From: Ignavibacteriota bacterium
GTDB lineage: Bacteria; Bacteroidota; Ignavibacteria; UBA10030; UBA6906
Direction: 5' to 3'
Assembly: GCA_016218065.1 (NCBI GenBank)
Contig: JACRFA010000254.1
Coordinates: 1-37,108 of the forward strand
DNA length: 37,108 nucleotides
The position numbers and the translations under genes are program-made. Position 1 is the stretch's first letter. Each line of letters starts with the position of its first letter. The notes below the pieces were generated by a model. It made no database searches and was not told where the DNA came from. It saw only the letters and a program-made list of their open reading frames with translations. Below, one piece after another: positions 1 through 37,108 of the stretch.

Positions 1-16
1 GACGGCATGATATTAG

Positions 17-36
17 GCAGACCATTTATGGTCTGC
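17..36. repeat. Small inverted repeat at window edge
   Basis: Perfect 8-bp inverted repeat (17-24 with 29-36) around a 4-nt loop. A second one (58-63 with 67-72, 3-nt loop) follows. Both lie downstream of the minus-strand gene ending at 135, but neither has a T-run on either side, so I do not call a terminator. Nothing else is visible in 1-134. Confidence 0.4.
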
Positions 37-134
37 GCAGTAGCCCGGTCACCCAATCGTCACGTAGTGACGAGACGAAACGTGAAGCATAGATGTCACA
101 GTGATGAACAACAAAGGAACGCCTTTCAATTCCC

Positions 135-614
135 TCAAAATGAACCAACGTAGCGCGGCACCCGCGCTTTGTATTCGCGCCATCGATCGCCAAATCTCTC
201 TTCAAGAAACAACTCTTCTTTCTTGATGATGGCGTGATGCTCCAACACGGTGATCGCAAAGAAAATAATGTTGACGATGTGAAGCGTATAGAGGCACGAG
301 CCTGCACACATAAGAAACGCGCCAAGGTAAATCGGATTGCGACTGATGCGATAAAGTCCGTGCGTCTTCAATTCCGTTTGCTGCTGCGGAATACCGACTG
401 AGATGGATCGACCGAGGTTTACGATAGAGAGAATTGCCATTGCTGATCCCAGAGTAAAGAGAAAGATGCCGGCGGCTCGCGTGACTGCACTGTCATACAG
501 AATGCCCCCGCTTACCCACGACTTCAGGAACAGAAGAAGCCAGCTCGCGATCATCGCAGTCTTTCCGATGATGAGAAGCGGAAGGGGAATAGGGCTTTTG
601 CCAAGTGGGTCCAT
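135..614 (-). CDS. ICMT/PEMT-like membrane methyltransferase
   Basis: Probably an integral-membrane SAM-dependent methyltransferase of the isoprenylcysteine carboxyl / phospholipid methyltransferase superfamily. The C-terminal third carries the family signature: a Gly-Leu-Tyr-Arg-x-Ser-Arg-Asn-Pro-x-Tyr-Leu-Gly segment, then a paired hydrophobic hairpin and a Glu-Glu...Phe-Gly...Trp-x-x-Tyr stretch ending the protein. The N-terminal half holds two or three hydrophobic segments. An in-frame start exists at 650, but AAAGGA (621-626) lies just upstream of two adjacent ATGs (617 and 614), and starting there avoids a long overlap with the upstream gene; I chose 614. The substrate cannot be told: bacterial members act on lipids, small molecules or unknown targets. 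Confidence 0.75.
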   Translation of the reverse strand: MDPLGKSPIPLPLLIIGKTAMIASWLLLFLKSWVSGGILYDSAVTRAAGIFLFTLGSAMAILSIVNLGRSISVGIPQQQTELKTHGLYRISRNPIYLGAFLMCAGSCLYTLHIVNIIFFAITVLEHHAIIKKEELFLEERFGDRWREYKARVPRYVGSF

Positions 615-624
615 CATTTTTCCT

Positions 625-1443
625 TTAGAGTTGCAAATCAATCCCGACAAGAAGCCGGTTCATGTACATTCCCATGGAGATTTCGGGATGCGGCTTGTCG
701 GATGAAACGTAACCAAATTGATACGAACCGCGGAAGTCAACTTGCTCGCTCAGCGGCGTTCGATATTCAACCGATGTGAGAAGCACGAGATTCTCCCATG
801 CGTATTCGATCTTGCCTTGACCTGCCGCGTTCAAAAAGTTGTCGCTCACCTCGCCGTTCTTTGAGCTAAGCCAGTGGCCGTTGTCGGGACGCGAAACAAA
901 TCGAACCATCGGCATCGAGCATTCAACGGCAATCGATGACCTCTCGCCAACGCGATAGTCGCTTCGCAGAATAAGATTCAGAGAATGAGACCAGTACCAC
1001 GACTGGTCGTAGTACGGATTCCACTCGTCAGGCGCAACGAAATCGGTGTTCGCCACGAAGCTCGACACTCCGCCTCCCAGGAAGAACTCAAGCGGATGTC
1101 CCGCAAGTTCGGACGAGGCAATGGCGTGAACGAACGAGTATGAAAGTGAACCGACATATTGTGTCAGATCTCTCGATGGAACATCCGTGTTGAGATTTCC
1201 CGAGCTGAAGAATCCGTCGATCCGGTGTCTGCTCGATTCGGTTGCGAGTTGATACGAAATGCCCGAGGCAAAGATAATTCCACGAAACGGTAGATGCGAG
1301 AGATATTTGTCTTTTTCGTGGAAGTCAGTGACGCCGAGACTGGCGCCGAGAGAACTGGTCGATGTGGTTTCGATGTTCTGGCACAACGCGGTTCCAGCGA
1401 ACACGAACAACACGATGCAAGCGGCAGCGACACGTAATTTCAT
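625..1443 (-). CDS. Predicted outer-membrane beta-barrel protein
   Basis: Hypothetical secreted protein of about 272 residues. It starts with a clear Sec signal peptide (MKLR, a hydrophobic stretch, then A-x-x-LCQ). The rest has the alternating polar/aromatic strand pattern, Gly/Ser-rich turns and a terminal strand ending in a hydrophobic residue (VGIDLQL) expected of an outer-membrane barrel. An in-frame start at 1518 exists but adds 25 unsupported residues that overlap the upstream gene; the ATG at 1443 directly precedes the signal peptide. It sits 2 bp after the stop of the serine hydrolase gene, so the two are probably co-transcribed. No specific function is recognisable. Confidence 0.65.
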   Translation of the reverse strand: MKLRVAAACIVLFVFAGTALCQNIETTSTSSLGASLGVTDFHEKDKYLSHLPFRGIIFASGISYQLATESSRHRIDGFFSSGNLNTDVPSRDLTQYVGSLSYSFVHAIASSELAGHPLEFFLGGGVSSFVANTDFVAPDEWNPYYDQSWYWSHSLNLILRSDYRVGERSSIAVECSMPMVRFVSRPDNGHWLSSKNGEVSDNFLNAAGQGKIEYAWENLVLLTSVEYRTPLSEQVDFRGSYQFGYVSSDKPHPEISMGMYMNRLLVGIDLQL

Positions 1444-1445
1444 AT

Positions 1446-2615
1446 TCACTCTCTGTTGAGATGAAAATTTATGAGCCGCCCGACCGCAGGTCCCAACAAC
1501 CAATCCATCCCGACGCAACCTTCATTCGTCATGACGATAACGCCGAACCGCTTCGCGGGCGCCAGCGCCGCGCTCGCGTAGTTGAATCGATTGCTTCCGC
1601 TGTGGCCAAGCGATTTGCCGCCGGCCCATTCCTCGTAATTCGCGCCTCCCCAGCCCAGCGCATAGAATCCGCCCTGGCCGGTCGAAACAACCGGGGCAGT
1701 GAGTGCACGCGCTGTTTCCGGTCGCAGCAAGTTCTGATGTCCCGCTTCAGACGCGAGCACCCATTGCACGTAGCGTCCCCAGTCGCGCACGGACATGTGC
1801 AGCATACCCGCGGGGTTGTAGATCGAGTGAAGATGCGCGTCCTCGGAAGGCATGATGGGAGCGTGATTGGCCGAGTGCTGCAGCGGCTGATCGAGCAAAC
1901 CCGGAGTTCCCATTGCGCCGCTGCCTGCTGTTGAAAGTCCAAGCGGACGAACGATTCGTTCCATCACCAACTCTTCATACGTTCGATTCGCAATCCGCTC
2001 TGCAATCGCGCCGGCGATAATGTAGCCAAGATTGCTGTACAAGTAGCGGCCACGTTCAGTGACCGGCTGCTGCTGAACTGCCCACGCGACAGTTTCCATG
2101 CGCTGCTCGCGAGGCGTGTTCGTTGTCAGTGTCAGTTCCGGATCGCGTATGAATCCGGCGCTGTGCGACAGCAAATCGCGAACAGTAACGTTCCTGTATT
2201 CCGAACGCATCGTGTTTGCAAATTCCGGAAATACAGTCGGGAGCGTCGTCGTCCAACTCACAAGTCCTTCATCGACCAGCGAGCCGATCATCGCGGCGGT
2301 AAAAGCCTTGCCGCATGAGCCGAGATGGAACTTGTCATTCACCGTCACATCCCGCGCACCGCCGTAGCGTCTGCACCCAACAGCCTGTGCCTCGATGATT
2401 CCCGTATCCGCGACAATCGCGCCTGCGAGCGCTGGGAGATCGAGTGCATAACGAAGCGAGTCGAGTATTGTTGCCAACTTTGAGGCATACACTTGTGGCG
2501 GCGGCGATTGTATCTCATCTGGATCGAGAAGCAGCTTCTCGCAGGATGAAAAGTTGAGGAAGCATAGGATTGCTGCGATCCACCTGATGTGTTTCGTGTG
2601 TGTCGATTCTCTCAT
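1446..2615 (-). CDS. Class C beta-lactamase-fold serine hydrolase lipoprotein
   Basis: Penicillin-binding-protein/class C beta-lactamase fold enzyme (389 aa), probably anchored in the envelope. The three catalytic signatures are present: S100-C-G-K103 (SxxK), Y193-S-N195 (YxN) and H338-S-G340 (the KTG-equivalent HSG). The N-terminus is a lipoprotein signal with a lipobox ending at Cys25 (LNFSSC). Many relatives are esterases or D-aminopeptidases rather than antibiotic-resistance enzymes, and the HSG triad and Bacteroidota-type context favour a general serine hydrolase. Starts 7 bp after the upstream membrane-protein gene, consistent with an operon. Confidence 0.85.
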   Translation of the reverse strand: MRESTHTKHIRWIAAILCFLNFSSCEKLLLDPDEIQSPPPQVYASKLATILDSLRYALDLPALAGAIVADTGIIEAQAVGCRRYGGARDVTVNDKFHLGSCGKAFTAAMIGSLVDEGLVSWTTTLPTVFPEFANTMRSEYRNVTVRDLLSHSAGFIRDPELTLTTNTPREQRMETVAWAVQQQPVTERGRYLYSNLGYIIAGAIAERIANRTYEELVMERIVRPLGLSTAGSGAMGTPGLLDQPLQHSANHAPIMPSEDAHLHSIYNPAGMLHMSVRDWGRYVQWVLASEAGHQNLLRPETARALTAPVVSTGQGGFYALGWGGANYEEWAGGKSLGHSGSNRFNYASAALAPAKRFGVIVMTNEGCVGMDWLLGPAVGRLINFHLNRE

Positions 2616-2622
2616 CTGAAAA

Positions 2623-3033
2623 CTATCCGGCTATTGCAGCGATATTCTGTTCTGAATTTCTGTCTCTGATTCCCTCCACCAACACATAACCATAGATCAA
2701 CGTCATCAAAAGACACGTAGCAATGATGATACTCATCGGCTGCGGAAAGAGCACAATCTCGCCGATCACTCTCGAGAGGTACACAAGAATGTTCAGCACG
2801 ACGACAGCGAGCCCCGCATTTGTCGATAGCAACTCCGTCGGGCAGCACAAAGAGGTGTACGCCAGAAAGAAAATCATGATTGTTCCGACGATGCTGAACA
2901 TCTGCAGCAGCGGATAGATCGGCATCGTTCCGTAGATTTGATAGAGCTGATAACAAAGGTACACGTGAAACAAGGAGAAGAGCAGGTTGAAAATTCCTCC
3001 TGCGAGGATTGCGATGCGCAATGGGTTTTTCAT
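2623..3033 (-). CDS. Small four-TM membrane protein, unknown function
   Basis: Protein of 136 residues with four predicted transmembrane segments (about 8-30, 42-62, 74-94 and 100-120) and a short polar tail. I do not recognise a family. The ATG at 3033 is preceded by AAGGAAGG at good spacing, which supports the start. It is the second gene of a five-gene minus-strand run and lies between a DUF2807 lipoprotein and a serine hydrolase, so an envelope role is likely but unspecified. Confidence 0.6.
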   Translation of the reverse strand: MKNPLRIAILAGGIFNLLFSLFHVYLCYQLYQIYGTMPIYPLLQMFSIVGTIMIFFLAYTSLCCPTELLSTNAGLAVVVLNILVYLSRVIGEIVLFPQPMSIIIATCLLMTLIYGYVLVEGIRDRNSEQNIAAIAG

Positions 3034-3108
3034 GTTAACCTTCCTTACTGGTTCTTTGTGACGTTATGAGTTGAAGAATTCCCGGCGAGTCAATCTGCAA
3101 GCAATATG

Positions 3109-3798
3109 TTATGGTCTCGGTCGGATAGCGCCTACTCCCGTTACTGATTGATGTACGATGGGAGGATTTCCCGCATACGTAATCGAGCCGGTTCCGGCAA
3201 TCGTCGCGTCGAGACGCTGAGTTGCGTGCAGTTCGATGCTGCCTGCCCCGGAGATCGATGCCGTACACGTAGTCGAGGAAAGATCGAAGTTGTGGATGTC
3301 GCCCGCTCCTATGATCTCCACACGCTCGTAGTTTGTCGTTCCGGCAAGCGTGATGCTTCCCGCTCCTTTGATCCTGCACGTGATCGAATCGGTGCGAATG
3401 GAGTTCGTCGCAGAAAAATCTGCTGCTCCAAGCGACTCGAGTCGCGAGATGTTTCTCATCGATGCGTACACCCGAACCGTCACGTTGCGGTAAGAACCCT
3501 CCGGCAGACCAACAACCAGGTCGCTGCCTACGACGGACGATCGTACAAGTCCTATGATATTGTCATCAGCCTCGATGCGAAGCGATTCCACTGTGTCTTG
3601 CGTGATGATAACTTTTGCGAAGCTTGTTACTTGAATTCCGTTGACGCTTCCGAGGTTCCGCGCTTGCGAGACAATTCTGCCCGACCCGACGATCTGATCG
3701 TTGCCAACAACGGTCTCATTTTTTTCGCATCCCACAAGAAGCAAGGCGAAAACGCCAAGCGCGACCAGGAGAGCAAGAAATGCACGTGAATGATGCAC
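3109..3798 (-). CDS. DUF2807 (GIN-domain) lipoprotein
   Basis: Envelope protein with a DUF2807 domain, the putative auto-transporter-adhesin head-like fold common in Bacteroidota. The N-terminal lipoprotein signal ends at a lipobox cysteine (LLLVGC, residue 24). The body is a right-handed beta-helix-like repeat: recurring short strands with S/G-A-G-S/D-I motifs, such as the GAG(S/D)I segments in the C-terminal half, and the initial conserved 'v.gi.v....i.vi...d' block. The start is GTG at 3798, with GGGAAA a suitable distance upstream; no ATG lies between it and the signal peptide. Biological role unknown. First gene of the minus-strand run that continues to 135. Confidence 0.8.
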   Translation of the reverse strand: MHHSRAFLALLVALGVFALLLVGCEKNETVVGNDQIVGSGRIVSQARNLGSVNGIQVTSFAKVIITQDTVESLRIEADDNIIGLVRSSVVGSDLVVGLPEGSYRNVTVRVYASMRNISRLESLGAADFSATNSIRTDSITCRIKGAGSITLAGTTNYERVEIIGAGDIHNFDLSSTTCTASISGAGSIELHATQRLDATIAGTGSITYAGNPPIVHQSVTGVGAIRPRP

Positions 3799-3929
3799 GG
3801 TGTTTCCCTTTCATGTTGTAAGAAAAAGAAAAGCGGTACTCTGTTTCCGAATGGCTATGGAACGACTCATCAATTGAAAACCCGAGAACAGTGTATCTCT
3901 GATATCTCTAATAAGCAAATTGTAAGAAT

Positions 3930-5120
3930 TCAAGCAATCAGTGCCTGACGAACCGACTCGGTGCGACAGCCGGGTTGCACAAGTCTTTTCAACTCACGAA
4001 CGTCGATCTGTGTCGGGAACCCCTCGGAGTGCCAATGCTTACTGCATCCGCACTCGTTCAGCAAAACACATTGCGCGGGAACGCCGTAGCGTTTCAATTC
4101 CCATCCTCCTTGCACGAGCACCGAGAGACATGCAGAAGCAACAACGCCCTGCGCCGGCTCGCCCGGCTTCGTTGACCACAATGAAAGGTCGGACGAATGA
4201 GGAATGATCATGACATCGAACCCTTGCCGGTCGCCGAGCATGCGAATCTGATTCACGCGACAGCGCGCCTCGCACCCCGCGCAGCGAATGCCCTTCGGCG
4301 TTGTGGTCCCTTCGCATTCCTCTGCCGAGCGGAGTCTCATGCAACCCGGCAGCAGCACGGTTTTCTTTTCGGAGCGAGCATACTCATTGAGAAACGCGCG
4401 GTTCATGATTTCAGCGCCAACCATGTTCAGATGATACTCAACGCGGCTTCGCAGGCAGGCGAACCGATCTTCACGCCAGCGATAGCGCGCCGCATTCTCG
4501 CGAACAAATGAATCGACGTTCGGCGTGAATGCGCCCATGCGCCCGGCGCCGGCAGACTCGAACCAATCCGCAAATTGAACGACAACATTCATCTGTGTTC
4601 TGAAGTCTGCCGGTTCAAGCGTGGAAAAGAAGACCAGCCATCGAACGAACCGGATCGCATCTTCGCGAAAATCTCCCGTCGCCTCCAACCATCGCACAAG
4701 GTACTCAAGGTCTGCCAGACAGCACGGAGTTGCTTCGGTGCGCCTCGGCTCGATCGGCGTCAGGAAGAATGCCATCAGCACACCCCGCACGATGTCGATC
4801 GCCGGCTTGATGTGTTGATGCTTCTTCCTCCATTCAGACAAAAACGCGAGCAATCGAAACGGCGCCATCTCCACCGCGAGTGCCGTGCTTCCGTATCGCC
4901 TCCACAGAACGCCAAGATTCAACAGCTCGAACGCGTACTCCTCCACCGTTCGCGGATCTTCAAGCTCATACTCAATGAGATACCGGCGATACGAGCGCGC
5001 AAGCGGCGTGATGGTTTCCTCGGCTCGTTCAAGCACCTCATCCGTGAACGCCTCAGCCTGAGGATAGTAGGTTGTGGATGCCGGGGCTTCGGCGTCGAGC
5101 TTGTAGGTAATCGGGGTCAT
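3930..5120 (-). CDS. DUF116-like cysteine-rich protein
   Basis: The C-terminal third (about residues 250-380) matches the DUF116 pattern: a hydrophobic strand followed by L-P-x-C, a spaced Cys, then C-x2-C-x3-C, a central SACL...GGW-x-LK-x-x-G-x-PAQ block, and a final C-G-C-x-KHWH motif. The many cysteines and histidines suggest a metal or Fe-S centre. The N-terminal 250 residues are helical and without a recognised domain; this N-terminal extension is unusual for DUF116 proteins, which are often membrane-linked. Starts 3 bp after the stop of the methyltransferase gene, so the pair is probably translated together. The function of DUF116 is unknown. Confidence 0.65.
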   Translation of the reverse strand: MTPITYKLDAEAPASTTYYPQAEAFTDEVLERAEETITPLARSYRRYLIEYELEDPRTVEEYAFELLNLGVLWRRYGSTALAVEMAPFRLLAFLSEWRKKHQHIKPAIDIVRGVLMAFFLTPIEPRRTEATPCCLADLEYLVRWLEATGDFREDAIRFVRWLVFFSTLEPADFRTQMNVVVQFADWFESAGAGRMGAFTPNVDSFVRENAARYRWREDRFACLRSRVEYHLNMVGAEIMNRAFLNEYARSEKKTVLLPGCMRLRSAEECEGTTTPKGIRCAGCEARCRVNQIRMLGDRQGFDVMIIPHSSDLSLWSTKPGEPAQGVVASACLSVLVQGGWELKRYGVPAQCVLLNECGCSKHWHSEGFPTQIDVRELKRLVQPGCRTESVRQALIA

Positions 5121-5123
5121 GTG

Positions 5124-6005
5124 CTAATAAGTCCTTGTACTGTCGATACACACAAATGGAATAGTCAAGCGAAGCTCGCCCTGCTGCCGGGCAAGCGTGT
5201 TCAGATTCTCCTCCAATCGATCAAAAATGATCGGGACATCTTCTGCCGCCAGAATTTGCTGCCACGGTTCAACGAATGCGAGTCGCAGAAAGAAGTGGTT
5301 CAGCAAAGCTGACCCGTCGAGAAACCGCATCGTGAACGAATCCTCTGTTGCCTTGACGATCGCAAATCCGTGTTTAGTGAGAAGCTCCATCATGAACGAC
5401 GTTGGCTTTCGCTTCGCTGCGATATGCTCGTTCAATCGCCGCACTTCCTCCAGCCTGCCGGTTGACGCAAGCGTCTCTTCGTACACATTGTAGAACTCGC
5501 GCATCGTTCCGGGCAAGTTCACTGTGAGCAGGAACTGGCCTCCTCTTTTGCTTATGCGGGCGCATTCGGCAACGGCTTTGGACTGATCCGAAACGTTGTT
5601 GATGCCATTGTTCGAAACAATCAAATCAAAGAACTCATCAGCGAATGGCATTTGTTCGGCAACTCCCTCGATCACCTCCACGTTCTCGACTTGCATCTGG
5701 TCAGCCTTGGTTCGCGCTCGTTGAATGCCAGCCGTCCAGGGATCGATGCCGAACACGCGGCACGAATCCCCAAGTCGTTGTGCAAGTTCAAGCAATGGGA
5801 AGCCCGAGCCGAAGCCAATATCGAGCACATTCATTCTCCCCTTAAGCTTGACTTGATCCAAGAGCTTCAATCCAAACGGCGCCGACCAAAGCGGAAGGTC
5901 GTCGAACACATTCAGCAGTGTGGAATCTGCCGCATCAAATGGAACAACAGGCTTGCGCATGCATGAATGAAAAAAGGCAAGCGAGCCGCCGTTGGCGGGG
6001 TTCAC
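5124..6005 (-). CDS. Class I SAM-dependent methyltransferase
   Basis: Rossmann-fold methyltransferase. Motif I is D-I-G-F-G-S-G near residues 62-68, followed by an acidic Asp in GIDPW, a motif II/III region with E-Q-M-P-F and a motif IV-like L-I-V-S-N-N-G-I-N-N. The region after the core (about 200-290) is probably a substrate-binding cap. Substrate unknown; the ubiE/arsM-like organisation is not specific. The longest frame starts with GTG at 6005; the ATG at 5960 (residue 16) is an alternative, and neither has a strong ribosome-binding site. The first 15 residues are not needed for the fold. It shares an operon with the DUF116 gene and is divergent from the hydrogenase operon. Confidence 0.85.
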   Translation of the reverse strand: MNPANGGSLAFFHSCMRKPVVPFDAADSTLLNVFDDLPLWSAPFGLKLLDQVKLKGRMNVLDIGFGSGFPLLELAQRLGDSCRVFGIDPWTAGIQRARTKADQMQVENVEVIEGVAEQMPFADEFFDLIVSNNGINNVSDQSKAVAECARISKRGGQFLLTVNLPGTMREFYNVYEETLASTGRLEEVRRLNEHIAAKRKPTSFMMELLTKHGFAIVKATEDSFTMRFLDGSALLNHFFLRLAFVEPWQQILAAEDVPIIFDRLEENLNTLARQQGELRLTIPFVCIDSTRTY

Positions 6006-6398
6006 TTGCCTGAATGAGAAATAACTATGGTCTGTTGAAATATAGTGACTTCATACGAGTAAGAGGAGATTGATGTTACGAAAAATGCCCAGATGAATCG
6101 AATTTCACTTCGCAGCCACCGACGTGCATGTTTCCCTCATACGAATGAGCGAGGTTGCAGATCTTCGAAAGATGGTCAAGTCATTCGCGCTTGATCGGTC
6201 GTGCCTGGCTTCGTTCTATGCCTGCCAGAAGAAATAGGCATCGACATAACTGGTGTGAACGTGCTGATATATTCGACGCTGAACAGAGATAATTCAATAG
6301 TCTGGTCTGGTCAATTGCTGAAATCTGCTCAGGTTGATAGATTTTCGCGAGGCACAATATTTGAGAGTTAGCAATAGTTCACATCATTGGTGCCCTCC
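6006..6398. other. Divergent intergenic region before the hydrogenase operon
   Basis: About 390 bp between divergent genes. I see no convincing coding sequence: the ATG at 6073 after GAGGAG opens only seven codons. It must hold promoters for both directions. The only element I can propose is a sigma-54-like -24/-12 sequence at 6350-6365. A short imperfect dyad (ATCTT-CGA-AAGAT, 6161-6173) could be a regulator site but is too short to claim. Confidence 0.5.
6350..6365 (+). promoter_or_regulatory. Candidate sigma-54 (-24/-12) promoter, imperfect
   Basis: AGGCAC-N5-TTGAG compared with the consensus TGGCAC-N5-TTGCA: the -24 GG and the spacing are right, but the -12 GC reads GA. It would start transcription about 25 bp upstream of the marR-like ATG at 6399. 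An NtrC-type activator is encoded downstream of the same operon, which makes the element plausible; a chance match cannot be excluded. Confidence 0.3.
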
Positions 6399-6827
6399 AT
6401 GGAAGATAACAGCGCGCAGACCGGAGCCGGCATTGCTGACCTGTTGCTGAAGTGTCACCAATTGGAACGAGAACTCGCCGGCTCTGCCGACCTCTCAGTC
6501 GATGAATTTCATTGCCTGAGCCAGCTTTACCTGCGCGCCCCAAGCTCTGCAAAGGAGTTATGCGACTTGCTGGGAGTACACCCGAGTCGCGCATCTAAAC
6601 TCCTGAATGATCTTGAAAAGCGAGGATACGTAGCGAGGGCACTCGGTCTGTCAGACAAACGAAGAGAGCGTATCACGCTTACCTCGGAAGGAGTCGTAGC
6701 CGCAAGAAGTCTGCTGCAATCCTCAGCGATTTCGGCAAGACACATGGCCGCATCACTGCCAAGCACGTCTGTGCGGCTTCTTGTTTCGACTCCCGCTTCA
6801 CCGGAAGAGCAAACGCCAGTAACCTGA
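6399..6827 (+). CDS. MarR-family transcriptional regulator
   Basis: Winged-helix regulator of about 142 aa. The core has a SAKELCDLLGVHPSRAS-type helix-turn-helix (about residues 48-64 from this start), a recognition helix leading to LEKRGYV, and the wing D-K-R-R-E-R-I-T-L-T-x-E-G. The C-terminal dimerisation helix is short and ends in a Ser/Pro-rich tail. The frame is open from a TTG at 6387, but ATG 6399 is preferred; neither has a good ribosome-binding site. It lies 20 bp upstream of the hydrogenase protease gene and probably autoregulates the operon. The ligand is unknown. Confidence 0.8.
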   Translation: MEDNSAQTGAGIADLLLKCHQLERELAGSADLSVDEFHCLSQLYLRAPSSAKELCDLLGVHPSRASKLLNDLEKRGYVARALGLSDKRRERITLTSEGVVAARSLLQSSAISARHMAASLPSTSVRLLVSTPASPEEQTPVT

Positions 6828-6847
6828 ACAATCAAAGGCCATCTCCA

Positions 6848-7381
6848 ATGAACATTGTGGTCATTGGTGTTGGAAACTCAATAGCCACCGACGATGGCGC
6901 GGGCATTCGAGTTGCTCAACGCCTTCGCGAGACGATTTCCGATCGACGGCTGACTATCGTCGAAAGCGAACGTGGCGGCCTTGAACTCCTGAACTTTCTT
7001 GAGGGTAGCTCAAAAGCGTATATCATAGACGCGGCGTGGACGAAGTCAGCGCCTCCGGGCACAATCACACTCATTCGAACACGTTCGCCCTATGCTGTAG
7101 AGCCGCTTCCCTCGATACATACTATCGGTCTGCGAACAGTCCTTTCGTTCGGACAGTCCATCGGCATGTCGCTTCCCGACGAGGTGATCGTTTTCACCAT
7201 CGAAGCAAAAGAGATTGAAAGATTTTCTGAAGAATGTACGCCAGAGATAGAAGCGGCGACGCGCAGAGTTTCAACCTTGCTCGCATCGGAACTGCAACAG
7301 ATGTTCGATGCCAACGCATCTCAAGAAATCGGAACCAATCGTGACTTCATCGTTAACACACTCTCCGTGGAACATATATGA
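6848..7381 (+). CDS. [NiFe]-hydrogenase maturation endopeptidase (HyaD/HycI/M52 type)
   Basis: Cleaves the C-terminal peptide of the [NiFe] large subunit after nickel insertion. Family residues visible: the start motif VIGVGN (G7, G9, N10), D15-D16-G-x-G, D61 in YIIDAAW and H91 in SIHTIGL. The nickel-sensing ligands expected from HybD-type proteases therefore correspond to D16, D61 and H91. At 177 aa it is slightly longer than most, with a C-terminal tail. AAAGG lies upstream of the ATG. Overlaps hdrC by ATGA (7378-7381). Its probable substrate is the large subunit encoded at the far end of the operon, whose C-terminal DPCxxCxxH is followed by 26 residues. Confidence 0.85.
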   Translation: MNIVVIGVGNSIATDDGAGIRVAQRLRETISDRRLTIVESERGGLELLNFLEGSSKAYIIDAAWTKSAPPGTITLIRTRSPYAVEPLPSIHTIGLRTVLSFGQSIGMSLPDEVIVFTIEAKEIERFSEECTPEIEAATRRVSTLLASELQQMFDANASQEIGTNRDFIVNTLSVEHI

Positions 7382-8064
7382 AAAGGCACACAAATCATCT
7401 CCCCGGCGTGATGACAAAAACCGAGGCTGATCTTCATCAGACCTTTTTGCACCAGGTGGAACTCATGCCCGGGGGTGAACGCATCAGTCGCTGCATTCAG
7501 TGCGGCACATGCACAGGCTCCTGTCCGGTGAGCTACGCAATGGACATCTCTCCGCGTCAGTTGATTGCGCTCTTTCGTGCGGGCGAGATGGAGCAGATCA
7601 TGCGCAGTCGGACGATCTGGATTTGCGCCTCGTGCTATTCGTGCACAACGCGCTGCCCGTCGGGCATCAAGATCACCGATATGATCTACGCGCTCAAGCG
7701 AACCGCCATCGATAAGAAAATGGAATCAGTGGCGCCGCAGGTGGTAACGCTCGCGCAACTCTACACCGAAAACCTGATGAGCTACGGCAGGCTTCACGAG
7801 GGAACGCTCATCAGAAAGTACTATATGAAAACCAACAAGCGGAAGTTCAAGGACCTGATTCCGCTGGGCAGGAAGATGTGGAAGACCAAGCGCCTCGAAC
7901 CTTTCCCGAAACGAATCAAAGATCAGAAGTCGCTTGCACGCATCATCCTCAAAGCACAAGAAATCGAAATGCGCCACATGAAAGAGAAGCGCGAGTACGC
8001 CCCAGAGTATGTTGGCTACCGCGGGCTGGGCGAGTTTGCGCTTGAAGCCAGGAAAGGAGAATGA
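7378..8064 (+). CDS. hdrC: Heterodisulfide reductase subunit C-like protein (HdrC)
   Basis: Cytoplasmic ferredoxin-like electron carrier of an HdrABC complex. Two classical [4Fe-4S] motifs: C39-x2-C42-x2-C45-x3-C49-P and C83-x2-C86-x2-C89-x3-C93-P, with the HdrC-type MDISPRQLI segment between them. The rest is a basic, helical tail of about 130 residues, longer than in many methanogen HdrC proteins and without further cysteines. It passes electrons between HdrA and HdrB. Start and stop overlap the neighbouring genes by four bases each, so tight co-translation is expected. Confidence 0.88.
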   Translation: MKRHTNHLPGVMTKTEADLHQTFLHQVELMPGGERISRCIQCGTCTGSCPVSYAMDISPRQLIALFRAGEMEQIMRSRTIWICASCYSCTTRCPSGIKITDMIYALKRTAIDKKMESVAPQVVTLAQLYTENLMSYGRLHEGTLIRKYYMKTNKRKFKDLIPLGRKMWKTKRLEPFPKRIKDQKSLARIILKAQEIEMRHMKEKREYAPEYVGYRGLGEFALEARKGE

Positions 8065-8066
8065 TT

Positions 8067-8948
8067 GTGAAATACGCCTACTATCCCGGATGCAGCCTCG
8101 AAAAAACTCAGCGGGGCTACGATGAATCGGTGAGAGAAGTCTTTGCCGCACTCGATCAGGAGTTGGTTGAGATTGATGATTGGAACTGCTGCGGAGCGAC
8201 GGTGTACATGTCGGTGAAGGAAACAGTCGCGCTCGCCGTCTCCGCCCGCAATCTCGCACTCGCCGAAAAGATGGGACTCACGATCATGGCGCCGTGCAGC
8301 TCGTGCTTCACTGTTCTCTCGAAGACGAACCGCATCATGAATTCGATTCCCGAAATGCACAGAGACGTCAATGAAGCGCTGGCGGAGGGCGGATTGAGCT
8401 ATGGCGGAAAGACGAACGTGCGTCATCCGCTCGATGTGTTGATGAACGATGTCGGCATTGAAACCATCCTCGAAAAACAAAAACGCAATCTCAACGGATT
8501 GAAGATCGCGCCATACTACGGCTGCCAGATCGTTCGTCCCGACAAGACATTCGACGATCGGGAGAATCCGGTTTTGATGGATCGACTCTTTCAACATTGC
8601 GGCGGCGAAGTCGTGTACTACCCCGTAAAAGTGCGATGCTGCGGCGGCATGCTGATGACGACGTTCGAAGACACCGCACTCAAGCTCAACAAAGAGCTGC
8701 TCGGCTGCGCGCAAGAAAACGGCGCCGACGTCATCGTCACGACTTGTCCGCTTTGCCACTTCAATCTGGAGGCGTATCAGGACAAGATCAACGACGTGTA
8801 CGGAACGAAATTCAATATCCCGATTCTCTACTTCACGCAATTGCTCGGCATCGTGCTCGGCATATCGGGTGAAAAGCTCGGACTGGATGCCGCGTTCATT
8901 CCCATGGGGAAAAAAGTTCAGGCGCTAACGGAGGCACACTATGTCTGA
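8067..8948 (+). CDS. hdrB: Heterodisulfide reductase subunit B-like protein (HdrB, two CCG domains)
   Basis: Catalytic subunit that carries two non-cubane [4Fe-4S] clusters in methanogen HdrB. Both CCG motifs are complete: C9-x31-C41C42-x34-C77-x2-C80 and C153-x37-C191C192-x34-C227-x2-C230, numbered from the start used here. The GTG at 8067 is preferred over ATG 8061 because AGGAG (8055-8059) then sits 7 nt away instead of 1 nt, and the protein begins MKYAYYPGC like typical HdrB. The fully intact cluster motifs argue for a real disulfide or other two-electron substrate, but this window names none (CoM-S-S-CoB is unlikely in a bacterium). Confidence 0.88.
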   Translation: MKYAYYPGCSLEKTQRGYDESVREVFAALDQELVEIDDWNCCGATVYMSVKETVALAVSARNLALAEKMGLTIMAPCSSCFTVLSKTNRIMNSIPEMHRDVNEALAEGGLSYGGKTNVRHPLDVLMNDVGIETILEKQKRNLNGLKIAPYYGCQIVRPDKTFDDRENPVLMDRLFQHCGGEVVYYPVKVRCCGGMLMTTFEDTALKLNKELLGCAQENGADVIVTTCPLCHFNLEAYQDKINDVYGTKFNIPILYFTQLLGIVLGISGEKLGLDAAFIPMGKKVQALTEAHYV

Positions 8949-9822
8949 CGTACCGAAACCAACCAACGGCCACAACGGTCAGGTTCGCATCGGCGTGTAC
9001 ATCTGCCATTGCGGTGTAAACATCGCAGCGACGGTGAATGTGGCTGAACTGCGCGACTTCATCGCAAAGCAGCCGGGCGTCGTGATCGCGAGAGACTACA
9101 AATTCATGTGTTCCGATCCCGGGCAACAGCTCATCAAGCAAGATATCGCTAATCTCAAAGTCAACCGCGTTGTAGTTGCGGCATGCTCGCCGCTCATGCA
9201 CGAACTGACGTTCCGGCTCGCCGCAGAGAGTGCAGGCGTGAATCGCTATCTGGTACAGATCGCGAACATTCGCGAACACTGCTCCTGGGTTCATGATGAC
9301 AGAGAAGCGGCGACGAAGAAAGCGATGGCGCTCGTCAACGCGGCCGTCAGGCGCGTTGCGTTGCACAAGCCTCTGCAAATCACGAAGCAGCCGCTCAACA
9401 AGGCAACCCTGATTGTCGGAGCAGGCATCGCGGGAATTCAGGCGGCTCTGGAAGTCGCCAACGCCGGCCATCACGTTTATCTCGTCGAACGCGAGCCCTC
9501 CATCGGCGGACGCATGGGAACGTTCGACAAAACATTCCCGACACTCGATTGCGCCGCGTGCATTCTCACGCCGAAGATGGTTTCCGTCGGCCATCGAAAA
9601 GACATTACACTCATGAGCTACGCTGAAGTCGAGAACGTCTCAGGCTATATCGGGAATTTCAAAGTGAAGGTGCGCAAGAAGGCGCGTTTCGTCGATGCCG
9701 AGAAGTGCACGGGTTGCGGCCAGTGCTGGAGCAATTGCCCGGCAACGCGCATCCCCTCGGGCCGCGCAATTTACATGGGCAAACAGCTCGTGAACGAGAT
9801 CTCCACGAAGCCAAAAGACTGA
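8941..9822 (+). CDS. hdrA: N-terminal half of HdrA (split flavoprotein)
   Basis: 293 residues against about 650 for complete HdrA. Present: the N-terminal HdrA cluster domain with cysteines C22, C24, C57, C82 and C114 (CHCG...MCSDPG...AACSP-x-HE...REHCSWVH), the FAD/Rossmann fingerprint GAGIAG (160-165), the ERE-x-x-IGGRMG flavin loop and the HdrA-typical TLDCAACILTPKM. Then comes one ferredoxin motif, C256-x2-C259-x2-C262-x3-C266-P, and the protein ends 27 residues later. The remaining HdrA segments are encoded by the chimera at 16554-18314. A GGAGG site precedes the ATG and the gene overlaps hdrB by 8 bp. This is a clean domain-level split, not a frameshift, because no downstream frame here continues HdrA. 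Confidence 0.88.
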   Translation: MSDVPKPTNGHNGQVRIGVYICHCGVNIAATVNVAELRDFIAKQPGVVIARDYKFMCSDPGQQLIKQDIANLKVNRVVVAACSPLMHELTFRLAAESAGVNRYLVQIANIREHCSWVHDDREAATKKAMALVNAAVRRVALHKPLQITKQPLNKATLIVGAGIAGIQAALEVANAGHHVYLVEREPSIGGRMGTFDKTFPTLDCAACILTPKMVSVGHRKDITLMSYAEVENVSGYIGNFKVKVRKKARFVDAEKCTGCGQCWSNCPATRIPSGRAIYMGKQLVNEISTKPKD

Positions 9823-9828
9823 GCCGTG

Positions 9829-10209
9829 ATGATGCTGAGAGAAATACGGGAGATTCTGAGCGCAGACATGTGCACCGGTGAAGAGCACTTGGATATGAGA
9901 ATACAGTTCGGCTCTGCTTCCGACCTCATGAGCGACGTGCTGGCATTCTCACGCTCAGGCGCGTTGTTGCTCACTGGCCTGATGAACGTGCAAACCATCC
10001 AGACGGCATTCATTGCTGATATCAGCGCGGTTGTGTTTGTGCGCGGCAAGCGACCGACTGACGAGATTTGTGCATTGGCAAAAGAAAAAAGAATTCCACT
10101 GCTCAGCACGCCATACTCGATGTATGAAGCATGCGGCAGACTCTACTCCAAAGGACTTCTCTCCACCATGAAGCCGGTCTGTGAAGGAACCGTTCAGGAG
10201 GAGGAATGA
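9829..10209 (+). CDS. DRTGG-domain protein, first copy
   Basis: Small protein of 126 aa resembling stand-alone DRTGG domains found in clostridial and Thermotoga-type hydrogenase gene clusters. It has a mixed alpha/beta pattern with ALLLTGLMNVQT, VVFVRGKRPTDEICALAKEKRIPLL-type strands and a final YSMYEACGRLY helix. It is about 30-35% alike by eye to the second copy at 11973-12341. No catalytic residues are evident; a regulatory or ligand-sensing role is inferred from its neighbours. GTG 9826 is also possible; the next codon, ATG 9829, is used. Lies 6 bp after the hdrA half. Confidence 0.7.
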   Translation: MMLREIREILSADMCTGEEHLDMRIQFGSASDLMSDVLAFSRSGALLLTGLMNVQTIQTAFIADISAVVFVRGKRPTDEICALAKEKRIPLLSTPYSMYEACGRLYSKGLLSTMKPVCEGTVQEEE

Positions 10210-10212
10210 TCG

Positions 10213-10638
10213 ATGTCCGCATCCTTCTCACGATCATTCACGATTGAAGGACGAGACTTCTTGAATGCGGGAAGGGCATCGACGCAGATCAAAACCATAC
10301 TGAAGGAGCTGAGCGTCGATCCGGCAATCATCCGGCGGGTTGCCATCGCTTCGTATGAAGCGGAAATGAATGTCGTGATGTACGCGACGCGAGCGAAACT
10401 GAAATTCACAATGTCGGCGAGCGCAATCAATCTTGAAATCGATGACGAAGGACCCGGAATCCCTGACATCACGCTCGCAATGCAAGAGGGATACTCGACG
10501 GCAACGTCGCAGATGCGAGAACTGGGATTCGGCGCCGGCATGGGGTTGCCGAACATGAAGAAAAACTCTGATGAGTTTGTGATCGAATCGGCTGTCAGCA
10601 AAGGCACGCGATTAACCATGACAATTTACATCAACTGA
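10213..10638 (+). CDS. Anti-sigma-factor-type HATPase (RsbW/RsbT-like)
   Basis: GHKL ATP-binding domain of 141 aa, the serine-kinase/anti-sigma type. Motifs: N-box YEAEMNVV (about residues 48-55), G1 box D-D-E-G-P-G-I-P (about 77-84) and G2 box GFGAGMGLPNMKK (about 104-116). A standalone domain with no receiver or sensor. In related hydrogenase clusters such a protein stands beside DRTGG and PHP proteins; its partner is unknown. The ATG at 10213 follows a GAGGAGG site at the end of the DRTGG gene, 3 bp away. Confidence 0.82.
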   Translation: MSASFSRSFTIEGRDFLNAGRASTQIKTILKELSVDPAIIRRVAIASYEAEMNVVMYATRAKLKFTMSASAINLEIDDEGPGIPDITLAMQEGYSTATSQMRELGFGAGMGLPNMKKNSDEFVIESAVSKGTRLTMTIYIN

Positions 10639-10641
10639 ACA

Positions 10642-11976
10642 ATGGGCGCAGACTTTCGATCCATAGTATTTGATCGAGAACGCTGTCAGGGACAGATGGC
10701 GTGTATGCACGTGTGTCCCACGCATGCCATCCGCGTTCGCATGCGCAAAGCCACGCTGCTGCGCGACCGCTGCATCGATTGCGGCGAGTGTGTGAATGCC
10801 TGCGCCAATGCTGCCGTGCTGCCGCAAACAAGCTCGTTCCGCGACTTCGCGCGGTTTAAACATACCATCGCGATTCCGTCGCCCGTGTTGTACTCGCAGT
10901 TCGGCAAAGATGTTCCGCCGTGGGCAATTCTCGCTGCGCTCAAACGCATTGGCTTCAATGATTCATACGATGCGGCGTGCGCGTCCGAATCCGTCAGCAT
11001 CGCGATCCAGGAATATCTCGACTCGGTGGATTCTCCTCGCCCGCTCATCTCGCCGTTCTGTCCGGCCATCGTCAGATTAGTGCAGGTCCGCTACCCGAAT
11101 CTCCTCGAGCATCTCATCCCCATCGAGTCGCCGATGGAGATTGCAGCGCGCGAAGCGAAGCGGCTCGCGATGAAAAACCGCGGATTGCGGGAAAGCGACA
11201 TCGGCGTCATCTACATCACGCCCTGCCCCGCAAAAGCGCTTGCCATCAAGAATCCGTCGCGCAAGAAGCACTCGTTCGTCGATGGAACAATCGCGATCTC
11301 CGACATCTTCCCGAACGTCCTCCAGGCTCTTCCGGATGTGCTGACGGGCGAGACAGGGAGCGAGATACTTGGGCTCGGACTCGGGTGGCCGATTGTCGGC
11401 GGGCAGGTTGCATGTCTCAAAGCTGAGGATTGTTTATCGGTCGGCGGACTGGATCATGCGGTAAGAATTTTTGAAGAGATCGAAAACGGCAAGCTCCGCG
11501 ACATTCAATACGTCGAAGTTCACTCCTGCCCCACGGCGTGCGTCGGCGGATCGCTCACCGCGGAGAACGCGTACATCGCCCGCGGCCGCGTGCTGAAGAT
11601 GGTGCAGCGCTTCGGCGGAAAGCCATGTCAGGATCGCGAGAAAATCAGAGAATTGTACCGCAAGAATTTCTTCTCGCTGCCAGGAAAAATTCCTCCCATT
11701 CCGATTCAGCCGTTGGACAGCAATGTCTCAAAGGCGCTGGGCAAATTGCAGCAGAAGCAGGAGCTGTACGAGAGTCTCCCAAAAATCAACTGCGGCGCGT
11801 GCGGCTCGCCAACCTGCGAAACATTTGCGGAAGACGTTGTGAGGAACACGGCAGACACGGACGATTGCATTTTCATCGCCATGAAAAACTTCGAGACGCT
11901 ATCGGCGAACCTTCTCGAAAAAGTTATGGCGCACAGCAAGCGAGTGCGCGTTATGAATCCTGCGAGTCAACTATGA
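10642..11976 (+). CDS. [FeFe]-hydrogenase-like protein (putative sensory type)
   Basis: 444 aa. Domains in order: a 2-cluster ferredoxin (about 10-60), an [FeFe]-hydrogenase large-subunit-like domain (about 70-345), and a C-terminal 4Fe-4S (Fes) domain with C384-x2-C387-x4-C392...C409. The four H-cluster-type cysteines are there: C140 (SPFCPA), C195 (TPCPAK), C296 and C300 (SCPTACVGG). But the residue before C140 is Phe where catalytic enzymes have the proton-relay Cys (TSCCP). The first ferredoxin motif also lacks one cysteine (C15, C21, C25; Gln18 in the gap), while the second (C44, 47, 50, 54) is complete. I infer a redox or H2 sensor rather than an efficient hydrogenase. No HydE/F/G maturases are in the window. 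The following DRTGG gene overlaps by ATGA. Confidence 0.78.
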   Translation: MGADFRSIVFDRERCQGQMACMHVCPTHAIRVRMRKATLLRDRCIDCGECVNACANAAVLPQTSSFRDFARFKHTIAIPSPVLYSQFGKDVPPWAILAALKRIGFNDSYDAACASESVSIAIQEYLDSVDSPRPLISPFCPAIVRLVQVRYPNLLEHLIPIESPMEIAAREAKRLAMKNRGLRESDIGVIYITPCPAKALAIKNPSRKKHSFVDGTIAISDIFPNVLQALPDVLTGETGSEILGLGLGWPIVGGQVACLKAEDCLSVGGLDHAVRIFEEIENGKLRDIQYVEVHSCPTACVGGSLTAENAYIARGRVLKMVQRFGGKPCQDREKIRELYRKNFFSLPGKIPPIPIQPLDSNVSKALGKLQQKQELYESLPKINCGACGSPTCETFAEDVVRNTADTDDCIFIAMKNFETLSANLLEKVMAHSKRVRVMNPASQL

Positions 11977-12341
11977 CAGTCCGCGAGATCAAACAACAGC
12001 TGGGGCTTTTTTTGTGTTGGGGGGATGAAAAGCTGGAGCACAAAGTCACGGGCGGCTATGTCGGCGATCTGCTGAGCGACGTGATGGCAAACAGCAAAGC
12101 CGGAAATGTGTGGATCACAATGCAGACTCACGTGAACATTGTGGCCGTTGCCGTGCTGAAAGAGCTTGCGGCGATCATCATCGTCAACGGGCGTCATCCG
12201 GCGGAAGAGACACTCAAGAAAGCCGCCGAAGAGAAAGTCCCGATCTTGAGCAGCACGCTCTCGGCGTTCGATGTTGCAGGGCGACTGTACTTTCTTGGAG
12301 TAGGCAAGGCGCGAGCCGATGCTGAGAGAATTCCGGACTGA
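11973..12341 (+). CDS. DRTGG-domain protein, second copy
   Basis: 122-aa protein of the same type as 9829-10209, with VNIVAVAVLKELAAIIIVNGRHPAEETLKKAAEEKVPILSS-type strands and an AFDVAGRLYFLG-like end. The real start is ATG 11973, overlapping the stop of the [FeFe]-like gene (ATGA); a longer in-frame reading from 11538 would run against that gene. Overlaps the PHP gene by 23 bp. The two copies flank the [FeFe]-like sensor, which suggests a single signalling unit. The function of the family is not established. Confidence 0.7.
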   Translation: MTVREIKQQLGLFLCWGDEKLEHKVTGGYVGDLLSDVMANSKAGNVWITMQTHVNIVAVAVLKELAAIIIVNGRHPAEETLKKAAEEKVPILSSTLSAFDVAGRLYFLGVGKARADAERIPD

Positions 12342-13095
12342 TCTGCACGTGCATACGTGCCTGTCTCCGTGCGGCGATCTCTCGATGTCGCCGCGGAAGA
12401 TTGTCGCAGAAGTTCTTCGACAAGGAATTAATATCATCGCCGTCACCGACCACAACTCCGCCGCGAATATCGGCGCAGTCACCAAGGCGGCAGAAGGCGC
12501 GCCGGTGGTCGTACTTGCCGGCATGGAAATATGCACACGAGAAGAAGCTCATGTGCTCGCGATCTTTGACAATGAGACTCCTGCACTGAAACTGCAATCC
12601 GTTGTGTACAATGCTCTCTCCGGCGTCAACAATCCGGATGTGTTCGGGCTTCAGGTGATGGCGAATGAGCTGGATGAAGTTGAGGGATTTGAAGAACGGC
12701 TGCTCATCGGCGCAACCGACCTGAGCGTGGAAGACGTTGTTCGCGCAGTTCACAAACTTGGCGGACTCGCCATCGCGGCGCACATCGACCGCGAAAGCTA
12801 CAGCGTCATCGGACAGCTCGGCTTCATTCCGCGAGCCGTCACCTTCGACGCGCTGGAAGTTTCGGAACTGACGAGCGACAAGGACGCACGCACACGGTTC
12901 AGCGACTACATGCGCTACGTCTTCGTGAGAAACTCGGACGCGCATACCATCGATCGCATCGGCGCTCAGACAACGCGGTTTCTCTTAGAGGCGCCAACCG
13001 CGAGCGAAATCGGGAAGGCGCTCCGGTGCGAAGACGGAAGAAAGCTCGTGAGCGTCGAAACGAGAATCGACAATCGGCAATCGATTGTCCGATAG
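12319..13095 (+). CDS. PHP-domain phosphoesterase
   Basis: Metal-dependent PHP-fold hydrolase of 258 aa. Motifs: D8-L-H-V-H-T at the start, T-D-H-N-S (about 43-47), E in GMEICTREEAHVLA (about 70-83), A-A-H-I-D (about 153-157) and N-S-D-A-H-T (about 195-200), together the expected metal ligands. Likely acts on a nucleotide or phosphate ester (RNase AM or histidinol-phosphatase-like relatives), but the substrate is unknown. Such proteins recur beside DRTGG and HATPase genes in HydABC-type clusters. Begins inside the preceding DRTGG gene (23-bp overlap). A 163-bp non-coding stretch follows. Confidence 0.8.
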   Translation: MLREFRTDLHVHTCLSPCGDLSMSPRKIVAEVLRQGINIIAVTDHNSAANIGAVTKAAEGAPVVVLAGMEICTREEAHVLAIFDNETPALKLQSVVYNALSGVNNPDVFGLQVMANELDEVEGFEERLLIGATDLSVEDVVRAVHKLGGLAIAAHIDRESYSVIGQLGFIPRAVTFDALEVSELTSDKDARTRFSDYMRYVFVRNSDAHTIDRIGAQTTRFLLEAPTASEIGKALRCEDGRKLVSVETRIDNRQSIVR

Positions 13096-13258
13096 TAGTC
13101 GGAGGATGTTGTGGGGCTTCCGATCGGTCGCCCCGTCAAACCGATGGTGCATGCCGCGACGCCTAACAGTCAACTTCGGCGCAAGGGCAGTCGCCCTTTG
13201 CCCGGCAGAGTAGAAAGATGAGTTTGCGTTACGTCAGTGATTTAGTATTTGAGTGAAC
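13096..13258. other. Intra-operon non-coding segment with dyads
   Basis: Largest gap in the operon. It contains a GGGGC/GCCCC dyad (13113-13117 with 13130-13134) and an AAGGGC-AGTC-GCCCTT hairpin (13183-13188 with 13193-13198). Neither is followed by a T-run on the plus strand. Possible roles are an internal promoter for the NuoE-onward block or an mRNA processing or stability element; I cannot decide. Confidence 0.35.
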
Positions 13259-13798
13259 ATGGAAGATCTGTCGCTACACATACTCGACATCGCCGAAAAC
13301 TCGATCAATGCCGGCGCAACATTGATCGACATCGTGATTCGCGAACAAAAGACCCAAGACATGCTGACGCTGGAAATTCGGGACAACGGAACAGGAATGG
13401 ATGACGCAACGGTTGTGAGCACGAGAAATCCATTCTACACAACACGCACAACGAGGAGAATCGGACTGGGGTTGCCGCTCCTCGAAGAAGCAACACGCGC
13501 AGCAGACGGCATGCTGGAAATCGTTTCGCGCACGGGTGCAGGGACAGACATTCGGGCAACATTCCGGCTCAGCCATATCGACCGGAAGCCGCTCGGAGAC
13601 ATGGCGGCAACCATCGTCATGCTCGTCGCCGGCAATCCCGACATCAACTTCACGTACCGACATGAGCACGAGAGTGAGACGTTCACGTTCAGCACGAAGG
13701 AAATCCGATTGAAGTACCCGGGACTCGACTTCAACTCACCCGAGACGCTTTCGTTCATCAGAGATTACATCAGGGAATACACAGCAAGTTTCTCATAG
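13259..13798 (+). CDS. HATPase protein of the hydrogenase cluster
   Basis: Stand-alone GHKL ATPase. The start MEDLSLHILDIAENSI with N-box (E..SINAGA), G1 (D-N-G-T-G-M-D) and G2 (RIGLGLPLL) boxes makes up the first ~100 residues; a conserved ~80-residue tail ends in a helix (FIRDYIREY). The frame is open from GTG 13253, but ATG 13259 gives the family-typical N-terminus and has GAGTG upstream. In other bacteria this family is regularly adjacent to nuoE-like genes of bifurcating hydrogenases. Its biochemical role is not known. Confidence 0.78.
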   Translation: MEDLSLHILDIAENSINAGATLIDIVIREQKTQDMLTLEIRDNGTGMDDATVVSTRNPFYTTRTTRRIGLGLPLLEEATRAADGMLEIVSRTGAGTDIRATFRLSHIDRKPLGDMAATIVMLVAGNPDINFTYRHEHESETFTFSTKEIRLKYPGLDFNSPETLSFIRDYIREYTASFS

Positions 13799-13815
13799 TC
13801 AGCAAGGAGACATTC

Positions 13816-14289
13816 ATGGACATTGACGTTCAGGCAAAAGCCACAGAGGTGCTCGACCGCTGGGGATCGAAGCCGGAGAACATCATCGAGATCATGCACG
13901 ACATCCAGAACGATCTGAACTATCTGCCGCGGGATATCCTCTTCGAAATCTCGAAGCAGGCGAACATCCCGTTGAGCCGCATCTACAACGTGGCGACGTT
14001 CTACAACGCCTTTAGTTTGAAGCCGAAGGGAAAACACCGCGTGTGTGTGTGCATGGGAACGCCCTGTCACGCGCTCGGTGCGCCGCGCATCGTCAGCGCG
14101 CTGGAGCGTGAGCTCGGCATCAAGTGCGGCGACGTCACGCCCGACATGCAATTCAGCGTCGAGACGAGCGGCTGCGTCGGCACCTGCGGACTTGCGCCCG
14201 TCGTCGTGATCGGCGACGACCTCTACGGACCGCTCACGGTCGATGGCGTCTCGCGACTCGTGAAGAAGTATCAATCGAAGAAGAAGTGA
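13816..14289 (+). CDS. NuoE/HydC-like [2Fe-2S] subunit
   Basis: Small NADH-dehydrogenase-type subunit (157 aa): a helical N-terminus (about 10-70) with the YLPRDIL...ISRIYNVATFY-type pattern, and a thioredoxin-fold [2Fe-2S] domain with C79-x4-C84 (VCMGTPC) and C120-x3-C124 (SGCVGTCG). Transfers electrons between the NuoF flavin and the Fe-S chain of the complex. Has a strong AAGGAG site upstream and starts 17 bp after the HATPase gene. Confidence 0.9.
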   Translation: MDIDVQAKATEVLDRWGSKPENIIEIMHDIQNDLNYLPRDILFEISKQANIPLSRIYNVATFYNAFSLKPKGKHRVCVCMGTPCHALGAPRIVSALERELGIKCGDVTPDMQFSVETSGCVGTCGLAPVVVIGDDLYGPLTVDGVSRLVKKYQSKKK

Positions 14290-14302
14290 GAGGAGAACCA
14301 CT

Positions 14303-14686
14303 ATGCCGAAACTCAAGATCGAAGATCTCGACAAGATTGCCGTACAACAGCAACGGAAGATGAACGTCCGCGAAGGCGCGGGCAGAGCGAAGATCACCGT
14401 GCACATGGGAACATGCGGCATCGCCGCGGGCGCACGAACCATCATGACTGCATTTCTGCAAGAGATCGAAACGAACAACGTCACCGACGTTATCGTCACC
14501 ACGTCGGCGTGCGCGGGCTTATGCAGTCGCGAGCCGATGGCGACGGTCGAACTGGTCGGGCAGGCGCCAGTGAAGTACGTCGATCTCACCGATGAAAAAG
14601 CGCGGAAGATTTTCAAAGAGCACATTGTAGCGGGCAAGTTCGTCCAGGCCTACGCGCTCTCCATCGGCAGCGAGCGAATCCAGTAA
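14303..14686 (+). CDS. Thioredoxin-like [2Fe-2S] ferredoxin
   Basis: 127-aa protein. A coil-like N-terminus (1-28) leads to a thioredoxin-like [2Fe-2S] domain: MGTCGIAAGA (C38) and TTSACAGLCSREP (C70, C74). Only three cysteines are in the cluster region, as in many members beside HydB/NuoF genes, so cluster binding may involve another residue or be partial. Likely an accessory electron carrier or assembly partner of the neighbouring NuoF-like subunit. GAGGAG upstream; 13-bp gap to nuoE. Confidence 0.82.
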   Translation: MPKLKIEDLDKIAVQQQRKMNVREGAGRAKITVHMGTCGIAAGARTIMTAFLQEIETNNVTDVIVTTSACAGLCSREPMATVELVGQAPVKYVDLTDEKARKIFKEHIVAGKFVQAYALSIGSERIQ

Positions 14687-14708
14687 CGTTCACCAAGGAA
14701 CTCAAAAC

Positions 14709-16541
14709 ATGAAACCGTTCAGACTTCAGGTCATGGTGTGCGCCGGAACCGGGTGCGTGTCGAACCACTCGACGGAGATCAAGGCGGCACTCGACAAGGA
14801 AATCGCGAAGCACAAACTCGAGCATGAAGCCGAAGTAGTGTACACCGGCTGCAACGGCTTCTGCGGCGCCGGACCCATCGTGGTCGTCCAGCCGGACGGC
14901 ATCTTCTACCAGCTCTTGAAACCTGCCGACGTCGCTCACCTCGTCGAAGAGCATCTGCTCAAAGGACGACCGGTGAAGAAGCTGATGTACACGCCGCCGG
15001 CGGAGAAGACGCCGATCCCGAAGATGTCGGATATTCCGTTCTTCGCCGATCAGACGCTTATCGCGTTGCGAAACCGCGGCATGATCGATCCGGAAAAGAT
15101 CGACGACTACATTGCGCGCGGCGGCTACCGCGCGCTCGCAAAAGTACTCACCGAAATGACGCCCGATCAAGTTCTCAACGAGATCAAAGCCTCGGGGTTG
15201 CGCGGGCGCGGCGGCGGCGGGTTTCCCACGGGCATCAAGTGGGAATCGTGCAAAAGGTCGCACGGCGACACGAAGTACGTCATCTGCAATGCCGATGAGG
15301 GCGACCCCGGCGCATTCATGGATCGCAGCATCATCGAAGGCGATCCGCACGCGGTTATCGAAGGCATGATCATCGGCGCGTACGCGATCGAAAAAGTGCG
15401 GCAAGGATACATTTACGTCCGCATGGAGTACCCGCTCGCGATCAAGCGCTTCCAGATCGCTATCCAACACGCTCGCGAGTACGGACTGCTCGGCGCGAAT
15501 ATCTTCGACACCGGATTCGACTTCGACATCTTTGTGCGACGCGGCGCTGGAGCGTTCGTGTGCGGCGAATCCACAGCGTTGATGGCATCCGTCGAAGGAA
15601 AGCCGGGCGAGCCGCGCGCCAAGTACGTTCACACTGTCGAGAAGGGATTGTGGGATTGTCCGACGTGCCTCAATAACGTCGAGACGTGGGCGAACGTCCC
15701 GCAGATTGTCTTGAAGGGCGCGAAGTGGTTCTCAAGCATCGGCACCGGCGACGTTTCGACCGACGCGTGGGGCGGCAGCAAAGGCACGAAGGTGTTCTCG
15801 GTCGCGGGCAAAGTGAACAACACCGGACTCGTCGAAGTGCCGATGGGTATTACGCTGCGCGACATCGTGTACAAGGTCGCGGGCGGAATTCGCGATGGAA
15901 AGAAGTTCAAGGCAGTGCAAACCGGGGGACCGTCGGGCGGTTTCATTCCCGAAAGTCTCATCGACCTGCCCGTCGATTACGAAGAGCTGACGAAGGTCGG
16001 CTCGATGATGGGATCAGGCGGCATGGTTGTGTGCGACGAAGAGAATTGCATGGTCGATATGGCGAAGTACTTTCTCGCTTTCACGCAGGCAGAGTCGTGC
16101 GGAAAGTGTACGCCGTGTCGTGAGGGAACGAAGCGCATGCTCGACATCCTCGATCGCATCACCGTCGGTGAAGGGAAAGAAGAAGATCTTCTCGTGCTGG
16201 AAGATTTGTCGAACGCGATCATCGAGTCGTCGCTCTGCGCGCTCGGAGGCTCGGCGCCAAACCCGGTGCTCACGACGCTGAAGTATTTCCGCGAAGAGTA
16301 CGAAGCGCACGTGAAAGACAAGAAGTGCCCGGCGCACGTTTGTCGCAAGCTGCTCACGTTCACCATCGACGAAAAGATCTGTCTGGAAATCGGTCACGGC
16401 TGCGACGTGTGCAAGAAGCATTGCACCGACGGCGCCATCATCGGCGAAAAGAAAAATGTGCACTACATCGACCCGATGAAGTGCGGCAAGTGCGGCGCCT
16501 GCTATGACGTCTGCAACTTCAAAGCTATCCACGTTGAGTAA
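14709..16541 (+). CDS. NuoF/HydB-like NAD(H)- and FMN-binding subunit
   Basis: 610-aa flavoprotein of the HydB/NADH-quinone-oxidoreductase F family. Domains: N-terminal thioredoxin-like [2Fe-2S] (C11, C16, C48, C52); the NADH/FMN core with GRGGGGFPTG (166-175), CNADEGDPGAF (193-203) and CGESTALMASVEG (285-297); the NuoF [4Fe-4S] site C464, C467, C470 and C510; and a C-terminal ferredoxin with C592-x2-C595-x2-C598-x3-C602. The preceding cluster site is unusual: C558-x6-C565-x2-C568-x3-C572 instead of CxxCxxCxxxC. Catalyses NAD(H) oxidation or reduction in the complex; coenzyme preference (NAD or NADP) cannot be read here. The start has AAGGA upstream. Confidence 0.9.
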   Translation: MKPFRLQVMVCAGTGCVSNHSTEIKAALDKEIAKHKLEHEAEVVYTGCNGFCGAGPIVVVQPDGIFYQLLKPADVAHLVEEHLLKGRPVKKLMYTPPAEKTPIPKMSDIPFFADQTLIALRNRGMIDPEKIDDYIARGGYRALAKVLTEMTPDQVLNEIKASGLRGRGGGGFPTGIKWESCKRSHGDTKYVICNADEGDPGAFMDRSIIEGDPHAVIEGMIIGAYAIEKVRQGYIYVRMEYPLAIKRFQIAIQHAREYGLLGANIFDTGFDFDIFVRRGAGAFVCGESTALMASVEGKPGEPRAKYVHTVEKGLWDCPTCLNNVETWANVPQIVLKGAKWFSSIGTGDVSTDAWGGSKGTKVFSVAGKVNNTGLVEVPMGITLRDIVYKVAGGIRDGKKFKAVQTGGPSGGFIPESLIDLPVDYEELTKVGSMMGSGGMVVCDEENCMVDMAKYFLAFTQAESCGKCTPCREGTKRMLDILDRITVGEGKEEDLLVLEDLSNAIIESSLCALGGSAPNPVLTTLKYFREEYEAHVKDKKCPAHVCRKLLTFTIDEKICLEIGHGCDVCKKHCTDGAIIGEKKNVHYIDPMKCGKCGACYDVCNFKAIHVE

Positions 16542-16553
16542 CTGGAGCGAATC

Positions 16554-18314
16554 ATGGTCACGATCAAAATCGACAACCACGAAGTTCAGGTTCCCGAAGA
16601 CACTCCGATTCTGAAAGCCGCGGAGAAAGCCGGCGTCTGGATACCGACGCTCTGCTACTCCGACCTGGTTGAGCCGTACGGCGTCTGCCGACTCTGCATT
16701 GTGGAGGTGGTGCGCGGAAAGCGAAGCCGCGTCGTCACCTCTTGCAACTATCCGGTGCGTGAAGGCATTTCCGTCCTCACCAACTCGCCGAAAATTCAGT
16801 GGCTGCGCAAATCCATCATGGAGTTGATGCTCTCGCGCTGGCCCAACGTGAAGGTGGTGAAAGATCTGGCAAAGCAGCTCGGCGTCGAGAAGCCGTCGTT
16901 CATCAGCCTGGAGCGAGACGAGGCGGAAGACGCGTGCGTCCTGTGCGGCAAGTGCGTGCAAGTCTGCAAGGACCTCGTGAAGGCTGAGGCGCTTGGCTTC
17001 GCACACCGCGGCATCAAGCGTGAAGTTGTTCTGCCGTTCGGCGTCAACTCCGAGCGATGCGTTGTATGCGGCGCGTGCGTTAAGGAATGCCCGACCGGCC
17101 ACGTGAAGATGGTCATCGAGGACTATCGGGGCAAGAAGCCGGAGTTCACGCTCGGACCCAAGACTGCAATCTACGTCCCATCGTTGCAAGCAGTGCCTCG
17201 AGTTCCAGTCATCGACACCGAGTCATGCATCCATTTCGAAACCGGCGGATGCGAGACCTGCGCCAAAGTGTGCGAACCGAACGCCATCAACTATGACATG
17301 AAAGATGAAGTGCAGGAGATCGAAGTCGGACAGATTCTCGTCGCAACGGGATACGACGTCTTCGATGCAACACACATGGCGCAATACGGCTACGGCAGGC
17401 TCGACAACGTGTACAGCTCACTCGAGTTCGAGATGCTGCTCAACTCTACCGGCCCGACGGGAGGCAAGGTTCAGATGAAGAACGGCAAAGAACCCCGCTC
17501 GGTCGGCATCATTCATTGCATCGGTTCTCGCGACGCCAACCATCATCCGTACTGCTCGCGTGTCTGCTGCATGTATGCACTCAAGTTCGCGCACCTCGTG
17601 CACGACCGGACGAAGGCAGCCATCTATCAATTCTACATCGACATGCGCGCCTTCGGAAAGGGATACGAAGAGTTCTACTCGCGTCTGCTGGATGAAGGCA
17701 TAACGATGATCCGGGGAAAAGCGGCAGAGGTTGCCGAAGGATACTGGACGGACAACAACGAACGAACGCTGCTCATCCGTTGCGAAGACACGTTGATCGG
17801 AAAGTTCCGCGAGATTCCTGTTGACATGCTCGTGCTCTGCAACGCCATCGAGGCGCGGCATGACTCCGACCAGGTGCGAAAGCTCTTCTCGATCAGCAAG
17901 AGTCCGGACGGATTCTTCCTCGAGCGTCATCCGAAGCTCGATCCGACATCAACAACAACTGACGGCGTCTATATCGCCGGCTGCGCGCAGGGACCAAAGG
18001 ATATCCCGGACACGGTTGCGCAAGCAGGTTCTGCGGCGGCTCGTATTCTCTCCCTCATCTCCAAAGGCGAGGTGGAAATCGATCCGGTGCGTGCGATGGT
18101 GCAGGAGGAATTCTGCAGCGGCTGTCGCATCTGCAACAATCTGTGTCCGTACGGAGCGATCGAATATCTCGAAGAGAAGAAAATCTCACACGTCAACGAA
18201 GCACTCTGCAAAGGATGCGGCACTTGTGTTGCGGCCTGTCCATCATCGGCAATGACGGGATACGGCTTCACCGATGCGCAAATTCTTGCCGAGCTTGACG
18301 GAATACTCATTTAG
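16554..18314 (+). CDS. Chimera: NuoG/HydA-type ferredoxin region fused to C-terminal half of HdrA
   Basis: 586 aa. N-terminal part (1-190): a [2Fe-2S] plant-ferredoxin fold (C34, C45, C48, C64) then two [4Fe-4S] motifs (C128-x2-C131-x2-C134-x3-C138; C169-x2-C172-x2-C175-x3-C179). The His-Cys cluster usually found between them is absent. From about residue 204 (TAIYVPSLQAVPRVPVID) the protein is HdrA: an inserted-ferredoxin cluster C225-x7-C233-x2-C236-x3-C240, CIGSRD (322), YCSRVCCMYALK (333-344), FAD-contacting GVYIAGCAQGPKDIPDTVAQ (471-490) and the C-terminal 2x[4Fe-4S] domain (C521/524/527/531; C552/555/558/562). It supplies just what the 8941-9822 protein lacks. It stands where hydA stands in HydABC operons. 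GGAG precedes the ATG; 12 bp separate it from nuoF. Confidence 0.9.
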   Translation: MVTIKIDNHEVQVPEDTPILKAAEKAGVWIPTLCYSDLVEPYGVCRLCIVEVVRGKRSRVVTSCNYPVREGISVLTNSPKIQWLRKSIMELMLSRWPNVKVVKDLAKQLGVEKPSFISLERDEAEDACVLCGKCVQVCKDLVKAEALGFAHRGIKREVVLPFGVNSERCVVCGACVKECPTGHVKMVIEDYRGKKPEFTLGPKTAIYVPSLQAVPRVPVIDTESCIHFETGGCETCAKVCEPNAINYDMKDEVQEIEVGQILVATGYDVFDATHMAQYGYGRLDNVYSSLEFEMLLNSTGPTGGKVQMKNGKEPRSVGIIHCIGSRDANHHPYCSRVCCMYALKFAHLVHDRTKAAIYQFYIDMRAFGKGYEEFYSRLLDEGITMIRGKAAEVAEGYWTDNNERTLLIRCEDTLIGKFREIPVDMLVLCNAIEARHDSDQVRKLFSISKSPDGFFLERHPKLDPTSTTTDGVYIAGCAQGPKDIPDTVAQAGSAAARILSLISKGEVEIDPVRAMVQEEFCSGCRICNNLCPYGAIEYLEEKKISHVNEALCKGCGTCVAACPSSAMTGYGFTDAQILAELDGILI

Positions 18315-18376
18315 AAGACCTCACCCTAAGGCGGGGCGAAGTCCATAGAGCATGAACATGGAAAGGTCAATTGACA

Positions 18377-18835
18377 ATGGCATTTGAACCGAAGATCGTT
18401 GGATTCTTATGTAATTGGTGCTCGTACACGGGCGCTGATCTGGCCGGCGTTTCGCGCATCAAGTCGGCGCCGAACATGCGCATCATTCGCACGATGTGCA
18501 GCGGTCGCGTCGATCCGGCATTCATCCTCAAAGCATTTCAGCTTGGCGCCGATGGCGTCGTGGTCATGGGATGTCATTTGGGTGATTGTCATTATCAGGA
18601 AGGCAACTACAAAACAATTCGGCGCATTCCCTTCCTCAAAAAACTCATCGAGCAATTCGGTATCGATCCGCGCCGCCTGCGACTCGAATGGGTCTCGGCC
18701 TCGGAAGGAGATCGCTTCGCCGAAGTTGTGAATGAGTTCACGCAAGAGATGCGCACGCTCGGCCCGCTCAAACTTCCCGTTCACGAGCTGATGGGCAAGA
18801 ACGGCGAGCGCGCCAAACACGCTGTGCATGAATGA
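18377..18835 (+). CDS. mvhD: MvhD-like hydrogenase iron-sulfur subunit
   Basis: Small [2Fe-2S] protein (152 aa) that links MvhAG to HdrA in methanogens and related bacteria. Family signatures: IVGFLCNWCSY (C12, C15), TMCSGRV (C41) and VMGCHLGDCHY (C66, C71), ending with the RLEWVSASEG block. TTG 18371 is in frame but ATG 18377 is preferred, with AAAGGT upstream. The 62-bp gap from the chimera is one of the larger ones in the operon. The HdrA it should dock to is divided between two genes here. Confidence 0.92.
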   Translation: MAFEPKIVGFLCNWCSYTGADLAGVSRIKSAPNMRIIRTMCSGRVDPAFILKAFQLGADGVVVMGCHLGDCHYQEGNYKTIRRIPFLKKLIEQFGIDPRRLRLEWVSASEGDRFAEVVNEFTQEMRTLGPLKLPVHELMGKNGERAKHAVHE

Positions 18836-18857
18836 TCGTATCGCAAGGAGAACACTC

Positions 18858-19832
18858 ATGGCAAAACCGAGATTAGCACTCTATTGGGCGGCAAGCTGCG
18901 GCGGTTGTGAGATCGCTGTGCTCGACGTGCAAGAGAAAATCCTCGACATCGCAAACGCATTCGATATTGTGTTCTGGCCCGTCGCAATGGATTTCAAATA
19001 CGACGACGTCAGACGCATGGATGATAAGAGCATCGACATCTGCTTGTTCAACGGCGCTATCCGCAACTCCGAAAACAACGAGATCGCCGAGCTGCTTCGC
19101 AAGAAGAGCAAGGTCCTCGTTGCGTTCGGTTCGTGTTCGATGGAAGGCGGCATTCCGGGACTCGCAAATCTGACGACGAAGGACGACATCCTGAAATTCG
19201 TGTACAAAGACTCGCCGTCGACCGTCAGTACGAATGGCGGAACGTACCCGCAAACGCACACGAAGATGCCCGAAGGCGAGATCGAGATTCCGGAGATGTG
19301 GGACACCGTGAAGTCGCTCGATCAGGTTGTCGATGTTGAGTATTACATTCCGGGATGTCCTCCGCAGCCGGAGCAAATCTGGAATGTGGTTTCGTACATC
19401 CTGAGCGGACAGCCGCTTCCACCGAGCGGCGCAATACTCGGCGCAGGCGAAAAGTCGTGTTGCGACGAATGCACTCGCACGAAGTCGGAGAAGAAGCTGA
19501 AACAGTTCTACCGTCCGTTCGAAATTCAGGCGAAGCCGGATGAGTGTCTTCTCGAACAGGGCATCGTCTGCATGGGGCCTGCCACGCGCGACGGATGCGG
19601 CGCTCTCTGTCCGAAGGCGGGCATGCCCTGCCGCGGCTGTTACGGACCGCCGCCGAACGTCAGCGATCAAGGCGCGAAGATGATCAGCGCGCTCAGCTCG
19701 GTGATCGATGCGCACGAAGCGGATGAGATCGACCGCATCCTCAACCAGATCGCCGACCCGATCGGAACGTTCTATAGATTTTCACTCGCTCATTCTCTCT
19801 TGCGAAGGGTAGATAAACATGAAACACATTAA
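18858..19832 (+). CDS. mvhG: [NiFe]-hydrogenase small subunit, Mvh type
   Basis: Electron-transfer subunit (324 aa) of a group 3 cytoplasmic [NiFe] hydrogenase. Proximal-cluster cysteines are at C14/C17 (SCGGCE), with GSCSMEGG and PGCPPQPEQ downstream. A C-terminal ferredoxin-like part with many cysteines (SCCDEC, CMGPATRDGCGALCPKAGMPCRGC) provides the further clusters. No Tat signal, as expected for a cytoplasmic enzyme. The longest frame begins at 18828 inside mvhD, but ATG 18858 follows AAGGAG and gives the normal MAKPRLALYW start. Its 3' end overlaps the large-subunit gene by 14 bp. Confidence 0.93.
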   Translation: MAKPRLALYWAASCGGCEIAVLDVQEKILDIANAFDIVFWPVAMDFKYDDVRRMDDKSIDICLFNGAIRNSENNEIAELLRKKSKVLVAFGSCSMEGGIPGLANLTTKDDILKFVYKDSPSTVSTNGGTYPQTHTKMPEGEIEIPEMWDTVKSLDQVVDVEYYIPGCPPQPEQIWNVVSYILSGQPLPPSGAILGAGEKSCCDECTRTKSEKKLKQFYRPFEIQAKPDECLLEQGIVCMGPATRDGCGALCPKAGMPCRGCYGPPPNVSDQGAKMISALSSVIDAHEADEIDRILNQIADPIGTFYRFSLAHSLLRRVDKHETH

Positions 19833-21282
19833 GATTGATCCGATCACCCGACTGGAAGGCCATGGCAAGATCGACATCTTCCTGAACGACGCGGGTGAAG
19901 TTGCAAACACCTACTTCCAGATTCCGGAGCTGCGCGGGTTCGAGCAGTTCTGCGTCGGCAGGCCGGTTGAAGAAATGCCGCGCATTACCACGCGCATTTG
20001 CGGTGTGTGTCCCGAAGCGCATCACATGGCGTCGGTGAAAGCGTGCGACGCCGTCTTCCATGTCGAGGTCCCTCCCACCGGCAAGAAGCTCAGACAACTG
20101 CTCTACAACACTTTCTACGCCGGCGATCATACGCTGCACTTCTACGCATTGGGGGGGCCGGACTTTGTCGTTGGACCGGATGCGCCCGCCGCCGAGCGGA
20201 ATATTCTGGGCGTCGTGAAAAAGGTCGGACTCGAAGTCGGAGGCAAAGTCATCGAGATGCGGAAGCGGACGCAGGAAGTGATCAAGATGATCGGCGGTAA
20301 GCAGACGCACCAGGTGACCTCGCTGCCCGGAGGAATCAGCAAAGGAATTACCGAGGAGGAACGGAAGCAGATCGAACAGCATTGCATCTGGTTTGTTGAG
20401 TTTGGAAAGTTCACGCAGCAGGTGTTCAACGACATCGTGCTGAAGAACAAGGCGTACGTCGATCTCATCCTCTCCGACAGCTACAATCTGAAGATCTATT
20501 CGATGGGACTCGTTGATGAGAAGAACCGCGTCAACTTCTATGACGGAAAAGTCCGCGTCAAAGATCCTGACGGGAATGAGTTGGTAAAATACTCGCCCAA
20601 CGAGTACCTCGAGAATGTCGCCGAGCATGTCGAGCCTTGGACGTACCTCAAGTTCCCCTTCTTGAAGAAAGTGGGATGGAAAGGATTTGTGGAAGGAAAG
20701 CAAAGCGGCATCTATCATGCGACGCCGCTTTCACGACTCAACGCAGCAGACGGCATGCCGACTCCGCTGGCGCAGGCAGAGTATGAGAAGATGTATTCAA
20801 CCCTCGGCGGGAAGCCCGTTCACGCGATGCTCGCGACACATTGGGCGCGTATCATCGAGCTGCTGAGCGCGGCTGAGATGGCGCTCGATCTCGCGCGCGA
20901 TCCCGAAATCACCGGCACGCATTTCCGCAACATCCCGACCGCGACGCCGACAGAAGGCGTGGGCATTGTCGAGGCGCCACGCGGAACCTTGACGCATCAC
21001 TACACGACGGATGAGAAGGGCATACTCACAAAAGTCAATCTGATCGTCGGCACCACGAACAACTACGCGCCGATCTCGATGTCTATCGGCAAGGCGGCTC
21101 GCGGCCTGATCAAGCGAGGGACAGAAGTGTCGGACGGCGTTCTTAATATGATCGAGATGGCGTTCCGGTCGTACGATCCGTGCTTCGGCTGCGCAACACA
21201 TGCGTTCACAGGAAGGCACGCGCTGGAAGTGAGAATCTTCGATTCTTCTGGTGAGTTGGTGCAAAAGGTGACGAGATCGTAG
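19819..21282 (+). CDS. mvhA: [NiFe]-hydrogenase large subunit, Mvh type (group 3-like)
   Basis: Catalytic subunit (487 aa) that binds the Ni-Fe(CN)2CO centre. L1 motif R59-x-C61-G-x-C64-x3-H68 and L2 motif D453-P-C455-x2-C458-x2-H461 are complete. 26 residues follow H461 and would be the peptide removed by the maturation protease encoded at 6848-7381. The MvhA-like length, the SVGKAARG-type region and its gene order with mvhD and mvhG place it in the Mvh (3c-like) branch rather than the NAD-linked Hox branch; a phylogeny is needed to fix the group. No HypABCDEF genes are in the window. Last gene of the operon. Confidence 0.93.
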   Translation: MKHIKIDPITRLEGHGKIDIFLNDAGEVANTYFQIPELRGFEQFCVGRPVEEMPRITTRICGVCPEAHHMASVKACDAVFHVEVPPTGKKLRQLLYNTFYAGDHTLHFYALGGPDFVVGPDAPAAERNILGVVKKVGLEVGGKVIEMRKRTQEVIKMIGGKQTHQVTSLPGGISKGITEEERKQIEQHCIWFVEFGKFTQQVFNDIVLKNKAYVDLILSDSYNLKIYSMGLVDEKNRVNFYDGKVRVKDPDGNELVKYSPNEYLENVAEHVEPWTYLKFPFLKKVGWKGFVEGKQSGIYHATPLSRLNAADGMPTPLAQAEYEKMYSTLGGKPVHAMLATHWARIIELLSAAEMALDLARDPEITGTHFRNIPTATPTEGVGIVEAPRGTLTHHYTTDEKGILTKVNLIVGTTNNYAPISMSIGKAARGLIKRGTEVSDGVLNMIEMAFRSYDPCFGCATHAFTGRHALEVRIFDSSGELVQKVTRS

Positions 21283-21332
21283 CATCGTCATTCTGAACGA
21301 AGTCCTGATTGCTTCTCAAATCAGGACGAAGT

Positions 21333-21381
21333 GAAGAATCCAGAATAGCGCTTTTCAGTTCAAACAGATTCTGGATTCTTC
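21333..21381. repeat. 14-bp perfect inverted repeat (GAAGAATCCAGAAT type)
   Basis: Arms 21333-21346 and 21368-21381 are perfect reverse complements, with a 21-nt spacer. A second dyad of 9 bp (21302-21327) lies just before it. The arms resemble the intergenic 'GTGAAGAATC' repeats of many bacterial genomes; a mobile miniature element or an RNA hairpin is possible. Confidence 0.6.
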
Positions 21382-21622
21382 AACTCTGTCCCGAAGGGAC
21401 CCCATTGTGCTGTGAAGGCAGGCCTTCGGCAATCCCAAGTCATATCAGTTGCAACCCTTTCTGCATTAACCGGTCAGGGGCGACCGCCTTTGCACCGACG
21501 TAGAACGTCCCGCTTCGCGCCATAGACTGCAGTCTTGACGACGCACACCCGCACTTGGCCCAGAAGAGCAATTCTTGATAGTGAATGGTTACTCGTGAGT
21601 GCTTATTACGATGCTTGAAGCA

Positions 21623-21663
21623 AGAAGCGGGTGCGTCATCACGACGTACCCGCTTCTGTTTTT
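21623..21663 (+). terminator. Rho-independent terminator after the hydrogenase operon, possibly bidirectional
   Basis: Ten perfect pairs (21623-21632 with 21648-21657) continue through one G-U pair to four more (21634-21637 with 21643-21646), closing a 5-nt loop. The plus strand then reads TGTTTTT. On the minus strand the same hairpin begins 24 nt after the stop of the double-receiver gene, but its downstream tract is poor in T, so termination in that direction is weaker evidence. Confidence 0.8.
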
Positions 21664-21680
21664 GACGAGAATGAGAATTG

Positions 21681-22850
21681 TTATGCAGCCAGCGCCTCGA
21701 CCGAGACTTTGGCAAGCTCATCGGGAGTGAAGGGCTTGGGGATGAAGTTGACCGCGCCAAGCCGCGTTGCTTCAATGGCATTTTCGATGGACGCGTAGCC
21801 GCTTACCATCACGACCGGCAAATCGGGATACAACTCTCTGATCGATCGCAACACTTCAATGCCTGATCGCTTCGGCATTTTGAGGTCGAGAATGACCATG
21901 TCGTACTTGTTGAGTTTCATCTTTCTCATCGCAACATCGACATCAAACGCCTCTTCGACTGCGCAGCTTTGCTTCGAGAGAATCTTTCGCACGCTGTGAC
22001 ACACAATCGGCTCATCGTCGATCACAAGAACGGTGTGCTTCGCCAACATGTTGCGGGCATACAACGCGGCACGCGGAATGTCTGATCGATTAAGGCACGC
22101 AATGTACTCCGGCCCTGTCACCTTCTCGACTTCGCCGATTACGAAAGGCATGTCCACGTCAATCCATTCTGTTGAGTGTCGCGTGACGCGTGTGGCGGAC
22201 TTTGCGGCTCGCGCTTTCTCCTTCTTTTCAATCGGGCATTCACCAGCGCATTCTTTGCCGTCCTTCACCACTTTGCGGCAATCACGCTTGCCCGTGTGGC
22301 AATATGCCTTGTCGGCAATTTTTTTCGCAATCGGCACATCGCTGTGCGTGAGCGCCTCGACGTAATCGTCCGAAGTGGCATGTCGGAGTTCGTTGGCGTT
22401 GAACGGCATGTCAACATCGATGATGTCATCGGTGCTCTCGTCCGTCGCGACCTTTGCTTTCGGTTCGCTGGTCTGCTTGTGCTTTCGCGCGGCAATTGCC
22501 TTTTCGGTCGCGACCGTCAGCTCGTCGGGCGTGAACGGCTTTGCCAAGTAACCGGTGGCGCCAAGCTTCGTGGCCTTCACTGCCGAATCAATCGAGGCGT
22601 ATCCCGTGATCATCATGACATCAAGCTCGGGATAGTCGTCGCGAATAATCTGCAGCAGTTCCATGCCGCTCGTCTTCGGCATCATCAAGTCCGTGATCAC
22701 GAGATCGAACGATGTTTCGTTGATCTTCCGAATTGCCTCTTCGACATTCATCGCGTCAACGACCGTGTAGCCTTTGCGCGAGAGAATTTTTTTTACGCTG
22801 CGACACACATGCTCTTCATCGTCCACGACAAGTATTTTTTCGGTAATCAT
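21681..22850 (-). CDS. Double-receiver protein with Cys-containing duplicated linker
   Basis: 389 aa. REC1 (1-120; phosphoacceptor D54, switch residues in MITGYAS, KPF), a ~150-residue linker, and REC2 (271-389; D322). The linker holds two copies of one motif, IDVDMPF-x-x-x-E-x-x-x-(A/V)-T-x-x-(D/E)Y-(V/I)-x-x-L-x-x-SD-(V/I)-P (144-173 and 230-259), with a cysteine group between them: C184-x6-C191-x9-C201-x3-C205. No DNA-binding or output domain, so it may be a phosphate sink, a partner-binding adaptor or a redox-sensitive regulator. An upstream in-frame start exists at 23018, but it lies upstream of the sigma-54 promoter; ATG 22850 is right. The linker motif is not one I can name. Confidence 0.85.
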   Translation of the reverse strand: MITEKILVVDDEEHVCRSVKKILSRKGYTVVDAMNVEEAIRKINETSFDLVITDLMMPKTSGMELLQIIRDDYPELDVMMITGYASIDSAVKATKLGATGYLAKPFTPDELTVATEKAIAARKHKQTSEPKAKVATDESTDDIIDVDMPFNANELRHATSDDYVEALTHSDVPIAKKIADKAYCHTGKRDCRKVVKDGKECAGECPIEKKEKARAAKSATRVTRHSTEWIDVDMPFVIGEVEKVTGPEYIACLNRSDIPRAALYARNMLAKHTVLVIDDEPIVCHSVRKILSKQSCAVEEAFDVDVAMRKMKLNKYDMVILDLKMPKRSGIEVLRSIRELYPDLPVVMVSGYASIENAIEATRLGAVNFIPKPFTPDELAKVSVEALAA

Positions 22851-23091
22851 GATAGGCTCTCTGTTGGTTGTGAGTGAGTGATTGCTGTTTGATGGAGAAG
22901 GTTGCAACCTGCGTGCCACCGGGACGAACGACGTCGTCCCCTCCGACAGCGAGTTACACTTCAACGACTTACAGGGATTTCGGTCGGGAAAATGTATCCG
23001 GCTCGCCTTGGGTCGCAATCTTAGAATTCAGTGCAAATCGAGCGGATTTGGCTGAGGGGTGCACAGAAAAGCTATACGAGTGCCTGATGGG
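22851..23091. other. Regulatory region between double-receiver gene and ntrC-like gene
   Basis: 240 bp without a believable gene. It contains the sigma-54 promoter. Activator-binding sites for the NtrC-like protein would be expected upstream (23000-23091), but I cannot name a convincing dyad there. Confidence 0.4.
22903..22918 (-). promoter_or_regulatory. Sigma-54 (-24/-12) promoter of the double-receiver gene
   Basis: On the minus strand the sequence is TGGCAC-GCAGG-TTGCA, a full match to the TGGCAC-R-N4-TTGCW consensus with correct spacing. The predicted start of transcription is near 22892, giving a leader of about 40 nt to ATG 22850. A 7-bp dyad (22921-22927 with 22934-22940) lies next to the -24 element. 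The NtrC-type activator encoded just upstream is the obvious candidate activator. Confidence 0.82.
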
Positions 23092-24489
23092 TTATGCAGT
23101 GTGAGGCGGGCGGATAATGTTATACTTCTTCATCAGCGCCTGAAAGTTTGAACGTTGCATGTTCACATCCCGCGCAGCACGCGAGACATTCCAGTCGTTT
23201 CGCCTTAGCGCGTCTTCGACAAACAGTTTCTCGACTTCCTGAATCGACGATTCGCGGATTTGCTTCTTCAGAACTTTCAGCTCGTCGTTGCTTCGGGGAA
23301 GAATCGACGTCATCGCGGCGTCAGCGCGGAACATCGCCGCCGAGACATGCACCGGATCGATCCTGTCGCCTTCGACGAGAATAGCAAGCCGCTCGATAAC
23401 ATGCTCAAGTTCTCGCACATTGCCGGGCCAATGGTAGCGCGTGAGCGTCTCCAGCGTTTCAGGATTGATCTTTGGCAAGTCACGTCCGACACTGGAACAG
23501 TACTTGCACAGGAAATGCATTGCGAGATCGGGGATATCCTCAATGCGCTCGCGCAGCGGCGGGAGCCTGAGTGGAAACACGTTGAGTCGATAATACAAGT
23601 CTTCTCTGAACTTTCCTGCGCCGACAAGCTCTTTGAGATTTTTGTTTGTGGCAAAGATCAACCTGACATCCACCTTCTTCACAACTGTACTGCCGACCGG
23701 CAGGAATTCTTTCTCCTGAAGCACGCGCAAGAGTCGCGCTTGCGTTTCCGGAGCGAGATTTCCGATCTCATCGAGGAAGATGCTTCCTTTGTCCGCCGCA
23801 TCGAACAAGCCAAGCTTGTCAGCGTTGGCGCCCGTGAACGAACCTCTGACGTGCCCGAACAATTCACTCTCAAGCAGTGTGCTTGAGAGTGTGGAGATAT
23901 CAATGGCGAAAAAGCGCTCACGCTTCCGTTTGCTTTGGTGGTGAATGGCTTTCGCCGTGAGATCTTTCCCGGTTCCGCTTTCGCCGATGATGAGCACCGT
24001 ACAATCGGTGGCGGCAACTTTGCGGATCAACGAGTACACTTCCTGCATCCGTCCGCTTCGCCCGATCAATCCCTCGAAGCAAGATGTATCCGCATCTTCG
24101 CCTCCCTCCGTCGCGATTATTGCAAGTCGCCGCTTCTCAAGCGCTCTGCTCAAGACCGCCATCAGCTCGCTCGCAGTAAATGGTTTTGGCAGAAAGTCGA
24201 ATGCACCCGATCGCATGGTCTCGACAGCTGAGGCAATCGTAGCGTATCCGGTAATCACCACGACGACCGTCTCGGGATACCTCTGTTTCACTGTCTGCAC
24301 AACTTCAAGCCCGCCGACATCGACCATCTTCAGATCGGTAAACACCACGTCGAACGTCTCCCGCTCAAGAATGTCGAGCGCCTGTTTGCCGGAATTCGCG
24401 TACGCAACATCGTGGCCGCCCCTGCGAAACACTTTTTCGCAGCTCTTGCAGATAACCAGTTCGTCATCGACAATGAGAATTCTCGCCAT
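23092..24489 (-). CDS. Sigma-54-dependent response regulator (NtrC family)
   Basis: 465-aa activator: receiver domain with phosphoacceptor D52 (1-120), AAA+ domain with Walker A G169-E-S-G-T-G-K-D, L1 loop GSFTGA (216-221, Ser for the usual Ala), Walker B FLDEIG (238-243), R-E-D-L-Y-Y-R-L and W-P-G-N-V-R-E-L (sensor motifs), and a Fis-type helix-turn-helix at the end (about 430-460). Activates RNA polymerase with sigma-54. The ATG at 24489 has GGAG upstream and is 1 bp from the kinase stop, so kinase and regulator are an operon and a cognate pair. Probable targets are the promoter at 22903 and perhaps that at 6350. Confidence 0.93.
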
Positions 24490-24490
24490 G

Positions 24491-26479
24491 CTATTCTCCT
24501 CCCGCCTCCGTGCTGCCTGCCGGCAGTTGAACGGTAAACATTGACCCTTTCCCGACACAACTTTCCACACTTATCGTCCCGCCGTGCTGCTCAACGATTC
24601 CGTAGCTGATGGAAAGTCCCAGGCCCGTGCCATGCTCTTTTGTTGTGTAGAAGGGATCGAAAATTCTTTCGCGTCGCTCCTCGGGAATGCCCGGTCCCGA
24701 ATCGGCAAACGTCACGACGATGGACTGATCCCGCGTCGAATGCGTTGACGTGATCGTCAGCGTTCCGCCGCTTGTCATGGCTTCTGCTGCGTTGAGAATG
24801 ATGTTGATGAACACCTGCTGTATTTGATCGGTGTCGGCAAAAATATCCGGCAGGTTCGGATCGAGATGCTTGTAGATTTCCACATTCCGAAACGAAGCCT
24901 GATTACGAACGAGCAGAACAATGTTCTCGACCAGCGTATTCACGTTGGTCAGCTTCTTCTGCGGTTTCGTCTGCCTCGCAAAATCCAGCAATCGTTTCAC
25001 GATCTCACGGCAACGAATCGTCTCCTTCACGATGATGTCAACATCATCGCGCCGGGAATCGTCTGCCACCATATCTTCGAGCAACAGACTGCTGTTTGTC
25101 AAAATGCCCGTGAGCGGATTATTGATTTCATGTGCGACGCCCGCAGCGAGTTTCCCGAGCGACGCCAGCTTTTCTGATCGGAACAACTGCGAATGAATCT
25201 TCTGCAGCTCATCGCTCCGTTCTTGCACACGTTTCTCGAGTGTCGCTCCCCAATCCTCAAGCTCTTGTTTCTCGATCTCCAGTTTCTTCGCCATTTGGTT
25301 GATGGATTTGGCGAGATGTTCGATCTCATCGGGCGCCTGAAGCGTGACCTCATGCCCGTAGTCTCCTTCAGCGATTTGCCGCGCGACGCCTTCGAGCACT
25401 TTCAACGGCCTCGATATCCGTCTCGCCTGAAACACCGCCACGATCACCGTCAGGACAATTCCGCCAAACGCAACGCCGCCGAACACTGCGAAGGTGTTCC
25501 ACATGATGTCGTTGAAAGGCTGCTTGAGAATACCGACATACAACATCCCAATGATGCGGCCATCGATTCCGCGGATAGGCTCGTACGCGGCGATGTAGGA
25601 TGCATTTACAACAAACGCGTCGCCGAGCCAGCGTGTGCCCCGGCTGAGCACAGCATCGTACACTTCTTCCGAGACGAGTGTCGAGATTGCTCGTGAGCCG
25701 TCTTCGTTTTTGACGTTGGTGGAGATGCGAAGGTCGTCCTGGAAAATTGTCGCGGTCCCCGTGCCCCTGCCCTTATAGACCTCGCCTTCATGAACGATCT
25801 GGTTGATCTTGTCAACGATCTCGAAATTCCGATTCAGAAGAACACCGCCGAGCAGCACGCCGCAGAATTCACTCTGCTCGTCAAAGAGCGGTATCGCGGC
25901 CCTGAGCATCATTCCCGCGTGTTCCGTCTTGTCGATGCGTTGTTTCGATTTGGGTGTCGGTGTAATCTCCATGAATGCTTGCGCCGCCAACTCAGTCGAT
26001 TCCTTCACGAGGAACTCGCCGCTGACGATATCTGTCCCCATCACTGGTCGCCGCGCCTTACGGACATGCTGAACGAATGGGTCGTCCGACAAGCTATCGT
26101 CAAACGCAGCGGCGTTCCGGCCGCGACTGACCACTACGCCCCGCTCATCAACGAGCGTGAGCACATCGAGGTTTTCGCGCAGCAGCACTTTGGAAAGTTC
26201 TTTTTGCAGGAATGCCCGGTCGCGCCTAATCAGCGCGTCGATGATGAGACTTCTTGCAGCCGTAAGCCGGGTGATGTTCTCGATCTGATTGATCTTGTTC
26301 CGATAGATCTCACGAGCGGTATTCAAATCGGAAAGCGTCTTCATCTCCGCCCGCGTAATGACTTGATCGTAGATCAACTTCATCCCCACAAGTGTCGCGA
26401 TCGCAGCCGGCACAAACGTCGCTATCGCGAAGTAGATGACGAGTTGGGATTGGATGCTGCTGATCAAAGACTTTTTCAT
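24491..26479 (-). CDS. Membrane sensor histidine kinase (Cache-HAMP-HisKA-HATPase)
   Basis: 662 aa. TM1 about 13-34; an extracytoplasmic sensory region 35-325 consistent with a double-Cache-like fold with VYKGRGTGTATIFQDDLRISTNV near its end; TM2 about 329-351; HAMP (352-405); a coiled-coil segment (405-432); HisKA with phosphoacceptor H450 in GVAHEINNPL; and HATPase with NIILNAAEAM, D-S-G-P-G-I-P and GTGLGLSI. It phosphorylates the NtrC-like regulator next to it. The signal is unknown; a metabolite bound outside the membrane is likely. The ATG at 26479 has no clear Shine-Dalgarno; a GCGC-GTA-GCGC hairpin lies directly upstream. Confidence 0.92.
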   Translation of the reverse strand: MKKSLISSIQSQLVIYFAIATFVPAAIATLVGMKLIYDQVITRAEMKTLSDLNTAREIYRNKINQIENITRLTAARSLIIDALIRRDRAFLQKELSKVLLRENLDVLTLVDERGVVVSRGRNAAAFDDSLSDDPFVQHVRKARRPVMGTDIVSGEFLVKESTELAAQAFMEITPTPKSKQRIDKTEHAGMMLRAAIPLFDEQSEFCGVLLGGVLLNRNFEIVDKINQIVHEGEVYKGRGTGTATIFQDDLRISTNVKNEDGSRAISTLVSEEVYDAVLSRGTRWLGDAFVVNASYIAAYEPIRGIDGRIIGMLYVGILKQPFNDIMWNTFAVFGGVAFGGIVLTVIVAVFQARRISRPLKVLEGVARQIAEGDYGHEVTLQAPDEIEHLAKSINQMAKKLEIEKQELEDWGATLEKRVQERSDELQKIHSQLFRSEKLASLGKLAAGVAHEINNPLTGILTNSSLLLEDMVADDSRRDDVDIIVKETIRCREIVKRLLDFARQTKPQKKLTNVNTLVENIVLLVRNQASFRNVEIYKHLDPNLPDIFADTDQIQQVFINIILNAAEAMTSGGTLTITSTHSTRDQSIVVTFADSGPGIPEERRERIFDPFYTTKEHGTGLGLSISYGIVEQHGGTISVESCVGKGSMFTVQLPAGSTEAGGE

Positions 26480-26718
26480 GCGCGTAGCGCGGGCTCGTTC
26501 GCCATTGTTGTGAATGAATGAGAATTCACCACGATCGCTCGTCCATCAGACGAGATCCGTGTTCAGAGATGTGACGAGAGAATGGATTGGTGAAAAGAAC
26601 GGGGATGCCGATTGGCGTATCTACCTTGGGAAATCTGCCAGCGCTGTCCAAAGGTCTGGTTCGATCGGCACACAAATAGAATACTGATAAGCTCCGTGAC
26701 AATCAAGCGCGCCGGACA
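26480..26718. other. Gap between methionine synthase part 2 and sensor kinase
   Basis: About 240 bp between two minus-strand genes. It must hold the promoter of the kinase operon, but I see no good -35/-10 or -24/-12 match, and no terminator after the metH fragment. Confidence 0.3.
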
Positions 26719-28440
26719 TCATTTGATGTTGAAGTACCTCGCCTCGGGATGATGCACGATAATTGCGTTGGTGCTTTGCTCAGGCTCAAGCGAGAATTCT
26801 TCGGTAAGATGAACTCCGATGCGCTCGCCATCGAGTAGCTCGAACAGCTTTGTTTGATCTTCGAGATTCGGACACGCGGGATAGCCGAAACTGTAACGCG
26901 AACCCTGATATCCTTGCGAGAAGAGGCGCTTGAGCTCCTTTGCATCTTTGCCGGCGATGCCGAGTTCTTCGCGTATTCTCTTGTGCCACAACTCTGCAAG
27001 CGCTTCAGCAGACTCGACACTCAATCCGTGGAAGTAGAGATAGTCTTTGTAATTATTCGCGGCGAAGAGCTTTGCAGAATGCTCGGATGCGACTTTTCCC
27101 ATCGTCACGAGATGGAAGGCAACGACATCCATCTTGCCCGAATCAACGGACGCAAAATAATCCGACAGACAGAGATGCCGGTCGTCCGTCTGCCGCGGAA
27201 ACGTGAACCGGAGCCGCTCGCTCTTCATGTCATCATGATAGATGATCAGATCGTTGCCCGCAGACTGACAAGGGAAGTAGCCATAGACAACCTTCGGCTG
27301 CAACAACTTTTCACTCTTCACTTTGATCTTGAGTTGCTCTAGGTCGGGATACACTTTCTCTTCAAGCATCTTTCGATACTCATCTTCCTTCAGCTTTCCC
27401 TTCCTTACCTGCCACTGACCGCGAATGAGAGCCACTTCGTTCACGTACTGAAACACGAGATCAAGCGGAACTTCGTCGATGATCTTCGATCCCAAAAATG
27501 GGGCTTTCGGAATCGCAACATTCTGAGAAACATTCGACCGCTCATCTCCTACTCTCCCACTTTCCCGCTCTCCCTTTCCTTCTCTCTTGTACCGCTCATC
27601 CTCACGCACCGCCGCTGCAATCTTCGCCTCCGTCCCCGTAAGCTTGTCATCTTCATCATCGTGATCAAACGCGCTGCCTGTCGGGTATTCAAGCTTCCCT
27701 GTCACCACACGTTCTATGAAATGCAATCCATCGAACGCATCATTTGCGTAAAAGACTTTTCCCTTGTAGATCGTTCGCATGTCCTGTTCGACGTACCGCC
27801 GAGTCAGTGCGGCGCCACCGAGCACAACAGGAATGGTGATGCCCTGCTCATTCATGACTTCAAGATTCTCTTTCATGATGAGCGTTGACTTAACAAGCAG
27901 ACCGCTCATGCCGATGGCGTGCGCGTTGTTTTCCTTCGCCGCCTGAAGCATCGTTTCAACGGCGCACTTGATTCCGAGGTTAACAACTTTGTAGCCGTTG
28001 TTGGTGAGGATGATGTCGACCAGATTCTTGCCGATGTCGTGTACATCTCCCTTCACCGTTGCAATGATGAACACGCCCTTTGTTGTCGCGTCGGCCTTGT
28101 CCATGAACTTCTCAAGGTAGGCCACCGCGGTCTTCATGGTTTCGGCGGACTGGAGAACAAACGGCAACTGCATCTGTCCACTGCCGAACAGCTCGCCGAC
28201 CACCTTCATCCCATCCAACAGAATAGTGTTGATGATATCGAGCGGCTGATATTTCTTCATGGCCTCGTCGAGATCGGCCTGCATTTCCACTCTATCGCCA
28301 TCGATAATGCGATTCTTCAGTCGTTCTTCCACCGTTCCGGCGCGAGCGGCTTTCTCTTTTTTCTCTCCCTTTTTGTCGGCATAGTACGCCATCAATTCGG
28401 TGAGCGGATCGTAAGTGACTTTGAAGGTTTTGTTGTTCAT
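26719..28440 (-). CDS. metH: Methionine synthase, cobalamin-binding and activation part (split MetH, second half)
   Basis: C-terminal half of B12-dependent methionine synthase. Helical cap domain (about 30-120), cobalamin domain with G131-D-V-H134-D-I-G (the His is the lower axial ligand) and SGLLVKS / GGAALTRRYV motifs (to ~250), a low-complexity linker (about 275-310), and the SAM-binding reactivation domain (310-573) with R-x-S-F-G-Y-P-A-C-P. Frame-open sequence upstream (to 28530) is dispersed-repeat DNA, so ATG 28440 is used. It needs the product of 28695-30515 for homocysteine and methyl-folate binding. Confidence 0.9.
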   Translation of the reverse strand: MNNKTFKVTYDPLTELMAYYADKKGEKKEKAARAGTVEERLKNRIIDGDRVEMQADLDEAMKKYQPLDIINTILLDGMKVVGELFGSGQMQLPFVLQSAETMKTAVAYLEKFMDKADATTKGVFIIATVKGDVHDIGKNLVDIILTNNGYKVVNLGIKCAVETMLQAAKENNAHAIGMSGLLVKSTLIMKENLEVMNEQGITIPVVLGGAALTRRYVEQDMRTIYKGKVFYANDAFDGLHFIERVVTGKLEYPTGSAFDHDDEDDKLTGTEAKIAAAVREDERYKREGKGERESGRVGDERSNVSQNVAIPKAPFLGSKIIDEVPLDLVFQYVNEVALIRGQWQVRKGKLKEDEYRKMLEEKVYPDLEQLKIKVKSEKLLQPKVVYGYFPCQSAGNDLIIYHDDMKSERLRFTFPRQTDDRHLCLSDYFASVDSGKMDVVAFHLVTMGKVASEHSAKLFAANNYKDYLYFHGLSVESAEALAELWHKRIREELGIAGKDAKELKRLFSQGYQGSRYSFGYPACPNLEDQTKLFELLDGERIGVHLTEEFSLEPEQSTNAIIVHHPEARYFNIK

Positions 28441-28450
28441 ATTTTTTCCA

Positions 28451-28690
28451 AACCCTGAGCGCTTTCCGCGAAAGGGTATATTGCTTTCGGCCGCTTTCAG
28501 CCCTGAGCGTTTTCCGCGAAGGGTATTCAAGCGGTTAATTTAGGTTACGATGAATGACTTACTCTTCAGCTCTTGAGACGTAGAACCTCAAACTTGGGTG
28601 ATCTCGAGCCGCAACGTTCTCAAACCCTGTAGAATGTAAGACCCTTCGCATAAGGCGCTCAGGGTTAATGGCACAAAGCGCTCAGGTTAA
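28451..28690. repeat. Cluster of dispersed repeats, direct and inverted copies
   Basis: Motif CCCTGAGCG-(C/T)TTTCCGCGAA(A)GGGTAT. Direct copies at 28451-28479 and 28499-28527; inverted copies at 28641-28666 (ACCCTTCGC...GCGCTCAGGGTT) and, partial, 28675-28690. Relatives lie at 31711-31743 and 32561-32590. The copies form long imperfect hairpins between the two metH fragments. No coding function is seen. Confidence 0.65.
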
Positions 28691-28694
28691 GGGA

Positions 28695-30515
28695 TCACGC
28701 CGCGACTTCCTCATACCTCCGCTCATCAAAAATCAATTGACGAGCAAGCTCTCTTCCCTTTTCATCAATCTTATACAACGGCATAATCTTCGACGCGTGT
28801 ACAATCGCCATATCCAGCCCGGCTTCAATTGCATAGTGGAGGAACACGGAGTTCAGCACGTGCCGCATGTGCGCCGAAAGTCCGAACGAAATATTGCTAA
28901 CACCGAGAATTGTTTTGACGGCCGGGAGTTCCTTCTTGATGAGACGAATCGCTTCAATGGTCTCCATCCCGGCGCGACGGAATTCCTCGTCACCGGAACC
29001 GAGCGTGAACGTGAGCGTGTCGAAAATGAGATCGTGCGGCCTCATCTTGTACTTGTTCACGCAGAGATCGAAAATGCGTTTGGCAATGGCGAGCTTTTTC
29101 TCCGCGGTCTTGGCCATTCCTTGCTCATCAATCGTCAGTGCGATGACCGCTGCGCCGTACTTCTTGCACAGCGGCACGACATCGTCAATGCGTTTTTCCC
29201 CATCCTCAAGGTTGATGGAGTTGATGATCGCCTTGCCGCCAATAAGTTGCAACGACTCTTCAATCACGTTCGCTTCGGTTGAATCGATCACGATCGGAAG
29301 CTGCACCTGTGTGTTGAAGCGATAGATAATCTCCCGCATGTCCTGCACTTCATTTCTGCCAACGTATGCTGCGCACACATCCGCCATGTGAGCGCCGTCC
29401 TTCACTGCGTCGCGTCCCATTGCCACGATGCCTTCCCAGTCCTCTTTGGCAAGCAAGTCCTTGAACAACTTGCTGCCGTTTGCATTTGTCCGCTCACCAA
29501 TCAGCACGGGAGGTGGATTGATGGACAGCGACGCAGTTTGGTACAGACTTGATGCACTGGGAACAAAATCGATCTCACGATGCTTCGGCGCAAGTCCGCC
29601 CACCGCGTTTGCGAGTTGACGGATGTGTTCCTTCGTTGTGCCGCAACATCCGCCAACCACACTCACGCCGAGGTCCTTCACGAAGTGAGTCATGTACTGC
29701 GCCAACTCTGCGGGCGTGAGCTTGTAGTGCGCATGCCCGCCCACATTCTCCGGAATGCCCGCGTTGGGCATGACGAACACAGGCTTGGGACTGCTTGAGC
29801 AGAGTACGCGCACATGTTCACTCATCTCTGCCGGACCGGTTGCACAGTTCATTCCTATCACATCAACATCATACGGCTCAAGCGACGTGAGCGCTGCCGA
29901 AATCTCCGTACCGAGGAGAAGCGTGCCCATTGCTTCGACAGTGACTGAGGTGATGATCGGAACGCGGCGTCGCGCTTCCTCAAAGCACTCGACGATTCCG
30001 TACAGCGCGGCTTTCGTCTGAAGAATATCCTGACAAGTCTCGACGCACAGAACGTCTGCACCGCCTTCGACCAATCCTCGCGCCTGTTCCTGGTACGACT
30101 TTGCCATGTCTTTGAATTTGATGTGGCCCAACGACGGAAGTTTTGTCGTGGGTCCCATCGAGCCGGCAACGAAGCGCGGTTTGTCTGGCGTCGAAAAATC
30201 GTTCGCAACGCGTTTCGCAATCTGCGCTGCCTTGAAGCTCAACTCGTACGCGCGGTCTGCCAGGTTGTATTCCGCAAGCACAATCGACATCGAACCGAAG
30301 CTGTCGGTCTCAATGACGTCAGCGCCGGCTTCGAGATAATCCTTGTGCACCAGCTCAACCGCCGACGGCTTTGAGATAACGAGATACTCATTGCATCCGT
30401 TCAAATACTCGCCGCCGAAATCATCAGCCGTAAGATTCTGACCCTGCAGGTGTGTGCCCGTTGCACCGTCGAAGACGATGATCTTTTCTTTGAGGACTTC
30501 GAGAAACGACTTCAT
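28695..30515 (-). CDS. metH: Methionine synthase, homocysteine and pterin part (split MetH, first half)
   Basis: 606 aa. Homocysteine S-methyltransferase domain (1-310) with the zinc-binding cysteines C224 (GMNCATGP), C290 and C291 (GGCCGT). The pterin-binding domain (about 340-600) starts with IGERTN-A-N-G-S and has the IDST and GVSNISFGL motifs. The enzyme moves the methyl group of 5-methyl-tetrahydrofolate to homocysteine through cobalamin, but the cobalamin and reactivation domains are in the separate downstream gene. ATG 30515 has AAGGGG upstream; in-frame sequence to 30602 is non-coding. Intact, not truncated: each half ends at a domain border. Confidence 0.92.
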   Translation of the reverse strand: MKSFLEVLKEKIIVFDGATGTHLQGQNLTADDFGGEYLNGCNEYLVISKPSAVELVHKDYLEAGADVIETDSFGSMSIVLAEYNLADRAYELSFKAAQIAKRVANDFSTPDKPRFVAGSMGPTTKLPSLGHIKFKDMAKSYQEQARGLVEGGADVLCVETCQDILQTKAALYGIVECFEEARRRVPIITSVTVEAMGTLLLGTEISAALTSLEPYDVDVIGMNCATGPAEMSEHVRVLCSSSPKPVFVMPNAGIPENVGGHAHYKLTPAELAQYMTHFVKDLGVSVVGGCCGTTKEHIRQLANAVGGLAPKHREIDFVPSASSLYQTASLSINPPPVLIGERTNANGSKLFKDLLAKEDWEGIVAMGRDAVKDGAHMADVCAAYVGRNEVQDMREIIYRFNTQVQLPIVIDSTEANVIEESLQLIGGKAIINSINLEDGEKRIDDVVPLCKKYGAAVIALTIDEQGMAKTAEKKLAIAKRIFDLCVNKYKMRPHDLIFDTLTFTLGSGDEEFRRAGMETIEAIRLIKKELPAVKTILGVSNISFGLSAHMRHVLNSVFLHYAIEAGLDMAIVHASKIMPLYKIDEKGRELARQLIFDERRYEEVAA

Positions 30516-30557
30516 GAAACCCCTTGGTTGTTTCTGATGGCAAGACTCGATAACAAA

Positions 30558-30587
30558 CAACGGCGAGCGCGATGAAGCCCGCCGTTG
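30558..30587 (-). terminator. Rho-independent terminator-like hairpin
   Basis: Arms 30558-30565 and 30580-30587 are perfect reverse complements (8 bp, 14-nt loop). On the minus strand the hairpin is followed by TTTGTTAT. It lies 21 bp after the stop of the thioredoxin-like gene at 30608 and about 40 bp before the metH start, so it fits a terminator between these two genes. Confidence 0.6.
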
Positions 30588-30607
30588 CACTCCCGTGTTC
30601 ATACGGT

Positions 30608-31630
30608 TCAGTTGCTGGAGATAACTTCCGGTATCACGCTCGACACGAAGCTGAACGAATAGAGCGAGAAGCCGGGACTCGTCGTTTGGAGCTTGACGAT
30701 ATGCTCACCGTACTGCTGATTCTTCACCAGACTGTACAGCCGCGGCTCTGAGACCACAAAGTAACTTCGGCCCGCTGCATCAACACGAATGTCGTCGCCT
30801 CGATTCTCTTCAGTCAGGAATTGTTCATCTTGCAGCACAGCAACCTCGATCGATTGCTCGCCTTCCGGATTGATAACGGCGTTTACTTCGCGAGCGTGAT
30901 AGCTCAGCACAATCTCGCCGCTCTCGCCTTCCTGATGCTGAAGACTGTTGCGACCATTTAGCCAACTGCCAACCGCGTAAATTCTGTCGTCGACGTACAA
31001 CGCCGGATCATTGTAATCAACAATCGACTCGGGACTGAAGCCTTCGACGTTGCCGATGCTGCCTTTGAGATAGCCCGCAAACAACTCGGGCGACGAACGG
31101 AAGCACACCGCGCCCGCTCTGTCTTCTTCATGTATCGGCTCCATCAACAGCGGCAGATCTTCCGCGACCCCAGATTCATAGAGCAACGTTTGCAGCACGC
31201 GTTCAGTCGTCGCGTAATTTCCCTCGCCGCTCGTCTGAAATCGAATGTAGCCATGCCGGTCAATGATGTACACCGAGGGCCAGGCGCGCTGACCGTAGTT
31301 CGCCGCGATCAGTCCGCCATTATCCATCACTACCGGAAACGTGATGCCGAGTTGTTCGATCGCTCGCTGGATGGTTTCGGGATTCTTGCCAAACGGAAAC
31401 TTCGGCGTGTGCACGCCAATCACGACCAAGTCATGTTGCTCGTATCTGCGATGCCACTCCTTGACATACGGAAGAGCACGCATGCAATTCACACACGTGA
31501 AATCCCAGAACTCCACAAGGATGACACGTCCGCGCAGTGCCGAGACAATCACAGGTTCAGAATTGAACCAGAAGTCCCCGAACACTTCATGGGCACGCAC
31601 AGTCCGTGGCTGAATCTCGACTATTGTCAT
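30608..31630 (-). CDS. Thioredoxin-like protein, DipZ/TlpA type
   Basis: 340 aa. An N-terminal thioredoxin fold (about 15-165) with redox motif F-T-C46-V-N-C49 and the cis-Pro segment WPSVYIID. A second, ~170-residue beta-rich domain (about 170-340) resembles the C-terminal domain that follows thioredoxin in DipZ-type proteins. No signal peptide is apparent from ATG 31630, which has AGGAAAG upstream (a longer open frame to 31702 lacks support). Possibly a disulfide reductase or peroxide-related protein; the partner is not known. Confidence 0.85.
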   Translation of the reverse strand: MTIVEIQPRTVRAHEVFGDFWFNSEPVIVSALRGRVILVEFWDFTCVNCMRALPYVKEWHRRYEQHDLVVIGVHTPKFPFGKNPETIQRAIEQLGITFPVVMDNGGLIAANYGQRAWPSVYIIDRHGYIRFQTSGEGNYATTERVLQTLLYESGVAEDLPLLMEPIHEEDRAGAVCFRSSPELFAGYLKGSIGNVEGFSPESIVDYNDPALYVDDRIYAVGSWLNGRNSLQHQEGESGEIVLSYHAREVNAVINPEGEQSIEVAVLQDEQFLTEENRGDDIRVDAAGRSYFVVSEPRLYSLVKNQQYGEHIVKLQTTSPGFSLYSFSFVSSVIPEVISSN

Positions 31631-31710
31631 CGTAATACTTTCCTGACACGTCCAACTTTCTTCACGAGCAATATAGAGATTGAAGGAGGGAATTGCAAAC
31701 AACGTCCTTC

Positions 31711-31743
31711 AACCTGAGCCGTTCTTCGGCGGAGGGTCTTCTT
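31711..31743. repeat. Dispersed repeat copy upstream of thioredoxin-like gene
   Basis: AACCTGAGCCGTTCTTCGGCGGAGGGTCTT-type sequence, related to the copies at 28451-28690 and 32561-32590 (CCTGAGC ... GCG-x-AGGGT-C/A-TT). Lies in the gap between truA and the thioredoxin-like gene. Confidence 0.5.
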
Positions 31744-31783
31744 GCTGAAGGAATGAGCTGAGGTTTTGGGTTCAGATTCGGGT

Positions 31784-32728
31784 TCAAATGTGCAACACAG
31801 GCCGAAGCTCAGCGGTTGGCTTGTCGCCCTTGTAGTAAATGCGTTCGAGGAACAATCCTGATGGCGGCGCGGTCAACCGCGCGGGTTCGGGAGATTGCTG
31901 TGACAGGAACCGTCTCACGTCGTCAAGACTCAGCTTGCCCCGTCCCACTTCCGCAGTGACACCGACAACGCGACGGACAAGCTTCCAGACAAAATGCGAG
32001 CCCACCAGCCGGATCAGAATCAACGCCCCGGATTCTCTGATCTCAACGCGATCAATCAGCACTTTGGTGGATTTCGCTTCCGGATCGTCGTCGGTGAATG
32101 ATCGCATATCGTTCATCCCGACGAATAGGTTCAGGGTTGCTTCCATCTTCCTGACATCAAGCTTGTCCTTTATCCACCACACATATCTCTTGCCGAGGGC
32201 GGTTCTGCGTCGTGAGATCTGGTAGAGATAACTTCTTGCGGTTGCATCGTGGCGCGCATGAAAATTTGCATGCGTCTTTTCGACTTCAATCAGATTGACA
32301 TCGGCGGGCAGCTCATCATTCACTTTCATCCGGATGATTTCCGGGCCAAGCATCGTCTTGAGGTCAAGATGCGCGATTTGCTCGAGCGCATGAACGCCCG
32401 CGTCCGTTCGTCCTGCACCGTACAATTCGAAGTCGTCAGTCTTGAACACTTTCCTCATGGCCCCGATCAACTCGCCCTGCACGGTCCGCGCATTCTTCTG
32501 TACTTGCCAACCACTGTAGCGTGTGCCTTCGTACTCGATGTAGAGCTTGAAGCGTCTCGACTCTGAACCGCTTTCTGGCGAAGGGCTTTTCCTGTTAGAA
32601 GAATGGTTTGAGGTTTGTTGTTTGCGATGTGGGTTCAAGACATTTGGATTCTGGTTTTGGGATTTCTGGATTCTGGACCTCTGACCACTGACTACTGACC
32701 CCTGACCACTGACTTCCAACTCCTCCAC
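31784..32728 (-). CDS. truA: tRNA pseudouridine synthase A with repeat-encoded N-terminus
   Basis: Forms pseudouridine at positions 38-40 in tRNA anticodon stems. The TruA core begins near residue 59 (FKLYIEYEGTRYSGWQ) and has catalytic D109 in GAGRTDAGVHA; the terminal domain ends in ELRPVLHI. The first 58 residues match no TruA sequence: they are encoded by dispersed-repeat DNA (32561-32590) and heptad repeats (32681-32715). No ATG or GTG lies between 32728 and the core; the only other candidate is TTG 32638. The frame overlaps the 3' end of the Nudix gene by 37 bp. Product assignment is firm, start is not. Confidence 0.9.
   Translation of the reverse strand: MEELEVSGQGSVVSGQRSRIQKSQNQNPNVLNPHRKQQTSNHSSNRKSPSPESGSESRRFKLYIEYEGTRYSGWQVQKNARTVQGELIGAMRKVFKTDDFELYGAGRTDAGVHALEQIAHLDLKTMLGPEIIRMKVNDELPADVNLIEVEKTHANFHARHDATARSYLYQISRRRTALGKRYVWWIKDKLDVRKMEATLNLFVGMNDMRSFTDDDPEAKSTKVLIDRVEIRESGALILIRLVGSHFVWKLVRRVVGVTAEVGRGKLSLDDVRRFLSQQSPEPARLTAPPSGLFLERIYYKGDKPTAELRPVLHI
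32561..32590. repeat. Dispersed repeat copy inside truA 5' region
   Basis: CTGAACCGCTTTCTGGCGAAGGGCTTTT-type sequence, a relative of the repeats at 28451-28690 and 31711-31743. It encodes part of the anomalous TruA N-terminus. Confidence 0.5.
32681..32715. repeat. Tandem 7-bp repeat (CTGACYN), five units
   Basis: CTGACCA, CTGACTA, CTGACCC, CTGACCA, CTGACTT in succession. The array covers the 3' end of the Nudix gene (its TAG stop at 32692-32694 lies inside) and the start of truA. Such heptad arrays occur between genes in many Bacteroidota and cyanobacteria; copy number usually varies between strains. Confidence 0.85.
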
Positions 32729-33138
32729 GCATCCTCAATGATCTTCTTATGATCGAAGGCCAGCGGCAGCTCGCGCCAGTCCTTCACCAACTCAACATGC
32801 GATGCATCGTCGCCCGCCTTCAACGTTGACACGTCTGCCTCAGCGAGAAACGCGACAGCTACCGTGTGCCTGATTGTGTCGCGCGACGGATCGGAGTACA
32901 CGCCGAGCATTCGAATGTTGCGCACGACCAGTCCGGTCTCTTCCAGCGTTTCGCGGGCACACGCTTGCTCGACACTTTCGTTTAGCTCAACAAAGCCGCC
33001 GGGCAGTGCGTAATGATCTTTGAATGGCTCATGGCCGCGCTTGATCAGCACAACCGCATCGCTATCGAAAATGACGCAATCAACCGTTACGGGACGGGTG
33101 GGAAATCGGAGGGTCATCGCACGATCAGGCTCAATCAC
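32692..33138 (-). CDS. Nudix hydrolase
   Basis: 148 aa. A complete Nudix box, G48-x5-E54-x7-R-E-x-L-E-E-x-G-L70, preceded by the ALPGGFVE motif and a VDCVIF strand. It resembles the ADP-ribose pyrophosphatase/MutT-like group, hydrolysing nucleoside diphosphates linked to another moiety. The GTG at 33138 overlaps the TIR stop (GTGA) and has AAGG upstream; ATG 33117 is an alternative. The last six residues (SVVRGQ) come from the heptad repeat. Coupling to two TIR genes makes an ADP-ribose-type substrate attractive, but this is inference. Confidence 0.88.
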   Translation of the reverse strand: MIEPDRAMTLRFPTRPVTVDCVIFDSDAVVLIKRGHEPFKDHYALPGGFVELNESVEQACARETLEETGLVVRNIRMLGVYSDPSRDTIRHTVAVAFLAEADVSTLKAGDDASHVELVKDWRELPLAFDHKKIIEDAWRSWKSVVRGQ

Positions 33139-33539
33139 GCAGCCTTATCGTGTTGTACTTCAAGAGCAGCTGCGACTTCGCGCGCTGTTTCCTTTGGTGA
33201 GGTTCGAACAAGATACCGTACCATGCGCAGAGGCAGGGGGAGTTTCCCGGGTTCGAGACCTTTTGAGACAATTGGAATCACGACTTTGTTCATGCCTAGC
33301 GCAGCACCTAGTTCAAAGAAGAGATTCGGACGCTCAACATTCTCTTCGTTCAAGACCAAGACAACAACTGAACTCTGGCGCAGACCTTTTTCAATTGCCG
33401 CAGACAATGAGGCGCCCGGCTTAACACTAAACTGGTCAAACCACACCTCAACGCCTTCCTTTGTTAGGTTCTCCGCAAAACTCCGAGCCCATTGTTCGTC
33501 AGGATGCGAATACGATATGAATACCTTTTGCGATGTCAT
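33135..33539 (-). CDS. TIR-domain protein (134 aa)
   Basis: A single TIR domain covering nearly the whole protein. Motifs: KVFISYSHPDEQWAR (box 1), EVWFD (about 31-35) followed by a PGASLSAAIEKGL helix, VVVLVLNEENV, and the putative NADase glutamate E76 in NLFFELGAALG. No other domain, so this is a stand-alone TIR. ATG 33539 overlaps the second TIR stop (ATGA), and its own stop overlaps the Nudix start (GTGA). A NAD+-cleaving or -sensing defence role is known for TIR domains in general; for this one it is an inference. Confidence 0.85.
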   Translation of the reverse strand: MTSQKVFISYSHPDEQWARSFAENLTKEGVEVWFDQFSVKPGASLSAAIEKGLRQSSVVVLVLNEENVERPNLFFELGAALGMNKVVIPIVSKGLEPGKLPLPLRMVRYLVRTSPKETAREVAAALEVQHDKAA

Positions 33540-33976
33540 CGTTTGCCTCGGATTCTTCTTCGTTGCTTCACTCTTCTTCTCACCTGTTGAAAGTACGTAT
33601 CAATGGAGTTTATGTCAATCAGATTTCTTTTTTTCAGAAATACCGGCACACCATCTCGCTTTTGCAATTCTGTCGGCGTCATCCCATGCAGGACGCCGAC
33701 AATTGGTATTCTCCTGCCCCACGCCGCCCCCAACTCGGCCCAAACATATGGTCGATTCAATGCCCATGGAGTCAGAAGAACCAACAACTCATCCGCCCGC
33801 TCAAGGAAACTTAGTATTTTGTCATCAAAATCCTCACCCGCTTCAATCTCTACCTCGTCAAGGAATGGTTCTGCACCTACGGCAAGAATTCCATCAGCGA
33901 TTCGTCTTGCCACCCATGTGTCCCTCCCACTGTGACTGACAAACACGAGATGCCTTCGCGAGCGTAATTTTGTCAT
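33536..33976 (-). CDS. Second TIR-domain protein (146 aa)
   Basis: A single TIR domain: RRHLVFVSHSGRDTWVAR (box 1), the conserved PFLDEVEIEAGEDF loop, ADELLVLLTPWALNRP, and E81 in YVWAELGAAWG as the putative catalytic glutamate. The C-terminus is a basic tail (QVRRRVKQRRRIRGKR) that might bind nucleic acid. By eye it is clearly different from its neighbour at 33135-33539, so the two are paralogues of old standing rather than a recent duplicate. Starts 15 bp after the stop of the sorted M23 protein. Confidence 0.85.
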   Translation of the reverse strand: MTKLRSRRHLVFVSHSGRDTWVARRIADGILAVGAEPFLDEVEIEAGEDFDDKILSFLERADELLVLLTPWALNRPYVWAELGAAWGRRIPIVGVLHGMTPTELQKRDGVPVFLKKRNLIDINSIDTYFQQVRRRVKQRRRIRGKR

Positions 33977-33991
33977 CGAGCATTCACCGGT

Positions 33992-36346
33992 CTATTTGAG
34001 GACGACGAACTTCCTAACTTGTGAGAAACTCCCCACTGCAAGTTTGAACAGGTACACTCCGCTTGCGATCCCTTTTGCATCAAATCGCAGTTCGTATCTT
34101 CCTGGCTTCAATCCTTCGTCAACCAACGTAGCGACTTCACGACCGAGCACATCATACACCTTGAGAGAGACAAATTCCAATCTCGAAATCCCAAATCCCA
34201 ATTGGGTATTGGTGTTTGGAATTTGTCCCGAAGGGATCCCTACGGAGAATTTGATTGTCGTCGTCGGGTTAAACGGATTTGGATAATTCTGGAACAACTC
34301 CGTCCGCTCGGGAACTACCGCCGCGTGAATCTCCTCTGCATCGCTTGTCACGTCAAAAAATCTGTAAGCACGCAGCATCAGAGAATCGCGATTCGCCTTC
34401 GTCGTGATTGTCTCAAATGGAAACGCGGCATACACAACCCCACCCGACTGTGTTCCGCCTGAAAATATTCCTCTGAACCCGACACCTGCATACACAGCAT
34501 TGCCAACTGCACCATAGTGAAGAATCGCTGTCGCTCCGGCCTCGGGCGTAATGTAGTCCGGCCAATCTTCCTCGTACGGCGAGCCTTCGCTGACAACGCC
34601 GTACCGAAGACTGATGCCGGCAAAGATCGTAGTCGCCGCACCGGAAACTGAAAACTCCGCGGCATCATCTCCCGCGTAACGAGCCTTCAGAAAATCGCGC
34701 AGGAAATCTCTGTCATCCTGCGTCGGGCCGCTCGGGCGATCGAGATCGTACGCAACTTCCGATCCGCTGACGACGAGTTTTCCTCCATTTCTCAAATACG
34801 ATTTGACAAGAGCCTGTTCGTTCACATCGAACGTCTCATCGTTCGTCGATTCATCGCCCAACAGCCAAACAACGACGTGGTAATTCTGGAGATTCACCCT
34901 CCCTGCGATGACCTCCTCATTCGCACAAGTAGTGAAGTCATACGGCACAGACATACCGTGCGTCATGGCGAATGGGTGCGAAGGATCGTGCCAGCTTCCC
35001 GATGTCTCCATCCGATCAAATCCATCCACGATCAGTGATTTTGTTTGCGATGAATTGAAACGGACTCCATACACGTCGCTGAAGTTGCTCACGTTTGGCG
35101 GCGAGGCAGAGTCCACTGCTGCAAGACGGAAGTAAATTGTTGATGGCGCTGTAACGGGATACGATTTCGACGTTGTGACACGATCAAGTACAGACTCGTT
35201 GTCTTTGAGCGTCCACGTTGTTCCGTTGAGACTGAAGTAGATGCGATAGCCGCGCAGGTCAGCATCTGTATTTTGCGACCAGCGAAGCGTGATTCGATTC
35301 GTGCTGTCGTTGAGCACCGACAGTAATGTTGGTGGGGCCGGCGGAACAAAATCCTGGCGCGTAACTTCAACCGCAACATACTCCGTATCGGTGAGAGCCC
35401 GCGTGTCTTGCGTAAACACCATCACCGTGTAGTTGCCCGGAGTCAGCGTGCTCGTGTTCCACGCGTTGTTGTTCACCACCCGCGACGAGTTCACATCATC
35501 GGCGCCGTTGCCGTTCGTAATCGTGTAGATGTGGGTGGAAAGATCGGCGCCTGTCGCGAAGACATTGTGTACATACGTATCGAGGGGCATTCTATCAAAC
35601 CGAAAACGAACACCATTCGATGGCGGCACATACACTTCGGCAGTTCGGTCGGCGGTGAGAATCTTGTAGCCGACTATGTACGTGCCGTTGTTCGTCGTCG
35701 AAGCGGAAATCCCTGACGGATCTGCGGCGCTCGTCTCTTTGATGTAAACACGGATGTCGACGTTACCGCTTACGCGGTTGGCGGGAAATTCGGTTTCCGT
35801 CTGATCCACAAAAAATCGTACCCACTGAATTGCGGGGGCATAGTTGTCGATGTACGGCGTGCAACCGCCGACGGGACGAATCGCATTCATGTACGTCGAG
35901 CCTGAAGGTCCGCCGTTCGTGAAATGCACGTGCCCCAGGCCTGACAAAATATTGCCGATCACAGTTTGAAATGCACGCACCGAATCGCCGACATTGAGCA
36001 ACGGATTGGGAGCGATATGCACATACGCGTCAGTCTTGGCGAGTCCGTTCACGACGTACGAGACGCGCACGTAGGCATTGTCGCCCTGCGATGCCACCGA
36101 GCCGATGGTTGTGACGATGCCATCGTACACCGAATACGCCGGCGAGCCATCGGGACTCGGAATGTCAACGCCGTTATGGAAGTGATCGCTGCTCAGCGTG
36201 TTGCGAAACTCGCTGAACACACCTGTGCTCGGATGCGTGCTAAAGAACGGCGCGAGAGGCCAACCGTGGCGCGTGGTGTCTTGAGCTTTGACGTTGAACG
36301 CGATGAACATCAAAGTCGTCAGCAACACAAATGATAGTTTGGTCAT
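33992..36346 (-). CDS. Secreted M23-peptidase-like / FN3 protein with type IX sorting domain
   Basis: 784 aa. Sec signal peptide (1-22). M23/LytM-like domain with H57-x3-D61 (HNGVD), H110 (YVHIAP) and H139-x-H141 (GHVHF), the expected zinc and catalytic ligands; it may cut peptidoglycan or another peptide substrate. Then a beta-rich region, an FN3-like module (about 340-430), and an alpha/beta segment with VVVWLLGDES and NGGKLVVSGSE. The end is a Por/T9SS type A domain with FQNYPNPFNP and GVYLFKL motifs, which sends it through the outer membrane. A ~25-residue stretch in this domain (34172-34246) is repeat-derived. The TTG at 36361 is open, but ATG 36346 begins the signal peptide. Confidence 0.87.
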   Translation of the reverse strand: MTKLSFVLLTTLMFIAFNVKAQDTTRHGWPLAPFFSTHPSTGVFSEFRNTLSSDHFHNGVDIPSPDGSPAYSVYDGIVTTIGSVASQGDNAYVRVSYVVNGLAKTDAYVHIAPNPLLNVGDSVRAFQTVIGNILSGLGHVHFTNGGPSGSTYMNAIRPVGGCTPYIDNYAPAIQWVRFFVDQTETEFPANRVSGNVDIRVYIKETSAADPSGISASTTNNGTYIVGYKILTADRTAEVYVPPSNGVRFRFDRMPLDTYVHNVFATGADLSTHIYTITNGNGADDVNSSRVVNNNAWNTSTLTPGNYTVMVFTQDTRALTDTEYVAVEVTRQDFVPPAPPTLLSVLNDSTNRITLRWSQNTDADLRGYRIYFSLNGTTWTLKDNESVLDRVTTSKSYPVTAPSTIYFRLAAVDSASPPNVSNFSDVYGVRFNSSQTKSLIVDGFDRMETSGSWHDPSHPFAMTHGMSVPYDFTTCANEEVIAGRVNLQNYHVVVWLLGDESTNDETFDVNEQALVKSYLRNGGKLVVSGSEVAYDLDRPSGPTQDDRDFLRDFLKARYAGDDAAEFSVSGAATTIFAGISLRYGVVSEGSPYEEDWPDYITPEAGATAILHYGAVGNAVYAGVGFRGIFSGGTQSGGVVYAAFPFETITTKANRDSLMLRAYRFFDVTSDAEEIHAAVVPERTELFQNYPNPFNPTTTIKFSVGIPSGQIPNTNTQLGFGISRLEFVSLKVYDVLGREVATLVDEGLKPGRYELRFDAKGIASGVYLFKLAVGSFSQVRKFVVLK

Positions 36347-36962
36347 ATTCACGTTTCCCAATCACACTTGTCCAAAATAGTCATGCCGCAATCAGAGTGA
36401 CTGTTCTGGTTGCAAGCACTATTGTGCATAACCCTCGTGCTTTTGTGGGGGGATTCGAAATCGTACGGCGATGTGCGTGGGTAAGATTCACTCGAAGGGG
36501 TCAAGTTTCGGTGAAGATGTAGTCCCCTCCTCGACGGTAGATTGTCTCCGCACCGAAACTTGTGGTATGTGGGGTGGAGAGTGAATCGTGCGTTTACGAT
36601 TTTGAAAGGGTTTCTTTGGTTACTTTTTCCGCTCCTCAGAATCCCGCCGTGGCGGAATCCAGAGTGCGGGACTTTGCCCTTCAAAGAAAGTAACAGTACA
36701 CCAAGCCAATTCTCCTGTGCACTTACATAGAATGAAGAACAACCATCGAAGGGCAAAAGGCCGGTTGGCAAGAGCGGAAGGTTGCTCTGCCGATTAACAT
36801 AGAAGATGCTTTTGTTGCACGCTAAACCCAATTTCATTTCTCCTGGGATTATTTTTGGACGGCAATGTTCCCCAATTCGCGCTGTCCGCCGGAGAACGCG
36901 ATGAAACCGGCCCGGCCATTCTGCTGGCGCAGTAGAGCGGAACGGCGTTCCGCTCTACAAGG
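36347..36962. other. Intergenic region, no gene recognised
   Basis: About 615 bp. An open frame spans much of it on the minus strand (36349-36837), but it has no domain or plausible composition. Small dyads such as CCGCC-GT-GGCGG (36644-36655), and repeat-like text around 36605-36720 (TTTCTTTGGTTACTTT and CAAAGAAAGTAAC facing each other imperfectly), suggest degraded repeat DNA. Confidence 0.5.
36933..36957. repeat. Perfect palindrome TAGAGCGGAACG-G-CGTTCCGCTCTA
   Basis: Arms of 12 bp (36933-36944, 36946-36957) with a single central base. It lies 5 bp after the stop of the small gene at 36963 on the minus strand. No T-run follows in either direction, so it is more likely a dispersed palindromic repeat than a classical terminator. 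Confidence 0.75.
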
Positions 36963-37100
36963 TCACTTCACGGGCCACGGTTTCATTTTCGTCAACCCGG
37001 CGGCGTAGGCTTTTTCCTGCAACTTTACAACGATTTTGATTTTCTCCTCCCACGAGAGTTGCGCGACTTTCTTTCTGTATGCTTCCTTGCTCTCCGTCAT
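36963..37100 (-). CDS. Small protein of 45 aa, unknown function
   Basis: Reads MTESKEAYRKKVAQLS-WEEKI... and ends in MKPWPVK before TGA. Lysine/glutamate-rich, predicted helical, similar in feel to short antitoxin-like or accessory proteins; no confident family. Only 8 bases upstream are visible, so its ribosome-binding site and any partner gene (a toxin would be expected outside the window) cannot be judged. Confidence 0.45.
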   Translation of the reverse strand: MTESKEAYRKKVAQLSWEEKIKIVVKLQEKAYAAGLTKMKPWPVK

Positions 37101-37108
37101 CTTTTGTA

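Follow-up and report, generated by a model that had tools for sequence, protein, structure and literature searches.

The locus lies in a 37,108-nucleotide stretch of contig JACRFA010000254.1 from an Ignavibacteriota bacterium, referred to here as the window. Profile searches of the window identify six genes, all on the + strand and arranged as DRTGG1–HATPase1–FeFeL–DRTGG2–PHP–HATPase2, in agreement with the block of DRTGG, HATPase, [FeFe]-like, DRTGG, PHP and HATPase genes that a first-pass annotation had described. The features of this cassette are as follows.

9826..10209 (GTG 9826) or 9829..10209 (ATG 9829), +: DRTGG1, stand-alone DRTGG domain (PF07085, 32.0 bits against a cut-off of 25.2)
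10213..10638, +: HATPase1, SpoIIAB/RsbW-like ATPase, probable Ser kinase (HATPase_c_2; TIGR01925, 50.1 bits)
10642..11976, +: FeFeL, group D (M2e)-like "sensory" [FeFe]-hydrogenase homologue (Fe_hyd_lg_C, 98 bits; PF04060)
11973..12341, +: DRTGG2, second DRTGG domain (PF07085, 29.4 bits)
12319..13095, +: PHP-family phosphoesterase (PF02811, 36.8 bits)
13093..13258, strand not given: dispersed 157-bp repeat in the PHP/HATPase2 gap
13253/13259..13798, +: HATPase2, GHKL ATPase without a histidine-acceptor domain (PF02518, 48.9 bits)

Neighbouring cassette genes overlap or lie a few bases apart, as in the 4-bp overlap of FeFeL and DRTGG2, with the single exception of the 157 bp separating PHP from HATPase2. 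This gap consists of the dispersed repeat, which recurs elsewhere in the genome as 18 further partial copies at 73–86% identity and is missing from relatives, where PHP and HATPase2 are adjacent (G069, G121 and G090). An NtrC-type gene pair neighbours the cassette operon. Control by sigma-54 through this pair was considered and rejected, −24/−12-like sites numbering 30 where shuffled sequences predict 37.

A cassette inside a split hdrA

The surrounding operon encodes Hdr-, Nuo- and Mvh-type subunits on both sides of the cassette.

6848..7381, +: NiFe hydrogenase maturation protease, HycI family (PF01750, 35.5 bits)
7378..8064, +: HdrC-like 4Fe-4S subunit (Fer4_8/Fer4_17)
8061..8948, +: HdrB-like subunit, two CCG domains (PF02754, 94 bits)
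8941..9822, +: HdrA N-terminal half (NF040770 positions 1–256 of 777, 366 bits)
13816..14289, +: NuoE / HydC / BfuC (PF01257, 152.7 bits)
14303..14686, +: thioredoxin-like 2Fe-2S protein (PF01257, 25.0 bits), likely HydD-like by gene order
14709..16541, +: NuoF / HydB / BfuB (top solved relatives, bifurcating HydB chains 7t2r_B and 7q4v_B)
16554..18314, +: BfuA N-terminus fused to the HdrA C-terminal half (FeFe_hydrog_A6 and HdrA2 matches)
18371..18835, +: MvhD (PF02662, 181.5 bits; HdrA2 647–774)
18828..19832, +: NiFe hydrogenase small subunit, MvhG/VhuG-like (NF045875, 234 bits, under the cut-off of 450)
19819..21282, +: NiFe hydrogenase large subunit, MvhA/VhuA-like (NF041785, 390 bits, under the cut-off of 800)

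The 777 positions of the HdrA2 model are spread over three genes, with 1–256 upstream of the cassette, 262–639 in the fusion protein and 647–774 in the separate mvhD. On the HdrA chain 8rvu, the N-terminal piece aligns to residues 12–266 and the C-terminal piece to residues 276–652. Within the fusion, residues 2–185 match FeFe_hydrog_A6 1–206, the N-terminal Fe-S domain of a NuoG/HydA-type subunit, and residues 197–583 carry the HdrA portion; profile search of this protein finds no HydA-type H-cluster domain after the BfuA N-terminus, the HdrA half standing in its place. Because the HdrA C-terminal half follows nuoF, the cassette and nuoEF together lie inside a split hdrA. The position between hdrA and nuoE given in the first-pass annotation is thus correct, but the gene upstream encodes no more of HdrA than its N-terminal half, and the Mvh-type subunits downstream bear out the association of the block with a [NiFe] enzyme.

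NuoF aligns to 7t2r_B over its length, including the 2Fe-2S N-terminus, the C-terminal ferredoxin domain and the B2-cluster His. The residues at Acetomicrobium mobile C438, H525, C531 and C536 are conserved, while the C476 position is occupied by Thr, and both Cys and Thr are on record there (PMC8880783). By these subunit features, NuoEF/HydBC is predicted to form a Bfu-type core that would bifurcate electrons between NAD, ferredoxin and a third partner.

Occurrence and relatives of the operon

Among 149 sampled genomes of the class Ignavibacteria, all eight split-HdrA loci carry the cassette, and split-HdrA loci with the cassette also occur in Sumerlaeota, Aminicenantes and Acidobacteriota; many genomes in these comparisons are MAGs. 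This recurrence of the order across genomes and phyla rules out a chance joining in one strain. The distribution is nonetheless patchy, as two sampled genus-mates and two sampled family-mates are without the cassette. In clostridia, a near-identical order precedes [FeFe] HydABC, as the earlier annotation had proposed and as gene-order comparison and published M2e gene tables (PMC3561251) agree. Specifically, Acetivibrio mesophilus (L101) has DRTGG1–HATPase1–FeFeL–DRTGG2–PHP, nuoE, HATPase2, 2Fe-2S protein, nuoF and hydA, so that relative to the window nuoE and HATPase2 are swapped and HydA carries an H-cluster domain where the window has the HdrA half; in Clostridium (Acetivibrio) thermocellum, the M2e gene Cthe_0335 lies upstream of HydABC, Cthe_0340-0342 (numbering of PMC3561251). 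Formate-dehydrogenase (Fdh)-type Bfu operons contain the cassette as reduced sets, and the association is therefore not with hydrogenases only. Since its contexts are [FeFe], [NiFe]/Hdr and Fdh, what the cassette tracks is the bifurcating NuoEF (Bfu) core and not any single catalytic metal. A NuoF homologue is also encoded in 19 of the 20 sampled genomes whose cassette sits apart from a complete Bfu operon.

Every part of the methanogen HdrABC-MvhADG system is recognisable in the window operon, but HdrA is here in two parts, separated by other genes that span about 6.7 kb. The NiFe-HydABCSL of A. mobile (PMC8880783) and the Bfu family (PMC9304861) likewise combine a HydABC-type core with a [NiFe] hydrogenase replacing the H-cluster domain, together with accessory HisK and HydD genes; the window differs in having HdrABC, MvhD/G/A, the fusion of BfuA to an HdrA half and five further signalling genes. 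HATPase2 is the HisK of HydABC operons. The shared order and the HydA-type N-terminus retained on the HdrA half fit descent from a HydABC cluster, as the first-pass annotation suggested, although the replacement of hydA which it envisaged would have been limited to the H-domain. The group-C-rooted FeFeL tree and the NuoF tree recover clean single-origin groups and give no direction of descent, and a monophyletic FeFe side is not rejected on the rooted FeFeL tree (p-AU 0.617).

FeFeL residues and maturases

FeFeL contains two Fer4 domains, the Fe_hyd_lg_C domain and the C-terminal FeS domain, and profile search detects no PAS domain in it. The H-cluster cubane ligands C140, C195, C296 and C300 are kept, as are the cysteines of the C-terminal cluster motif Cx2Cx4Cx16C (384, 387, 392 and 409), and all eight are invariant in 21/21 NiFe-type and 22/22 FeFe-type FeFeL sequences. 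In contrast, F139 occupies the position of the proton-relay cysteine C299 of CpI, T193 that of M353, and the first N-terminal cluster motif lacks one Cys, with Q18 instead. The C299 position is F/Y in 16/21 NiFe-type sequences against 1/22 of the FeFe type; the fourth Cys of the first N-terminal cluster is gone in 18/21 NiFe-type proteins, and all 21 have Lys at the CpI K358 position.

By motifs and gene order, the protein matches the putative sensory [FeFe] hydrogenases of group D (M2e). TamHydS of Thermoanaerobacter mathranii, a member of this group (PMC8163306, PMC13104023), has the same two N-terminal cluster motifs, H-domain and Cx2Cx4Cx16C motif and no PAS domain, and in group D generally C299 is not conserved and M353 is replaced by Ser/Thr (PMC8163306). 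FeFeL of the window differs from TamHydS in its undetected HydF/HydG, Phe at C299, His at M497, the missing first-cluster Cys and its [NiFe] operon. Hydrogenase activity is on record for the published group D enzyme, which speaks against the redox-controller reading set out below. H2 does not reduce the conserved C-terminal cluster of TamHydS (PMC13104023). Deletion of hfsB, a group C relative, alters fermentation products and adhE expression (PMC5707799), and in published gene tables the sensory hydrogenases of group D (M2e) precede bifurcating hydrogenases by about five genes, a position from which a regulatory link was suggested (PMC3561251).

The window genome (97.5% complete) yields no HydF over the cut-off and no HydG match, and the same holds for eight other genomes of the class with completeness of 97–100% (six NiFe-type, two Fdh-type). 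HydF and HydG are two of the proteins that build the hydrogen-reacting metal site, and FeFeL is therefore treated here as a homologue rather than a functional hydrogenase. Across types, HydF is present in 1/21 NiFe-type, 0/5 Fdh-type and 8/12 FeFe-type genomes, and HydG agrees where checked. As the maturases are undetected and the [2Fe] pocket is altered, FeFeL in the window lineage is probably unable to react with H2. Residue 139 was rejected as a straightforward indicator that H2 chemistry has been lost, because exceptions run both ways: Aminicenantes NiFe-type proteins have Ala/Ser/Val at the C299 position, yet lack HydF, whereas two Acidobacteriota have Phe there, yet encode HydF and HydG. 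Pooled Fisher tests relate HydF presence to residue 139 (p 0.004) and Cys18 (p 2.6e-6), an association that is suggestive only, since the NiFe and Fdh types fall into a single clade with some of the others, kinship confounds the residue changes, and independent-pair tests hold at most two informative pairs.

Partner proteins and a putative redox switch

HATPase1 has its best NCBIfam match in SpoIIAB (TIGR01925), under the equivalog cut-off of 135 bits, and is related to 1til/1l0o both by sequence and by fold, the latter in the modelled structure of a naturally fused DRTGG1-HATPase1 protein. It has the SpoIIAB/RsbW (Bergerat) fold with intact ATP motifs, including the N-box E/N, and residues E49, N53 and the DxGxG motif are invariant in 71/71 relatives. 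In the same model, the fold neighbours of DRTGG1 are 2ioj and the CBS-DRTGG structure 3l31. DRTGG1-HATPase1 fusions occur in eight genomes from FeFe, Fdh and other contexts, and PHP-HATPase2 fusions in two Acidobacteriota. Seeming DRTGG-HATPase fusions in L085 and L090 were discarded, as the N-termini are out of frame, and a seeming FeFeL loss in G141 reflects a contig that stops after DRTGG2. The usual counterparts of SpoIIAB-type switches are a sigma factor and a STAS protein, but domain search of the block finds neither among its proteins; the partner of HATPase1 instead appears to be a DRTGG protein. The partner switching raised in the first-pass annotation thus gains the fold, the ATP motifs and the fusions, without the customary partners. 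The PHP metal ligands H10, H12, D44, H45, E70, H78, H155, D207 and H209 are invariant in 60 relatives, and the nearest solved relatives include the metal-dependent phosphoesterase 3e0f and the exoribonuclease 7ug9. The HATPase2 AlphaFold model (pLDDT 91.9) is nearest to MutL and histidine-kinase ATPase domains.

Collectively, we consider it about evenly balanced whether the cassette is an on-board Fe-S redox controller of the Bfu core, with which it travels. The [4Fe-4S] clusters of FeFeL would sense the cytoplasmic redox state, either as reduced ferredoxin or as a backlog of electrons on the bifurcating enzyme, and FeFeL conformation would govern HATPase1 as an ATP-dependent kinase acting with DRTGG1. 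DRTGG2, PHP and HATPase2 may form a return arm that resets the signal, and the output could set how active the bifurcating complex is, how far it is assembled or how strongly it is expressed. The sequences themselves show the gene content and its conservation, the split HdrA, the fusions, the conserved motifs and the lack of HydF and HydG; the redox input, the phosphorylation, the partner switch and the output are what we infer here.

It is unlikely, if far from negligible, that the cassette instead builds or repairs the bifurcating core, with FeFeL as a Nar1/IOP1-like cluster carrier without an H-cluster, the GHKL ATPases as chaperones and PHP/DRTGG as accessory factors. The cluster cysteines retained where HydF/HydG are absent, the NuoF homologues accompanying nearly all detached cassettes and the existence of chaperones among GHKL ATPases are compatible with such a role, and Feng et al. 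allow HydD, HydP and HisK a part in "maturation and/or regulation" (PMC8880783). However, HATPase1 is closest to SpoIIAB/RsbW rather than to chaperones, PHP enzymes cleave phosphoesters, and the three-gene Thermococcus sibiricus Nfn-BfuABC (Tsib1517-1519) was expressed in Pyrococcus furiosus with measured activity (PMC9304861), so that assembly of this Bfu core did not need a cassette of its own, host homologues aside. A second-messenger system, in which HATPase/DRTGG proteins sense or make a nucleotide signal that PHP degrades, appears quite improbable: no GGDEF, DAC or RelA-type synthetase domain is found among the six proteins, against the complete PHP metal-ligand set, the relatives 3e0f and 7ug9, matches of PHP to nucleoside 3',5'-bisphosphate phosphatase and RNase RNM models far under their cut-offs, and the DRTGG domain in the regulatory region of a nucleotide-controlled CBS pyrophosphatase (3l31). 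We know of no proven ligand of the DRTGG domain itself.

Two further readings concern FeFeL. As an electron-transfer subunit, it would be a ferredoxin docking unit with the small proteins structural, which its several sets of Fe-S cysteines and its gene inside the operon would allow; the purification of A. mobile NiFe-HydABCSL without HydD and HisK (PMC8880783, PMC9304861) and the location of FeFeL and HATPase1 away from Bfu genes in L075, L078 and L087 make this very unlikely. That FeFeL still senses H2 here, its H-cluster supplied by other, unidentified maturases, has slightly less to commend it even than that: the cubane cysteines and the Lys at K358 persist and group D enzymes function without C299 (PMC8163306), but HydF/HydG go undetected in the nine near-complete genomes, the C299 position is aromatic in most NiFe-type proteins and the first-cluster Cys is mostly missing.

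A broader form of the redox-controller reading is tentative and on balance doubtful: an H2-blind FeFeL redox sensor with a DRTGG/SpoIIAB switch would control a supercomplex joining two bifurcating sites, HdrA and NuoEF, to the [NiFe] hydrogenase, born by insertion of a Bfu operon and cassette into hdrA, giving two HdrA subunits. The split-HdrA operon predicts an enzyme that joins two kinds of electron bifurcation and is conserved in several phyla. The natural fusions point to DRTGG1-HATPase1 and PHP-HATPase2 as candidate protein pairs, and FeFeL homologues without detectable HydF/HydG separate a signalling function from H2 chemistry. Comparing FeFeL proteins with and without these maturases could reveal the signal-carrying clusters, which bears on the stimulus and the signalling route of the group D "sensory" hydrogenases.

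Operon layout and the divided HdrA

The signalling cassette lies between an hdrA gene and nuoE, and the arrangement proposed in the first-pass annotation holds, with all six genes present on the + strand in the stated order. The relevant features are as follows.

6387-6827: MarR-family protein, a candidate transcriptional regulator, immediately ahead of the operon, starting at a TTG or further downstream
8941-9822: partial hdrA
9826-13798, + strand: cassette of DRTGG1, HATPase1 (SpoIIAB/RsbW-like ATPase), FeFeL ([FeFe]-hydrogenase-like Fe-S protein), DRTGG2, PHP phosphoesterase and HATPase2 (second GHKL ATPase)
13093-13258: dispersed repeat separating PHP from HATPase2; 18 further partial copies lie elsewhere in the genome
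16554-18314: fused gene
21681-26479, - strand: double-receiver protein, NtrC-type sigma-54 regulator and Cache sensor kinase, facing the operon
26719-30602, - strand: methionine synthase domains over two genes, a homocysteine/pterin part and a B12/activation part

The cassette is preceded by genes for a hydrogenase protease, hdrC, hdrB and the partial hdrA, and followed by nuoE, a 2Fe-2S thioredoxin-like gene, nuoF, the fused gene and mvhD/G/A. Five cassette genes overlap or almost abut, the exception being a 157-bp gap ahead of HATPase2, which consists of the dispersed repeat and is absent from the relatives compared. A Cache kinase/NtrC pair similar to that facing the operon adjoins NuoEF and the cassette in a Zixibacteria locus (L060); sigma-54 sites showed no enrichment.

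The gene first annotated as hdrA does carry HdrA sequence, but covers only positions 1-256 of HdrA2 (NF040770 model, 777 long) rather than the whole protein. The fused gene opens with the N-terminal Fe-S domain that group A6 [FeFe] hydrogenases carry (positions 1-206), and its remainder corresponds to HdrA2 262-639. Mapped onto one solved HdrA chain, the pieces from the two genes correspond to residues 12-266 and 276-652; the signalling block and NuoEF core are thus nested inside a former single HdrA. In the class-mate G081, HdrA is a single unbroken chain of 1174 aa (L155, 1850-5374) that has gained a GltD/NfnB-like NAD(P)-binding domain in roughly the same loop; insertions may thus have struck this site repeatedly, making it a possible hot spot.

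The [FeFe]-like protein and the other cassette proteins

By architecture and motifs, the window FeFeL is a group D (M2e) homologue (PMC8163306): it lacks a PAS domain, carries a C-terminal Cx2Cx4Cx16C motif, and shows replacement of C299 and, by Thr, of M353 (CpI numbering). Grouped by the partner enzyme of the electron-bifurcating NuoEF/HydBC (Bfu) core, NiFe- and FeFe-type proteins invariantly retain the four cubane and four C-terminal cysteines, and one cubane Cys is His in two Fdh-type proteins. His occupies the CpI C499 position in Fdh-type G061, G001 and L121. Phe/Tyr replaces C299 in 16/21 NiFe-type versus 1/22 FeFe-type proteins, and 3/21 versus 22/22 retain the fourth Cys of their first N-terminal cluster, contrasts that are confounded by ancestry.

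In the window genome no HydF scored over its cut-off, and no HydG was found at all. In the sampled sets HydF occurs in 1/21 NiFe-type, 0/5 Fdh-type and 8/12 FeFe-type genomes, and HydG gives the same picture (35 genomes tested), some absences being attributable to MAG incompleteness; the eight genomes of the class whose completeness is known (97-100%), six of NiFe type and two of Fdh type, match the window genome in these absences. FeFeL is likely a redox protein whose H2 chemistry has been lost.

HATPase1 adopts the SpoIIAB fold (TM 0.85 to 1til, normalised on the target's length) with invariant ATP motifs. In a model of the DRTGG1-HATPase1 fusion (pTM 0.69), the DRTGG part matches 2ioj and the CBS-DRTGG pyrophosphatase; the domains are good and the linker weak, so no DRTGG1/HATPase1 interface is claimed. 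Eight genomes, from FeFe, Fdh and other contexts, have DRTGG1 naturally fused to HATPase1, and two Acidobacteriota have PHP fused to HATPase2, which suggests two working pairs. PHP retains all metal ligands. HATPase2 has an additional C-terminal subdomain and lacks the histidine acceptor; its place in the gene order is that of HisK in HydABC-type operons, and the HisK product is absent from the A. mobile enzyme as purified (PMC8880783, PMC9304861).

The best-supported scheme is one in which, we infer, FeFeL would receive a redox input and relay it to the DRTGG/SpoIIAB-like pair, PHP/HATPase2 would reset the signal, and the output would act on the bifurcating complex. Knock-out of HfsB, a group C relative, gives a regulatory phenotype (PMC5707799); kinases and bifurcating hydrogenases are known to be encoded next to M2e genes (PMC3561251). 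Less well supported are readings of the cassette as an assembly set, as a second-messenger system, as having a structural or electron-transfer role, or as a true H2 sensor.

Distribution and origin of the cassette

The split-HdrA gene, scored where the query matched start to end at >=68% identity or at both ends on a broken contig, occurs in 8/149 genomes of the class (G000, G005, G011, G060, G069, G090, G121, G141). Each of these genomes also has the cassette, the G141 contig stopping inside it. Its distribution is patchy, since it is missing from the two genus-mates and two family-mates sampled. The same arrangement recurs in Ignavibacteria/Bacteroidetes, Sumerlaeota, Aminicenantes and Acidobacteriota MAGs in the named-genome scan, which was seeded with FeFeL, so cross-phylum frequencies are not estimates.

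The FeFeL tree unites NiFe, Fdh and some other types in a single clade (SH-aLRT 100), with clostridial FeFe types outside it; rooting on group C sequences is compatible with an ancestral FeFe side and with a derived one. The NuoF tree shows a single NiFe-type clade. Compared with intact HdrA the split form is the derived one, and the insert keeps the gene order of a clostridial HydABC operon except that the H-domain is missing. This favours a Bfu operon having inserted into hdrA, and that operon may have been of the [FeFe] or of another Bfu type.

Clostridia carry DRTGG1-HATPase1-FeFeL-DRTGG2-PHP, then nuoE-HATPase2-2Fe-2S-nuoF-hydA, with HydA Pfam-verified in L101 and assigned elsewhere by size and match range. 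Formate-dehydrogenase-type (Fdh-type) BfuA, the HydA-type subunit, comes with a smaller set; this type is verified in G001 and L069 and inferred for G061/L121, and L093 and L117 are placed in it by the tree only. A Myxococcota locus (L064, 4072-6340), in which NuoEF and the cassette adjoin GCV_H-domain proteins, one fused to a BfuA-like N-terminus, is possibly a Bfu type with a different partner. The first five genes lie away from Bfu genes in L078, L087, L109 and L116, and a NuoF homologue is found elsewhere in 19/20 genomes with such or similar detached cassettes. Collectively, the FeFe-, NiFe- and Fdh-type contexts and these detached cases indicate that the natural unit is a cassette of five genes together with the HydABC-associated HATPase2, and that this unit tracks the NuoEF (Bfu) core and not one catalytic metal.
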